Assembly (NCBI GenBank): GCA_029567505.1
Contig: JAKPXO010000456.1
Span: 1 to 54,656 of the forward strand
Source: Acidobacteriota bacterium
Lineage (GTDB): Bacteria > Acidobacteriota > Thermoanaerobaculia > UBA5066
Reading direction: 5' to 3'
DNA: 54,656 nucleotides
Positions 1 to 54,656 of this stretch are shown here, in pieces. The notes beneath the pieces were generated by a model. That model saw nothing but the letters and a program-made list of their open reading frames with translations, had not been told where the DNA came from and made no database searches. Position 1 is the stretch's first letter, and each line of letters starts with the position of its first letter. The position numbers and the translations under genes are program-made.

Positions 1-606
1 CAGGTTCCAGACGACGGCCGCGAGCCCCCCGACGAATGGGATGACGTTCGCGAGCTGCGAGACGGACGCGTAGGAGACGACGCGGAACGTCCCCTCGAAC
101 CCCGAGGTCGAGTCCTTCGTGGCACCGACGATCATGAAGGCGAGGTGGTAGATCGCCGCGCCGATGAAGAGCCCGACCAGGACGAAGATCGGTGCGAGAC
201 CGACCTGGATCAGCAGGGCCGCCGTGTTCGTCGCGAACGCCCCGGCCATCTTCTCCTTCATGTCGGCCGGGAGGAATGCGACCCACGCGTTGCCGAAGAG
301 GCCGCTCCAGATCGTGGAGACCGCGATGCCGATCCACGAGACGAGGATCGCGAAGATGAGCGGCTCGGCGAAGTCGCCCTTCTCCTTCGTCCGCCGCCAG
401 GCGTCGGCCGGGTTCGTCACGAACAGCTTGATCGTCTCGACGAAGGCGTTCAGGAACCCGAGCTCGGCGCGGTGCTCCCACGGGAGGCCGGCGAGCGCCG
501 GGCCGCCGGGCGGGGGCGTCTGCCAGCCTCCTCCCGCGGGCGGGGGTGGCATGGGCGGAGGAGGCAGGGGCGGGGCCGGAGGGAAGCCCGGAGTGTCGCT
601 CGACAT
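1..606 (-). CDS. YIP1-family integral membrane protein (C-terminus beyond window)
   Basis: The frame is open from an ATG at 606 to the left edge, giving 202 residues, so the 3' end is missing. The first ~35 residues are a proline/glycine-rich cytoplasmic-type leader. Next comes an amphipathic stretch (AFVETIKLFVTNPADAW), then hydrophobic segments at roughly residues 75-95, 120-145 and 180-202. A glycine-rich loop follows the second segment (GATKDSTSGFEGTFRVVSY). This layout, with polar FxxTFRVVSYAS-like residues before a hydrophobic VIPFVGG segment, is typical of bacterial YIP1 (PF04893) proteins. Their role is not established. The start is supported by a TAGAAT box 7 bp upstream and there is no Shine-Dalgarno. 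The gene lies 32 bp downstream of the epimerase-like gene but appears to have its own promoter. The family call comes from motif recognition only. Confidence 0.72.
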   Translation of the reverse strand, partial: MSSDTPGFPPAPPLPPPPMPPPPAGGGWQTPPPGGPALAGLPWEHRAELGFLNAFVETIKLFVTNPADAWRRTKEKGDFAEPLIFAILVSWIGIAVSTIWSGLFGNAWVAFLPADMKEKMAGAFATNTAALLIQVGLAPIFVLVGLFIGAAIYHLAFMIVGATKDSTSGFEGTFRVVSYASVSQLANVIPFVGGLAAVVWNL

Positions 607-613
607 GCGGTCG

Positions 614-619
614 ATTCTA
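614..619 (-). promoter_or_regulatory. -10 box (TAGAAT) of the YIP1 gene, leaderless type
   Basis: TAGAAT on the minus strand ends 7 bp before the ATG at 606. No Shine-Dalgarno sits between them and no good -35 was seen. Transcription would begin at or next to the start codon. Confidence 0.5.
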
Positions 620-637
620 TCGAACGCGGGAGCAGGC

Positions 638-1309
638 TCAGGACGCGAGCCGATGGATCTCGTCGTTCTCGACGACGCGGACGCCCCGAAGCGGCTGCCC
701 GGCGATCGCGAGGAGAGCCGCCGCGACCGCGTCGGCAGGGACGGGTCGCCACTTCGCGAGCGGTCCGGCGAGGCCCCACGGGACGATGCGCGTGACGGCC
801 GCGGCCGCCCGCTCCGCCGGGCGCGTCTCGGGCCGCTCCCCGAGGAGGAGCGACGGCCGGACGAGCGCGAGGCCCTCGAACCCGAGCGCGCGGAGCGCCT
901 CCTCCGCCTCCCCCTTCACCCGGTTGTAGAAGACACGGGAGCGCGGATCGGCGCCGAGGGCGCTGACGCCGAGGAAGCGGGTCGCCCCCGCCCGGCGCGC
1001 CGCTCGCGCGAACCCGACGACGGCGTCGAGGTCGACCGCGCGGAACGCCTCCGGCGAGCCCGCCTTCGCCATCGTCGTCCCGAGCGCGCAGAACGCCGTG
1101 CCGGCGCGCGGGAGGTCGACCCTCTCGAGACGCGCGAAGTCGGCGACGACCACGTCGGGGCGTGGGGAGACGGGCTCCAGGGGGCGGCGGACGACCGCCA
1201 CGACCCGCGGCCCGCCGGGCGTCGCGAGGAGGCGTCGAAGGAGGGCGCCCCCGACGAGCCCGGTGGCCCCGGCGACGAGGACCGCCGCCCGGCCGGCGCG
1301 ATCCGTCAC
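638..1309 (-). CDS. NAD(P)-binding epimerase/reductase-like protein (atypical SDR, TIP30/NmrA-like)
   Basis: 223 residues from a GTG at 1309 that overlaps the stop of the macro-domain gene (GTGA), implying translational coupling. The N-terminal Rossmann motif is clear: [19 protein letters not shown] carries the GxxGxxG of extended or atypical short-chain dehydrogenases. Further on are [13 protein letters not shown] and a [16 protein letters not shown] segment whose Tyr-x-x-x-Lys (YNRVK) matches the SDR active-site pair. The [13 protein letters not shown] segment is typical of nucleoside-diphosphate-sugar epimerase-like proteins of the TIP30/YbjT group. Length (about 210-220) fits that group. 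Substrate is unknown. Pairing with an ADP-ribose-handling macro protein suggests a small nucleotide-metabolite or repair unit, but that is inference. Confidence 0.8.
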
Positions 1310-1854
1310 GACGCGAGCTCCTTCTCCGCCGCCCGGTACGCCGCGAGGTCCCTCTCGCTGAAGGTGACGACCTTCACCGACCTCACGCACCGCGACGCCG
1401 CGAGGAAGGCCCGGATCTCCCTCAGCGCGATCCGGCTCGCCCGCTCGATCGGGAATCCGTAGATCCCCGTCGCGATCGACGGGAACGCGACGCTCGCAAG
1501 GCCGGCCTCCTCGGCGAGCCGGAGCGACGCGCGGTAGCAGCACGCCAGCGTCTCGTCCTCTCCCGCGCCTCCGCCGCGCCAGACCGGTCCGACGGTGTGA
1601 ATGACGTGCCGGGCCGGAAGCCGGTGGCCTCCGGTCATCCGTGCCTCGCCGGGAGGACAGCCTCCGATCCCGGCGCACTCCGCGAGGAGACCGGGGCCCG
1701 CGGCCGCGTGGATCGCCCCGTCCACGCCGCCGCCGCCGAGGAGCGACGGGTTGGCGGCGTTCACGATCGCGTCCACCGGCTCAAGCGTGAGGTCTCCGAG
1801 CCCGACGACGAGCCCGAAGGTCCCCGCGCGATCCCGCCTCGTTGGACGCGGCAC
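1306..1854 (-). CDS. Macro-domain protein (O-acetyl-ADP-ribose deacetylase type)
   Basis: 182 residues, one macro domain filling residues ~13-175. Diagnostic motifs are the N-terminal [20 protein letters not shown], the [14 protein letters not shown] loop that carries the catalytic-type Asn/Asp residues of YmdB/MacroD enzymes, the [12 protein letters not shown] strand, and the second ligand loop [10 protein letters not shown]. Such proteins bind ADP-ribose and hydrolyse O-acetyl-ADP-ribose or mono-ADP-ribosyl esters in the cytoplasm. The start is GTG at 1854 with a TAGAAT box 6 bp upstream and no Shine-Dalgarno, so a leaderless message is likely. It is the first gene of a two-gene unit with the epimerase-like gene, overlapping it by 4 bp. 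Confidence 0.9.
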
Positions 1855-1860
1855 GATTCG

Positions 1861-1866
1861 ATTCTA
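1861..1866 (-). promoter_or_regulatory. -10 box (TAGAAT) of the macro-domain gene, leaderless type
   Basis: TAGAAT on the minus strand, 6 bp before the GTG at 1854. The interval cgaatc has no ribosome-binding site. Confidence 0.5.
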
Positions 1867-1884
1867 TTCCGGGGGGTCGAGCCC

Positions 1885-3312
1885 CTACGGCGAGAGAAGG
1901 GGCTCGAGCTCCACGGGGACCGACGTGAAGCGGAGCCTCACCGGTCCGCCGTCGGGCGACGGAAGGACCTTGGCGTAGAGCTCGCCCGGGAGGAGCCCGC
2001 CGGGACCGACGATGCGGAGCTTCAGGTCGGAGAGCACCTCGACCGTCGCGCTCGTGAGGATCGCGGCGCCGCGCGGCGAGAGCGCGACGACCTCGGCCGG
2101 CTCCTCGACACGCGCGACGTGCTTCCCCTCGAGCACCGTGAAGACCGCCTTCAGCGGCGGGTCGACCGGCCGCATCTCCTCCGCGCGCCGCCCGAGGTGA
2201 AGGTGCGGCGCCTCGACGAGCCCGAGTAGGTCGTGGACCCGGAGCGGCTCCGGGAAGCCCTTCGCCCGGACCGCGAGCGAGAGGCCGGTCACGATCCCGT
2301 GCCCGGCCTCTCCCAGCGTCCGCTCCGAGATCAGGACCTGGCCACCGCAGGTGAAGGCCTCGATCCGCGCGAGGAGGTTCACCTGGCTCCCCACGGCGCC
2401 GTACTTCGCGCGCTTCTCCGAGCCGATGTTCCCGACGACGACCTCTCCCGTGTGGACGGCGATCCCCATCTCGACGGCGGGGAGGCCCTCGCTCCGGTTC
2501 CTCGCGTTCACGTCCTCCATCCCCTTCTGCATCGCCAGCGCGCAGGCGAGCGCGCGCCGGGCGTCGTCCGGGCGGGCGACCGGGGCGCCGAAGAACCCGA
2601 GGACGGAGTCGCCGATGAACTCGTCGATCGTGCCGTCCCAGGAGAGGATCACGTCGGCCATCGTCCCGAGGTAGTTGTTGATGACCCTCACGACCTGTTC
2701 CGGCTCGAGCCGCTCGGCGATCGCCGAGAAGCCCCGCAGGTCCGACATGAGCATCGTGACCTTCCGCTTCTCGCCCCCCAGCCGGAGTCCGTCCGGCGAT
2801 TCCAGGAGCTCGGCCACGACCGCCTCGGAGAGGTAGCGCCCGAACGTCTCCTGGATGAAGCGGTTCCTCGTCTTGAGCTGCTCGGCGAGCTCCTCGATCT
2901 CCAGCAGGTGGGCCGCCACGACGTCGTCGAGCCGCTTGGAGGCGAGCGACGCGCGGAGGCGCGCCCGGAGGAGGACCGGGTCGAACGGCTTCGCGAGGTA
3001 GTCGGCCGCCCCCATCTCGATGCAGCGGACGACGCTCTCCATCTCCTCGAGCGCCGAGACGACGATGACGGGGACGGAGCGGAGACGCTCGTCGGCCTTG
3101 ATCGTCCGGAGGACCTCGAAGCCGTCCATCACCGGCATGACGAGGTCGAGGAGGACGACGTCGAACCCGTCCGTCCGGAGGAGGCGGAGCGCCTCGCGAC
3201 CGTCGGCCGCCATCCCCGCCGCGTACCCCTGGGCCTCGAGGCTCCCGACGAGGATGGCGCGGTTCACCGGGTCGTCGTCGACGACGAGGACCCGCCCGTC
3301 CTCGGCGCTCAC
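1885..3312 (-). CDS. Response regulator-class III nucleotide cyclase with PilZ-like C-terminus
   Basis: 475 residues from GTG at 3312. The open frame extends to an ATG at 3408, but that ATG overlaps a TAGAAT -10 box and the extra 32 residues are Arg/Gly-rich, so the GTG after GGGGGC is preferred. Residues ~7-125 form a receiver domain (acidic pair D12/D13, phospho-acceptor D56 in LLDLVMP, K108 in AKPF). A helical linker follows, then a class III cyclase (~183-365): metal-binding D191 (MSDLRGF) and D235 (FIGDS), transition-state N312 and R316 (VNLLAR). The position that is Lys in adenylyl cyclases is E231 and its Asp/Thr partner is G305, a pattern closer to guanylyl cyclases. Residues ~385-475 resemble a PilZ fold (FTVLEGKHVARVEEPAEV). 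It likely produces a cyclic nucleotide on phosphorylation by an unlinked kinase. Confidence 0.85.
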   Translation of the reverse strand: MSAEDGRVLVVDDDPVNRAILVGSLEAQGYAAGMAADGREALRLLRTDGFDVVLLDLVMPVMDGFEVLRTIKADERLRSVPVIVVSALEEMESVVRCIEMGAADYLAKPFDPVLLRARLRASLASKRLDDVVAAHLLEIEELAEQLKTRNRFIQETFGRYLSEAVVAELLESPDGLRLGGEKRKVTMLMSDLRGFSAIAERLEPEQVVRVINNYLGTMADVILSWDGTIDEFIGDSVLGFFGAPVARPDDARRALACALAMQKGMEDVNARNRSEGLPAVEMGIAVHTGEVVVGNIGSEKRAKYGAVGSQVNLLARIEAFTCGGQVLISERTLGEAGHGIVTGLSLAVRAKGFPEPLRVHDLLGLVEAPHLHLGRRAEEMRPVDPPLKAVFTVLEGKHVARVEEPAEVVALSPRGAAILTSATVEVLSDLKLRIVGPGGLLPGELYAKVLPSPDGGPVRLRFTSVPVELEPLLSP

Positions 3313-3406
3313 GTCTGCCCCCGGTCGTCCATCCGTCCCTCCGCGGTTCCGGGCGGGCCCCGCCTCCGACCCCACGGCCCCGCCTCGGCCTCGTCGTCTC
3401 CCGGTC

Positions 3407-3412
3407 ATTCTA
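3407..3412 (-). promoter_or_regulatory. -10 box (TAGAAT) upstream of the REC-cyclase gene
   Basis: TAGAAT on the minus strand. It overlaps the upstream in-frame ATG (3406-3408), so transcription would start near 3400 and the GTG at 3312 is the likelier start. It is divergent from the mgtE promoter. Confidence 0.4.
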
Positions 3413-3429
3413 GGCCGGCCGGTCCGGAC

Positions 3430-3435
3430 TAAACT
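3430..3435 (+). promoter_or_regulatory. -10 box (TAAACT) of mgtE, leaderless type
   Basis: TAAACT lies 8 bp before the GTG at 3444 with no Shine-Dalgarno between. It sits back-to-back with the TAGAAT box of the cyclase gene. Confidence 0.4.
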
Positions 3436-3443
3436 CGCCGACG

Positions 3444-4814
3444 GTGCGGATCGGAGAGCTCCTCGGCCCCGACGTCCTCGAGATCGTCCGTGAGGACCCC
3501 GCGGCGCTCCGCGAGGGGCTGCTCGAGTTCCACCCGGCCGACGTCGCCGACCTCCTCGCGGCGATTCCGCGGGAGGACCGGATCCCCGTCCTCGAGCAGC
3601 TCCACGAGGAGCAGCTCGGAGGCGTCCTCTCGTACCTCGGAGGCGGAGTCCTTCGGATGGGGCTGACCCGGCTCCCGCCCGCGAAGATCGCCCAGGCCCT
3701 CGACTCCCTCGAGCCCGACGACGCGGCGCGACTCCTCTCGTTCCTCCCCGAGGAAAGGCGCCTCCCGGTCCTCGCCCGGATGTCGGCCAAGGACGCCGCG
3801 GCGGCGCGAGGCCTCCTCGCCTGGGAGCCCGGAACGGCCGGCCGGCTGATGACCGACCGCTTCGTGAAGGTGAGCCCGGACTGGAGCGTCTCCGAGACGA
3901 TGGCCCACCTCCGGAAGATCGACCCCGAGGTCGCCACCGTGGCCGACCTCTACGCGGTCGACGAGAAGGGACGGCTCGTCGGGGTCACCTCCCTCCGGAA
4001 GCTCTTCCCCGCGGAGCCCGGCCGGAAGGTCTGGGAGCTGATGACGCACGACGTCATCTCCGTCGCGCCGGACACGCCGCAGGAGGAGGTCGCCCGCCTC
4101 GTCGCCAAGTACGGCTTCAACGCGATGCCGGTCGTCGGCGAAGACGGGAAGGCGCTCGGCGTCGTCACGGTGGACGACGTCGTCGACGTCCTCGTCGCGC
4201 GCGAGACCGAGGCCGCCCTCGCGATGGGCGCGGTCGCCGCGCCGAGCGACCCCGACGAGAAGCACGAGTTCGAGTATTTCGGCGCGCCCCTCTGGCGGGT
4301 CGTCAAGAGCCGGCTCGGGTGGCTCCTGCTGCTGTTCATCGCGGGGACGCTCACCGGCTCCGTGCTGAAGCACTTCGAGGGCGAGCTCTCGAAAGTCGTC
4401 GCGCTCTCGTTCTTCATCCCGCTCATCATCGGCACCGGGGGGAACGCGGGAAGCCAGACGGTCTCCACGATCATCCGGGCGCTCGCCCTGAAGCAGGTGA
4501 AGGTGAAGGACGCGCTCCGGGTCTGCCTCCGGGAGATGAGCTCCGGGCTGATCCTCGGAGGGATCCTCTGCGCCGTCGCCGTCGGGCGCGTCTCTCTCTG
4601 GGGCGTCGGCGGGAGCCTCGCCCTGACGGTCGGGCTGACGATCCTGGCCGTCTGCGTCTGGGCGAACGCGATCGCGGCCCTCGTCCCGCTCCTCGCGGAG
4701 CGGTTCGACTTCGACCCGACCGTCGCCTCCGCCCCGCTCATCACGACGCTCGTCGACGCGACCGGCCTCGCGATCTACATGGTCATCGCGAAGGCGATCC
4801 TTCCCGGGATCTGA
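3444..4814 (+). CDS. mgtE: Magnesium channel MgtE
   Basis: 456 residues from GTG, the normal MgtE length. Residues 1-130 form the acidic alpha-helical MgtE-N domain (FHPADVADLLAAIP; PDDAARLLSFLP). Two CBS domains follow (~135-255, with MTDRFVKVSPDWSVSETM and MTHDVISVAPDTPQEEV), then a plug helix and five membrane segments (~290-456). The conserved pore segment is visible as FFIPLIIGTGGNAGSQ, and the last helices contain VDATGLAIYM. The CBS and N domains sense cytosolic Mg2+ and close the inner-membrane channel at high concentration. The gene stands alone, divergent from the cyclase gene and convergent with the DUF4412-type gene. A GC-rich hairpin follows the stop. Confidence 0.97.
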   Translation: MRIGELLGPDVLEIVREDPAALREGLLEFHPADVADLLAAIPREDRIPVLEQLHEEQLGGVLSYLGGGVLRMGLTRLPPAKIAQALDSLEPDDAARLLSFLPEERRLPVLARMSAKDAAAARGLLAWEPGTAGRLMTDRFVKVSPDWSVSETMAHLRKIDPEVATVADLYAVDEKGRLVGVTSLRKLFPAEPGRKVWELMTHDVISVAPDTPQEEVARLVAKYGFNAMPVVGEDGKALGVVTVDDVVDVLVARETEAALAMGAVAAPSDPDEKHEFEYFGAPLWRVVKSRLGWLLLLFIAGTLTGSVLKHFEGELSKVVALSFFIPLIIGTGGNAGSQTVSTIIRALALKQVKVKDALRVCLREMSSGLILGGILCAVAVGRVSLWGVGGSLALTVGLTILAVCVWANAIAALVPLLAERFDFDPTVASAPLITTLVDATGLAIYMVIAKAILPGI

Positions 4815-4832
4815 GCGGGGTGGAGACGCGAA

Positions 4833-4855
4833 CGCCGCCGGCGCTGCCGGCGGCG
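4833..4855. terminator. Hairpin between convergent genes
   Basis: A perfect 10-bp stem (cgccgccggc / gccggcggcg) with a 3-nt loop lies 18 bp after the mgtE stop and 31 bp before the stop of the opposing gene. No T-tract follows on either strand, so it is a candidate bidirectional terminator or 3'-end stabiliser. Confidence 0.5.
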
Positions 4856-4886
4856 TCGCGGGGCCCGGGCGGAAGGCGGCGCGGCG

Positions 4887-5684
4887 TCAGCGGCCGCCGC
4901 CCCCCTGCTTCTTCATCATCTGCTCGAACATCTTCCGCTGCTCGGGCGTCAGGTTCTTCATCGCGTCGTCGATCTGCTTCTGCTGCTCGGGGGACATCAT
5001 CGTCCCCATCATGCTCGTCTCCCGGTAGCCGGCCGGGATCTCGAAGGTCGACGCGGGGAGCGCCTTCTTCTCGGCCTTGACCAGCTCCCAGGTCATCGTC
5101 GCCTCGGACTTCCCGCGCTGCCGGATGGCCATGCGGATCGGCATCCCCTCGAGCCCGTTCGCCTTGAGCGCCTTCTCGAGCCCGTGCGCCGAGGCGTCCC
5201 GGCGTCCGGCGCTGAGGAGGCCGGCCGAGCCGAGGATCTCCTTCGAGACGCAGACCTCGTTCTCGGTCTCCCCGCCCTCCTCGCTGACGAGAGCCCTCTC
5301 GCAGGCGTAGCCGGCGACCCTGTCGGAGCCGAGCCGCTTCACGGCCCACTTCTTCTCCCGCTCCGACGCCGGGATCGCCTTCTGCATCTCCTTCACGTCG
5401 ATCCGGGCGTAGCTCTTCTGCGCGTCGTTGAGCATGTAGGAGACGTCCGGCTCGGAGGTTCGGGTCAGGATCGTCATCTTCATCGCGCCCTGGCCCGCCT
5501 GCCGGAGCTGCGCGTTCGTCATCTCGATCTGCATCCGGGCGCCTGCCTTCCCGACGAGCGCCTTCGAGGTGCCGTTCGCGTCCTTGCCGCTGATCTTCAT
5601 CTCGAGAGAGCCCTCCCACTGCGCCGTCGCGGCGAGCGGGAGGAGGAGGAGCGCACCGAGGGAAATCCGGAGGATGGTCTTCAC
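4887..5684 (-). CDS. Periplasmic DUF4412-like protein
   Basis: 265 residues from GTG at 5684, preceded by a clear AAAGGAG Shine-Dalgarno. The N-terminus is a signal peptide (short basic start, LGALLLLPLAATA, cleavage near residue 21). The mature protein begins with GSLEMKIS, contains a YMLNDAQKSYARIDVKEM segment and a pair of Cys residues in YACERALV...NEVCVSKE, and has a TFEIPAGYRE strand near the end. These features match DUF4412 proteins, whose function is unknown but which adopt an LolA/LolB-like outer-membrane-associated beta fold. The C-terminal ~35 residues are Met/Gln/Lys-rich (PEQQKQIDDAMKNLTPEQRK), a likely amphipathic helix, ending in GGGGR. A TAGACT box lies about 50 bp upstream, so this gene has a normal leader. 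Confidence 0.72.
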   Translation of the reverse strand: MKTILRISLGALLLLPLAATAQWEGSLEMKISGKDANGTSKALVGKAGARMQIEMTNAQLRQAGQGAMKMTILTRTSEPDVSYMLNDAQKSYARIDVKEMQKAIPASEREKKWAVKRLGSDRVAGYACERALVSEEGGETENEVCVSKEILGSAGLLSAGRRDASAHGLEKALKANGLEGMPIRMAIRQRGKSEATMTWELVKAEKKALPASTFEIPAGYRETSMMGTMMSPEQQKQIDDAMKNLTPEQRKMFEQMMKKQGGGGR

Positions 5685-5732
5685 GGAAATCTCCTTTCAC
5701 GGGACCGGGGCTCGCGCCGCGGCGAGGGAGAG

Positions 5733-5738
5733 AGTCTA
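5733..5738 (-). promoter_or_regulatory. -10 box (TAGACT) of the DUF4412-like gene
   Basis: TAGACT on the minus strand, about 48 bp before the GTG at 5684. This gene has both a leader and a Shine-Dalgarno, in contrast to the leaderless genes in the window. Confidence 0.4.
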
Positions 5739-5815
5739 TCCCCGGCGACCCCGGCCGGCGGTGACGGGCGGCACCCGTTCGGAGCGCCCGGAATGCGGAC
5801 GCTCCGCGGGGCGCG

Positions 5816-5821
5816 CAGAAT
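5816..5821 (+). promoter_or_regulatory. -10-like box (CAGAAT) of the small methyltransferase gene
   Basis: CAGAAT lies 6 bp before the ATG at 5828 with no ribosome-binding site between. It is a weaker match than the TAGAAT boxes. Confidence 0.3.
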
Positions 5822-5827
5822 TCGCCC

Positions 5828-6442
5828 ATGCCGCGCACGCCCGCTCCGGAGAAGCTCTACGATGCCGCCTACTTCGCCCGCTGGTACCACGACCCGCGCG
5901 AGCGCGCCGCCCGCGCCGCGGTCGTCCGGCGGAAGGCCGCGCTCGCCCTTGCCGCCGCCGAGCACCTCCTCGAGCGCCCGCTCCGGAACGTCCTCGACGT
6001 CGGCTGCGGCGAGGCCCCGTGGCGGGCCGCGCTCCTCCGCCTCCGGCCGCGCCTCCGCTACGTGGGCGTCGAGCCGAGCTCCTGGGCGTCGGCCCGCGGA
6101 GCCGCGCGCGGCGTCGTGCGCGGCGGCCTCGACGACCTCGAGCGGCTCTCTCTCGGCGGGCCGTTCGACCTCGTCGTCTGCTCCGACGTCCTCCACTACG
6201 TGGGCGACGCCCAGCTGCGGCGCGGCCTCGCCGCGATGGCGTCGCTCGCGCGCGGCCTCCTCTGGCTCGAGGCGTTCACGTCCGAGGACGACTTCGAAGG
6301 GGACGTCGACGGCTTCGTCCGGCGCTCCCCGCGAGCCTACAGGTCGGTCTTCCGCCGCGCCGGCCTCGTCCCGCTCGGCCTCTTCCTCCACGCCTCGCCC
6401 GCGCTCGCGCCCCGCGTCGTCGCGCTCGAACGCGGCTCCTGA
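5828..6442 (+). CDS. Class I SAM-dependent methyltransferase
   Basis: 204 residues. The Rossmann-like methyltransferase core has motif I NVLDVGCGEAPWRAALL (residues ~54-70), an acidic ribose-binding end of strand 2 (YVGVEPS), motif IV-like FDLVVCSDVLHYV and a later GLLWLEAFTSEDDF. The N-terminus LYDAAYFARWYHDPRER resembles the start of many small-molecule methyltransferases of the Methyltransf_25/12 type. The substrate cannot be told from sequence. The gene is monocistronic. Its TGA directly abuts the stop of the opposing pdxA gene, the two stops forming TGATCA. Confidence 0.85.
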   Translation: MPRTPAPEKLYDAAYFARWYHDPRERAARAAVVRRKAALALAAAEHLLERPLRNVLDVGCGEAPWRAALLRLRPRLRYVGVEPSSWASARGAARGVVRGGLDDLERLSLGGPFDLVVCSDVLHYVGDAQLRRGLAAMASLARGLLWLEAFTSEDDFEGDVDGFVRRSPRAYRSVFRRAGLVPLGLFLHASPALAPRVVALERGS

Positions 6443-7456
6443 TCAGGCCGTCCGGCCACGCACGGCGAACGCGTGCCTCGCCGCCGCCCGGATCGCCTCC
6501 TCCATGCTCGTCGCGCTCGCGCGCCCGGTCCCGGCGAGGTCGAACGCCGTCCCGTGGTCGACGGAGGTCCGGAGGAAGGGCAGGCCGCAGGTCATCGAGA
6601 CGGTGCGCTCGAAGTCGTACATCTTCGCGGCGACGTGCCCCTGGTCGTGGTAGAGCGAGAGGACCGCGTCGAAGCGCCCGTGCGCCGCGTGCCAGAAGAC
6701 GGAGTCGGCCGGGAGAGGCCCGGATGCGTCGATCCCCTCCTCCCTCGCGCGCACCACGGCCGGGACCAGCTCCTTCTCCTCCTCGTCACCGAAGAGCCCG
6801 TGCTCGCCGCCGTGCGGGTTCAGCGCCGCCACGGCGATCCGCGGCGCGGCGACACCCAGCGTCCGGAGAGCCGCGGCGGCGCCGCGCAGGGTCGCGAGCA
6901 CCCGCGCCGCCGCGACCTGCCGGAGCGCCTCGGCGAGCGAGAGATGCCTCGTGAGGAAGAAGATCCGGAGCCCTCTCGTCTCGAAGAGCGTGAGCGGCTC
7001 GAGCGTCCCGGTCCGCTCCGCGAAGATCTCCGTGTGCCCGATCTGGGAAACACCCGCCGCGCGCAGGGCCTCCTTGCTCACGGGGGCCGTCGCGACGGCA
7101 TCGACCTCGCCGGCGAGGGCGAGGTCGATCGCGACGACGATCGACTCGTATGCGGCCCGCCCGGCCGGAGCCTGGACCCGTCCCCAGTCGATGGCATCGA
7201 TCCCGTAGGCCGGGACGTCGACGACCTCGACCCGACCGGCCTTTCCCGTCGCCGCGCCGGGACGCTCTACGGGGACGACCTCGAGCACGGCTCCCGTCGT
7301 CGCGAGGGCTCGCGCCACGACCCGCCGGTCGCCGACGACGACCGGCACGCAGACGGCCCCCAGCTCCCCCCCGGCGAGGGCCTTCACGACGACTTCCGGA
7401 CCGATCGAGGCGGGGTCGCCGAGGGTGACGGCGACGACGGGACGGACTTCGGGCAT
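6443..7456 (-). CDS. pdxA: 4-hydroxythreonine-4-phosphate dehydrogenase PdxA
   Basis: 337 residues, the usual PdxA length, from ATG at 7456 preceded by GGAAG. The enzyme oxidises 4-phosphohydroxy-L-threonine with NAD+ in the DXP-dependent pyridoxal phosphate pathway. The metal-binding histidines of the family are identifiable at H171 (LTRHLSL), H215 (LNPHGGEHG) and H270 (SLYHDQGH). The N-terminal TLGDPASIGPEVVVKAL and the C-terminal LRTSVDHGTAFDLAGTG are signature PdxA segments, as is IGHTEIFAERTG around residue 140. No other vitamin B6 gene is near. It is divergent from the S9 peptidase gene, with a 65-bp gap. Confidence 0.95.
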   Translation of the reverse strand: MPEVRPVVAVTLGDPASIGPEVVVKALAGGELGAVCVPVVVGDRRVVARALATTGAVLEVVPVERPGAATGKAGRVEVVDVPAYGIDAIDWGRVQAPAGRAAYESIVVAIDLALAGEVDAVATAPVSKEALRAAGVSQIGHTEIFAERTGTLEPLTLFETRGLRIFFLTRHLSLAEALRQVAAARVLATLRGAAAALRTLGVAAPRIAVAALNPHGGEHGLFGDEEEKELVPAVVRAREEGIDASGPLPADSVFWHAAHGRFDAVLSLYHDQGHVAAKMYDFERTVSMTCGLPFLRTSVDHGTAFDLAGTGRASATSMEEAIRAAARHAFAVRGRTA

Positions 7457-7521
7457 CGCTTTCGCTTCCGGCAGGATGATCCCACGACGACGCCAGGCCG
7501 GCAGACCCGCACGAGGTGAGC

Positions 7522-9396
7522 ATGCGACCGACCACCCCGCCGATCCTCCTCGCTCTCGTCCTCGCGCTTCCCGCCGGCGGAAGCGAGCTCGAGGTCCGCG
7601 CCGCGACGCTGGCCCGCGTCGGTGGCGCGTGGTCCCCGTCCTTCTCGCCCGACGGCACGCGCCTCGCCTTCGTCTCGGACCTCTCCGGCGTGCCACAGGC
7701 CTGGACGCTCCCCCTCACGGGCGGCTTCCCGGAGCGCGTCACGCCGTTCGAGGACCCGGTCGTGAGGGTCCGCTGGTCACCCGCGAGCGCGCTCCTGGCG
7801 TTCGCGGTCGCGCCGGGCGGAGCCGCGAACGAGCAGGTCTGGGTCTCGCGCCCCGACGGCACCGGCCTCCGGCTCCTGACGGACGGCGGGAGGGAGACGA
7901 ACCGCCTCGACGGATTCACCCCCGACGCCTCCCGCCTCCGGGTCGCCTCCAGCGGGAGGAGCGTCGCCGCGATCGACGCCTACCTCCTCGACCCGCTCAC
8001 GGGCGAGGCCTCGGCCCGGACCTCCGTCCCGGGAGAGAGCTCCTTCTCCGACGTCTCCTGCGACGGCCGCTTCGCCCTCCTCGCCCGCTCGTCGCGCGCT
8101 GGCGACGACGACCTCTTTCTCGTCGACCTCGCGAGCGGGGCCGAGCTCCTCCTGACGAACGCCGGGAGCCCAGCGGCCGTCCGGCAGGCCGCGCTCTCGC
8201 CCGACGCGAGCACCGTCTGGCTCTCCACCGACGCCGGCCGCGATCTCCTCGCCTTCGCCCGGATCCGCTTCGCCCCGAACGGCGCTCCCGGCCCGGTCGA
8301 GTTCGTCGCCGCCCGCGACGACGCGGAGCTCTCCGCGTTCGCCGTCGACGGGGCCGGGCTCACCGCCGCGCTCGTCTGGAGCGTCGCCGGGCGGAACGAG
8401 CTCGTCTTCGTCGACCTCGCCACGCTGCGAAGCCGCCCCGGACCGGCCCTCCCGGCCGAGACCGCCTCCGAGCCCGTCTTCTCGCCGGACGGGTCGCGGC
8501 TCGCGCTGGTCCTCTCCGGTCCCGCGACGCCGTCCGACGTCTGGGTCCTCGAGAGGGCTCGCGGGACGTTCCGCCAGGTGACGAGGAGCCCCCACGCCGG
8601 CGTCGACCCCGGCTCGCTCGTGAAGCCGACCCTCGTGCGGCTTCCCGGGAGGGACGGCCTCCCCATTTCCGCCCGGCTCTACCGCCCCCGCGGCGCCACC
8701 GGCCCGGGGCCGTTCGTCCTCTCCCTGGAGGGCGGCCCGGAGACCTCCGAGCCGGGCACCTTCCGCGCCGACGTCCACGCGCTCGTCGCGGAGGGGATCT
8801 CGGTCCTCGCGCCCTCCGTCCGCGGGAGCGCGGGCTTCGGCAGGAGATTCGCGAGTCTCGACGACGGCCCGCTCCGCCGCGACGCGATCGAGGACGTCGC
8901 GGCCTGCGCCGACTGGGCCGTCGCCGCGGGCCTGGCCGACCCGGAACGGATCGGGCTCCTCGGAGTCTCCGGCGGCGGCCACCTCGCGATGGCCGCCCTC
9001 GCCGCGTTCCCGCGACGCTTCGCGGCCGCCGCCACGCTCCACGGCTTCGCCGACCTCCCCTCCTTCCTCCGGACGACCGAGCCGTGGCTGGCGGCCGCCA
9101 CGAAGGCGGAGTACGGCGACCCCGAGACCGACCCGCTCCTCCTCGCGACGCTCTCCCCGGCCCGCCGCCTCGACCGGGTCACGACGCCGACGCTGGTCCT
9201 GCACGGCGCGAACGACACGATCTGCCCCGTCGAGGGCGCCGAGGCCCTCGTGCGGAGCCTCGACCGCCACGGCGTCCCGACGCGATGGGTCCTCTTCCCC
9301 GACGAAGGTCACGGGCTCCGGAAGACCTCGAACAGCGTCCGCGCGACGGTCGAGGTCGTTCGCTGGTTCACGAGCTACCTCGGCGGCCGGACGTAG
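7522..9396 (+). CDS. Secreted S9-family peptidase (prolyl oligopeptidase/acylaminoacyl-peptidase type)
   Basis: 624 residues from ATG at 7522, chosen over an in-frame GTG at 7516 because GAGG then lies 5 bp upstream. A signal peptide (LLALVLALPAGG) precedes a WD40/TolB-like beta-propeller (~30-370) with repeated FSPDGTRLAFVSD-type strands. The C-terminal alpha/beta hydrolase domain (~380-620) has the nucleophile S483 in GVSGGGH, acid D565 in GANDTICP and base H597 in PDEGHGL. The architecture is S9C-like, and such enzymes cleave short peptides in the periplasm or outside the cell. The gene ends 29 bp before the convergent cation transporter gene. No partner gene suggests a specific substrate. 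Confidence 0.9.
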   Translation: MRPTTPPILLALVLALPAGGSELEVRAATLARVGGAWSPSFSPDGTRLAFVSDLSGVPQAWTLPLTGGFPERVTPFEDPVVRVRWSPASALLAFAVAPGGAANEQVWVSRPDGTGLRLLTDGGRETNRLDGFTPDASRLRVASSGRSVAAIDAYLLDPLTGEASARTSVPGESSFSDVSCDGRFALLARSSRAGDDDLFLVDLASGAELLLTNAGSPAAVRQAALSPDASTVWLSTDAGRDLLAFARIRFAPNGAPGPVEFVAARDDAELSAFAVDGAGLTAALVWSVAGRNELVFVDLATLRSRPGPALPAETASEPVFSPDGSRLALVLSGPATPSDVWVLERARGTFRQVTRSPHAGVDPGSLVKPTLVRLPGRDGLPISARLYRPRGATGPGPFVLSLEGGPETSEPGTFRADVHALVAEGISVLAPSVRGSAGFGRRFASLDDGPLRRDAIEDVAACADWAVAAGLADPERIGLLGVSGGGHLAMAALAAFPRRFAAAATLHGFADLPSFLRTTEPWLAAATKAEYGDPETDPLLLATLSPARRLDRVTTPTLVLHGANDTICPVEGAEALVRSLDRHGVPTRWVLFPDEGHGLRKTSNSVRATVEVVRWFTSYLGGRT

Positions 9397-9425
9397 GGGC
9401 GGACACCGACGGCCTCGCCGCCGGC

Positions 9426-10844
9426 TCACTCCTCCCGCGGCTCGACGTGAATGACGACCCGGCCCCCGCCCAGCCGGCGCTTCAGCTCCCGCTCGACCTC
9501 GTCGGAGAGGGCGTGCGCCTCTCCGACGGACAGGTCGCCCGGCACCGGAAGCGAGAAGGAGACGAAGAGCCCGTCCTCGCCGCGACGGACCGCGAGCCCT
9601 TCCGGCCGGAACGACGGCCCTCTCTCGGCTCGCAGCCGATCGAGCTCGGAGCGGACCGGGGCGTCGTCCGCGGGCGCCGTCTTCCGCACGGCCGTCGTCT
9701 CTCCGACCGGCTCGATGTGGCTCACGACGTGCGCGACTTCGGGCGCCGCCCGGCGAAGGTCCTCTTCGAACACGGAGACGACGTCGTGCGCCTCCCGGAC
9801 GGTCAGCTGCTCGTCCACCTCCAGGTGGAGCTCCATCGAGACGTTCCCGTCCGTCCCGTGCGTCCGGATCGCGTGGGCGCCGAGCCCGTGCCGCGCGGCG
9901 AGGAGGCGCGTCGTGGCGAGGAGCCCCTCGTTCCCCTCGGAGACCGGCTCGACGTGGGCGACGACGTCGGCGCCGGGGAGGAGCCGCTTCAGCTCCGCCT
10001 CCGCGGCGTCGGCGATCTCGTGCGCCCGCTCGAACGCGACGTGGCGGCCGACGGTCAGCGTCGCGTCGACGAAGGCGTGCGGCCCCGTCCTCCTCACCCG
10101 GAGCGCCGGGACGTCGACGACGCCCGGGACGCGCGCCGCCGCCACGAGCCGCTCCTTCAGGCCGACCGGGACCGCGTCGACGAGGTCGTCGATCGACTTC
10201 CTCCCGAGGTTCAGCGAGAGGACGACGACGATGGCCGCCACGACGAGCGCGGCGACGGCGTCGGCTTTCGCGAGCCAGGCGACGCCGGTCCGCTGCGAGA
10301 CGACGACGAGCGCGAGCCCCAGGAGGACGACGGCCGAGGACCAGACGTCCGTCGAGAAGTGGAGCGCGTCCGCCTCGAGCGCCTGGCTCCCGTACTTCTT
10401 CGCGGTGCGCGCGAGCGCCCGCGAACGGGAGACGTCGACGACGATCGAGATCGCCATCACGGCGAAGGCCCAGGCGGTCGGCTCGACGTGCGCCGGGTGG
10501 AAGAAGAGACGCTCGATCGACTCGTAGACGATCCAGAGGCAGGTCAGGAGGAGCAGCGCGGTCTCGAAGAGCGCCGAGAGGTTCTCGATCTTCCCGTGCC
10601 CGTAGGTGTGCTCCGGGTCGGCGGGTCGCCCCGCGGCCCGCACGGCCCACAGGGTCACGACCGCGGCGACGAGGTCGAGCGACGAGTGGGCCGCCTCGGC
10701 GAGGATGCCGATCGAGCCGGTCGAGACGCCGACGGCGACCTTCATTGCCGTCAGGAAGACCGCCGCCAGGACGGAGGAGAGCGCGACGAAGCGCTTCTCC
10801 CGGTCGGCCTTCTCGAAGCCTTCCCGAAGCGCCGCGGTCGTCAC
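9426..10844 (-). CDS. Cation diffusion facilitator with three tandem C-terminal domains
   Basis: 472 residues, long for the family (about 300). Six membrane segments occupy ~15-215, with the transport-site motifs H53-x-x-x-D57 in TM2 (AAHSSLD) and H162-x-x-x-D166 in TM5 (LHFSTD). This pattern is common in Zn2+/Fe2+/Co2+ exporters. GHGKIE follows TM2. The usual single cytoplasmic domain (~225-300) is followed by two more copies (~308-379 and ~400-470). Each copy ends in a HVEP or HIEP motif after a helix of the type AHEIADAAEAELKR, AHDVVSVFEEDLRR or AHALSDEVERELKR. Efflux is presumably driven by proton antiport. The start overlaps the stop of the SRPBCC gene by 4 bp (ATGA), so the two are probably cotranslated. 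Confidence 0.93.
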   Translation of the reverse strand: MTTAALREGFEKADREKRFVALSSVLAAVFLTAMKVAVGVSTGSIGILAEAAHSSLDLVAAVVTLWAVRAAGRPADPEHTYGHGKIENLSALFETALLLLTCLWIVYESIERLFFHPAHVEPTAWAFAVMAISIVVDVSRSRALARTAKKYGSQALEADALHFSTDVWSSAVVLLGLALVVVSQRTGVAWLAKADAVAALVVAAIVVVLSLNLGRKSIDDLVDAVPVGLKERLVAAARVPGVVDVPALRVRRTGPHAFVDATLTVGRHVAFERAHEIADAAEAELKRLLPGADVVAHVEPVSEGNEGLLATTRLLAARHGLGAHAIRTHGTDGNVSMELHLEVDEQLTVREAHDVVSVFEEDLRRAAPEVAHVVSHIEPVGETTAVRKTAPADDAPVRSELDRLRAERGPSFRPEGLAVRRGEDGLFVSFSLPVPGDLSVGEAHALSDEVERELKRRLGGGRVVIHVEPREE

Positions 10845-11482
10845 GGGACGGTCGCGGCCTTCTCCGCCTCACCCTCGGCCCGGCGTGCGAGGCCCGAGAC
10901 GGCCCCCTGGAAGAGGCGGCTCCAGCGGGACTGGACGAGCGGCGCGACGAGGCCGACCGGGCCGCCGTGGAGGACCTCCACGTTCGCGACGAACGTCCGC
11001 GTCGGTGTGACCGGCGTGAAGCGCCAGAGGTGACAGGAAACGACCCCTCCCTCGTCGCGGCACCACGTCACCTCGCGGCCGGGCGTCAGGCGGGTGACGA
11101 ACTCCCGCGTGCGCACCGTCCCGAGCGGGAAGCCGAGCGCGAGGACCTGCTCAAAGCCGCCGGCGACCCGGAAGCCGGGCTCGCCGGTCCAGCGCGCCCC
11201 GAGGTGGAGGGGCCTCGACCAGAGCGGCCACTCTTCGAGACGGGAGAAGACCTTCCAGGCCGTCGCCGCGGGCGCGCCGACGCTCCCCGAGGAGGCGACG
11301 ACGAGCGTCTTCCAGGAGTCGAGCGGGACGCCGGCGGCTTCCGCGGCGGCACGCGCCGCCGCCGTCTCGGCCTCCGTCCCCGAGAAACCGACCCGCAGGG
11401 CCGACATCGCGAAGACCGCCGCCAGGACGAGGAGGACGAGGACCGCGGCGAGACCGACGAGGCGGCGACGGGGGCGCATCAT
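10841..11482 (-). CDS. Membrane-anchored SRPBCC (START-like) protein
   Basis: 213 residues. A single hydrophobic segment (residues ~8-28, LVGLAAVLVLLVLAAVFAM) anchors a SRPBCC/polyketide-cyclase-like ligand-binding domain (~60-200). The domain is recognised from VGAPAATAWKVFSRLEEWPLWSR, FPLGTVRTREFVTRLTPGREVTW and the C-terminal helix VQSRWSRLFQGAVSGLARRAE. The family binds hydrophobic ligands in an open cavity. No specific ligand is suggested. It is the promoter-proximal gene of a two-gene unit with the cation transporter (4-bp overlap). Its ATG at 11482 has a TAGACT box 7 bp upstream and no Shine-Dalgarno. A second ATG follows immediately. Confidence 0.75.
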   Translation of the reverse strand: MMRPRRRLVGLAAVLVLLVLAAVFAMSALRVGFSGTEAETAAARAAAEAAGVPLDSWKTLVVASSGSVGAPAATAWKVFSRLEEWPLWSRPLHLGARWTGEPGFRVAGGFEQVLALGFPLGTVRTREFVTRLTPGREVTWCRDEGGVVSCHLWRFTPVTPTRTFVANVEVLHGGPVGLVAPLVQSRWSRLFQGAVSGLARRAEGEAEKAATVP

Positions 11483-11489
11483 CCGGACG

Positions 11490-11495
11490 AGTCTA
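11490..11495 (-). promoter_or_regulatory. -10 box (TAGACT) of the SRPBCC/CDF unit, leaderless type
   Basis: TAGACT on the minus strand, 7 bp before the ATG at 11482. It overlaps the very end of the upstream EamA gene, so the unit appears to be transcribed independently. Confidence 0.5.
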
Positions 11496-12389
11496 GGCCC
11501 CTCGCGGGACGCCGGCCGCAGGAGGAGCCGGCGGCCGCGCGTCGGCGCCCGACGCCCCGCCGCCTCCGGCCAGGAGGACCGCGGCGACGATGGCCGCGCC
11601 GCCCGCGAGCGTCGCGATCCCGATCGGCTCGGCGAACGCGACCCAGCCGAGGAGCGCGCCGAAGACGACCGTGAGCGGGTTCGCGAGCGTCGCCCTCCCG
11701 GCGGGCACCCGCGCGAGTCCCCGCGTGAGGAAGAGCTGGCCGAGCTGGCCGGCCGCGGCGATGAAGACGAGCCATCCCCACTCGACCGGCGTCGGCGCCG
11801 CGGGCCCCTCGACGAGCGTCCCGACCGTCGCGAGCGGGATCGACGTGAGCGGGAACCAGAGGACGATCGTCTCCTCGTGCTCGGTGCGGGAGGCGTCGCG
11901 GACGGTGACGTAGGCCGCCGCGGACAGGAGCGCCCCGAGGAGCCCGACGACGAGCGGTGCGAGGGAGGCGGGCGCGGGGCCCGTCCCCGGCGCGGCCCGC
12001 GGGACGAGGAGCGCGACGCCGGACGCCGCGAGGAGGAACGCCGGGACGAAGCGCTTGCCCGGCTTCTCCGAGAGGAACCAGGCGGCGAGGACCGCCGTGA
12101 AGACGGGGTGCACCTGCTGGAGGAGGACCGCGGTCGCGAGCGGCTGCCGGGCCACGGACCAGAAGTAGCAGGACAGAGCGAAGTGCCCGAGGGCGCCGCG
12201 CAGGACGAGGAGCCCCGGTCGCCGGGGACGCCACGAGAGGCCGCGCCTGCGGAGCAGGCAGAGCATGAAGAGCGCGTTCAGGACGCCCCGGACGAGGATC
12301 ACCTCCTGCGGCGGTACCCTCCCGCCGAGGAGCTTCGCCCCCGCCGCCATGAGGGCGAAGAAGAAGGCGGAGAGGGCCATCTCGCGCAC
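11493..12389 (-). CDS. EamA/DMT-family transporter
   Basis: 298 residues, ten predicted membrane segments in two EamA halves (~1-130 and ~150-285). Family features include an N-terminal ALSAFFFALMAAGAKLL, LVRGVLNALFMLCLL, and the half-ending AVLLQQVHPVFTAVLAAWFLSE. The second half has PAGRATLANPLTVVFGALLGWVAFAEP, the classical EamA position for solute-gate residues. These inner-membrane proteins export or import small metabolites such as amino acids and nucleosides, and the substrate cannot be read from sequence. The ~20-residue C-terminal tail is Gly/Ala/Pro-rich. The GTG start at 12389 has a GATAAT box 8 bp upstream, and an ATG three codons later is an alternative. It is divergent from another EamA gene. 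Confidence 0.88.
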   Translation of the reverse strand: MREMALSAFFFALMAAGAKLLGGRVPPQEVILVRGVLNALFMLCLLRRRGLSWRPRRPGLLVLRGALGHFALSCYFWSVARQPLATAVLLQQVHPVFTAVLAAWFLSEKPGKRFVPAFLLAASGVALLVPRAAPGTGPAPASLAPLVVGLLGALLSAAAYVTVRDASRTEHEETIVLWFPLTSIPLATVGTLVEGPAAPTPVEWGWLVFIAAAGQLGQLFLTRGLARVPAGRATLANPLTVVFGALLGWVAFAEPIGIATLAGGAAIVAAVLLAGGGGASGADARPPAPPAAGVPRGA

Positions 12390-12397
12390 GGCCGGCG

Positions 12398-12403
12398 ATT
12401 ATC
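12398..12403 (-). promoter_or_regulatory. -10 box (GATAAT) of the minus-strand EamA gene, leaderless type
   Basis: GATAAT on the minus strand, 8 bp before the GTG at 12389, with no Shine-Dalgarno. Confidence 0.45.
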
Positions 12404-12433
12404 CGCGAGGGGCGCCCCGCGGCGCGCCGGTGC

Positions 12434-12439
12434 GATACT
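12434..12439 (+). promoter_or_regulatory. -10-like box (GATACT) of the plus-strand EamA gene
   Basis: GATACT lies 9 bp before the TTG at 12449. The spacing is one or two bases longer than for the other leaderless candidates, so support is weaker. Confidence 0.3.
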
Positions 12440-12448
12440 CCGCCTCCC

Positions 12449-13330
12449 TTGGCCCACCTCGTCCTCGCCCTGACGGTCCTCGTCTGGTCGTTCTCGTTCC
12501 TGGCGGCGGCGCGCCTGCGCCAGGAGCTCGGCCTCGGGGAGGCGCTCGCGGCGCGGTTCGTCCCGGTGCTCCTCGGGGCCGGCGCATACCTCCTCGTGCG
12601 CCGCCCGCTCCGGATCCCGCGCGCGGCGTGGCCGACGGTCGTCGCGATGGGCCTCCTCTCGGTCCCCGTCTACAACGTCTTCTTCTTCCATGGAATGAAG
12701 ACGGTCCCGAGCGGCACGGCGGCGCTCGTCATCGCGCTCAACCCGGTCTTCACCGCCGTCCTCGCCCGCCTCGTCCTCGGCGAGCCGTTCGGCCGGAGGC
12801 ACGTCGCCGGCCTCGCCCTCGCGCTCGCCGGAGTCTTCGTCGTCATCCGCTTCGGCACGGACAAGCCCGTCGACTGGCCCTATCTCTCGAGCGCCCTCCT
12901 CCTCGCGCTCGCCCCCCTCTCCTGGGCGTTCTACGCCGTCCTCGGGCGGAGGCTCCCCGCCGAGGCGGACCCGATCGACACGTCGTACGCGCTCCTCTTC
13001 GTCGGGAGCCTCCCTCTCCTGGCGTTCGCCCGCCCCTCCACGGTCGCGAAGCTCGCCGCGAGCCCCGGGGCGCTCGGGTCGGCGCTCTACCTCGCCGTCC
13101 CCTGCACGCTCCTCGCCTGGGTCTCGTTCCTCTGGGCGCTGAAGAGGCTCCCCGCCGGCGAGGCGGCGGCCTTCATCTTCCTGAACCCGCCGCTCGCGAA
13201 CCTCTGGGCGTTCGTCCTCGAAGGGCAGACGCTGCGGGCTCCGTTCCTCGCGGGAGCCGCGATCCTCCTCGCCGGCGTCGGGCTGATCGTCCTCCGCCCC
13301 GCGACGAACCGGCGTAGGCTCCGAACGTGA
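12449..13330 (+). CDS. EamA/DMT-family transporter
   Basis: 293 residues from TTG at 12449, giving the usual EamA N-terminus (LVLALTVLVWSFSFLAAARL). Two five-helix halves are seen. The first ends with PSGTAALVIALNPVFTAVLARLVLGEPF and the second with LPAGEAAAFIFLNPPLANLWAFVLEGQ, both canonical EamA segments. It is likely an inner-membrane metabolite exporter of unknown substrate. It is divergent from the other EamA gene (59 bp between starts), and the two proteins are not close copies. Its stop overlaps the GTG start of the following cation transporter by 4 bp, so the two form a small operon. Confidence 0.88.
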   Translation: MAHLVLALTVLVWSFSFLAAARLRQELGLGEALAARFVPVLLGAGAYLLVRRPLRIPRAAWPTVVAMGLLSVPVYNVFFFHGMKTVPSGTAALVIALNPVFTAVLARLVLGEPFGRRHVAGLALALAGVFVVIRFGTDKPVDWPYLSSALLLALAPLSWAFYAVLGRRLPAEADPIDTSYALLFVGSLPLLAFARPSTVAKLAASPGALGSALYLAVPCTLLAWVSFLWALKRLPAGEAAAFIFLNPPLANLWAFVLEGQTLRAPFLAGAAILLAGVGLIVLRPATNRRRLRT

Positions 13331-14247
13331 CCGGCGCGCACACCCTCGGCGGCGCCCAACGCTACGCGCTCCTCTCCGTCGGCGCCGCGATCGCGACGAT
13401 CTCGCTGAAGCTCGTCGCCTGGCACCTGACGAAGTCCGTCGGCCTCCTCTCCGACGCCGTCGAGTCGGTCGTCAACCTCCTCGCGGCCGTCGTCGCCCTG
13501 TGGGCCCTCCGGGTCGCGGCCGAGCCGCCCGACGCCGAGCACCACTTCGGGCACGAGAAGGCGGAGTACCTCGCCTCCGCCTTCGAAGGCCTCGCGATCC
13601 TCGGCGCCTCAATCGCGATCGCGCTCACCGCCTGGCAACGGATCGCCGACCCGAGGCCGATCGAGTCGGCCTGGCTCGGCCTCACCGTCTCGACCGTCGC
13701 CTCCGCGATCAACGGAGCGGTCGCGTTCGTCCTCTTCCGGGCGGGGAAGCGCCTCGACTCGATCACGCTCCGCTCCGACGCGCACCACCTGATGACCGAC
13801 GTCTGGACCTCGGCCGGCGTCCTCTCGGGCGTCGCCCTCGTCCAGCTCACCGGCTGGCACATCCTCGACCCGATCGTTGCCCTCGCCGTGGCGACGAACA
13901 TCGTCTGGATGGCCGGGAAGATCCTCGTCGAGACGGCGCACGGCCTTCTCGACAAGACGATCCCCGAAGGCGAGCAGGCTTCGCTCGAGACGCTCCTCCA
14001 GAAGTTCCGGAGCGGGGGCGTCGACCTCCACGCCGTGAGGACGAGGCAGGCCGGACCGGTCCGCTTCGTCGACATGCACGTCCTCGTTCCGGGCGGCTGG
14101 ACGGTGCAGCGCGGTCACGACCTCTGCGAGGAGATCGAGCGCGAGGTGCGCACGATCCTCCCCCGCGCCTCCGTCCTCACCCACCTCGAGCCGATCGAGG
14201 ACCCCGCCTCCTGGGACGACCCGGGCTCCCCCCGCCGCCCGCGCTGA
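13327..14247 (+). CDS. Cation diffusion facilitator (FieF/YiiP-like)
   Basis: 306 residues from GTG at 13327, overlapping the preceding stop (GTGA). Six membrane segments (~12-215) are followed by one cytoplasmic domain (~215-295, FVDMHVLVPGGWTVQRGHDLCEEIEREV...THLEP), the standard length. Transport-site residues are D43 in TM2 (LLSDAVESVVN), where the second canonical Asp position appears as S47, and H154-x-x-x-D158 in TM5 (HHLMTD). FGHEKAEYLASAFEG follows TM2, as in other family members. It probably exports a divalent metal such as Zn2+, Fe2+ or Mn2+. The altered TM2 ligand set makes metal selectivity uncertain. It is the second divalent-cation exporter within 4 kb. Confidence 0.92.
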   Translation: MTGAHTLGGAQRYALLSVGAAIATISLKLVAWHLTKSVGLLSDAVESVVNLLAAVVALWALRVAAEPPDAEHHFGHEKAEYLASAFEGLAILGASIAIALTAWQRIADPRPIESAWLGLTVSTVASAINGAVAFVLFRAGKRLDSITLRSDAHHLMTDVWTSAGVLSGVALVQLTGWHILDPIVALAVATNIVWMAGKILVETAHGLLDKTIPEGEQASLETLLQKFRSGGVDLHAVRTRQAGPVRFVDMHVLVPGGWTVQRGHDLCEEIEREVRTILPRASVLTHLEPIEDPASWDDPGSPRRPR

Positions 14248-14579
14248 CCGCTCCGGGGCATGCCCCTTGCGGCTCCTGCCGCCGGTGCGGCTCCCGCGGA
14301 TCGGTGCCCCTGGCGCCGGCCTCCCGCAGCCGCAGGAGGTGCTGCAAAGGTCGCCCCGGAGGTCGGCGTCCGCGCCCGCGTCGTCGAGATACGCCTGCCA
14401 GACGGCGAGCGATCCGTCTCCGTGAAGGTTCTCGCCGCTCGCGCCGCGTCATCGAAGGTCGCCCGGTCGGTCCCGGGCCGAGGGGCCGGCCGGAGCGAGG
14501 AAAGCCGCTTCCGTCCCGGCCGCGCCGCGAGGGTCTCTCCCGGGCCGATCCCGGACGCCGCCAGAGGTTCAGGCGAGCC

Positions 14580-14613
14580 AAAAAAGGGGGGCGGCGCCGG
14601 GGGAAGCGCCGCC
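14580..14613 (-). terminator. Intrinsic terminator reading leftward
   Basis: On the minus strand an 8-bp stem (ggcggcgc / gcgccgcc, 14613-14606 with 14597-14590) and an 8-nt loop are followed by four C and six T (complement of A6 at 14580-14585). It is the only hairpin in the window with a proper T-tract. It lies ~240 bp after the stop of the DUF2383-like gene and ~70 bp after the small candidate frame. Confidence 0.7.
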
Positions 14614-14680
14614 TCCTGGGGGAGAAGCGGGAAGGACCTCGGGGGCCCGCAGGCGGCGGTCCGGCTCGCTCGCGCTCGCC

Positions 14681-14836
14681 TCATCCGATCTCGCCTGCTG
14701 GCTTTGTGGGCCTCGTCCCGGGGGGGATTCCGGTACCGGGGTCCTTCCCACTGTCGTTTCGTCTCGTTCGCGGCCCGGCCGCTCCGTTCACCTCCTCGAG
14801 GGTCGCGCCTTTCGGCTTCCTCTGACCGATCTCCAC
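14681..14836 (-). CDS. Possible small basic protein (51 aa), unrecognised
   Basis: A GTG-initiated frame of 51 codons on the minus strand begins 15 bp after the stop of the DUF2383-like gene. The peptide starts VEIGQRKPKGATLEEV and is rich in Gly, Pro, Arg and Lys, so it is likely disordered. No membrane segment, Cys or known motif was seen. In its favour, it lies directly between the upstream gene and the intrinsic terminator at 14580-14613, so it would be in the same transcript. Against it, there is no Shine-Dalgarno and GC-rich DNA keeps many frames open by chance. Treat as tentative. Confidence 0.25.
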   Translation of the reverse strand: MEIGQRKPKGATLEEVNGAAGPRTRRNDSGKDPGTGIPPGTRPTKPAGEIG

Positions 14837-14851
14837 GCAAGCGCTCTGCCA

Positions 14852-15352
14852 TCACGGCCGCGCCTCGCCGGCCGCCGGCTCGTCTCCGTGGGGCGTCAGG
14901 AGCGCCGAGAGGAGCTCGAGGTTCGTCGCCAGGCCCGGCGCGTACCGAGCCCGGACGAAGTCGGCCGGCCGGCCGGAGAGCTCCCGGAGCGTTCCGAGCG
15001 CGAGCTCCAGCGACGAACGTTCTCCGCCTTGCAGGCGCTTCAGGACCGTCGCGCCGTCGAGCCCGCCCGGGGCGCCCGCGACGCGACGCGCCACGTCCGT
15101 CCAGACGGCACGGGCACCCTCGGGCTCCTCCTCGTCCGAGGCCGAGAGAAGCCGCTGGATCTCGTCGGCGAAGCGCCGGTGCATCCGATAGAGGCTGCGA
15201 AGGGCGAGTGCGGGGCTCTCGCCACCTCGCTCGACCGAGTGGATCGCGGTCCGGTACGCCTCGCAGGCCGCGAGCTCGGCCCGGAGGAGAGTGTCCAGCG
15301 CTCCGGACGCGACGCGACAGCGCTCTTCGACGACGGCACGGCTCGATCTCAT
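14852..15352 (-). CDS. DUF2383-like four-helix-bundle protein
   Basis: 166 residues. The ATG at 15352 is fixed by a strong GGAGGTG Shine-Dalgarno 4 bp upstream; the longer open frame beyond it is Arg-rich and unlikely to be coding. The protein is almost entirely helical: residues ~10-60 (LLRAELAACEAYRTAIHSVE), then LRSLYRMHRRFADEIQRLL, LQGGERSSLELALGTLRELSG and a final RYAPGLATNLELLSALL. Alternating acidic and His residues in paired helices (E..C..Y; H..F..E) are typical of the ferritin-like DUF2383/PA2169 family. Their function is not known, although some are stress-induced. It is divergent from the hybrid histidine kinase gene. Confidence 0.6.
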   Translation of the reverse strand: MRSSRAVVEERCRVASGALDTLLRAELAACEAYRTAIHSVERGGESPALALRSLYRMHRRFADEIQRLLSASDEEEPEGARAVWTDVARRVAGAPGGLDGATVLKRLQGGERSSLELALGTLRELSGRPADFVRARYAPGLATNLELLSALLTPHGDEPAAGEARP

Positions 15353-15483
15353 GTCGCACCTCCCGTCCCGGGCTCGCGGCAGGGCCGCTTCCCGGCTCCG
15401 GGGGAGGTGCAAGGCGGGCGCCACCGCGCGACGGCGCCGCGGCCGGCGCAGCCCGTCCTCGCGCCGCTCCCACGCCCGCGACC

Positions 15484-15511
15484 TTGAAAACGGTGCCGTC
15501 CGAGAGAAGAT
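15484..15511 (+). promoter_or_regulatory. Candidate promoter of the hybrid kinase gene
   Basis: TTGAAA at 15484-15489, a 16-bp spacer, then GAAGAT at 15506-15511, which is 6 bp before the ATG at 15518. The -35 matches well and the -10 is weak. The geometry again predicts a leaderless message. Confidence 0.35.
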
Positions 15512-15517
15512 CTTTCC

Positions 15518-17314
15518 ATGCGGACTTTCGCCCGCAAGGAGCGCATCGTCCTCGGCGTCGCCGTCGCGGCGCTCGCCGCGAACGCCGTCCTGACGGTCGG
15601 ACACCTCGACCGCCTCGTCGAGGGACAGCGGGAGATGCGGCGATCCGACCAGGTCCTGACGGAGCTGGCGAGGGTCGAGGCGACGCTCGGCTCCGCCGAG
15701 GCCGCCCAGCGCCGGTTCCTCTTGGCGAGGGGAGCGACCTCTCTCGCCCCGCTGGAGGCGGGGAGAACGGTCCTCGCCATCCAGCTCGACCGGCTCGCGG
15801 AGCTGACGCGGGGCGACGACGGTCAGGCCGAGCGCGTCGCCCGGCTCTCCCTCGCGGCCCGTCGGCAGCTCGCCCTCCTCAACGACGGCGTGCGCCTCTA
15901 CCGGCAGGCCGGGACGGAGGAGCCCCCGCGCGAGGACCCGGCGGAGAGCGAGAACGCCGCCGCCGTCCGCGACGCCCTCGACGGGCTCGAGGCCTCCGAG
16001 CGGCGGACGCTCGCGGCGCGGGAGGCCGCGACGGCGAGGAGCCGATTCGCCGCCGGCGCCGCGGCGTTCGCCTCAACGCTCCTCGGTTTCTGCCTCGTCC
16101 TCGTCGGGCTCCTCCTCCTGCGCCGCGAGCTCGTCGCCGACGCCGCCGCGACCGCGGCCCTCGAGGAGGCGAACGCCGCGCTCCGCGACGCCGACCGCCG
16201 CAAGGACGAGTTCCTCGCCTCCCTCGCGCACGAGCTGCGCAACCCGCTCGCGGCCATGCGGAACGCCGTGGAGCTGCTCGACGCTCCGGAAGAGGGCGGC
16301 GACGGCAGGGCGCGGGAACGGCGGGGACTCGCGCGCTCCGTCCTCCGGCGCCAGCTCGCTCACCTCACGCACCTCGTCGACGACCTCCTCGACCTCTCGC
16401 GCGTCACGAGCAGCCGGCTCGTCCTGAAGAAGGAGGCCGTCGCCCTGGCCGAGATCGTCGAGGCCGCGCTCGAGACGACGCGCCCCGCTCTCGAGGCGCG
16501 GCGGCACGAGCTCTCCGTCGCGTTCCCGCGCGAGAGCGTCCTCGTCGAAGGCGACCCGGTCCGTCTCGCGCAGGTCGTCTCGAACCTCCTCTCGAACGCC
16601 GCGAAGTACTCGCCCCCGGGCGGCCGGATCGAGCTCGCCGTCGCCGCCGACGAGGTCGAGGCCGTCGTGCGGGTCACCGACGACGGCATCGGCCTGGCGC
16701 CCCGGGACCTCGAGCGGGTCTTCGGCCTCTTCGAGCAGGGCTCGGCGCGCCCGGTCGACGCCGAGGGGCTCGGGGTCGGCCTCGCGCTCTCGCGGCGCCT
16801 CGCCCAGCTCCACGGCGGGAGCCTGACCGCGACGAGCGCCGGCCCGGGCCACGGCAGCACGTTCACGCTCCGGATCCCGCGGGCGTCCGCGCCCGAGCGC
16901 GAGGCCGCGCCCACGGCCCCGCCTCCCGCCCCGTCGCCGGCCTGTCGGGTCCTCCTCGTCGAGGACAACGCCGACGGGGCGCGGTCGCTCGCCGAGCTCC
17001 TCTCGATCGCCGGCCACGAGGTCCACGTCGCGCCGGACGGACCGTCCGGGCTGGAGGCCGCCCGCACGCTGCTCCCGGACGCCGTCGTCCTCGACGTCGG
17101 CCTCCCGGGCTTCGACGGCTACGAGCTGGCGCGCCGCCTGAGGGCGGAGCCTCCGCTCGCGAACGTCCTCCTGATCGCGCTCTCGGGCTGGGCCGGGCGC
17201 GACGACCGGGCGCGCTCGCTGGAGGCGGGGATCGACCACCACCTCGTCAAGCCCGCGGGCGTCTCCCGCCTCGCCGAGCTTCTCGCGACGGTCACGACAC
17301 GCCCCAGGACCTGA
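15518..17314 (+). CDS. Membrane-bound hybrid histidine kinase (CHASE3-like sensor, C-terminal receiver)
   Basis: 598 residues. An N-terminal membrane segment (~9-27) and a second at ~180-202 enclose a helical periplasmic region whose AEAAQRRFLLARG...LAPLEAGR resembles CHASE3 domains. The cytoplasmic kinase core has H238 (SLAHELRNPL), N360 (NLLSNAAKYS), the G1 box DDGIGL (388-393) and the G2 box GLGVGLAL (417-424). After a Pro/Ala linker a receiver domain (~476-595) has D526 (VVLDVGLPG) and K578 (LVKPAG). It autophosphorylates and can pass phosphate internally to its own receiver. The gene is convergent with, and overlaps by 23 bp, the NtrC-family regulator gene. A functional link between them is plausible but unproven. 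Confidence 0.93.
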   Translation: MRTFARKERIVLGVAVAALAANAVLTVGHLDRLVEGQREMRRSDQVLTELARVEATLGSAEAAQRRFLLARGATSLAPLEAGRTVLAIQLDRLAELTRGDDGQAERVARLSLAARRQLALLNDGVRLYRQAGTEEPPREDPAESENAAAVRDALDGLEASERRTLAAREAATARSRFAAGAAAFASTLLGFCLVLVGLLLLRRELVADAAATAALEEANAALRDADRRKDEFLASLAHELRNPLAAMRNAVELLDAPEEGGDGRARERRGLARSVLRRQLAHLTHLVDDLLDLSRVTSSRLVLKKEAVALAEIVEAALETTRPALEARRHELSVAFPRESVLVEGDPVRLAQVVSNLLSNAAKYSPPGGRIELAVAADEVEAVVRVTDDGIGLAPRDLERVFGLFEQGSARPVDAEGLGVGLALSRRLAQLHGGSLTATSAGPGHGSTFTLRIPRASAPEREAAPTAPPPAPSPACRVLLVEDNADGARSLAELLSIAGHEVHVAPDGPSGLEAARTLLPDAVVLDVGLPGFDGYELARRLRAEPPLANVLLIALSGWAGRDDRARSLEAGIDHHLVKPAGVSRLAELLATVTTRPRT

Positions 17315-18638
17315 GCTTGTTGTAGACGGTCTTCAGCGACAGCCCGAGCATCTCGGCGGCCGCTCTCTTGTCTCCTCCGACGGCCGCGAGCGTCGCCTCC
17401 AGGAGCTTCCGCTCGGCGACCCGCGCCGTGTCGCCGACCTTCACGGGAACGGCGAGCGGCTCTCCCGACGACCCTCCCGGCGCCGACGGCGCCGGCGCGG
17501 CGAGGACCGCCTCCGCGGCCTCGCCGGAGATCGCGGGAGGATCGGAGAGGACGTAGGCGCGGTGGATCGCGTTCCTCAGCTCGCGGACGTTCCCGGGCCA
17601 GGCGTGGCGCCCGAGCAGCGCGAGCGCCTCCGGCTCGATGTCCTCGATCCCGCGCCCCTCCTCGGCCTCGACGCGCGCGAGGAACTCGAGGGCCAGGCGC
17701 GGGACGTCGCCGAGCCGCTCGCGGAGCGGAGGGAGGCGAAGCGGGAAGACGGCGAGCCGGTAGTAGAGGTCCTCCCGGAAGACGCCGCTCGCCACGGCTT
17801 CCCGGACGTCGCGGTTCGTGCTCGCCACGACGCGGACGTCCACGTCGCGCTCCTCCGCGCCCCCGACGCGCCGGAACGACTTCGTCTCGAGGACCCGCAG
17901 GAGCTTCACCTGCATCTCCAGCGGCATCTCGGTCACTTCGTCGAGGAAGAGCGTGCCGCGGCGGGCGAGCTCGAACGTCCCCTCCCGCCGCCGCTCCGCT
18001 CCCGTGAAGGCCCCCTTCTCGTGCCCGAAGAGCTCGCTCTCGACGAGGTTCGGCGAGATGGCGCCGCAGTTCACGCCAACGAAGGGGCCGGCCGCGCGCC
18101 TTGAGAGGGAGTGAAGCGTCCGCGCGGCGACCTCCTTCCCCGTCCCGCTCTCGCCCCAGAGGAGGACCGGGGCGTCGGACGGGGCGACCCGCGCGAGGAG
18201 CCGGAAGACCTCCTTCATCGGGGGCGATCCTCCGAGGAGCTCGCCGAGACCCTCCTCCCCGACCCGCACCGTCCGGGCCTGCGGGAGCGAGGTGCGCCCG
18301 GCGAGGAGCTCCAGCGCCGCGCGCAGCTGCGGCAGGCGCAGAGGCTTCACGAGGAAGTCGTGCGCGCCCGCCTTCATCGCCTCGACGGCGTTCCGGACGG
18401 ACCCCTGGCCCGTCAGGACGAGGACGGCCGTCGCGCCGGGGGCGGCCCGCACGACGTCGAGCCCGTCTCCGTCGGGCAGCCCGAGGTCGACGATCGCGAC
18501 GTCGGGGGGGGCCCCCTCGAGAGACGCGAGCGCTTCCGCCACGGTTCCGACCTCCGCCGGCTCGTGACCCAGCTCGACGAGCAGCTCGGCAAGCGCCCGG
18601 CGCGCCCCGGGGTCGTCCTCGACGACGAGCGCCTTCAT
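17292..18638 (-). CDS. NtrC-family sigma-54-dependent response regulator
   Basis: 448 residues from ATG at 18638 after GAGGAGGG. The receiver domain (1-115) has D8/D9, phospho-acceptor D51 (IVDLGLPDGD) and K98 (LVKPL). The AAA+ domain (~130-365) has Walker A GESGTGKE (162-169), the sigma-54-contacting GAFTGA loop (209-214) and Walker B TLFLDEV. The C-terminal Fis-type helix-turn-helix (~410-448, KRAAAEMLGLSLKTVYNKLRSWG) binds enhancer DNA. It activates sigma-54 promoters on phosphorylation. Its start overlaps the stop of the upstream degenerate-kinase gene by 4 bp (ATGA), so that protein is its most likely dedicated partner. A hybrid kinase is encoded tail-to-tail. Confidence 0.95.
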   Translation of the reverse strand: MKALVVEDDPGARRALAELLVELGHEPAEVGTVAEALASLEGAPPDVAIVDLGLPDGDGLDVVRAAPGATAVLVLTGQGSVRNAVEAMKAGAHDFLVKPLRLPQLRAALELLAGRTSLPQARTVRVGEEGLGELLGGSPPMKEVFRLLARVAPSDAPVLLWGESGTGKEVAARTLHSLSRRAAGPFVGVNCGAISPNLVESELFGHEKGAFTGAERRREGTFELARRGTLFLDEVTEMPLEMQVKLLRVLETKSFRRVGGAEERDVDVRVVASTNRDVREAVASGVFREDLYYRLAVFPLRLPPLRERLGDVPRLALEFLARVEAEEGRGIEDIEPEALALLGRHAWPGNVRELRNAIHRAYVLSDPPAISGEAAEAVLAAPAPSAPGGSSGEPLAVPVKVGDTARVAERKLLEATLAAVGGDKRAAAEMLGLSLKTVYNKLRSWGVS

Positions 18639-19231
18639 CGTCCCTCCTCGCGCGGCCAGAGGAGCCTCGCCTCGAGCACGCCTCCACGATCCGTGAGCCG
18701 GAGCGATCCCCCGTCCGCCTCCACGGCGGCCCGCGCGAGGAAGAGCTCGTCGGCGCCCGCGACGCCCCGCGGCAGGAGCAGCAGCTTCTCCGGGGCGCTC
18801 GAGGCCGGGCCGAGCGGCGCGACGAGGACCTCCGCCCCATCCGGCGAGGCGTGCGCCACGACGCGCGGAGCGGACCCTCGCGCGGTGCCGAAGTCGACGA
18901 GCCGCCGGAGAGCCAGGCCGGCGGCGGACGGGCGGACTCGCAGACGGAGGCCGGCGTCTCCCGCGCCGATCTCGCCGCCGACTCCCGCGACGAGCGAGGA
19001 GAGCGTCGATTCCTCCGGCGCCTCCTCGGCGACCGCCGCGACGGCGGCGAGGAGATCGAGGAGCCGGCCTGCGGACGCGAGGTCGGCGCCGACGTCGCGG
19101 GCCCTCGGTGAGAGGGCGGGCGCCTCTCGGTCGAGCCGCGTCGCGAGGACCTCGGCCTTCACCGCCGCCGCCGAGAGCGGGTCGGCGAGGGCGTGACGCA
19201 GGGCCGCGAGGACCGACGGGGTAACGGGCAT
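18635..19231 (-). CDS. Degenerate histidine-kinase-like protein coupled to the NtrC-type regulator
   Basis: 198 residues, soluble, no sensor domain. The N-terminus (ALRHALADPLSAA, residues 10-22) reads like a kinase H-box, with H13 retained but the following Glu and Asn replaced by Ala and Asp. Two long helices follow, as in a DHp domain. The C-terminal half keeps the outline of an HATPase domain: LALRRLVDFGTARGS in place of the N-box and ELFLARAAVEADGGSLRLTD like the last helix and strands. It lacks the N-box Asn, the DxGxG motif and the GxGxG lid. Catalysis of autophosphorylation is therefore unlikely. It may act as a phosphotransfer or scaffold partner. The ATG at 19231 has a TAGCGT box 6 bp upstream and no Shine-Dalgarno. 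Confidence 0.6.
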   Translation of the reverse strand: MPVTPSVLAALRHALADPLSAAAVKAEVLATRLDREAPALSPRARDVGADLASAGRLLDLLAAVAAVAEEAPEESTLSSLVAGVGGEIGAGDAGLRLRVRPSAAGLALRRLVDFGTARGSAPRVVAHASPDGAEVLVAPLGPASSAPEKLLLLPRGVAGADELFLARAAVEADGGSLRLTDRGGVLEARLLWPREEGR

Positions 19232-19237
19232 GCGCCA

Positions 19238-19243
19238 ACGCTA
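19238..19243 (-). promoter_or_regulatory. -10-like box (TAGCGT) of the pseudokinase-regulator operon
   Basis: TAGCGT on the minus strand, 6 bp before the ATG at 19231, with no ribosome-binding site. Confidence 0.35.
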
Positions 19244-19314
19244 CCAGCGAGCCGGGTGCCCGGTCACCCCCGCGGGGATCGTCCGGCCGGCGAGTCCGCT
19301 TCTTACACGCCCTT

Positions 19315-19320
19315 TGTAAT
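19315..19320 (+). promoter_or_regulatory. Candidate -10 box (TGTAAT) of the coiled-coil lipoprotein gene
   Basis: TGTAAT in an AT-richer patch of an otherwise GC-rich gap, about 148 bp before the ATG at 19469. No good -35 is seen. It would leave a leader of about 140 nt. Confidence 0.25.
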
Positions 19321-19468
19321 CGCTTCCTCCCCTTCCTCCGGCGGCCCGATCCCGATCGGAGGCGCGCGGCGCGGGCAACGCCCTCGTCATTCACGGCTTG
19401 CGCGGCTCCGGTCGGAGCGGCAGCCGCTGGCGCGGCCCTTGAAAGGACGCCGGTCACGGAGGTCCACC

Positions 19469-20425
19469 ATGAGAATCGCGAAGACCACCAACGGCTCACC
19501 GTCGCTGCTCTGGACCCTCTCCCCCCTCCTCGTCGTCTCGCTCGCCCTGTCGGCCTGCTCGAAGTCGAACGTCGGAAGCCAGCCGAAAGCGAGCGCGGAT
19601 GCGCTCACCGAGCAGAACCGGCTCCTCCTCGCCGAAAACGAGAAGCTCGCGGAACGGGTCCGGACCTCGGAGGCCGCGGACGCCGAGGCGACCGCGACTC
19701 TCGCCGAAGTCCAGGCGAGCCTCGAGGAGATCCGCGGCAAGGAGCTGAAGATCCTCAGGAAGACCCTCGACGTGACGCGCGAGGGACAGGCTCGGACGAG
19801 CACCCGGGAGATGCTCGCCGACGAGCTCGCGACGATCCGGAGCGCGATCCGCAAGAACCTCGACCGGATTGCGTCGCTCGAGCGTGAGCGGAAGGCGGAC
19901 GGCCGGAAGATGGCCTCTCTCCAGACGCTCGTCGACGAGCTGAAGCGATCGCTGGAAGAGAAGGACGTCACGATCGCGACCCTCGAGAAGACCGTCTTCG
20001 AGCTGAACGACAGGGTGAGGGAGCAGGAGAGCGTGATCCTCGTGAAGGACACGCTCCTGCGCGAGAAGGACGACGTCATCGCGACCAGGACCCGCGAAGT
20101 CAACACCGCGTTCGTCGCGGTCGCCGACAAGAAGACGCTGAAGGAGAAGGGCGTCGTCGAGAAGAAGGGCTCGATCCTCGGCCTCGGCGGCGCCTGGCAG
20201 GAGACCGGGAAGTACGACCCGCAGGTCTTCCGCGAGATCGACACCACCGTGGAGGCGGAGCTCACGATCCCGGCGCCCGCGGAGAAGGTCCGAGTCCTTC
20301 CCGGGCATCCGGAGGAGAGCTATCAGATCGTCTCCGGAGGACCGAGCTCGTCGACGCTGAAGGTCACGGACCGTGAGGCCTTCTGGCGCGACAGCCGGTA
20401 CCTCGTCGTCATGATCCCGAACTGA
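19469..20425 (+). CDS. Coiled-coil lipoprotein, unknown function
   Basis: 318 residues from ATG at 19469 with CGGAGG upstream. A signal peptide ends in the lipobox LSAC, with C30 as the lipidated Cys. Residues ~45-230 are a long heptad-rich coiled coil (LTEQNRLLLAENEKLAERV; LQTLVDELKRSLEEKDVTI; EKTVFELNDRVREQE). The C-terminal ~90 residues are a small globular region (GSILGLGGAWQETGKYDPQ; REIDTTVEAELTIPAPAEK; EESYQIVSGG) resembling the conserved end of several uncharacterised Cbp-type bacterial lipoproteins. It probably sits in the inner or outer membrane with the coil in the periplasm, possibly as a spacer or chaperone. Codon use is less GC-extreme than its neighbours because of the Lys/Glu content. 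Confidence 0.75.
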   Translation: MRIAKTTNGSPSLLWTLSPLLVVSLALSACSKSNVGSQPKASADALTEQNRLLLAENEKLAERVRTSEAADAEATATLAEVQASLEEIRGKELKILRKTLDVTREGQARTSTREMLADELATIRSAIRKNLDRIASLERERKADGRKMASLQTLVDELKRSLEEKDVTIATLEKTVFELNDRVREQESVILVKDTLLREKDDVIATRTREVNTAFVAVADKKTLKEKGVVEKKGSILGLGGAWQETGKYDPQVFREIDTTVEAELTIPAPAEKVRVLPGHPEESYQIVSGGPSSSTLKVTDREAFWRDSRYLVVMIPN

Positions 20426-20451
20426 CCCGGCTCTCCCGGCTCCTGCGCCCC

Positions 20452-20481
20452 GCCCGCGGCGGCCGATCGGCCGCCGCGGGC
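20452..20481. terminator. 30-nt perfect palindrome after the lipoprotein gene
   Basis: gcccgcggcggccga and its exact reverse complement meet at 20466/20467, forming a hairpin 26 bp after the lipoprotein stop. No T-tract follows. It is the first of three strong hairpins between two convergent genes. Confidence 0.55.
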
Positions 20482-20512
20482 CTCTTCGCGAAGGGACGTC
20501 CCCGGAGAGAGC

Positions 20513-20536
20513 GACGGCGGCCGTTCGGCCGCCGTC
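20513..20536. terminator. Second hairpin between the lipoprotein and ppdK genes
   Basis: The 11-bp stem gacggcggccg / cggccgccgtc has a 2-nt centre, so in practice it forms a 10-bp stem with a TTCG-type (gttc) tetraloop. No T-tract. Confidence 0.5.
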
Positions 20537-20556
20537 GTCGTCTCCCGGGCTCGGAC

Positions 20557-20585
20557 GCCCCGCGCCGGACCTGCCGGCGCGGGGC
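20557..20585. terminator. Third hairpin, 7 bp from the ppdK stop
   Basis: The 12-bp stem gccccgcgccgg / ccggcgcggggc has a 5-nt loop. It lies immediately downstream of ppdK on the minus strand and is its likely 3'-end signal. Confidence 0.55.
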
Positions 20586-20591
20586 GTGGTG

Positions 20592-23603
<3,012 letters not shown>

Positions 23604-23663
23604 GGGAGTCCTCCTGAGGTTGGGTAGCTCAATCGCTGCAAGGCTCGGCTTCGAAACCTCGGG

Positions 23664-23669
23664 ATTCTA
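23664..23669 (-). promoter_or_regulatory. -10 box (TAGAAT) of ppdK
   Basis: TAGAAT on the minus strand about 60 bp before the ATG at 23603, with a Shine-Dalgarno in the leader. No clear -35. Confidence 0.4.
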
Positions 23670-23801
23670 CCCGCGCACGCGAAGCGTGTCCCCGGGGAGG
23701 ACTCGAGAATGTCGGGCCGGTGGTCCGCCGGAGCGGGCGCCGCCCCGGCGGGAGTCCCGCAGGGAGGTCGGGACCATCCCGGAGGGTTCGGTGAGCCGTG
23801 C

Positions 23802-23807
23802 TACAGT
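23802..23807 (+). promoter_or_regulatory. -10 box (TACAGT) at the head of the polysaccharide locus, leaderless type
   Basis: TACAGT lies 6 bp (tcaaaa) before the ATG at 23814. No Shine-Dalgarno and no good -35. It would drive the first plus-strand transcript of the exopolysaccharide genes. Confidence 0.45.
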
Positions 23808-23813
23808 TCAAAA

Positions 23814-25037
23814 ATGCGACTATTTGTCTCCTGGGGAGCGGCCCTGCTGTTCCTCGCCCTCGGCCCCGGCTCCGGGCTCCCGGCATCGGGCGTGCCCTGG
23901 GGACCTCGATCGGACGAGGTGGCGCGCGGGCAGCGGGTCCTGATGGCCTTCGCCCACGAGGCGCGCGCTTCGCTGGCGGAAAGCCGGGGAGGGAGCCTCC
24001 ACGGCGGGTCGATGCGGGCCGACGTTCGGGCTTCGCTCCTGGCCGCCTTCGCCAGCGCCGAGAAGGCCCTGGAGAGGTCCCTCGCGACGTCGCCGCAGCC
24101 CTCGGGGTCGACGACGCTGCACGACGGGGCCCTCGTCGGCCGCCTCAGGATCGCGACCGTCGACCAGGTCGCACTCGACGTCGTCGCCTACGCCTCCGGC
24201 GGGCTGGTCGTCGCCGGGCTCCTCGCGTATCCGGACGACGGGACCCCCCACAGCACGGTCCTTCACGTCCATGGAGGGTTCGGAGGGATCTTCACGAACG
24301 CCGACGGTGACATGGTGCAGACCTGCATCGACTGGGCCGGGCGGTACGGCAGGACGGCCTTCGCTCCTTCGCTCCGCGGCCAGGACGGCGGAGAAGGGGC
24401 CCCCGAGCTCTGCCTCGGGGAGGCGGACGACGTCGGGGCGGCGGCCGCGCTCGTTCGCTCGCTCGAGGTCACCGACCCCGACCGGGTCGCGCTCGTCGGC
24501 GGATCCACCGGCGGCTGTGTCGTCCTCCGCGCGGCGCCTCAGATCGAGGGATTGCGGGCCGTCGTGGCCTATGTCCCGCCGACGGACTGGAAGGGCCTCG
24601 TGGCCTTTCACCGCACGTCCTGGGCCCCCGCCACCGAGTCGCTCTGCGAGGGCGGCAGCCGGCTCTGGGACGTGGGAGGCCCGGCGCTGGCCGACGTTCT
24701 CGACCAGATGATCTGCGGTCACGTCGACTGCACCGACGCCGAGTACGAGGTCCGCTCGCCGATCCCCGGCGTCCCCTTCCAGACCGCCCCGACGCTCGTC
24801 GTGTCGGCGGGCTCCGACAACGTCGTCCCGCTCGACCAGCAGGTCCTCTACTCCGTTCTCCGTCAGGGCTCCGGCCACCCCGTCGACGTCTACGTGACCG
24901 ACCCGTGCGACCCGGCCGGGACTGCGGCCGGCGCGACGGACACTCTCCTCCACGTCCGGGAGGCCTATCACCTCCTCTCCGTCGGCGCCGTCGGATCCGG
25001 GTTCCTCTACCTGATGCAAGAGCTGGATCGGCCCTGA
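23814..25037 (+). CDS. Secreted alpha/beta hydrolase (dienelactone-hydrolase/S9-like fold)
   Basis: 407 residues. The N-terminal signal peptide (VSWGAALLFLALGPGSGLPASG) is followed by a helical stretch, then an alpha/beta hydrolase domain (~110-407). Catalytic residues by position are S231 in the elbow GGSTGG, D335 in SAGSDNVVP and H386 in EAYHLLSVG. The oxyanion-side segment is HVHGGFGGIF. Several Cys pairs in the lid region (CEGGSRLW; CGHVDC) suggest disulfides, in keeping with an exported protein. It is first in the plus-strand polysaccharide run, 32 bp upstream of the ligase gene, so it may trim acyl esters or process the polymer. Specificity cannot be inferred. Confidence 0.8.
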   Translation: MRLFVSWGAALLFLALGPGSGLPASGVPWGPRSDEVARGQRVLMAFAHEARASLAESRGGSLHGGSMRADVRASLLAAFASAEKALERSLATSPQPSGSTTLHDGALVGRLRIATVDQVALDVVAYASGGLVVAGLLAYPDDGTPHSTVLHVHGGFGGIFTNADGDMVQTCIDWAGRYGRTAFAPSLRGQDGGEGAPELCLGEADDVGAAAALVRSLEVTDPDRVALVGGSTGGCVVLRAAPQIEGLRAVVAYVPPTDWKGLVAFHRTSWAPATESLCEGGSRLWDVGGPALADVLDQMICGHVDCTDAEYEVRSPIPGVPFQTAPTLVVSAGSDNVVPLDQQVLYSVLRQGSGHPVDVYVTDPCDPAGTAAGATDTLLHVREAYHLLSVGAVGSGFLYLMQELDRP

Positions 25038-25069
25038 CGGGCGCCGGACGAACGAGGGCCAGAAAACCG

Positions 25070-26578
25070 ATGACGACGGCATCCGAGAGCACGGCTGCAG
25101 CCCCCTCCGGGCGTCGCGTGTCCTGGGTCCTCCCGGGACTCCTCGCGGGAGGACTCCCGTTCGCCGTCGCCGCCGTGGCACCTTCCCGCACGGCGTTCCT
25201 GATCCTCGCGGCCTCCATGGGCGCCGCCGCGCTCGCGGCCCTCGTCGCCTTCTCTCCGGCGCGAATGGCGGACGGCCTCTTCCTCGGCTTCGTCGGCGTC
25301 GTTTCGATCCCGCTCGCGAAGCACTTCTTCTACCAGCCTCACGTGGGGGGCTGGCCCGGACTCCGGCTCTCTCTTTCGGACCTCTTCCTCTCCCTGGCAG
25401 CCCCGCTCCTCCTGGCCGCCCTCCTGTGGGGGCGACGACGGAACGCCGTTCCCGCCGCCGTCCTCCTGGCCTATGGCCTGCTGCTGGCCTGGTACTCGAT
25501 GTCGCTCGTCCTGTCGGGCTCCCACCGCGACCTCGGCCTCTTCGAGCTCTCGTCGGCCGTCCACGCCCTCTTCCTGGCGTTCGCCACGGCCGCGCTCTTC
25601 CGGCGCCCCCTGCTGACTCCTTTCCTCGTGCTCCTCTCGTGCGCCGTCAGCGTCCACACGATCTTCGCGCTCCTCCAGGCCGCGACGGGACGCCCCGTCG
25701 GGCGCTCCTTCTTCCACGGGACCGAGGTGCTCCGGGAGACCCTCGTGTCGGGGGCCGTCCGGCTCAGGCCCTCGGGGCTCTTCGACCACCCGATCGTCTA
25801 CGCGAACTTCCTCGTGCTCGCGCTCCCCGTCCTGGCCGCCGGGTACTTCGTCTGCTCCGGCGGTCTGAAGAGGGCCCTCGTTGCGGGGACGTTCTCCCTC
25901 GGAACCGCAGGGCTGATCCTGACCCTCTCCCGCGGCGCCTGGTTCTCCGCCGCGATCGCATCGATCTCCCTGCTCCTCCTCGCCTGGCGTCGCGGGCTCC
26001 TCGCTGGCGCGGCCCGGAGGTCGGTCCGGCGCGCTCTCGCGGGGGCCGCGGGCCTCGTCCTGGCTCTCGGCGTCCTCTTCGGGCCGGCGGTCTACGACCG
26101 TCTCGCCCGGAGCCAGGCGGGGAACGTCGAGGTCCGTTACGAGCTCAACGCGATCGCCCTGCGAATGATCGGGAGCCACCCGGTCGGCGGAGTCGGGCTG
26201 AACAGCTTCATCCACGTCATGGAGCGCTACGACCCGCGGAACGTGAAGCGGTACTTCCCCGCGACCGTCCACAACCTCTACCTCCTCGAGGCCGCCGAGA
26301 CCGGCCTTCCCGGGGGCCTGCTCTTCCTCCTCCTCATCTTCACCGTCGTCGTGTCCGCGCTGCGCCGGCTGCGGACCGTCGCGGACCCGGCCCTCGCCTG
26401 GGTCGCCGCGGCGCTTCTCGCGGGGTTCCTGGGCTTCGCCGTCTCCCAGGTCGCGGACTTCAGCCATCGGATCGAGCCGCTCCGGTCGATCGTCTGGGTC
26501 CACCTCGGTCTCCTCTTCGGCATTCTGGGCGTCGGGTCCGCCGGTACAACGCCCGATCAGGAGGTCGTCCCCGCGTGA
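25070..26578 (+). CDS. O-antigen ligase / polymerase family membrane protein (Wzy_C domain)
   Basis: 502 residues, about 12 membrane segments. The large periplasmic loop is at ~350-415, after SRGAWFSAAIASISLLLLAW. It holds the family signature ALRMIGSHPVGGVGLNSFIHV and HNLYLLEAAETGLPGGLLFLLLI, which mark Wzy_C (PF04932) proteins such as WaaL, Wzy and exopolysaccharide polymerases. A conserved Arg lies in MERYDPRNVKRYF and a His in PATVHNLYL. In a Wzx/Wzy-type locus with flippase, Wzz-like and export proteins, it is best read as the polymerase. A ligase role is the alternative. The stop overlaps the GTG of the next gene. Confidence 0.9.
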   Translation: MTTASESTAAAPSGRRVSWVLPGLLAGGLPFAVAAVAPSRTAFLILAASMGAAALAALVAFSPARMADGLFLGFVGVVSIPLAKHFFYQPHVGGWPGLRLSLSDLFLSLAAPLLLAALLWGRRRNAVPAAVLLAYGLLLAWYSMSLVLSGSHRDLGLFELSSAVHALFLAFATAALFRRPLLTPFLVLLSCAVSVHTIFALLQAATGRPVGRSFFHGTEVLRETLVSGAVRLRPSGLFDHPIVYANFLVLALPVLAAGYFVCSGGLKRALVAGTFSLGTAGLILTLSRGAWFSAAIASISLLLLAWRRGLLAGAARRSVRRALAGAAGLVLALGVLFGPAVYDRLARSQAGNVEVRYELNAIALRMIGSHPVGGVGLNSFIHVMERYDPRNVKRYFPATVHNLYLLEAAETGLPGGLLFLLLIFTVVVSALRRLRTVADPALAWVAAALLAGFLGFAVSQVADFSHRIEPLRSIVWVHLGLLFGILGVGSAGTTPDQEVVPA

Positions 26579-27570
26579 CGACGATCGTTCTCCCCGACGT
26601 GAGCTCGTCCTGGGCTCCCCTCTGCCCGCATCCCGAATGGGAGAGGATCTACGGTGGGCTCCTGTCGCGCTGCACGGCCTGCGGGCTCCACGCCACCTCG
26701 GAGCTGCCCGAGTTCGTCTACGACGAGACCTACTTCACCGAGGACGGCACGGCCGGCTACAACTTCGAGTCGGAATTCGCCCGCGCCCACGACGAAGCGC
26801 GTTTCGAGCCCGAGCTCCAGAGGATCGAGGCACGTGGGCTGAAGGGCAGCGTGCTCGACATCGGCTGCGCCAGCGGCGCCTTCCTGGCTCGCGCCCAGGC
26901 CCGGGGTTGGGAGGTCGCCGGGGTCGAGGTCGCGGATTTCGCCCGCGAGCGCACGTCGGCCCTGCTCGGCGTCCCCGTCGCGAGCTCCCTCGACGGCCTT
27001 CCGGCCGGCCGGCGGTTCGACGTCGTCACCCTCCACCACGTCCTCGAGCACATCCACGAGCCCCTGCCGTTCCTGAGGGACGAGGTGGCTCCCCGGGTCG
27101 GGCGCCTCCTCGTGGTGGAGGTCCCCAACTTCTCGTCCCTCGCCTCCCGCGTCCACGGACCGCGGTGGCGGGACCTTCGGCCGGACCAGCACGTCTTCCA
27201 CTACACGCCCTCGGTCCTCGCGAAGCTCCTCTCGCAGGCCGGGTTCCGTCCCGTTCGCGTGACGACCCTCTGGGAGCCCCTCTGGAGCCTCCGGACCGCG
27301 CTGAACTGCCTGCGGCTCCTGCCGGCCCTCGTTCGCCAGCCCCGGCACGAGGCGCCCCCGCCCGGAGCCGGCCCGGCCGAAGTGTCGGACCCGGCGTCGT
27401 ATCGCCGGCCCACCGGGCCGAAGCGCGTCCTGACGGAGGCCTCGCGCCTCGCCTTCCGGCCCTTGGTCCGCTCCCTCGAGCGGGCCGGCCTGGGCGAGCG
27501 GCTCGTCGTGGAGGCGGAGCCGCTCCCGGGCCCGTCGCGGTCCGACCCCGAGAGCGTTCCGAAGAGCTGA
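26575..27570 (+). CDS. Class I SAM-dependent methyltransferase with N-terminal CxxC segment
   Basis: 331 residues from GTG at 26575, which overlaps the ligase stop (GTGA) and has AGGAGGT upstream. The N-terminus has a Cys-containing knuckle (LSRCTACGLHATSE) followed by YDETYFTEDGTAGYNFE, as in zinc-ribbon methyltransferases found in polysaccharide loci. Motif I is LDIGCASGAFLARAQARGW (~residues 96-115), with acidic EVADFARER after strand 2 and motif IV TLHHVLEHIHEPLPFL. A long C-terminal extension (~230-331) contains TTLWEPLWSLRTALN. It probably methylates a sugar or nucleotide-sugar of the polymer. The acceptor is unknown. Confidence 0.85.
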   Translation: MTTIVLPDVSSSWAPLCPHPEWERIYGGLLSRCTACGLHATSELPEFVYDETYFTEDGTAGYNFESEFARAHDEARFEPELQRIEARGLKGSVLDIGCASGAFLARAQARGWEVAGVEVADFARERTSALLGVPVASSLDGLPAGRRFDVVTLHHVLEHIHEPLPFLRDEVAPRVGRLLVVEVPNFSSLASRVHGPRWRDLRPDQHVFHYTPSVLAKLLSQAGFRPVRVTTLWEPLWSLRTALNCLRLLPALVRQPRHEAPPPGAGPAEVSDPASYRRPTGPKRVLTEASRLAFRPLVRSLERAGLGERLVVEAEPLPGPSRSDPESVPKS

Positions 27571-27572
27571 CG

Positions 27573-29003
27573 GTGCGTTCGCTCCTCGCAAACGGGATCT
27601 CGATGCTGGCGGCACGGGTCCTCGTCCCCGTCTTCTCGTTCGCCATCAACGTCGGAATCGCACGGGCCTACGGCGCGGCGACGCTCGGCGTCTACATTCA
27701 CCTGCTGGCGCTCCTCCTGATCTTCCAGGCGGCCGCCAGCGCGGGGATGAACCTTCTCCTCACCCGGGAGCTCGCGACGAGGCCCGAGGAGTCCGCGGCG
27801 CACCTGGGGAGCGGGAGGTCCTTCGCTCTCCTGAGCGGCTCCGTCGCCACGCTCGCCTTCCTCGCCTACTCGGCCTTCCTGCTGCCCGAGGACCGGCTCC
27901 TCTCCGCCGCCGTCCTTTCGCTCACGATCCTCCCCTCGGCCTGGATCGCGACGCAGGAAGCGTTCTTCATGGCGACCCGGACCCACCACCGGATCACCGT
28001 CGTCTCCCTCGCCGAGAACGCGCTGAAGCTGGCGCTGGCCGTCGCGGCGTACCTGCTCGGGGCGGGCATCCTCGGGCTCTGCGCCGGAATCGCGGCGGCG
28101 CGGTTCCTGGCCCTCGGCGCGGGGTTCGTCCTGATGCGTCGGGCAGGAGCGCCCAGGACGGGGCGCCCGACGCTCGCGGGCGCGCTCGCCTTCGGCCGCA
28201 CGGTGGCCCCGTTCGCGGTCCTCTTCGCGCTCTCGATGCTCTACTTCCGGGTGGACGTGCTCCTCGTGGAGGCGCTGCGCGGGGAGGGAGACACGGGGAC
28301 GTACGGCGCGGCCCTCACCCTCTACTCGGTCGTCCTGCTCCTTCCCGAGAGCGCGATGGGCGCCGTCTACCCGCGTCTCGCCTCGTCCTTCCGGGCCTCG
28401 GCCGAGGGCTATGCCGAGGCGACGCTCCTCTCGTTGCGGCTCCTCGTCGTCGGGATCGTCCCCCTTTCGCTCTTCCTCGTCTGCTTCGCCGACCGCGTCC
28501 TGGGCCTCGCATACGGAGAGCGGTTCCTCTCCTCGGCCACGACGCTCCGCCTCCTCGCGGTCTCCCTGCCGCTCCACGCGGTGAACGGCGTGCTCGGGCA
28601 GGCCCTGCAGGCGGCCCGGCTCCAGGGCGCGATGCTCCGGATCGTCGTCCTCGGCCTGGCCACGCACGTGGTCGCCAACGTCGTCCTCCTTTCGCGCCTC
28701 GGGATCGAGGGAGCTGCCGCCGCCCTCTTCCTGTCGTCCTCGGTCGTCGCGCTCGGGGCCGCGCGCTGCTTCCATCGGAACGTGGCGCCGATCAAGCCCG
28801 GGGCGCGGCTCTTCGGGTCGCTCGCGACGATCGGCGGTCCGCTCGTCCTCGCCCTTCTCGCTCCCCCGATCTGGCGACCCGCCGCGTTCGCGGTCTCCCT
28901 TCTCGCTCTCTCGGCCGGGGCCATCTCCTTCCTCCTGCGCCGGTCCGACCTCGACCGGGTCGTCCAGGCCTTTCGCCCGCCGAAGCTGACGGTCGCCTCG
29001 TGA
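27573..29003 (+). CDS. Wzx-type oligosaccharide flippase (MOP superfamily)
   Basis: 476 residues from GTG at 27573, 2 bp after the preceding stop. Twelve to fourteen membrane segments. The N-terminal half matches polysaccharide biosynthesis flippases (SMLAARVLVPVFSFAINVGIARAYGAATLG, then IFQAAASAGMNLLLTRELA), and the segment SMLYFRVDVLLVEALRGEGDTGTYGAA is the typical MOP-family FxxDxxLL...YxxA signature before TM7-8. It would move lipid-linked repeat units from the inner to the outer leaflet of the cytoplasmic membrane for the adjacent polymerase. Its stop overlaps the next start by 4 bp. Confidence 0.9.
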   Translation: MRSLLANGISMLAARVLVPVFSFAINVGIARAYGAATLGVYIHLLALLLIFQAAASAGMNLLLTRELATRPEESAAHLGSGRSFALLSGSVATLAFLAYSAFLLPEDRLLSAAVLSLTILPSAWIATQEAFFMATRTHHRITVVSLAENALKLALAVAAYLLGAGILGLCAGIAAARFLALGAGFVLMRRAGAPRTGRPTLAGALAFGRTVAPFAVLFALSMLYFRVDVLLVEALRGEGDTGTYGAALTLYSVVLLLPESAMGAVYPRLASSFRASAEGYAEATLLSLRLLVVGIVPLSLFLVCFADRVLGLAYGERFLSSATTLRLLAVSLPLHAVNGVLGQALQAARLQGAMLRIVVLGLATHVVANVVLLSRLGIEGAAAALFLSSSVVALGAARCFHRNVAPIKPGARLFGSLATIGGPLVLALLAPPIWRPAAFAVSLLALSAGAISFLLRRSDLDRVVQAFRPPKLTVAS

Positions 29004-30205
29004 GGATTGCCGTCCTGCACCCCTACCCCGTGAGCGGGCGCGCGGTCGGCGGGGTGACCCGCCTCCACGCCCTCGTCCGCCACCTCGCTCCCCGCCACCG
29101 GGTCACCGTCCTCGCCCACGCCGGGGAGGACCCGGCCTCGGACGCCGAGGCCGTTCGCGAGCTCGCGGAGATCGGCGTGAAGCAGCTGCTCTTTCCTCGG
29201 CCCGGCGCGGGAGCGGTGAAACGCCTCTCGTGGGTCCTCGGCCGGTCCCCTTACGCCGTCGCGTACAACAGGAACCCGGGCCTCGCCGACGCCCTGGCCT
29301 CCCTGGAGCGGGAGGAAGGGCTGGACGCCGTGCACGTCGAGCTCTCGTACATGGCGCCCTTCCTCGCGAGGCTCCAGCCCCGGACCGTTCGGATACTGGC
29401 CGAGCAGGAGACGATGTCGCTCGCGCTCGACCGGCTCCGGAGGGTCCCGTTCGCGGGCCGGACCCCCTTCGAGCGCTACCTCCCGCTGGAGAAGGGGAAG
29501 GTGCGCCGCTTCGAGGCCGAGCACCTCCGCTCCTTCCAGCTCCTCTACGGCATCAGCGGCACGGAGGCCTCATGGCTGGCCGCGAGGACCGGACGCCGCG
29601 TCGGGATCCTGCCGCACGTCGTCGCAACGCGGACCTTCGTCCCCGCGGCCGGCGAGCCGACCGAGCCGACCGTCCTCTTCGTCGGGAACTTCCTCCATCG
29701 CCCGAACCTTCACGGCCTCACCTGGTTCCTCGAGAGCGTCTGGCCCGGGGTGCGGGCGGCCATGCCTCTCGCTCGCCTGGAGGCGGTCGGACCGGGGCTG
29801 ACCGAGGCCTGGCGACGGGAGCACGAGCGAGACGGCGTCCTCGCCCCGGGGCGCGTGGAGAACCTCGTGGAGCGCTACCAGCAGGCGGCCGTCTTCGTCA
29901 ACCCGATCCGGACCGGGGGCGGGATGAGGGGGAAGGTCCTCGAGGCCTTCTCCTGCGGGCGGCCCGTCGTCTCGACACCGATGGGGATGGAAGGGATCGA
30001 CGCGGAGCCGGGCCGGCATCACCTCGAGGCGGACGAGCCGCAGGACTTCGCGGGCGCGGTCGTCCGGTACCTGTCCGACGCCGGCCTCCGCCGCGCCCAC
30101 GGCCGGGCGGCCCGGGAGCTCGTGGACCGGCTCTACGACCCGTCCGTCGTCTTCACGCGCCTCGAGGACGACGCTCTCGAGGCCGTCTCGAGGAGCGGAC
30201 GCTGA
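29000..30205 (+). CDS. Glycosyltransferase, GT4-like (GT-B fold)
   Basis: 401 residues from GTG at 29000 (GTGA overlap with the flippase stop). The N-terminal Rossmann half has RIAVLHPYPVSGRAVGGVTRLHALVRHL. The C-terminal nucleotide-sugar half has TVLFVGNFLHRPNLHGLTWFL and, near residue 315, INPIRTGGGMRGKVLEAFSCGRPVVST, in which Arg/Gly-rich donor-phosphate contacts precede the Glu of the EX7E-like motif. This resembles the GT4 group often annotated as polysaccharide biosynthesis PEP-CTERM/XrtA sugar transferases. It adds one sugar to the lipid-linked repeat at the cytoplasmic face. Sugar identity unknown. Confidence 0.88.
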   Translation: MRIAVLHPYPVSGRAVGGVTRLHALVRHLAPRHRVTVLAHAGEDPASDAEAVRELAEIGVKQLLFPRPGAGAVKRLSWVLGRSPYAVAYNRNPGLADALASLEREEGLDAVHVELSYMAPFLARLQPRTVRILAEQETMSLALDRLRRVPFAGRTPFERYLPLEKGKVRRFEAEHLRSFQLLYGISGTEASWLAARTGRRVGILPHVVATRTFVPAAGEPTEPTVLFVGNFLHRPNLHGLTWFLESVWPGVRAAMPLARLEAVGPGLTEAWRREHERDGVLAPGRVENLVERYQQAAVFVNPIRTGGGMRGKVLEAFSCGRPVVSTPMGMEGIDAEPGRHHLEADEPQDFAGAVVRYLSDAGLRRAHGRAARELVDRLYDPSVVFTRLEDDALEAVSRSGR

Positions 30206-31197
30206 TGGCGGCCCCCGTCCGGCCGGCGCCGCCGGATGCGACGGCGCCGCGCCTCTCGGTCCAGGTCGTGACCTGGAACAGCGCGGACGTCCTCGACGCC
30301 TGCCTCGCGAGCCTCCACGCCCAGACGTCCCCGGCGATGGAGGTGATCGTCGTCGACAACGCTTCGACCGACGGCTCCGCGGAGGTCGCCGAGAGGTGGT
30401 TCGCGCGGGGGCTCCCGGGAACGCTCCGGCGCGAGAGCGGGAACACGGGCTTCTGCGCCGCGCAGAACCGGGCCCTCGAGATCTCCTCGGGCGACTGGGT
30501 GCTGTTCCTGAACCCGGACGCGGAGCTCCCGGCGGACTTCGTCGAGAGAGCGCTCGCCGTCGTCGACGCCCTCCCTCCGGACGTCGGGACCGTGGCGCCG
30601 CTGATCCTGCTGCCCGACGGACGGGTCGACAGCACGGGGATCGTCGTCGACCGCTTCGGCCGCGCGTACGACCGCGGGAGGGGTGAGCCTTCGGCGGACC
30701 GCTACCGGAGCGAGGAGGACGTCCCGGCCTGCACCGGCGCCGCGGCGCTCCACCGGCGCGAGATGCTCCAGGACGTGGCCGTCGGCGGGCTCGCGCTCGA
30801 CGAGAACCTCTTCGCCTACTACGACGACCTGGACCTCTCGTGGCGGGCGCGCCTGCGGGGCTGGAGGTGCCGGTACGTCCCGGCTCTGGTCGCGCGTCAT
30901 CGCCGGGCCGGCCGGAACTCCCTCCGCGCGATGGCCGACCGGCCCTCGCGCGGCAGCGAGCAGGCCCTGACGGTCCGGAATCGCTACCTCGTCATGGCCA
31001 AGTGCGAACGGTTCCGCGACTTGCTCGGCGCGCTCCCCTGGCTCGTCCCGTTCGAGCTCGCGCGGCCGCTGTTCCTCGCCTGGAACGCGCCCGGCGCCCT
31101 CCGCGGATACGCGCTCGCCGCGCGGGGGCTTCCCGAGGCGCTGCGCCAGCGACGGGTCATCCAGGCCGGCCGAGGAACGAGGAGGGGCCCGCGTTGA
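30205..31197 (+). CDS. Glycosyltransferase family 2 (rhamnosyltransferase-like)
   Basis: 330 residues from ATG at 30205, sharing one base with the preceding TGA. GT-A fold: LSVQVVTWNSADVLDACLAS, the nucleotide-binding VIVVDNASTDGS, and the metal-binding DxD-like FLNPDAELP. ENLFAYYDDLDLSWRARLRGW is the C-terminal acceptor/catalytic region typical of WcaA/RfbF-like rhamnosyltransferases (N-[FY]-x-Y-x-E/D-D-x-D). It is predicted to be cytoplasmic and to transfer a hexose or deoxyhexose. No terminal membrane segment is obvious apart from a mildly hydrophobic ALPWLVPFELARPLFLAW. Confidence 0.9.
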   Translation: MAAPVRPAPPDATAPRLSVQVVTWNSADVLDACLASLHAQTSPAMEVIVVDNASTDGSAEVAERWFARGLPGTLRRESGNTGFCAAQNRALEISSGDWVLFLNPDAELPADFVERALAVVDALPPDVGTVAPLILLPDGRVDSTGIVVDRFGRAYDRGRGEPSADRYRSEEDVPACTGAAALHRREMLQDVAVGGLALDENLFAYYDDLDLSWRARLRGWRCRYVPALVARHRRAGRNSLRAMADRPSRGSEQALTVRNRYLVMAKCERFRDLLGALPWLVPFELARPLFLAWNAPGALRGYALAARGLPEALRQRRVIQAGRGTRRGPR

Positions 31198-32300
31198 GAG
31201 TCCTCCAGGTGATCGACAAGTCCTTCCTCGGAGGCGGTCAGACCGTCGTCCGGCACCTCCTCGAGGGGTTCCGGGGGACCGACGTCGAGTCGCTCCTGGC
31301 CTGCCGCGACGGAGGCCCGCTCGTGGAGGCCGCCCGGGCGCTCGGGACGAGAGTCCACACGATCCCATTCGACAAGCGGTTCCGCCCCTCGGCGGCGCGG
31401 CGCGTCGCGGACCTCGTCCGGTCGGAGAGGGTCGACGTCGTTCACGCCCACGGCCTCGTCGCGGCCACGACCTGCTGGATGGCCAGGCGGCTCTTCGGGG
31501 CCCGTGTGCCGCTCCTCTATCACCAGCACGGCTTTCACCACCACAACTACGGCCCCCTCACGATCGGCCTCCGCCGGGCCGCGGAGAAGGCGATCTGCCG
31601 GAGGGTGGATCGGGTCATCCCGGTCTCGAGCGCGGACCTGGCGCTCCTCTCGAGCGGGGGCTACGCGCCGCGGGAGAGGCTGGAGCTCGTCTACTACGGG
31701 ATACCGGAGCCGCGCGCCACGGCGGAGGAGATCGAGGGCGCCCGGCGGGCGGCCCGCCTCGAGCCCGGCCGCCCCGTCGTGGGGCTCGTCGGAAGGCTGC
31801 ACGTCCAGAAGGGGGTCGACGTCTTCCTGGCGGCGGCAGCCCTCGTCCATGAGGCGCGACCCGACGCACAGATCGTCGTCGTCGGCGAGGGGGAGCTCGA
31901 GACCGAGCTCCACGAGCAGGGGCGACGGCTCGGCCTGAAGGACGCGGTCCGCTGGACGGGCGGACGCCCGAGCGCCCCTTTCATGCCGCTCTTCTCCGTC
32001 GCCGTCCTCTCCTCGCGCTGGGAGGGGCTCCCGCTCGTCCTTCTGGAGTACATGGCACGCTCCCTCCCGATCGTCACGACGGACGCGGAAGGCTGCCTCG
32101 ACGCGGTCGGGGAGACGGAAGCCCGGATCGTTCCCCGGGACGACCCCCGGGCCATGGCCGACGCCATCCTCGGGCTGCTCGGCGATCCGGTGTCGGCGCA
32201 CCGCCTCGGAGAATCCGCCCGGGCCCGCTTCGACGGAACGTTCGATATCGTGACCATGACGCGCCGGTTCGAGTCGATCTACCGGGAGGTCCTGAGGTGA
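31194..32300 (+). CDS. Glycosyltransferase family 4
   Basis: 368 residues from TTG at 31194, overlapping the previous stop (TTGA), with GAGGAGG 8 bp upstream to support this rare start. The N-half has LRVLQVIDKSFLGGGQTVVRHLLEGF and the VDVVHAHGLVAAT motif. The C-half has PVVGLVGRLHVQKGVDVFL (donor-binding GxLxxxKG) and the EX7E motif in SRWEGLPLVLLEYMARSLP. It is a retaining GT-B enzyme acting on the lipid-linked repeat unit. The following lipoprotein glycosidase gene overlaps it by 4 bp. Confidence 0.92.
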   Translation: MRVLQVIDKSFLGGGQTVVRHLLEGFRGTDVESLLACRDGGPLVEAARALGTRVHTIPFDKRFRPSAARRVADLVRSERVDVVHAHGLVAATTCWMARRLFGARVPLLYHQHGFHHHNYGPLTIGLRRAAEKAICRRVDRVIPVSSADLALLSSGGYAPRERLELVYYGIPEPRATAEEIEGARRAARLEPGRPVVGLVGRLHVQKGVDVFLAAAALVHEARPDAQIVVVGEGELETELHEQGRRLGLKDAVRWTGGRPSAPFMPLFSVAVLSSRWEGLPLVLLEYMARSLPIVTTDAEGCLDAVGETEARIVPRDDPRAMADAILGLLGDPVSAHRLGESARARFDGTFDIVTMTRRFESIYREVLR

Positions 32301-33976
32301 AACGCGCGGTCCTTCTCCTTCCGATGCTGACCGTGCTCGTCGCGGGCTGCGGGAAGAACCGGGCCTCGGCGTCCGGATCCGGCGTGGTGGCGGCGGCGCC
32401 CCAGACACCTCCGGCCGCACCGGAGCGTGCCAAAGTCACGATCGACGCCACGCGCGTCCTCAGGCTCGTGAGCCCGCTCCTGTTCGGTATGCACATCGAG
32501 TGGGTCGAGAACGGAAACGGGCTCCTCGAGGCCGATCGGCCCGCGCTCCGCTCCGAGGTCCTCGAGCTCCTCCAGCCGCTTCGCGTGCCGGCCTTCCGTT
32601 TCCCGGGCGGGATCCACGCCGACTACTACGACTGGTCGCTCGGAATTGCCGGCCCGAACCATCGGGGCTCGAGCCGGAACGCCTTCAACGGGCAGAGCCT
32701 GGAGCACCGCTTCGGCACGCCCGAGCTCGTCGCGCTGCTCGAGAAGACCGGCGCCGAGGCGGTGCTGACGGCGAACTACGGGACCGGCAGCGCCGAGCAG
32801 GCATCGGCCTGGGCGAAGCACCTCAGGTCTCTCGGTGCACGGGCGCGGCTCTGGGAGGTCGGCAACGAGATCTATCTGACCGGGCCGCGCGAAGGCGGAC
32901 CGAACGGCAAGGCCATCTACCGTCGGCCGGAGGAGTACGCGAAGGACTTCCCGCGCTACCGGTCCGCTCTTCGAGCGGTCTTTCCGGACGCGCTCGTCGG
33001 GGCCATCGGACACCTCGACACGGGCGCGTTCCCCCTGGCCCCCGAGGAAAGTCGCGACTGGACCGTCCGGATGCTGGAGTCCCTCGAGGGACCCGTCGAC
33101 TTCCTGGCCGTCCACAACGCCTACGCGCCCGTGATCCTCGACGACTCGGCCTCCTTCGCCGACGAGCGCGCGAGGGGCGAGGTCTACCGGAGCCTCTACG
33201 CGGGCGCGGCGGAGACCCGGGAGAACCTGGACCAGGTCCTGGAGACGCTCGCCCGCCTCTCCCCCGCGAACGCGAACGTGCCTCTCGCCGTGACGGAGTT
33301 CGGACCTCTCTTCGGCGTGAGCTCCCGGCGGGACCAGCACGCCATCTACGTCGACCAGTCGCGGACGCTGGCGGCCGCCCTCTACGTTGCGTCTCTCCTC
33401 GACGTCTTCCTCGGGGAGCCTCGGATCTTCCTCGCCTGCTACACGAACCCGATCCATCGCTGGTACGGGAGCCTCCTCACCGACACCGAGGCGGGGCTCG
33501 TCCGGACGCCGACCTATCACCTCTACTCGCTCTACCGCTCCCGCTTCGAGCCGGGTCTCCTCTCGACGGTCGTCACCTCTCCGACCTTCGACGCCCGTGC
33601 CAACGGGATCGTGAAGGCTCACAGCGGGCTGCCCGATCTCCTCGCGCGCGCGAGCCTGAGCGCCGACGGCAGCCGCCTGACGGCCCTCCTCGTGAATCGG
33701 AGCCTCGATCGGCCGCTCCGCACGGCCGTTTCCATGGCGGGCTTCGCGCCGCGATCGACCGACTGCCTCCTCCTGACGGCCCCTTCTCCGGCCTCGATCA
33801 ACGGGCCGGGGCTCACGACGACGACCCGGACCGGCGGCGAGGAGATCGCACCGAGGCCATGGCCATGCCCGGCTGGAAACCCCCTCGAGGTCGAGATCCC
33901 GCCAAACGCGATCCTGAGCCTCGTCGCCGAGCAGGCGCCGGCTCGCACGACCTCGGTCGCTCCTCCCCGCAAGTAG
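32297..33976 (+). CDS. Lipoprotein glycoside hydrolase, GH51/GH39-like (clan GH-A)
   Basis: 559 residues from GTG at 32297. The lipobox LVAGC gives lipidated C18. A TIM-barrel domain (~48-430) reads like alpha-L-arabinofuranosidases: FGMHIEWVENG, FRFPGGIHADYYDW, ANYGTGSAEQASAWAKHL, the acid/base E191 in LWEVGNEIYL and the nucleophile candidate E334 in AVTEFGPLF. A C-terminal beta-sandwich (~440-540) follows, as in GH51. It would act in the periplasm or at the cell surface. Lying in the glycosyltransferase run with 4-bp overlap, it probably edits or releases the polymer made here. A close-in-type paralogue is encoded at 38181-39767. Confidence 0.82.
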   Translation: MKRAVLLLPMLTVLVAGCGKNRASASGSGVVAAAPQTPPAAPERAKVTIDATRVLRLVSPLLFGMHIEWVENGNGLLEADRPALRSEVLELLQPLRVPAFRFPGGIHADYYDWSLGIAGPNHRGSSRNAFNGQSLEHRFGTPELVALLEKTGAEAVLTANYGTGSAEQASAWAKHLRSLGARARLWEVGNEIYLTGPREGGPNGKAIYRRPEEYAKDFPRYRSALRAVFPDALVGAIGHLDTGAFPLAPEESRDWTVRMLESLEGPVDFLAVHNAYAPVILDDSASFADERARGEVYRSLYAGAAETRENLDQVLETLARLSPANANVPLAVTEFGPLFGVSSRRDQHAIYVDQSRTLAAALYVASLLDVFLGEPRIFLACYTNPIHRWYGSLLTDTEAGLVRTPTYHLYSLYRSRFEPGLLSTVVTSPTFDARANGIVKAHSGLPDLLARASLSADGSRLTALLVNRSLDRPLRTAVSMAGFAPRSTDCLLLTAPSPASINGPGLTTTTRTGGEEIAPRPWPCPAGNPLEVEIPPNAILSLVAEQAPARTTSVAPPRK

Positions 33977-34033
33977 GAACGGGCCGGGGCGGGACAGCGC
34001 CGCGACGGGGCCCGGCCCGGCGGGCCGGCCTCA

Positions 34034-34053
34034 CGAGATGAGATAACATCTCG
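34034..34053 (+). promoter_or_regulatory. Inverted repeat covering the start region of the Asp-box gene
   Basis: cgagatg (34034-34040) and catctcg (34047-34053) are exact inverted repeats around agataa, ending 3 bp before the ATG at 34057. The repeat overlaps the candidate -10 box. It could be an operator or an RNA hairpin. Confidence 0.45.
34044..34049 (+). promoter_or_regulatory. -10 box (TAACAT) of the Asp-box gene, leaderless type
   Basis: TAACAT lies 7 bp before the ATG at 34057. No Shine-Dalgarno is present. It sits inside the inverted repeat 34034-34053 in a locally AT-rich island. Confidence 0.4.
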
Positions 34054-34056
34054 GAA

Positions 34057-37000
34057 ATGCTCCAAACGCTCCCCTGGCGCCGGCTTGCGCTGGCCGGCCT
34101 GTTCGTGGTTTTCCCGGCGGCCCGGGCACAGGAGCCGGGCTGGGAGGAGCTCGGACCGAGCTCGGTCGGCGGCAGGGTCTCCGCGCTGGCGGCGGACCCG
34201 CGCGACCCCCGGCATCTCGTCGTCGGGACCCCGGCGGGTGGCCTCTGGCGCTCCACCGACGGCGGGCAGGTCTGGCAGACGCTCGCGCCGTGGCTGGCGG
34301 CGACGCCCCTGAGCGCCGTCGCGATTTCCCCCGTCGACTCGAACGTCCTCCTTGCCGGGACCGGGGCACTCTCGGACGGGGGCTCGGTCTCCCCCGGGAT
34401 CGGGCTGATCCGGTCCACGGATGGCGGCACCTCATGGACCGTCGCCGGACCCATCGGCGCGGGTCTCTACGTCTCCGCACTCCTCGTCGACGACGCGGAT
34501 CCATCGCGGGTCCTCGTCGCCACCGACACCGGCGTGAAGCTCTCGACGGACGCGGGGACGACCTTCGCCGCGACCCTCGATGGGGATGCCGTGTCGATGC
34601 TGGTCCGTGACCCTCTCCGCGCCGGTTCGGTCTTCGCGTCGGGCCGGGGAGGCCTCTACCGGAGCGACGACCGCGGGAGCACGTGGGTGAGAACGGCCGG
34701 GTGGCCGCTCCGGGCCACCGACACGTTCGGGGTCGGGACGACGAGCGTGGCGGTGTCCGCGAGGACTCCGGGACTTCTCTACGCGACGATCCAGGTGCTG
34801 GGTGACCTCAACAGGACCGACCGGGCTCTCCTGCTGCGCTCTCGCGACGGAGGAACGACGTTCGAGGAGCTCGCGCCTCCTCCGTTCTGCACCTCCTGCG
34901 GATTCGCCCAGGCGATCGCGCTCGACCCGCTCGACGACGCGCGGATCCTCCTCGGCGGGGACGGGCTTTCCGTTTCGACGGACGCCGGAGCGACCTGGAG
35001 GGCCGTCACCGGGGACGCGGCCGGCGTGCACCGGATCCTGGTCCTCGCGGATCGGGTCCTCGTGGCGGGGACCTCGGGAGTCGCAACGCTCGACGCGGCC
35101 TGGTCGACGGCGACGTCCTCGAGCTACGGGCTCGCCGTCACCTCGATCACGAGCCTGGACGCCTCCCGCGAGTCGCCCCCTCGCCTCCTCGCGGGAACGG
35201 CCGACTCGGGCACCCTTCTCGCGGTGCCGGCCGACCCCGTCCCGGTCTGGCACGTCATCCACGGGAGGCGGGAAGCGGCGGGCCCGGCGCGCTTCGACCC
35301 CTTCGACGCCGACCGCCTCTACGTCTCCTCGACCGGGGGGCGCCTCTTCCGCTCCGACGACCGCGGAGTGAGCTTCCGCCCGATCGTCCAGGGGCTCGAC
35401 CTCGATCAGCCCGCCCCGACCGAGGCCCCCCTCGAGCCCAGCCCACTCGATCCCGGGACTCTCTTCACGGGCCGAATGCAGCTCTTCCGGTCGACCGATT
35501 CCGGCGACTCCTGGACCGGCTTCCGCCCCCCGGGGTCGCCGGAGATCACCCGGATCGCGGTGTCGCCGGTCCGCTCCGGCCGGGTCTACTTCGCCGTCGC
35601 CCTCGGAGCGAAGCTCTTCAAGGCCGACGGCATCGGCACGGACCTGATCACGATCAGCGACGACCCCGGACTCGCCGTCACGTCGCTCCACCTCGATCCG
35701 GACGCGGAGAACGTCCTGTACGCGACGCTCGCCGACCCTTCGTCCCAGACGGGGCGGGTCTTCAAGTCCTACGACTTCGGCCAAGCGTGGGAGGAGATCA
35801 GCCTTCCGGGCCTCGCGACGCCGAGCAGCATCGTCAAGGACGCGTTCGGAGCGCTCTACATCGGAACGTCTGACGGAGTCTGGCGCTCTCCCAACGACGG
35901 ATCCAGCTGGTCGGCGTTCCGCAACGGGCTCGCCGGCGCGGGGGTGAGCGCGCTCCGGGTGGCGGACGACACCCTCTTCGCCGGGACTTTCGGGCGCGGC
36001 GTCTTCCGGATTCCGCTGGAGGAGCTCGTGACGATCGACACGATCCCCTCCGGACTCGAGATCCTCGTCGACGGACAGGTCGTCACGACTCCCTACTACG
36101 CTCGCTGGGCCCGCGGGTCCGTCCATCGGATCGAGCCCGTCCTTTTCGAGAACGAGGACACCCGCCAGGTCTTCGTCTCCTGGAGCGACGGCGGAGCATC
36201 GAGCCACCCGGTCACGACGACGACCGGACGCGAGTGGTTCACGGCTGCGATCCGCCGATCGCACCGCCTCCGCACCGAGGTCACCCCGACCTCGGGCGGC
36301 TCGCTCGCTCTCGACCCGCCCTCGGCGGACGGCTTCTACGTCGAGAGGAGCTTCGCGACGCTCGTCGCGATCCCCTCTCCCGTGCACCGGTTCGCGGGCT
36401 ACTCCGGCGACGTGAGCGGGTCCGACGGCATCCTCGGCTTCGCGGTCATGGACCGCCCGCGCTCGGTGAAGGCACACTTCGAGCCGCTCCATCTCGTCGT
36501 GAAGAGCGAGCCCTCCGGCCTCGCCCTCGGCGTCGACGGGGCCTCGTCCACGACTCCCGCAACGTTCCAATGGGCGTCGGGCTCCGTCCACGTCGTCTCG
36601 GCCCCCGAGCTCGTCGATCGGGGAGAAGGCTCCCGGCCGCTCGCCTTCGATGGCTGGAGCGACCTCGGCGACCGGGAGCACAGCGTGGTGGTGCACCGCG
36701 ACACCTTCGTCACCGACCTCACGGCGCGGTACATCCCGACGATCACGACGCTCGCCGTGCCGGCGTCGGGCTCCGCCTTCCTGAAGACCACGGGCCAGGA
36801 CGACGCCCCGAGGCTCGCGGCGCTTCTCCTCACGCCCGCCACGGGCGCTCCGGCGCCGGAGGCGCTTCAGGTCCTGAGCGGCCGCCTCGACGGAACCGTC
36901 GTGACGGAGCTGGCGACCGTCTCCTCGGAGCCGCGGCTCCTGAGCCACGCCTACGTCGAGGAAGGGGGAACGGCGGGCCGGACCCGGATCACGGCGTATA

Positions 37001-38184
37001 ACCCCGGCACGGCGGAGGCCTCCGTGGACCTCGTCCTGCGCGGGCTCGACGGCACGCCCATCCAGACGACGTCCGCCGCGTTCCGCGTGCCGGCGGGGGG
37101 CTTCACGGTCCAGTTCCTGTCCGACCTCCTCGCATTCCCGGAGCAGGTCCGCGGACTCCTGACGCTCGTCTCGAACCGCCCGCTGGCCACGTCCGTCCAC
37201 TCCATGAGGGCGAACCTCAGGCCGTCGAGCTTTCTCGACCCCGTCCTCGTCGCCCCCTTCAACGACGCCGACAGCGGGGTCCCGTCGAGCGCCGCAGTAC
37301 AGAGCATTCTTCTGACCCCCGACACGGTCCACCGCCTCGCAGTCTCGAACACCGGCCTGGCGGGCCTTTCGGGGACCCTCGCGTTCCGGGACGACACCGG
37401 CGCTCCGCTCCGGGTCGAGCTCGAGTCCGGCCACGCCACGACCGCAGGCTACGAGCTGCCGCCCGGGGGAACCGCGGTCTTCCGGTTCCGCGTACCGGAC
37501 GCGCGCCCTTCCGACGCCGAGGTTCGGACGGCCCAGGTCCGGGTCCTGCCGCGCAACGACCAGGCGGTCGGAGCTCTCGCTCCGCGCCCCAGCGCCAGCC
37601 AGCCGGCCCCGATGGTCCAGCTCGTCGAGGAGAGGACCGTGGGAAACACCTCCGGGCAACCCGTCGTCCTGCCCCGCACCGTTCCACCCTCCCGGGCGGT
37701 GACGCGCTTCCTCGTTCCGGTGGAGCTCGCCCTCAGGGACAGCGGGGTCATACTGACGAACCGCCTGGGACTGGCCGTCACGGCGACCCTGACGCTGCGG
37801 GACTCGGGCGGAGGGACGGTCGGGTCCGCAGACGTCCCGGTCCCGGCCGGAGGGCAGGTGGCCATATCGTGCCGCTCCCTCTTCCCTTCGGCGGGCGACC
37901 TTCAGGGGTCCCTGGCCGGCACGGTCGCCGGCCCGAACGGTGCGACGCTCGACGTCGTCGGCTTCCTCCGCCGCGTGAACGACCGGGGCGAGGAGATCCT
38001 GGCGGGCTTCCCCGTCCTCGACGGAGCCGCCGGTACGAGGGACCTCGCCCCTGTCTTCCCGCTCGCCCTCGACGGCGACAGCTGGCGTTCCGAGTGGTCC
38101 CTCTGGAACGCGACTCCTGCCGATCTCGTTACGCGTCTCGTGTTCCAGAGGGACGGACGAACGGCGTACTTCCCGTTCGAATGA
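34057..38184 (+). CDS. Large secreted Asp-box (BNR/sortilin-like) beta-propeller protein
   Basis: 1375 residues with a signal peptide cleaved near residue 24 (AARAQ). Residues ~25-655 contain at least ten Asp-box motifs (S-x-D-x-G-x-x-W/F, for example RSTDGGQVW, RSDDRGSTW, STDAGATW, KSYDFGQAW) arranged as one or two beta-propellers, as in VPS10/sortilin-like and sialidase-like folds. No sialidase catalytic Arg triad is evident. Residues ~660-900 hold PEGA-like and other beta repeats (IPSGLEILVDGQ; SEPSGLALGVDG). The C-terminal ~450 residues are Ig-like beta domains shared with the secreted protein at 46245. It may bind or cap surface polysaccharide. The gene is flanked by the two GH51-like genes, and its stop overlaps the next start (ATGA). 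Confidence 0.82.
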   Translation: MLQTLPWRRLALAGLFVVFPAARAQEPGWEELGPSSVGGRVSALAADPRDPRHLVVGTPAGGLWRSTDGGQVWQTLAPWLAATPLSAVAISPVDSNVLLAGTGALSDGGSVSPGIGLIRSTDGGTSWTVAGPIGAGLYVSALLVDDADPSRVLVATDTGVKLSTDAGTTFAATLDGDAVSMLVRDPLRAGSVFASGRGGLYRSDDRGSTWVRTAGWPLRATDTFGVGTTSVAVSARTPGLLYATIQVLGDLNRTDRALLLRSRDGGTTFEELAPPPFCTSCGFAQAIALDPLDDARILLGGDGLSVSTDAGATWRAVTGDAAGVHRILVLADRVLVAGTSGVATLDAAWSTATSSSYGLAVTSITSLDASRESPPRLLAGTADSGTLLAVPADPVPVWHVIHGRREAAGPARFDPFDADRLYVSSTGGRLFRSDDRGVSFRPIVQGLDLDQPAPTEAPLEPSPLDPGTLFTGRMQLFRSTDSGDSWTGFRPPGSPEITRIAVSPVRSGRVYFAVALGAKLFKADGIGTDLITISDDPGLAVTSLHLDPDAENVLYATLADPSSQTGRVFKSYDFGQAWEEISLPGLATPSSIVKDAFGALYIGTSDGVWRSPNDGSSWSAFRNGLAGAGVSALRVADDTLFAGTFGRGVFRIPLEELVTIDTIPSGLEILVDGQVVTTPYYARWARGSVHRIEPVLFENEDTRQVFVSWSDGGASSHPVTTTTGREWFTAAIRRSHRLRTEVTPTSGGSLALDPPSADGFYVERSFATLVAIPSPVHRFAGYSGDVSGSDGILGFAVMDRPRSVKAHFEPLHLVVKSEPSGLALGVDGASSTTPATFQWASGSVHVVSAPELVDRGEGSRPLAFDGWSDLGDREHSVVVHRDTFVTDLTARYIPTITTLAVPASGSAFLKTTGQDDAPRLAALLLTPATGAPAPEALQVLSGRLDGTVVTELATVSSEPRLLSHAYVEEGGTAGRTRITAYNPGTAEASVDLVLRGLDGTPIQTTSAAFRVPAGGFTVQFLSDLLAFPEQVRGLLTLVSNRPLATSVHSMRANLRPSSFLDPVLVAPFNDADSGVPSSAAVQSILLTPDTVHRLAVSNTGLAGLSGTLAFRDDTGAPLRVELESGHATTAGYELPPGGTAVFRFRVPDARPSDAEVRTAQVRVLPRNDQAVGALAPRPSASQPAPMVQLVEERTVGNTSGQPVVLPRTVPPSRAVTRFLVPVELALRDSGVILTNRLGLAVTATLTLRDSGGGTVGSADVPVPAGGQVAISCRSLFPSAGDLQGSLAGTVAGPNGATLDVVGFLRRVNDRGEEILAGFPVLDGAAGTRDLAPVFPLALDGDSWRSEWSLWNATPADLVTRLVFQRDGRTAYFPFE

Positions 38185-39767
38185 GACGAATGAGAAAGAC
38201 TCCCCCCCTCTCCCACAGGTCATGGATTTCGCGGATCGCCCGCGCAGCGAACGCCGCGGCGCTCCTCGTGGTCTTCGCCGCCGCGCGGCCTGCGCGCGCG
38301 CAGCCGATGCCCGTCGCCACGAGCTCGATCCACGTCGACTTCCAGAAGGTGAAGCGGGTGATCCCGGCTCTTCTCTTCGGGCAGAACCTCCAGACGATCG
38401 AGCGGGGCGAAGGGATCGTCAAGCCGGATGGCTCCTTCGACCGCGAGATCGTGAGCCTCCTCTCCGAGGCCCGGGTCACGACGCTCCGCTTCCCGGGGGG
38501 GACGGCCGCGGACTTCTTCCACTGGTGGCAAGCGCTCGGCCCGCACTCGCGGCGCCCGAAGCTCTCGAGCGGCTACCTCGGGGAGTTCTACTCCCCGGTC
38601 GTGGGGCCCGACGAGTTCATCAAGCTCGCCACGGCGCTGAAGGCGGTCCCCTTCGTCACCGCGAACACCGGCACCGGCAGCGCCGAGGAGGCGGCCGCCT
38701 TCGCGCGGTTCTTCGAGTCGCGCGGGTTCCCCGTCGTCTACTGGGAGGTCGGAAACGAGGTCTATTTCGAGGGCCTGTCGGAGAGCGGCCAGATCGGTCT
38801 CCCGCCCGACGTCTACGCCCGCCGCGTCATCGAATACGCGGCCGCCATCCGCAAGCAGGCCCCGTACGCGAAGATCTACTCGGCGGCGGTCATCGGCCCC
38901 GAGGAGCAGGACAGCTTCTGGAACAGCGTCGTCCTCGGGCTCGCGGGACCCTACGTGGACGGCATCAGCGTCCACAATGCCTACTTCCCCCTCTACGGCT
39001 ACAGGGCCGATGGGACGATCCCTCCGGACGACGAGCTCTTCACGTCGATGCTGGGAGCGACGAAGGCCGTCGAGAGGTCCATGACCGTGCTCGAAGGGCA
39101 GCTCCGAAGGCTCGGGAAGCTCATCCCGATCTTCGTCACCGAGTACGACGGGATCTTCTACCCGGACGAGGCCATCGAGGACCCCGTCCGGACCCACCAG
39201 AGGAACCCGACGCTCGCCAGCGCCCTCTTCAATGCGAGCGTCCTCCACGTCATGGCGCGAAGCGAGCGCGTGTACGGGGCGCACCACATGTCGCTCGCCG
39301 GGACTCACTTCGGCAGCCTCATCGGGACCGCCGGAGCCGCCCGGTTCCGGAACCCGCAGTTCTACGTGCACCGCGAGTACGCGCGCGAGTCCGGGAACCT
39401 GATGACCGAAGTCCGGCTCGACCCGAAGGACGCGCTGTTCGACTCGAAGCCGGTGAAGCTCCTCTCGGGGCAGATGGACGTCCCGATGCTCGACGCCCTG
39501 GCCACCCGGGATCCCGGCGAGAGCCACTTCGCTCTGTTCGTCGTGAACCGGAGCCTCTCGACGGCCGTGGACGCAACGATCGAGATGAACCTCCCGTCCG
39601 GCGTGACCGGCACCGTCTCGGTCCTGAACGGTCCCGGACCCGGCGCTCGGAACAGCGCCGAGAGACCGGACGCCGTGGCGCTCACCACGACGCCCTTCGG
39701 CGCCGCGGGTGCCTTCTCCTACAGGTTCCCCCCGCACTCGCTCACGATCTTCCGTTTCGCGCGGTGA
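38181..39767 (+). CDS. Secreted glycoside hydrolase, GH51/GH39-like (clan GH-A)
   Basis: 528 residues from ATG at 38181, overlapping the Asp-box stop; a second ATG lies at 38190. A twin-Arg-free signal peptide (AALLVVFAAARPARA) ends near residue 40 and there is no lipobox. The barrel (~48-430) parallels the 32297 protein: LLFGQNLQTIERGEG, LRFPGGTAADFFHW, ANTGTGSAEEAAAFARFF, acid/base E193 in YWEVGNEVYF and nucleophile candidate E321 in FVTEYDGIF. A C-terminal beta-sandwich contains ESHFALFVVNRSL, similar to the paralogue's LTALLVNRSL. It likely acts on the locus polysaccharide outside the cytoplasm. Confidence 0.82.
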   Translation: MRRMRKTPPLSHRSWISRIARAANAAALLVVFAAARPARAQPMPVATSSIHVDFQKVKRVIPALLFGQNLQTIERGEGIVKPDGSFDREIVSLLSEARVTTLRFPGGTAADFFHWWQALGPHSRRPKLSSGYLGEFYSPVVGPDEFIKLATALKAVPFVTANTGTGSAEEAAAFARFFESRGFPVVYWEVGNEVYFEGLSESGQIGLPPDVYARRVIEYAAAIRKQAPYAKIYSAAVIGPEEQDSFWNSVVLGLAGPYVDGISVHNAYFPLYGYRADGTIPPDDELFTSMLGATKAVERSMTVLEGQLRRLGKLIPIFVTEYDGIFYPDEAIEDPVRTHQRNPTLASALFNASVLHVMARSERVYGAHHMSLAGTHFGSLIGTAGAARFRNPQFYVHREYARESGNLMTEVRLDPKDALFDSKPVKLLSGQMDVPMLDALATRDPGESHFALFVVNRSLSTAVDATIEMNLPSGVTGTVSVLNGPGPGARNSAERPDAVALTTTPFGAAGAFSYRFPPHSLTIFRFAR

Positions 39768-39790
39768 GCCTCCGCCCGGCCGCCGGGTGC

Positions 39791-39796
39791 TATGGT
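39791..39796 (+). promoter_or_regulatory. Candidate -10 box (TATGGT) upstream of the GT4 gene
   Basis: TATGGT in the only gap (46 bp) between 38181 and 42545, giving a start about 11 nt before the ATG at 39814. A GGGGGG run in that short leader may act as a ribosome-binding site. An internal promoter of the locus is plausible. Confidence 0.35.
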
Positions 39797-39813
39797 ACTG
39801 TGGGGGGTTCCGT

Positions 39814-41031
39814 ATGACCCTACAGAACGATGACGCGCCGAGGCGCAGGCGGCTCGCGGTGTACTACCCGTGGCTCTACCTGACGAGCGGCGCCGAGCGG
39901 ACGATCCTGGAGATCGCGAAGCGGAGCCGATACCGGATCACGATCTTCACGAACGAGTACCAGCCCGACGCGACCTTCCCCGAGCTGGGGCAGATGGACG
40001 TCCGCCTCCTCTCCCGCGTTCCCGTCGAGAGGTCGCTCCGGTCGGTGGCGAGCGCCGCGACGCGGCTCCTCTCCCAGGAGCTCGACCTCTCGGAGTTCGA
40101 CGGTCTCCTCGTCGTCTGCGAGGGGCTCGGGGACCTCGTCGCCCTTCGTCAGCGCCGGATCCCCGTTTTCTGCCTCTGCCTGACTCCCCTCCGTATCGCC
40201 TTCGACCCCGTGTATCGGGCGAACTACCTCGCGTCCCGAAATGCCCTTCACCGCGTCGTCGTCCGAGCCGGGACCTTCCTCTACCGCGGCGTCGACCGGA
40301 TCGCCTGGCGGCGCTACCGTCGGGTCTTCGCGATCAGCGAGGAGGTGCGGACGCGCATCCTGGCGGGGCGCCTGGCGCCCCCCGAGCGGATGCGGACGCT
40401 CCACCCCGGCGTGGAGCTTTCCGCCTTCACGCCGTCGCCTCCGGCCGAGAGGGTCTTCTTCGTCCCGGGGCGGATCATGTGGACGAAGAACCTCGAGCTC
40501 GCGATCCAGGCGTTCCAGCTCTTCAAGGAGACGGCGCCGGAGCCCTCGACCTGGAAGCTCGTCATCGCCGGGATCGTCGACAGGAAGAGCCGGCCGTACC
40601 TCGAACGTCTCCGGTCCCTCGCTGGCGGGGACCCCTCGGTGGAGTTCCGCATCCACCCGTCGGACGAAGAGATGCGTGCCCTGTACGCCGCCTGCTTCGC
40701 GACGCTCTTCACCGCGTTCAACGAGGACTGGGGGCTCGTCATCATCGAGGCCATGGCCTCGGGCAAGCCGGCGGTCGCGGTGAACCGGGGCGGCCCGAAG
40801 GAGATCGTCCGGCACGGGCACGACGGGCTCCTCTCCGAGGCCGACCCGGTAGCGTTCGCGTCGGCGATGGCGCGGCTCGCCGGCGAGAACGGTCTCCACG
40901 AGCGCCTCGCGATGAACGCCCCTTCGAGCGCAGCCCGCTTCGGCTGGGCCCCGTTCGTCTCCGAGCTCGACGACGAGCTCGAGCGTACGCTCGGTGCCCT
41001 CGACGCCGCCGGCGCTCGGGAGGCCGCTTGA
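39814..41031 (+). CDS. Glycosyltransferase family 4
   Basis: 405 residues. The N-half has RLAVYYPWLYLTSGAERTILEIAKRS, similar to mannosyl/rhamnosyl GT4 enzymes, and LVVCEGLGDLVALRQRRIP. The C-half has FVPGRIMWTKNLELAIQAFQLF (donor loop) and the EX7E motif in FNEDWGLVIIEAMASGKPAV, followed by NRGGPKEIV, where Gly/Glu contact the donor phosphate. It starts a second cluster of overlapping genes with the chain-length protein (TTGA overlap). A cytoplasmic enzyme extending the repeat unit; sugar unknown. Confidence 0.92.
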   Translation: MTLQNDDAPRRRRLAVYYPWLYLTSGAERTILEIAKRSRYRITIFTNEYQPDATFPELGQMDVRLLSRVPVERSLRSVASAATRLLSQELDLSEFDGLLVVCEGLGDLVALRQRRIPVFCLCLTPLRIAFDPVYRANYLASRNALHRVVVRAGTFLYRGVDRIAWRRYRRVFAISEEVRTRILAGRLAPPERMRTLHPGVELSAFTPSPPAERVFFVPGRIMWTKNLELAIQAFQLFKETAPEPSTWKLVIAGIVDRKSRPYLERLRSLAGGDPSVEFRIHPSDEEMRALYAACFATLFTAFNEDWGLVIIEAMASGKPAVAVNRGGPKEIVRHGHDGLLSEADPVAFASAMARLAGENGLHERLAMNAPSSAARFGWAPFVSELDDELERTLGALDAAGAREAA

Positions 41032-42545
41032 GCGACTCGATCCACCCCGTCGGGAGCGCCACACCGGCGCCACCTGCCGCGGCGCAGCCCGGCGACCTCG
41101 CGGAGGCATTGCTGCGCCTCGCGAGGTCGGTGACGTCCCGGCGGCGTCTCTTCGCGGCCGTCGCTCTCGGGACCTTCCTCGCCATCCAGGTGTTCGCCTT
41201 CGTCTGGCCCGCGACCTACGAGGCGCGGGCGGCCGTGATGATCCAGAAGAGCCGGTACACCCCCCGGCTCGATTCCCCGGCCCGGGCCGAGTCTCCCGTC
41301 CTCGTCGCCGAGATCACCGAGGAGGAGGTCAATTCCGAGATCGCCGTGCTGACGAGCCGCCGAGTCCTCTCGGCTACGGTCGAGGCGACGGGCCTCGCGA
41401 AGGCCCGGCCTTCCTGGTTCTGGCGGCTCCTCTTCGCGCCGCTTCGGGCCTACGAGCGGGCCCACGCCGCGTACCACGAGGTCACACCTCCGAACGACGT
41501 GGACCGCGCGATCCGGGCGCTCTCCGGCTCGCTCGGCGTCGAGCGGCTCAAGGAGTCCCGCATCCTCGTCGTCACCTACGAGGCGGGGGACCCCGGTGTG
41601 GCAGAGGCGGTCCTGGCGGAGCTCCTCCGGAACTACGTCGCCCACCACGTGGAGGTCCACGGCACTCAACGGGTCGTCCCCTTCTTCTCCTCTCAGACGG
41701 AGACCCTCGCAAGGGAGCTGGCCCGGCACGAGGACGCCCTCCAGGCGATCAAGAAGAGGGTGCGCGCGGTCGACATGCCCACCGAGCGGGAGGTCCAGCT
41801 GAAGCTCGACGCGGGCCTTCGCGAGGAGAACGAGATGCTCGGCCGGCGCCTCGTCGAGCTCGACGGGAAGATCGCCGCGTACGACAGGCTCCTCGAGCGC
41901 GCGGCGCGTGGGGAGACGGACTCCGCCGCATCCGCGGCGAGCCAGCCCGCGCTGGACGAGTTCAAGGTCCAGGCCCTCCGCCTGCAGCTCGAGCAGATCC
42001 GGGTCGAGGGCCGGTACCAGGACGACGCCCCGCCCGTCCTCGAGAACCGGAAGAAGCTCGAGGCTGCCCAGAAGGCCCTCGCCGAGGAGCGGCAGAACGT
42101 CTCGAAGCACGGTCCGACCGTCGTCGCGCTCCACGAGGAACGGGAGCGCGCCGTGGCCGACCGGGCCGGGATCGTGGAGCGACGCCAGGCGCTGGAGAAG
42201 CAGCTCGGCGCCTCGCGGGCCCGCCTCGTCGAGCTCGACGAGGGGAGCGTCGCCGCCTCGCGGGCGCAGCGCCTCATTCGCTCAGCCGAGGACCGCTACA
42301 TGATGGTCCTCTCTCAGCAGGAACGGGCTCTCATCGACTCGGCGCTCGACTCCGGGAAGTTCACGAACGTCTCCGTCGTCCAGGAAGCGGCCGCCTCGGC
42401 GAAACCGGTCCGCCCCAAGAAGCTGATCGTCCTCCTCGCTTCGGTCTTCGGTGGCCTCCTCCTCGGCTTCGCGGCCTGTCTCGTCCAGGAGGTGCGGACG
42501 ACGGGCCTGGCGCCGCTCCTCGCCGCGGCGGTGACCGAGCCGTGA
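41028..42545 (+). CDS. Wzz/GumC-type polysaccharide chain-length/co-polymerase protein
   Basis: 505 residues from TTG at 41028 overlapping the preceding TGA. Two membrane segments (~41-60, LFAAVALGTFLAIQVFAFVW, and ~465-490, KLIVLLASVFGGLLLGFAAC) bracket a ~400-residue periplasmic domain. The first part (TYEARAAVMIQKSRYTPRL) is Wzz-like and the rest is coiled coil (LARELARHEDALQAIKKRV; ENRKKLEAAQKALAEERQ), as in GumC/ExoP. No Walker motifs follow, so there is no fused BY-kinase. It would pair with the polymerase and the Wza-like exporter to set chain length and guide export. The stop overlaps the acyltransferase start. Confidence 0.9.
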   Translation: MSDSIHPVGSATPAPPAAAQPGDLAEALLRLARSVTSRRRLFAAVALGTFLAIQVFAFVWPATYEARAAVMIQKSRYTPRLDSPARAESPVLVAEITEEEVNSEIAVLTSRRVLSATVEATGLAKARPSWFWRLLFAPLRAYERAHAAYHEVTPPNDVDRAIRALSGSLGVERLKESRILVVTYEAGDPGVAEAVLAELLRNYVAHHVEVHGTQRVVPFFSSQTETLARELARHEDALQAIKKRVRAVDMPTEREVQLKLDAGLREENEMLGRRLVELDGKIAAYDRLLERAARGETDSAASAASQPALDEFKVQALRLQLEQIRVEGRYQDDAPPVLENRKKLEAAQKALAEERQNVSKHGPTVVALHEERERAVADRAGIVERRQALEKQLGASRARLVELDEGSVAASRAQRLIRSAEDRYMMVLSQQERALIDSALDSGKFTNVSVVQEAAASAKPVRPKKLIVLLASVFGGLLLGFAACLVQEVRTTGLAPLLAAAVTEP

Positions 42546-43177
42546 GCGGAGAGACGCACCCTTCTCCCGATGCCCTCGCGTCGTCCCTCGGGCACGCCGG
42601 CCGCGTCCGGGTGCAGGACTCCCTGGGGGACCGTCTCAAGCAGCTCGCGCGCAACGCCCTTCTCTTCGGGGCGAACCGCGTCATCGGCCCCCTCCCGGGG
42701 CACGCGCTGCGCCTCGCGTACTACCGGACCGCGCTCGGCTGGAAGATCGGCGAGCGGAGCAGCGTCCATCACGGGCTGAAGATCTTCGGAGGCCGGGGAC
42801 GCGTGACGATCGGCAAGCGGAGCACCTTCCAGATGGACTGCCTCATCGTCGGGGCCGGGATGAACGACCTGACGATCGGCGACGACGTCGCGATCGCCTA
42901 CCGCGTGAACCTCGTCATGGGGAGCCACGACGTCTTCTCGCCGACGTTCGACGGGATCACGGGGCCGATCACGCTGGAGGACCACGTCTTCGTCGGTACG
43001 GGCTCCACGATCCTCCTGGGCGTGACGCTCGGCGAGGGGACCGTCGTGACCGCCGGGTCGGTCGTCACGAAGAGCTCGCCCCCCTATTCGATCCTCCGTG
43101 GCAACCCGGCCCAGGTCGTGGCGAAGCGTCCGCGCGACCTGAGCTACTCGGCAGAGCACTTCTGGACCTTCCACTGA
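42542..43177 (+). CDS. Left-handed beta-helix (hexapeptide) acyltransferase
   Basis: 211 residues from GTG at 42542 (GTGA overlap). Hexapeptide repeats run from about residue 75 (VTIGKRSTF; LTIGDDVAI; ITLEDHVFVGTGSTILLGVTLGEGTVVTAGSVVTKS). The conserved His of WbbJ/LacA-type O-acetyltransferases is in NLVMGSHDVFSPTF. The C-terminus PPYSILRGNPAQVVAKR is standard. These enzymes normally transfer acetyl from acetyl-CoA to a sugar hydroxyl. Here the gene is 16 bp upstream of a dehydrogenase/adenylation/carrier-protein trio, so an acyl-carrier-protein donor is a possible alternative. That is inference. Confidence 0.88.
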   Translation: MSGETHPSPDALASSLGHAGRVRVQDSLGDRLKQLARNALLFGANRVIGPLPGHALRLAYYRTALGWKIGERSSVHHGLKIFGGRGRVTIGKRSTFQMDCLIVGAGMNDLTIGDDVAIAYRVNLVMGSHDVFSPTFDGITGPITLEDHVFVGTGSTILLGVTLGEGTVVTAGSVVTKSSPPYSILRGNPAQVVAKRPRDLSYSAEHFWTFH

Positions 43178-43193
43178 TCGATTCGAGCAGAGC

Positions 43194-44339
43194 ATGGATT
43201 TCGACTTCACGAGCGAACAGGAAGAGCTGCGGGAGGCCGTAACGGCCTTCGCAAGGGCGGAGCTCGGCGCGAACCTCCTCGAAGAGGAGAAGGCCGGGCA
43301 CTTCTCGCGGACGAAATGGGAGGCCGCCGCCCGCTTCGGGCTCCAGGGACTCCCGATGCCGGAGGCCTTCGGCGGGACCGACCGCGACCTCCTGACGACC
43401 GTCTGCGCGATGGAGGGGCTGGGCTACGGCTGCCCCGACAACGGGCTGATCTTCTCGCTGAACGCCCACATCTGGAGCGCCGAGATGCCGATCCTCAAGT
43501 TCGGCACCCCGGAGCAGAAGGACCGCTACCTCCCGCGACTCGTCGGCGGCGACTGGATCGCCGTCCACGCGATGACCGAGGAGGGCTCGGGGTCCGACGC
43601 CTTCAACGTCCGGACGACCGCGACCCGGCGCGGCGACCGCTTCGTCCTCAACGGCTCGAAGCTCTTCATCACGAACGCCCCGGTGGCGGACGTCGTCGTC
43701 GTCTTCGCGTCGGAAGACCTCGAGAGCGGGCCGGACGGCATCTCCGCGTTCCTCGTCGAGAAGGGAACACCCGGCTTCTCGGTCAGCCGGCCCTTCGAGA
43801 AGATGGGCCTCAGGACCTCCCCCATGGGACAGATCTTCCTCGAGGACTGCGAGGTCCCGGCGGAGCGCCGCCTCGGCGGCGAAGGGGCCGGCGTGGCCCT
43901 CTTCAACAGCTCGATGGACTACGAGCGGGCCTGCATCCTGGCCGCGAACATCGGGACGCTCGAACGCCAGCTCGAGACTTGCGTCGAGCGGGCGCGGACC
44001 TGGCAGCGGTTCGGCAAGGCGATCGGCAAGTTCCAGTCGGTGTCGAACAAGATCGCCGACATGAAGGTGCGGCTCGAGACGGCCCGGCTCCTCCTCTACA
44101 AGACGGCGTGGCTGAAGGGCCGGGGGAAGCGGGCGAGCATGGAGTCGGCGATGGCGAAGCTCTACGTGAGCGAGTGCTTCGTCCAGTCGAGCCTCGACGC
44201 CATCGAGCTCTTCGGCGCCTACGGCTACATGGCCGAGTACGAGATCGAGAGGGACCTCCGCGACGCCGTCGGCGGGACGATCTACTCGGGGACGTCCGCG
44301 ATCCAGAGGATGATCGTCGCCCGCCACCTGGGGCTCTGA
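43194..44339 (+). CDS. Acyl-CoA-dehydrogenase-fold flavoenzyme, probably prolyl-carrier-protein oxidase type
   Basis: 381 residues with full ACAD architecture: N-terminal helices, middle beta domain (AMTEEGSGSDAFNVRTTA; LNGSKLFITNAPVADVVVVF) and C-terminal helical FAD domain (RQFGK-like WQRFGKAIGKFQSVSNKIADM). The base used by short/medium-chain enzymes (YEGTS Glu) is replaced: the motif reads YSGTSAIQ with S365. An alternative base E244 is present in SSMDYERACILAANIG, at the isovaleryl-CoA-dehydrogenase position. This combination, together with NAPVAD and GLGYGCPDNGL, resembles PltE/PigA/RedW/CloN3, which oxidise L-prolyl-S-carrier to pyrrolyl-2-carboxyl-S-carrier. The following adenylation enzyme and ACP fit that reaction. 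A different acyl substrate remains possible. Confidence 0.82.
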   Translation: MDFDFTSEQEELREAVTAFARAELGANLLEEEKAGHFSRTKWEAAARFGLQGLPMPEAFGGTDRDLLTTVCAMEGLGYGCPDNGLIFSLNAHIWSAEMPILKFGTPEQKDRYLPRLVGGDWIAVHAMTEEGSGSDAFNVRTTATRRGDRFVLNGSKLFITNAPVADVVVVFASEDLESGPDGISAFLVEKGTPGFSVSRPFEKMGLRTSPMGQIFLEDCEVPAERRLGGEGAGVALFNSSMDYERACILAANIGTLERQLETCVERARTWQRFGKAIGKFQSVSNKIADMKVRLETARLLLYKTAWLKGRGKRASMESAMAKLYVSECFVQSSLDAIELFGAYGYMAEYEIERDLRDAVGGTIYSGTSAIQRMIVARHLGL

Positions 44340-44341
44340 GC

Positions 44342-45964
44342 GTGCCGGCCTCGCTCGTCTCCCTCCTCCTCCGGTCCGCCGCGGACCACCCCGGGCGGCC
44401 CGCCGTCGGGCTTCCCGGAGAGGAGCCCCTGACCTACTCCGGGCTCGAACGGGCGAGCGCGGGCGTCGCGGCCTGGCTCGCCGAGCGCGGCGTTCGTCGC
44501 GGGGACCGCGTCGGCCTCCTCCTCCCGAAGTCCGTCGAGGCCGTCGTCGGCGTGTGGGGGGCCCTCCGCACCGGGGCGGCTTACGTCCCGATCGACCGGG
44601 CCTCCCCGCCGCAGCGCGCCGCGCTCATCGCGTCGAACTGCGGGATGTCGGCGCTGCTGGCCTCGACCGAGGCTTCCGCCGCGGTCGAGGCGATCCGCGC
44701 GGCGCGGCCGGGGCTCCCCGTCCTCCTGCTGCACGGCGCGGGCGCGACCGGCGTCCCTCCCTCTCCGGTGGGGCCGCTCCCCTCCCCCAACGTCCGCGAC
44801 CTCGCCTACGTCCTCTACACGTCCGGGTCGACCGGCGTGCCGAAGGGCGTGATGGTTTCGCACGGCGCGGCCCTGTCGTTCGTCGAGTGGGCCGCCGCCC
44901 GCTTCGAGCTGCGTCCCGCGGACGTCCTCTCGAGCCATGCGCCTCTCCACTTCGACCTCTCCACCTTCGACCTCTTCGGGGCCACCCTCGCGGGAGCGCG
45001 CCTCGTCGTCCTCGACGAGGAGACCGTTCGCTTCCCGATGGCCTCCGCGGAGGCCCTCGAGACCGAACGGATTTCCGTCTGGTACTCGGTCCCGGGGGCG
45101 CTGCGGCGGATGGTCCGGACGGCTCGCCTCTCCGACCGGAAGCTCCCGGCCCTGCGGACGGTCCTCTTCGCCGGCGAGGTCTACCCCGCCGACGAGCTGC
45201 GGGCGCTGCAGCTCGCCCTCCCGCCGGACACCGCCCTCTACAACCTCTACGGGCCGACGGAGACGAACGTCTGCACCTACTGGCGGGTCCCCCCGGCGGG
45301 CACCTGGACGTCGCCGGCGGTCCCGATCGGCATCGACTGCGAGAACTGCGAGGGCGTCGTCGTCGACCCGGAGCTGAGGCCGGTGCCCGAAGGGGAGGCC
45401 GGGGAGCTCCTCGTCCGCGGCGGGACGTTGATGGAAGGGTACTGGGGAGACGCCGAGGCGACGGCGAGGTCGTTCGTCGCCGACTTCCTCCATCCCCACC
45501 TCTCCGACCGCCTCTACCGCACCGGCGACATCGTCCGCCGGCAGCCCGACGGGACCTACGCCTTCCACGGTCGCGTCGACCACATGGTGAAGGTGCGCGG
45601 CTACCGGGTAGAGCTCGGCGAGGTCGAATCGGCCCTCCTGCGCGCCCCGGGAGTGGCGGAGGCCGCGGTCGTCGCGGTCGAGCGGGACGGCCCGGGAGGC
45701 CGCGAAACGGAGCTCGTCGCTTTCGTCTCGGGCGAAGGTCCGGACCCGGGTCGCGAACGGGACCTCCGGCGCCACCTCGCGGCCCACGTCCTCAAGTACA
45801 TGGTCCCGGCGGAGATCCGATTCCTCAGGGAGTTCCCCGCCACGTCGAGCGGGAAGGTCGACCGCCAGACCCTCAAGGCCCTCGCCAGCTGCCCGGAGAG
45901 CGCAAGCAGCGCGGCGCCGGCGAGCCAGACCCCGTCGGGCAGAAGCCCGGGAGAGACGACATGA
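44342..45964 (+). CDS. Stand-alone amino-acid adenylation enzyme, probable L-prolyl-AMP ligase type
   Basis: 540 residues from GTG at 44342, 2 bp after the dehydrogenase stop. NRPS-like A-domain cores are complete: A3 YTSGSTGVPKGVMVSHGA, A5 NLYGPTETNVCTYW, A7 YRTGD, A8 GRVDHMVKVRGYRVELGEVE and A10 SSGKVDR with K505. Hand alignment to GrsA gives pocket residues D205, L206, F209, Y248, L275, A277, L302, V310, C311 and K505, i.e. D-L-F-Y-L-A-L-V-C-K. From memory, prolyl-AMP ligases of pyrrole pathways (PltF, PigI, RedM, CloN4) carry D-L-L-Y-L-A-L-V-C-K. It would activate proline (or a close analogue) with ATP and load the ACP encoded next. The stop overlaps the ACP start. Confidence 0.85.
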   Translation: MPASLVSLLLRSAADHPGRPAVGLPGEEPLTYSGLERASAGVAAWLAERGVRRGDRVGLLLPKSVEAVVGVWGALRTGAAYVPIDRASPPQRAALIASNCGMSALLASTEASAAVEAIRAARPGLPVLLLHGAGATGVPPSPVGPLPSPNVRDLAYVLYTSGSTGVPKGVMVSHGAALSFVEWAAARFELRPADVLSSHAPLHFDLSTFDLFGATLAGARLVVLDEETVRFPMASAEALETERISVWYSVPGALRRMVRTARLSDRKLPALRTVLFAGEVYPADELRALQLALPPDTALYNLYGPTETNVCTYWRVPPAGTWTSPAVPIGIDCENCEGVVVDPELRPVPEGEAGELLVRGGTLMEGYWGDAEATARSFVADFLHPHLSDRLYRTGDIVRRQPDGTYAFHGRVDHMVKVRGYRVELGEVESALLRAPGVAEAAVVAVERDGPGGRETELVAFVSGEGPDPGRERDLRRHLAAHVLKYMVPAEIRFLREFPATSSGKVDRQTLKALASCPESASSAAPASQTPSGRSPGETT

Positions 45965-46227
45965 ACGTACTCGATTCCCTCAGGCGGTTCCTCGCGAACG
46001 AGCTCCGCGTCGCCGATGCGGCGACGATGGACCCGGACCTCGCCCTGGTTCAGAGCGGAGCGATCGACTCGATCGAGCTGATGCAGGTCGTCGCCTTCCT
46101 CGAGAAGGAGTTCGGCATCGAGGTCGACGACACGGAGATCCTGCCGAAGAACCTCCGGAGCCTCTCGCGGATCGTGGCGTTCGTCGAGGCCAAGCGCGCG
46201 GGAGCGAGCCCGGGCTCCGCGACCTGA
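45961..46227 (+). CDS. Stand-alone acyl/peptidyl carrier protein
   Basis: 88 residues from ATG at 45961, overlapping the adenylation gene (ATGA). It has the four-helix carrier fold with the phosphopantetheine Ser S37 in SGAIDSIELMQVVAFLEKEFGIEV, an acidic helix II and a helix III segment ILPKNLRSLSRIVAFVE. No phosphopantetheinyl transferase gene is in the window, so activation would rely on one elsewhere. Its immediate linkage to an adenylation enzyme and an ACAD makes it the substrate tether for the predicted oxidation. The final acceptor of the acyl group is unknown but should be a polysaccharide or lipid-linked sugar, given the locus. Confidence 0.92.
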   Translation: MNVLDSLRRFLANELRVADAATMDPDLALVQSGAIDSIELMQVVAFLEKEFGIEVDDTEILPKNLRSLSRIVAFVEAKRAGASPGSAT

Positions 46228-46244
46228 GCCTGCGGAGCCTGAAC

Positions 46245-47501
46245 GTGCGACGCGCCCGCCTCCCGCTGCTCGCCGCCGCGCTCCTCCTCCCGGCTCGTCC
46301 CGCACCCGCGGACGCGCCGGCGCGAAGCCAGTGGGTCCTGGCCACGGCGAAGGCCACGGGCCAGGGCGGGGAGCAGTTCGTCAGCTCGCTCCGGATCGTC
46401 AACCCCGGCGCCGAGACCGCGACCGTGAAGGTGACCTACCTCGCCCAGTCCCTCATCGACGCCTCGAACGCGGCCTCCGGCGACAACACCGGCGCCGCGA
46501 CGGCTCTCCTGACCGTCGCCGGGGGCGAGACTCTGGCCGTCGAGGACGTCCTCGGCACGCTCTTCGGAGCCGGCCTCGCCCCCTTCGGGGTCCCCGCCGG
46601 CGGGCTCCACGTGACCTCCGACCGGCCGGTGTCGGTGCTCTCCCGGACCTTCGTCGCCAACGCCAGGAGCTCGACCGGCGTGCCGGGCACGTACGGCTTC
46701 GCGATTCCGGCCCAGGTCGAAAGCCAGGCCGTCTCGCCGGGCGACACGGCCTTCGTCTCCTACGTCGCGGCCTCTCCGGACGCGCGGTCCGGGTTCCGTT
46801 CGAACTTCATCATGCTCAACACGTCGAGCAGCCCGGCCGTGGTGAACGTCGACCTTCGGAAGGGCGACGGGACGTCGGTCGGCAACAGGGACTACAGCCT
46901 CGGGACGCTCTCCGCCGCCCAGGCGGGCAACCTCTCCGGGTCCTTCGGCTACGCCGGACCCGACACGAACCTCACCGCCGTCGTCACGGTGAAGAGCGGT
47001 GGCCCGGTCGTCGTGGGCTGCTCGATCATCGACAATGCCATCTCCTCCATCGCGTACGCACCGCCCTCCAAGGTCACCCTGCCCAACGACGGCGTCTTCG
47101 GACTCGCGCTCGAGGACGTTCCGTACAACGTCTCGAGCGCCCGCCTCGACATCCTGGACGGGCTCCCGGTCTTCCTCGGAGGGGCGGTCGTCGTCGAGTG
47201 CCGGCCGTCCGACCCGGACCCGGACGCGCGCGATCCGCGGTACGTCACCTTCCTCGGAGCCGGAGAGAAGAGCGGATACCCGCCGAACACCACGTTCACG
47301 AAGGAAGCGGACGGCAGCTTCACCGTCTCGGGTGAGGACGAGCTCCTCGCCATCGCCGGCACCATCCGGAACGAGGTGGACGGCGCGGTCTCCGGGAGTC
47401 TCACCTTCACGACCACGCCCGGCTACGCCCGCTGTCCCGGGCAGACGAAGACCTACGAGTTCCGGGGAGTCCGGGGTTCGTCCCGCCCCTCCGCGGACTG
47501 A
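46245..47501 (+). CDS. Secreted beta-rich protein sharing domains with the Asp-box protein
   Basis: 418 residues from GTG at 46245. A signal peptide (LPLLAAALLLPARPAPA) ends near residue 23. The rest is Ser/Thr/Val-rich beta structure: EQFVSSLRIVNPGAETATVKVTYL, GGETLAVEDVLGTLF, TSDRPVSVLSRTFVANARS, then SGFRSNFIMLNTSSSPAVVNVDLRKGDG. These alternating segments resemble C-terminal segments of the 34057 protein (TRITAYNPGTAEASVDLVL; LTLVSNRPLATSVHSMRANL), so both probably carry the same Ig-like surface domain. It is last in the plus-strand run after the ACP gene. Its 3' end overlaps the opposing aldolase gene by 49 bp. Function unknown. Confidence 0.72.
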   Translation: MRRARLPLLAAALLLPARPAPADAPARSQWVLATAKATGQGGEQFVSSLRIVNPGAETATVKVTYLAQSLIDASNAASGDNTGAATALLTVAGGETLAVEDVLGTLFGAGLAPFGVPAGGLHVTSDRPVSVLSRTFVANARSSTGVPGTYGFAIPAQVESQAVSPGDTAFVSYVAASPDARSGFRSNFIMLNTSSSPAVVNVDLRKGDGTSVGNRDYSLGTLSAAQAGNLSGSFGYAGPDTNLTAVVTVKSGGPVVVGCSIIDNAISSIAYAPPSKVTLPNDGVFGLALEDVPYNVSSARLDILDGLPVFLGGAVVVECRPSDPDPDARDPRYVTFLGAGEKSGYPPNTTFTKEADGSFTVSGEDELLAIAGTIRNEVDGAVSGSLTFTTTPGYARCPGQTKTYEFRGVRGSSRPSAD

Positions 47502-48301
47502 CCGCTCGGGCTCGTCCCTCCGGCGCCGGTCGAAGGCACGCCGTCCGCTCCGGGTCGGGGCCTCCAGCGCCGCTCGGCGCGGCCCGGACTCCCCTGGTCG
47601 GAGTCGGCCCCGGAGGTCTCCTGCTGGCCGTAGTCCGCGAACCTCTCCAGCACCCTGCCGATCTCGGCGTCCGCGAGGAGGACCGGCTCGCCGATCTGTC
47701 GGGCTCGCCAGTACTGCTCGCAGAGCGTCTCGAGCTCCACGGCGAGGTCCAGCGCATGGCGCAGACCGCGGCCGAAGACGAGCATGCCGTGATTCGCCAG
47801 CAGGCAGGCGCGGCGCCCTTCCAGGGCGTCGACGACGTTCCTCGAGAGCTCCTGCGTCCCGAAAGTGGCGTAGTCGGCGCAGCGGATCGATCCGCCGCCG
47901 AAGCGCGCGATCATGTAGTGGAACGGCGGGATCCCGCTGCGCAGGCAGGCGAGCGCGGTGGCGAACGACGAATGCGCGTGCAGGATGGCGCCGGCCTCTT
48001 CGCGGGCTTCGTAAATGTCCCGGTGGAAGCGCCATTCCGAAGACGGCCTGCGCGCCCCGCGCCAGGAGCCGTCGCGGCGCACGAAGACGATGTCGTCCGG
48101 CAACGTCTCGTCGTAGGCCATCCCGGTCGGAGTCACGAGAAACCCGTCGCGCCATCTCGCGCTGACGTTGCCGGCGGTGCCCCGGTTGAGGCCGAGGGCG
48201 TTCATCGCGCGGGCAGCCGAGATCACCCCGAGGCGCACCTCGTCCTCGGACGAGCTCTGCTCTACGGGCAGAAGGCGGACCGGACGCTGCTCCGAGCTCA
48301 T
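47453..48301 (-). CDS. Class II aldolase/adducin-family protein (L-fuculose-phosphate aldolase-like)
   Basis: 282 residues. The aldolase domain (~20-215) has the phosphate-binding GTAGNVSAR and TPTGM loops, the catalytic Glu E89 in SSEWRFH, and zinc ligands H108/H110 (ILHAHSS) and H171 (LANHGML). These fit FucA/RhaD/AraD enzymes, which cleave or epimerise phosphorylated deoxy sugars. The C-terminal ~60 residues (from about 225) are Gly/Pro/Arg-rich and low in complexity, beyond the family length of ~215. This extension is antisense to the 3' end of the 46245 gene. It lies in the polysaccharide locus and may supply or recycle a deoxy-sugar precursor. It is divergent from the radical SAM gene. 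Confidence 0.88.
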   Translation of the reverse strand: MSSEQRPVRLLPVEQSSSEDEVRLGVISAARAMNALGLNRGTAGNVSARWRDGFLVTPTGMAYDETLPDDIVFVRRDGSWRGARRPSSEWRFHRDIYEAREEAGAILHAHSSFATALACLRSGIPPFHYMIARFGGGSIRCADYATFGTQELSRNVVDALEGRRACLLANHGMLVFGRGLRHALDLAVELETLCEQYWRARQIGEPVLLADAEIGRVLERFADYGQQETSGADSDQGSPGRAERRWRPRPGADGVPSTGAGGTSPSGQSAEGRDEPRTPRNS

Positions 48302-48390
48302 GGGCGTCGGGATTCCGGCGAGACTCCGCGGCGAGCCGAAGGCCCGCCCCTTGCCTCGGCAGCTGGGGACTGCGGATCCGGCCTCATCGG

Positions 48391-48419
48391 TTGCGAACGC
48401 GTCTCGATGCCCCTATTGT
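48391..48419 (+). promoter_or_regulatory. Sigma-70-like promoter of the radical SAM gene
   Basis: TTGCGA (48391-48396), a 17-bp spacer and TATTGT (48414-48419). This is the best -35/-10 pair seen in the window. It lies in the 184-bp gap between the divergent aldolase and radical SAM genes. An 8-bp palindrome cacatgtg (48422-48429) falls at the predicted start site and could be an operator. Confidence 0.5.
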
Positions 48420-48485
48420 CACACATGTGCATCACCAGGGACGACTCCTCGACATCGAGCATCGCTTGATCGCAGCCCTCCATCC

Positions 48486-49775
48486 GTGAACGAAGCTCGC
48501 GAGACCGGCGGGGCCGCCGAGCGCTCGAGCCCGGGTTCCTCGTGGACACGCTTGCGAGACCGGATGCGGGAAGCCTCCGCTCTGCATCCTCGCCTGCGAC
48601 GCCCCCGGGCCTACCTGAACTGGCTGAGGGCCAACTACGAGCTCCTGACCCGTGCCGGAGAGATCCGCGCCCGGCCCCTGAAGCTGACGTTCGACCCGAC
48701 GAACTACTGTCAGCTTCGCTGTCCGCTCTGCCCCACGGGGGCCCGCGTTCAGGACCGCGATCGTGGCCGGGCGCAGAGGCACGTCTTCGAGCACCTGATG
48801 GACGAGGTGGGGGACTACGTCTTCCTGATCGACTTCTTCAACTGGGGCGAGCCGCTGCTGAACGAATATGCCGAGGAGCTCGTCTCGATGGCGAGCCGAC
48901 GCGGGATCCTGACGTTCCTCAGCTCGAACCTGAGCATCCCGATGACCGACGCGCGCGTGGGGCGGCTCGTCGACAGCGGCCTGAGCCAGCTCATCGTCTC
49001 CCTCGACGGCGCGACCGCCGAGACGTACGGCACGTATCGGCGGCAGGGACGGTTCGACCTCGTGATCGAGAACATGAAGCGGGTGCTCGCGGCACGCCGG
49101 GAACGCGGCGTCACGCACCCGAGAGTGAACTGGCAGTTCCTCGTCTTCCGGTTCAACGAGCACGAGATCGGCACCGTCCGCCACATGGCGGAGGACCTGG
49201 GCGTCGACAGCGTCACCTTCCGGGCGCCTTTCCTCGACGAGGGGCGCGTGCCGCTCTCGGAGAAGGACAGGTCGGCGGTCGCGGGATGGGCGCCCACGCT
49301 CGTCGAGTTCAACCGCTACGACGAGTGCAGCCCGGCGCACACCGTCGTCCCGCCACGTCCGCGCTGCGGGTGGCACTACATGTCCTCCGCGATCAACTGG
49401 GACGGGAGCGTGGCCCCCTGCTGCACGGTGTTCGAGAAACGGGACGACTTCGGCCAGCTGTCGGGAACGGGCGGCGACTACATGGCCGTCGTCAACAACG
49501 ACCGGTACCGAGCCGTACGAAACAGCTTCGCGGGTCGGCCTTCGAAGGCCGAAGGCCTCGTCTGCCTCGAGTGCCCCACGCCCTTCCTGATGGACTATCA
49601 CTCGCACCTGAATCGACAGATCCTGCTCTATTCGTCGGCGAGCCTGCTGGACGCCCTTCGCCATCCCGTTCGCCGCTTCCGGGCGCGGCGGACTCGGGTG
49701 GAGGTGCTTCATCCCGGCGAACCCGTCGCCGGCCCTCTCGACGCCGACGTCGACGCCGCGACGCTCCGGACCTAG
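48486..49775 (+). CDS. Radical SAM/SPASM-domain protein
   Basis: 429 residues from GTG at 48486; the frame is open further upstream but would cross the promoter region. After a ~65-residue basic leader comes the radical SAM core with the [4Fe-4S] ligands C75, C79 and C82 (NYCQLRCPLCP), FFNWGEPLLN (GGEP-like) and IVSLDGATAETYGTYR. The C-terminal region has SPASM-type cysteines in RCGWHYMSSAINWDG, APCCTVF and LVCLECP. Radical SAM/SPASM proteins modify peptides or, in polysaccharide loci, are common but mostly uncharacterised. No precursor peptide gene was seen nearby. It is convergent with the export lipoprotein gene. Confidence 0.88.
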   Translation: MNEARETGGAAERSSPGSSWTRLRDRMREASALHPRLRRPRAYLNWLRANYELLTRAGEIRARPLKLTFDPTNYCQLRCPLCPTGARVQDRDRGRAQRHVFEHLMDEVGDYVFLIDFFNWGEPLLNEYAEELVSMASRRGILTFLSSNLSIPMTDARVGRLVDSGLSQLIVSLDGATAETYGTYRRQGRFDLVIENMKRVLAARRERGVTHPRVNWQFLVFRFNEHEIGTVRHMAEDLGVDSVTFRAPFLDEGRVPLSEKDRSAVAGWAPTLVEFNRYDECSPAHTVVPPRPRCGWHYMSSAINWDGSVAPCCTVFEKRDDFGQLSGTGGDYMAVVNNDRYRAVRNSFAGRPSKAEGLVCLECPTPFLMDYHSHLNRQILLYSSASLLDALRHPVRRFRARRTRVEVLHPGEPVAGPLDADVDAATLRT

Positions 49776-49787
49776 GACTCCGACGCC

Positions 49788-49833
49788 GCCCCGCCGGACC
49801 TGCCCCGCCGAAGCGGGCGGGAGCCGGCGGGGC
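49788..49833. terminator. Hairpin between convergent radical SAM and export genes
   Basis: gccccgccgg (49788-49797) pairs with ccggcggggc (49824-49833), and an inner hairpin can form in the loop. It begins 13 bp after the radical SAM stop. No T-tract. Confidence 0.5.
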
Positions 49834-49896
49834 GCGACGACCCCTCGTCGGAACGGGCCTCCCTCCTCCGGCCCGGGCGACCGGCCTGCCGGCTCG

Positions 49897-50631
49897 TCAG
49901 GGCGCCCACCCGCCGAGGATGTAGCTCAGGTTCAGAGGGATCGGGAGGAGCTGCTTGAAGTAGACGTCGACGAACTGGGCCAGATGAGCAACTCTCGTCT
50001 TCGGGACGAAGACGATGTCCGACGGGAGGAGAGCCACGTCGTTGCGGCTCGCTCCCCGCTCCAGGCCGCCCCGGAGGTCCAGCGTCATGAAGAGCGGCTC
50101 CGTCGTCCCCTGGTTCCTCAGGATGACGACGTTCTCGAGTCGGGCCGAGCTCTTGACCCCCCCGGCCTCCAGGATCGCCTGCAGCGCCGTGACGGTTCCC
50201 GGCGGGCGGATGACGCCGGGGGTGAGGACCTCGCCGCCGACGTAGATCCGACGTCCCGCGAACTCCTTCACGACGACGGCGACCTCCTGGTCGCGGAGCG
50301 TCCGTGCGTACCGCTCGGAGAGGACGTCGCGCAGGCCCGCCGGCGTCTGCCCCTCCGCCAGCACCTCTCCCGCGATCGGGAGCGAGATCCGGCCGTCGGG
50401 TCGGATCGAGACGGTCTCGTTCAGCTCCGGCGTGTAGAAGTGCTTGATCTCGAGGACGTCCCCGGCCTGGAGACGGTACTCGGGCGGCGGGGCCGCCGGC
50501 CCGGCCGCGGCCGGGCGGGCCGAGGCGACGGAGTCGGCCTGCCGGGCGGTGGCTCCGGCCGACGTGCAGCCGAGGGACCCGGTCCCGAGGACCGCGGCGG
50601 CGAGGAGGAGGGCGAAGGTCTCTGCTCTCAT
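49897..50631 (-). CDS. Wza-type polysaccharide export lipoprotein
   Basis: 244 residues with a lipobox SLGC (C22). The Poly_export domain (~50-130) has YRLQAGDVLEIKHFYTPELNETVSI and PDGRISLPIAGEVLAEGQTP. A SLBB domain (~130-215) has RIYVGGEVLTPGVIRPPGTVTALQAILEAGG and DIVFVPKTRVAHL. It is shorter than E. coli Wza (about 380) and has a single SLBB domain and only a short C-terminal segment (FKQLLPIPLNLSYILGG). It forms the outer-membrane or periplasmic exit for the polymer. It is cotranscribed downstream of the sugar-transferase gene (19-bp gap), opposite to the main locus. Confidence 0.92.
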   Translation of the reverse strand: MRAETFALLLAAAVLGTGSLGCTSAGATARQADSVASARPAAAGPAAPPPEYRLQAGDVLEIKHFYTPELNETVSIRPDGRISLPIAGEVLAEGQTPAGLRDVLSERYARTLRDQEVAVVVKEFAGRRIYVGGEVLTPGVIRPPGTVTALQAILEAGGVKSSARLENVVILRNQGTTEPLFMTLDLRGGLERGASRNDVALLPSDIVFVPKTRVAHLAQFVDVYFKQLLPIPLNLSYILGGWAP

Positions 50632-50650
50632 GTCGTCGGTCGTTTCTCTC

Positions 50651-52096
50651 TCAGTTCGCGCCGGTGCCGCGCAGGACGGCGGGCAGCGTCTTCAGGATGA
50701 TCTCGAGGTCGAGCCCGAGCGACCAGTTGTCGATGTACTCGAGGTCGAGGTCCATCCACTCGTCGAAGCCGATCTCGTGCCGGCCGTTGACCTGCCAGAT
50801 GCACGTCAGACCCGGCTTCACGCTGAAGCGTCTCCTCTGGGTCCGCTTCTCGAACCTCAGGAAGTCGCGGACGGGAAGCGGGCGGGGCCCCACGAGGCTC
50901 ATGTCGCCCTTGAGGACGTTCCAGAACTGCGGCAGCTCGTCCAGGCTCAGCTTCCTCAGCACCCGCCCGAGCCGCGTGACGCGCGGGTCGTTCTTCATCT
51001 TGAAGGCCGCGCCGGCCACCTCGTTGCTCGCCTCCAGCTCCTTCATCCTGGCCTCGGCCTCCGGGACCATCGTCCGGAACTTCACGATGCGGAACCGCTT
51101 CATCCCCTGTCCCACCCTCTCCTGGAAGAAGAGGACGCTCCCGCGGCTGTCGAGACGGATCAGGGCGGCGATGACGAGAAAGAGCGGGGAGAGGAGGACC
51201 AGGGCGGTGAAGGAGACGACGATGTCCAGCAACCGCTTGACGACGAGGATGTCCGAGGAGGACATCGGCGGCTGGAGGGTGATCATCGGCAGGTCGTCGA
51301 GGTGATCGACGGTCGCCTTGGAAAGCCTGAGCTCGAACAGGCTCGTCGGGATCCTCACCATGAGCCCGCGGTCCTCGGCCGCCGCGATGATCCGTGCGAT
51401 CGTCCTGTACTGGGACCGGACCGGAAGCGCGATGATGATCTCGTCGGCCGGAAGGCTCGCGAGGATCTCCTCCACCGCCTCCAGGGAACCCAGGTGCGTC
51501 TCCCCGTCACTGGTCGAGGGGCCCGTCGGCGGGATGTCGTCGATGTACCCGAGCAGGTGATAGCCGAGATCGGAGCGCTTCCGGATCTCGGCCCCGAGGA
51601 ACAGCGCGCGCGGCCCGCAGCCCACGATCACGAGGTGCCGGAGGTTGCGCCCCCTCTGGCGAACCTTCCCCAGGAAGAACCGGACGGCCGTCCGAAGGAG
51701 GAGCGTTCCGGCCAGGGCGAGTCCGAAGAACAGGAGCAGGAACGATCGCGAGAGGAACGAGACCGAGAGGAAGAGCGAGAGGCTCCCGAAAACGAGGGTC
51801 CCGAGGGCGGTCGCGCGCGTGACGGCCCACGCCTCCGCGATCAGCCACCCGATCCGGTGAGAGCGGTAGAGCCCCTGCGTGCGGAAGCAGAGATGCCAGG
51901 CGAAGGCGAAGAGCAGCGCGTGTGCGACGTCGGAGAGCTGGACGCGGGTGGCGAGCAGGGAGCGGACGTCGCTCGCGCTCGTCACCCCAGTGGTGACGGC
52001 GTAGACGACGCCGAAGGCCAAGGCCACGACGCACAGGTCGGCGACGACGTAGCACGCGAGGAGCAGCCTCCGCTTGACGTTCAGCATCGCGTCCAT
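50651..52096 (-). CDS. Undecaprenyl-phosphate sugar-1-phosphate transferase (WbaP/WcaJ type)
   Basis: 481 residues. Four to five N-terminal membrane segments (~10-145) precede a CoA-binding/Rossmann-like domain (~150-270, LVIVGCGPRALFLGAEI...LGYIDDIPP). The C-terminal bacterial sugar transferase domain (~285-481) has KRLLDIVVSFTALVLLSPLF, the KFRTM segment, KLSLDELPQFWNVLKGDMSL with its catalytic Asp-Glu, VGPRP, and KPGLTCIWQVNGR. It starts repeat-unit synthesis by moving hexose-1-phosphate (usually glucose or galactose) from UDP-sugar to undecaprenyl phosphate. An ATG three codons in (MLNVKRR) is an alternative start. A ~525-bp gap lies upstream. Confidence 0.95.
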   Translation of the reverse strand: MDAMLNVKRRLLLACYVVADLCVVALAFGVVYAVTTGVTSASDVRSLLATRVQLSDVAHALLFAFAWHLCFRTQGLYRSHRIGWLIAEAWAVTRATALGTLVFGSLSLFLSVSFLSRSFLLLFFGLALAGTLLLRTAVRFFLGKVRQRGRNLRHLVIVGCGPRALFLGAEIRKRSDLGYHLLGYIDDIPPTGPSTSDGETHLGSLEAVEEILASLPADEIIIALPVRSQYRTIARIIAAAEDRGLMVRIPTSLFELRLSKATVDHLDDLPMITLQPPMSSSDILVVKRLLDIVVSFTALVLLSPLFLVIAALIRLDSRGSVLFFQERVGQGMKRFRIVKFRTMVPEAEARMKELEASNEVAGAAFKMKNDPRVTRLGRVLRKLSLDELPQFWNVLKGDMSLVGPRPLPVRDFLRFEKRTQRRRFSVKPGLTCIWQVNGRHEIGFDEWMDLDLEYIDNWSLGLDLEIILKTLPAVLRGTGAN

Positions 52097-52622
52097 CCCG
52101 GAGAGTCGGCCGCTCCCCGCGCCCGCTCACGGCGGCGGCGGGTCCCGGCGGCCGGTCCCGGCGGGCCGGAAGGGTCGAGCCCGACGCCGCTCGACCTCGA
52201 CTCCTGGAATCCGACAGGGTCCACCCGAGACGACCCTTCGACCGGCATGACGCCTCGATTCGAGGTCGCCACGTGACCCGGAAACAGGGCGTTCCGATGG
52301 CACGACGCACCGAATGGACTCGTCGAAGCGGTCTGGGGCCTCCTGCCCCGCGCGACGTTTCGTGGTCCGACGCGCAATCCGGCTTCCAGGCCGGAGCGCC
52401 TGGTCACAGTCGGGCCGACGATCGCTCCTGAGCACATCTCCATCCTCGAATTCGTTCCCCCGTCCTCTTGCCCGGTTAGTTCAGTTGCGACTGTAACTCA
52501 GGTTGCGCGGCAATGCCTAACAGGCCGCCTCCGGTCGCGCGCAGCCGGGGATCGGCGGAATCGGACATTCCGATTCGCGGTCTCCCGCCAGAAGCGCCCC
52601 CTCGCCTCCGGCGAGCGTCCCG
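52097..52622. other. 526-bp intergenic region upstream of the sugar transferase gene
   Basis: It lies between the stop of the NB-ARC/TPR gene and the start of the sugar-transferase gene, both on the minus strand. It is visibly less GC-biased and has mixed codon positions in all frames. It contains the AT-rich hairpin at 52478-52498 and a minus-strand TACAGT, the same hexamer as the box at 23802. Transcription from there would leave a leader of about 390 nt. A 120-codon minus-strand frame (52081-52443) is open but has no recognisable features. Confidence 0.5.
52478..52498. promoter_or_regulatory. AT-rich inverted repeat in the long gap upstream of the export operon
   Basis: agttcagt (52478-52485), tgcg loop, then actg-t-aact (52490-52498): an 8-bp stem with one bulged T. 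It overlaps the minus-strand TACAGT -10 candidate (complement of 52490-52495). Operator or RNA hairpin. Confidence 0.4.
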
Positions 52623-54656
52623 TCACTTCCGGCCGCGCGACGGGGAGTTCCGGGACCCGGGTCTCGGCTCGGCCAGGGCCGACTCCGCGAGCTCCTCGAA
52701 ACGACGTGCGCGGCCCGCCTCGAGCCCGGCCTCCACGTCCAGTCGGGGGTGCTCGCGCCGGACCCTCGCGAGGACCCGCTCCACCTCGAGGCGGTGGTCC
52801 TGGCGATTCCCCGGATGAGCGAGGACGTGTCCGAGGAGCTCGAGGGCCCGGCGCCCTTCGCCCCGGGAGGCGGCGACCTCCGCGAGCGCGACGAGGGCCG
52901 GCAGACCGACCGTGAACGAGCCCGTCTCCCGGAACGCGACGAGGGCGCTTCGGGCGTGCCGGACCGCTTCCTTCGAACGTCCTTCGGCCGCCGCCAGGTA
53001 GGCGAGGTTCCCCTCGAGAAGGCCGGCAAGGTAGGCGCTCCCTACGGCCCGGGCGAGGTCGAGCGCCTCCTCGTAGTACGTGCGGGCGGCGCCGCCCTCC
53101 CCGCGCTTGCGCTCCACCTCGCCGAGGACCATGAGGCAGCGGCCCGCGGCGTAGCGGTCGCCGTTGGCGCGCGCCGCGGCGAGCGCCTCGCGATAGAAGG
53201 CCGCCGCCGCATCCAGCTCTCCGCGGTCCTCGGCGACGAAGCCGAGGCCCTGGAGCGCCGACACCGCTCCCGGCCGGTTCCCTTCGGCGCGGGCGAGCGC
53301 GAGGGCCGACGAGAGCCTTCGCTCGGCTTCGTCGAGATCGCCGGCGAAGTACTCGACGAGGCCGAGCTGGTTCGTCGCGAAGAGGACGGCGGCCGTGCTG
53401 CCGACCTCCTTCGCCACCGCGAGGCTCTCCTCGAAGAGGCTCCTTGCCTCTTCGTGACGTCCTTCGTCGAGGACCGCCCGCCCGAGGCGGCCGAGCGCCT
53501 CGGCGAGGACCCTCTGCCGCCCGCAGGCCCGCGCGAGCGCGATGCACGCCTCGAGCGCCGCGCGAGCCTCCGCGAAGCGGCCCCGGAGGAGCCGGGCGTG
53601 GCCGGCGTGAAGGAGGGCCTCGGCCCGGAGCGGGTCGTCGGCGACGAGGTGGCGCCGCAGCGCCTCGTTCAGGTCGGCCTCGGCCGACTCGGGGTCTCCG
53701 AGCCGGATCCGGAACGAGGCCCGCGCGACGAGCGCCGCCGCGCCGACGCCGGCACGCACCGCCTCGTCGGCGAGACCCTCTCCCTCGCGCCAGCTTCCCC
53801 AGGTCCGGTGCGCCGCCGCGAGCGGCCCGAGGGCGGTCGCAAGGAAGCCGGCGTCGCCGTCCCGGACGGCGCGCGCCCACGCCGCGCGAACGTTCTCGAG
53901 CTCGGACGCGAGCGTATCCCGGGCTTCCTTCTCCGCCCGCTCCACGAGCGCCTCCTGCTGCCTCGAAAGGAACGACGCGACGCGGGCGGCGAGCCGCCGC
54001 CCGACCTCGGCCTCCTCATCCCGCGAGAACGCCAGCTCCTCGGCCGCGAAGGCGCGGAGCACCTCGTGGAGCGCGTACCGGCCGGTCGAGCCCTCGAGCC
54101 GGAGGAACGACCGGTCCACCAGGACCCGGATCGTCTCGGGCTTCGTCCGGCCCACCTCGATCGCTCCCTCCCACGTCATGCCGCCGGCGAAGACCGAAAG
54201 CGCTCGAAGGACCCGCCTCTCGTCCGGGTCGAGGCGGGTGACGGCCTCCTCGAAGACCCGCCTCAGGGGAGAAGTCCCCTGCCCCTGCGGGACGTCGAAC
54301 GCAAGAAGGCCCGGTCCCCGGGCGAGCTGGGCCGCGACCTCGCCCGGCGACAGGGCGTGGACCCAGCCGGCCGCGACCTCGATCGCGAGCGGGAGCCCCC
54401 CGACGACGCGGCAGACCTCCGCCGCCGCCTCGAGGTCGGACGCCGACGGGTCGAAACCGACGCGGCCCCGGCGGGCCGTCGACAGGAAGAGCCGCAGGGC
54501 GTCGTAGCGGGCGGGCTCCGGGGCCGCCCCTCGGGGCGGCACCTCGAGCCCTCCAACCTCGAAGACCCACTCGCCCGCGACCGAGAGTCGCTCGCGCGAC
54601 GAGACGAGGAAGGCGACGTCGCGCGCCTCGGCGAGGAGGCGGCCGAGGAACGTCGC
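52623..54656 (-). CDS. NB-ARC ATPase/TPR regulator, AfsR-LuxR type (N-terminus beyond window)
   Basis: The frame is open to the right edge, so 678 residues of the C-terminal part are present. The first residues (FLVSSRERLSVAGEWVFEVGGLEVPP) are the end of a STAND/NB-ARC ATPase core. Then come GGLPLAIEVAAGWVHALSPGEVAAQLA (GLPLA motif) and a winged-helix region (LDPDERRVLRALSVFAGG, LVDRSFL, YALHEVLRAFAAEEL). From about residue 240 to 620 there are tandem TPR-type repeats with A/L/G-rich helices (ALGRLGRAVLDEGRHEEARSLFEESLAVA; ALQGLGFVAEDRGELDAAAAFYREAL). Such proteins couple ligand or partner sensing on the TPR array to ATP-driven activation of a DNA-binding or kinase domain that would lie to the right. 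It may regulate nearby genes, but no evidence shows this. Confidence 0.85.
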   Translation of the reverse strand, partial: ATFLGRLLAEARDVAFLVSSRERLSVAGEWVFEVGGLEVPPRGAAPEPARYDALRLFLSTARRGRVGFDPSASDLEAAAEVCRVVGGLPLAIEVAAGWVHALSPGEVAAQLARGPGLLAFDVPQGQGTSPLRRVFEEAVTRLDPDERRVLRALSVFAGGMTWEGAIEVGRTKPETIRVLVDRSFLRLEGSTGRYALHEVLRAFAAEELAFSRDEEAEVGRRLAARVASFLSRQQEALVERAEKEARDTLASELENVRAAWARAVRDGDAGFLATALGPLAAAHRTWGSWREGEGLADEAVRAGVGAAALVARASFRIRLGDPESAEADLNEALRRHLVADDPLRAEALLHAGHARLLRGRFAEARAALEACIALARACGRQRVLAEALGRLGRAVLDEGRHEEARSLFEESLAVAKEVGSTAAVLFATNQLGLVEYFAGDLDEAERRLSSALALARAEGNRPGAVSALQGLGFVAEDRGELDAAAAFYREALAAARANGDRYAAGRCLMVLGEVERKRGEGGAARTYYEEALDLARAVGSAYLAGLLEGNLAYLAAAEGRSKEAVRHARSALVAFRETGSFTVGLPALVALAEVAASRGEGRRALELLGHVLAHPGNRQDHRLEVERVLARVRREHPRLDVEAGLEAGRARRFEELAESALAEPRPGSRNSPSRGRK

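Follow-up and report, generated by a model that had tools for sequence, protein, structure and literature searches.

Thiotemplated oxidation of proline is so far known from antibiotics, pigments and toxins: PltF/PltE/PltL, PigI/PigA/PigG and CloN4/CloN3/CloN5 each turn L-proline into a pyrrolyl-2-carboxyl-S-carrier for small molecules. What role, then, would a trio of this kind have among polysaccharide genes, where it lies in the window (the whole stretch of 54,656 nucleotides analyzed here, from an Acidobacteriota bacterium)? An earlier note had proposed a pyrrole-decorated polysaccharide. Our preferred reading, to which we assign a probability of slightly under 0.6, is that the trio is a thiotemplated proline-oxidation cassette serving the surrounding polysaccharide locus, its acyl group being placed on the repeat.

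Re-calling of the open frames returned the genes of the oxidase (ACAD), the adenylation enzyme and the carrier protein (ACP) exactly where the earlier note had put them, and their claimed order and spacing, a 2-bp gap and then a 4-bp overlap, are correct to the base (Table 1). All three products match Pfam models well over cut-off (Acyl-CoA_dh N, M and C; AMP-binding and AMP-binding_C; PP-binding). The ACP scores 34.1 bits for PP-binding, against a cut-off of 20.8, and matches solved peptidyl carrier proteins, PltL and PigG among them; a PPTase gene is present elsewhere in the genome. As in the L-proline adenylation systems PltF, PigI and AnaC, a stand-alone adenylation domain adjoins a stand-alone carrier. 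Profile scans with Pfam and NCBIfam gave no match for the protein encoded immediately 3' of the ACP gene.

Table 1. The trio and the polysaccharide genes around it (positions in the window)
Feature	Position	Strand	Remarks
Alpha/beta-hydrolase; further candidate for transferring or releasing the acyl group	23919..25037	+	Peptidase_S9/AXE1; syntenic homologue in L085
Wzy-type polymerase / O-antigen ligase	25118..26578	+	Wzy_C 64.6 bits
SAM-dependent methyltransferase	26575..27570	+	Methyltransf_23; 62% identical in L085
Wzx-type flippase	27573..29003	+	Polysacc_synt 47.6 bits
Three glycosyltransferase genes	within 29030..32300	+	GT4 29030-30205, GT2 30205-31197, GT4 31209-32300
Glycosidase-like protein, probably exported, with arabinofuranosidase C-terminal domain	32297..33976	+	PF06964
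Large probable exported protein, Sortilin/BNR repeats	34057..38184	+	49% identical in L085
Glycosidase-like protein, probably exported, with alpha-L-arabinofuranosidase C-terminal domain	38268..39767	+	PF06964 33 bits; 71% identical in L085
Glycosyltransferase family 4	39859..41031	+	Glycos_transf_1 (scanned as 39709-41031)
Wzz/GNVR-type chain-length protein	41130..42545	+	GNVR domain 43.8 bits
WcaF-like O-acyltransferase of the hexapeptide type (left-handed beta helix); may transfer a pyrrolyl or an acetyl group	42542..43177	+	ends 16 bp before ACAD
Predicted prolyl-carrier-protein oxidase (ACAD fold), 381 aa	43194..44339	+	predicted catalytic base Glu244 (SMDYER)
Predicted L-proline adenylation enzyme, 540 aa	44342..45964	+	GTG start; code DLFYLALVC plus Lys505 of SGK motif (alignment)
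Stand-alone carrier protein (ACP), 88 aa	45961..46227	+	phosphopantetheine Ser in GAIDSIEL
Predicted exported protein, without known domain	46245..47501	+	17 bp 3' of ACP
Wza-like export protein	49897-50631	-	Poly_export 73.5 bits
Initiating polyprenyl-phosphate sugar transferase	50651-52096	-	Bac_transf 231.5 bits; TIGR03025 over cut-off

The trio sits in a single strand-coherent locus that holds Wzy, Wzx, four glycosyltransferases, a Wzz-like protein and the hexapeptide acyltransferase; Pfam scans and gene spacing confirm the same-strand acyltransferase, Wzz-like and glycosyltransferase genes said to precede it. With an initiating transferase and an outer-membrane export protein, the Wzx/Wzy-type set is complete and the intergenic gaps are short, the Wzz/GNVR and hexapeptide genes even overlapping by 4 bp. 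A syntenic locus exists in a Thermoanaerobaculales genome (L085/L167), in which the hexapeptide, ACAD and adenylation genes are again adjacent (75, 74 and 65% identical, respectively). A first impression that the cassette of L085 was broken and lacked its ACP was dropped, as the ACP (61% identical) was found relocated by 12 kb, between the Wza-like and Wzx genes of the same syntenic locus.

To assess how general this arrangement is, we surveyed 81 related loci, the window locus counted, with a search pattern that demanded the Glu motif of the oxidase. At least two glycan-assembly genes are present in 35 of the 81, versus 1 of 20 random 20-kb Acidobacteriota stretches taken as controls, a comparison between few controls and loci that are related to one another, so that its P-values make the data points seem more independent than they are. 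A same-strand O-acyltransferase gene lies within five genes of the trio in 39 loci, versus a single control (1/20) with such a gene anywhere; the hexapeptide gene immediately precedes the ACAD gene in 20 loci, and an Acyl_transf_3 gene immediately follows that of the ACP in 11. This supports a recurrence of trios beside acyltransferases in polysaccharide loci, for which the earlier note had proposed a survey. Because the trio recurs across many phyla, often with its order unchanged, and none of the 20 controls holds an adenylation enzyme or ACP of the trio types, it is more than a chance grouping. Its repeated pairing with sugar-polymer loci in several phyla suggests that surface sugars are decorated with pyrrole-type groups.

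The same survey gives some room to a different view, in which the ACP-bound pyrroline- or pyrrole-carboxyl group made by the trio ends up in a free small molecule or a glycolipid, with a PKS acting in trans or an alpha/beta-hydrolase releasing the product, and the polysaccharide genes are merely neighbours. Trios lie beside NRPS genes in 18 loci and beside PKS genes in 7, pieces of modular PKS occur on other contigs of this genome, and the locus encodes an alpha/beta-hydrolase, an enzyme type that frees the N-hydroxypyrrole acid from its carrier in chalkophomycin biosynthesis (PMC10849742). In the PKS cases, however, the PKS adjoins the trio, and none does here; the relocated ACP of the syntenic relative remains inside its polysaccharide locus, and a single tight gene run holds both the hexapeptide enzyme and the trio. 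We consider this view unlikely, although it retains real weight.

As to the inventory behind these statements, the claim that no PKS or halogenase gene lies nearby holds for the Pfam-scanned parts of the window (15.5-18.6 and 19.5-54.6 kb, minus 20.4-23.9 kb); for positions 1-15 kb the coverage was by gene calls. The type I PKS pieces of the genome are confined to other contigs, none of them near the trio. Judged by gene size and order only, they look like PUFA synthases. A condensation domain is found nowhere in the genome, which rules out attachment of the trio to an NRPS. A halogenase family search of the genome gave weak matches on other contigs only, and the family used produces hits in E. 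coli as well.

If the acyl group goes to the polysaccharide, which enzyme would transfer it? The hexapeptide enzyme is the simplest candidate. It scores over cut-off for Hexapep and under cut-off (74.5 bits) for the WcaF family, and its structure model, of low confidence (pLDDT 65), is usable for the fold only. Its nearest solved chains are galactoside and maltose O-acetyltransferases, which use acetyl-CoA, so that an ordinary O-acetyltransferase activity is conceivable for it. In that case, the oxidized prolyl group would reach the glycan through a different protein of the locus: a glycosyltransferase partner, the alpha/beta-hydrolase acting as an acyltransferase or an unrecognized protein such as that encoded at 46245-47501. 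For such an arrangement there is precedent in CouN7/CloN7, a free-standing acyltransferase that moves the pyrrole acid from carrier to sugar in aminocoumarins (PMC8748450, PMC11218499), and exosortase-type alpha/beta-hydrolase pairs precede the trios of L094, L148, L154 and L159. Against it, the hexapeptide gene lies directly 5' of the ACAD gene in both the window and L085, and a distant homologue adjoins the ACAD gene in L140; we regard a transferase other than the hexapeptide enzyme as improbable. In Acidobacteriaceae, the gene 5' of ACAD encodes a hexapeptide enzyme of another subfamily, which means that the pairing does not represent a single conserved module.

The chemistry of the trio is well founded. 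Profile scores of the oxidase are 447.6 bits for AnaB, the closest characterized oxidase (about 50% identity), 334 for Bmp3 and 313 for PigA, versus 276 for the best generic ACAD, and the seven best matches in structure comparison are all AnaB, PigA or Bmp3 entries. Glu244 is kept in the SMxxER/EK segment, whose Glu is reported to be essential in AnaB and Bmp3 (PMC10849742), whereas Ser365 occupies the position of the C-terminal Glu of the SCAD type. Generic ACADs, with one exception, have Gly or Ser at the Glu244 position and retain the C-terminal Glu. By profile, fold and active site, the oxidase thus groups with AnaB, PigA and Bmp3, which oxidize carrier-bound proline, and not with fatty-acid ACADs. 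It is not PigA itself, since it scores 438 bits against the cut-off of 500 of the NCBIfam PigA equivalog.

The adenylation enzyme scores 553 bits in its family profile for PltF, the next single-domain chain reaching 405, and its specificity region gives 88.5 bits for PigI, 87.8 for PltF and 59.7 for DltA. The specificity codes, derived from alignments with PDB chains, are DLLYLALVC in PltF and DLFYIAWVC in PigI; that of the window enzyme is common to 52 of the 68 rows in our count of trio adenylation codes, cyanobacterial ones included. A literature search with the code strings turned up nothing. By these comparisons, the adenylation enzyme groups with PltF and PigI, not with DltA or acyl-CoA ligases. 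Placement with DltA or acyl-ACP synthetases, and of the oxidase with fatty-acid enzymes, is what the earlier note had named as counting against its own reading; it was not found, because the oxidase is nearest AnaB, Bmp3 and PigA and the adenylation enzyme nearest PltF and PigI in the specificity region, so that the proposed comparison with Plt-type relatives came out in favour of proline. That the cassette activates and oxidizes another amino acid or a fatty acid is highly improbable: DltA and acyl-CoA ligase models do match the adenylation enzyme, but far under their cut-offs (255 versus 560 bits for DltA), and profile scores and active-site residues (the proline-type code, the swapped catalytic Glu of the oxidase) led us to reject a D-alanine ligase or fatty-acid chemistry.

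Loading and oxidation of proline by the trio is well supported by inference from this strong homology. The product is predicted to be a pyrrole-carboxyl-S-carrier, possibly only a pyrroline, as AnaB halts at the two-electron, pyrroline stage. Halogenase genes beside the trios of relatives speak for the pyrrole. In Anaerolineae, an Acyl_transf_3 gene lies 3' of the carrier gene; a flavin halogenase is sometimes encoded there too, as would suit a pyrrole. In the glycan loci L092, L145 and L153, the trio adjoins halogenase genes whose products have the WxWxIP motif. Genes of L096 and L098 first labelled as halogenases encode other flavoproteins, without WxWxIP.

We thus return to the polysaccharide-serving cassette. 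The adenylation enzyme would activate L-proline and load it onto the phosphopantetheine of the ACP; the flavoenzyme, with Glu244 as base, would oxidize the ring to pyrrole-2-carboxyl-S-ACP, possibly halting at pyrroline; the acyl group would then be esterified onto a lipid-linked sugar repeat by an O-acyltransferase, for which the hexapeptide enzyme, its gene ending 16 bp before the trio, is the simplest choice; and the decorated repeat would be flipped, polymerized and exported by the Wzx/Wzy/Wzz/Wza set. Acyl transfer to a glycan we infer from genomic context only. Of the pyrrole-decorated polysaccharide of the earlier note, homology and active site uphold the proline chemistry, and synteny and survey the polysaccharide context, whereas transfer to the glycan, the choice of transferring enzyme and full oxidation to pyrrole are still predictions. 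More tentatively, and somewhat short of an even chance, surface polysaccharides of many bacteria may carry covalently bound pyrrole-2-carboxyl, halogenated in Anaerolineae, that is made by thiotemplated chemistry of the antibiotic type and moved straight from the ACP by hexapeptide or Acyl_transf_3 enzymes. We found no report of a pyrrole-acylated polysaccharide in the open-access literature, of which our coverage was partial. If proline-derived groups do decorate polysaccharides, a class of surface glycans of uncultured Acidobacteriota and Chloroflexota, aromatic and perhaps also halogenated and redox-active, has been overlooked, and genome-mining tools would misread such trios as small-molecule clusters.

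Among the closest known systems, those of pyoluteorin (PltF/PltE/PltL), prodigiosin (PigI/PigA/PigG) and the marine bromopyrroles (Bmp) have the same three enzyme types, the catalytic Glu, a short stand-alone carrier and a near-identical proline code, but their acyl groups enter the biosynthesis of polyketides (PKS), pigments or halogenated small molecules, whereas the window trio adjoins none of these and lies in a Wzx/Wzy locus. AnaC/AnaB/AnaD of cyanobacteria includes the oxidase closest to ours, and the cyanobacterial loci of the survey share the window adenylation code; unlike the window locus, loci of this type run on into PKS genes. Exosortase-A/EPS loci with TIGR03098 AMP ligases and TIGR03100/3101 hydrolases are likewise exopolysaccharide loci with acyl-activating enzymes, and such hydrolase pairs also occur in some trio loci, but the window ligase scores well under the TIGR03098 cut-off (241 versus 592 bits), and no exosortase came to notice among the genes of the window. 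In clorobiocin and coumermycin (CloN4/CloN3/CloN5 with CloN7/CouN7), the acceptor sugar is on an antibiotic, and the candidate transferase of the window, a hexapeptide enzyme, is of another family than CloN7/CouN7, neither it nor the alpha/beta-hydrolase having demonstrated homology to CouN7; counterparts of CloN1, CloN2 and CloN6 did not come to notice in the window. In these systems a proline-derived, carrier-bound pyrrole carboxyl group is esterified to a sugar hydroxyl, and this is the likeness that we propose, from genes alone, for the window locus.

A complete Wzx/Wzy-type exopolysaccharide locus surrounds the trio of oxidase, adenylation enzyme and acyl carrier protein (ACP) genes in the window. 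The three genes, their coordinates and their spacing (a 2 bp gap, then a 4-bp overlap) were confirmed as first read from the sequence, and Pfam agrees. The Wzz/GNVR and hexapeptide transferase genes also overlap by 4 bp, and 16 bp separate the latter from the ACAD gene; given these overlaps and short gaps on a single strand, the trio is probably co-transcribed with at least these two genes. The exported protein predicted downstream of the ACP has no match in Pfam or NCBIfam.

Genes of the polysaccharide locus and its surroundings in the window
Feature	Position	Strand	Remark
Wzy	25118-26578	+	
Methyltransferase	26575-27570	+	
Wzx	27573-29003	+	
Three glycosyltransferases	29030-32300	+	
Predicted exported glycosidase-like and BNR-repeat proteins	32297-39767	+	
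Fourth glycosyltransferase	39859-41031	+	followed by Wzz, hexapeptide enzyme, trio
Wzz/GNVR	41130-42545	+	upstream of trio
Hexapeptide transferase	42542-43177	+	upstream of ACAD
ACAD-fold oxidase	43194-44339	+	Pfam domain far over cut-off
Adenylation enzyme	44342-45964	+	GTG start; Pfam domain far over cut-off
ACP	45961-46227	+	Pfam domain far over cut-off
Predicted exported protein, 418 aa	46245-47501	+	begins 17 bp downstream of ACP
Radical SAM/SPASM protein	48564-49775	+	adjoins polysaccharide locus
Wza-like protein	49897-50631	-	strand opposite to trio
Initiating sugar transferase	50651-52096	-	strand opposite to trio

The proline-oxidation chemistry proposed in the earlier note is upheld by the computational tests named there, the oxidase siding with AnaB, Bmp3 and PigA and the adenylation enzyme with PltF and PigI. 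Among solved relatives (phmmer), the oxidase scored best with AnaB (447.6 bits), Bmp3 (334) and PigA (313), against 276 for the top ordinary ACAD, and the first seven Foldseek matches of its AlphaFold model (pLDDT 80) were AnaB, PigA and Bmp3. Glu244 is the counterpart of the base Glu essential in AnaB and Bmp3 (PMC10849742), and Ser365 replaces the Glu of ordinary short-chain ACADs. In a tree the oxidase groups with that of the Prado016 locus (99), outside the main clade of fatty-acid-type ACADs, although long branches make the deeper forks and the placements of Bmp3, PigA and the generic row gen_L011 uncertain. Against the PigA equivalog of NCBIfam it reached 438 bits, under the 500 cut-off, and is therefore a relative rather than PigA itself.

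A profile built from twelve adenylation enzymes of ACAD neighbourhoods gave PltF 553 bits, 148 over the next single-domain chain; on the specificity region alone, PigI (88.5 bits) and PltF (87.8) exceeded DltA (59.7). By GrsA numbering, the pocket reads DLFYLALVC in the window, DLLYLALVC in PltF and DLFYIAWVC in PigI; of the 68 adenylation rows tallied in oxidase neighbourhoods, 52 share the window's code, cyanobacterial loci among them. Scores against the DltA and TIGR03098 models fell far below their cut-offs. The carrier matches stand-alone peptidyl carriers, PltL and PigG among them, and the genome holds a phosphopantetheinyl transferase gene. From sequence, the adenylation enzyme would thus very probably activate proline, and ring oxidation on the carrier is predicted with almost equal confidence, both being well supported; oxidation all the way to pyrrole is likely, with less certainty.

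The locus was found only in the window's genome and in Prado016 (Thermoanaerobaculales; L085 and L167 are one 50,631-base contig); the hexapeptide enzyme, glycosidase-like gene and trio are absent together from three same-genus and other close relatives. The Prado016 locus runs Wza, ACP, Wzx, glycosyltransferase, BNR protein, glycosidase, glycosyltransferase, Wzz, hexapeptide, ACAD and adenylation, followed by methyltransferase, Wzy and hydrolase (inverted) and then by a bacterial sugar-transferase-like gene; no homologue of the 418-aa exported protein was seen there. The carrier gene is thus parted from the ACAD and adenylation genes but still lies within the polysaccharide locus, and of all single signs this displaced yet retained carrier speaks most strongly for a functional tie of the cassette to that locus.

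One scan of 84,980 genomes, with a pattern that included the Glu motif, gave 80 loci from Acidobacteriota, Chloroflexota, Desulfobacterota, Planctomycetota, Cyanobacteriota, Eisenbacteria, Gemmatimonadota, Nitrospirota, Calditrichota and others. At least two glycan-assembly genes occur in 35 of 81 loci (window included) against 1 of 20 controls (random 20-kb stretches, Acidobacteriota only), the loci being related to one another and the gene caller home-made; in 26 of these 35, no PKS or NRPS was detected. A same-strand O-acyltransferase lies within five genes in 39 of 81 loci, and any such gene in 1 of 20 controls. The trio does recur beside hexapeptide acyltransferases, a point the earlier note had proposed to check, with the hexapeptide gene immediately 5' of ACAD in 20 loci; an Acyl_transf_3 gene immediately follows the ACP in 11. 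NRPS (18 loci) and PKS (7) contexts also occur, and the cassette is therefore a portable part.

Several arrangements recur. Seven Acidobacteriaceae loci (L097, L099, L108, L110, L111, L121, L123) are polysaccharide/NRPS hybrids, ordered as NusG-like, Fis-type HTH, Wza-like, Wzz-like, AAA, kinase-like, hexapeptide, trio, sugar transferase and A-PCP, with a P450-C-A NRPS beyond where scanned (L062 = L099). Planctomycete and Acidobacteriota loci (L129:11392-14166, L135, L147, L151, L155) pair the trio with a weak GDSL-like protein and a conserved 434-aa protein without a match in a Pfam search. Exosortase-A-associated-type alpha/beta-hydrolase pairs immediately precede the trio in L094:8125-9974, L148, L154 and L159. 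A second ACAD group in Acidobacteriota (L069-L073, L078; 44-49% identical, Glu retained, C-terminus VGTSEIQ) belongs to a conserved cluster of ACAD, 400-aa protein, adenylation enzyme, ACP and 1400-aa adenylation-containing protein.

Three Anaerolineae loci (L092, L145, L153) join the trio to a flavin halogenase (WxWxIP motif), Acyl_transf_3, an epimerase and glycosyltransferases. In known pathways halogenases act on carrier-bound pyrroles (PltA, cited in PMC10849742), which argues that these loci probably make true pyrroles. Together with L106, likewise a glycan-type Anaerolineae locus with trio, flavin halogenase (WxWxIP motif) and Acyl_transf_3, they (L092:12786-19056, L145, L153) are candidates for halogenated-pyrrole glycans or glycolipids. 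Four other Anaerolineae loci (L086, L112, L116, L164), with the trio, a flavin-dependent Trp_halogenase-family enzyme and Acyl_transf_3, also encode a protein with a condensation domain, two carriers and a thioesterase, and are read as an unassigned small-molecule pathway.

Prado016 synteny and the survey contexts strengthen, short of proof, the proposal that the locus decorates its polysaccharide, and from genomic context we put at about 0.6 the probability that the oxidised prolyl group is moved onto it. The same context makes the hexapeptide enzyme a candidate transferase, with slightly less than an even chance, since its solved relatives use acetyl-CoA; genome searches found neither an Acyl_transf_3 gene nor a condensation domain in the window's genome. 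The open-access literature searched held no report of a pyrrole-acylated polysaccharide. The carrier-to-sugar logic has a small-molecule precedent: in clorobiocin and coumermycin, the dedicated acyltransferase CloN7/CouN7 shifts the pyrrole carboxyl from carrier to sugar (PMC11218499, PMC8748450).
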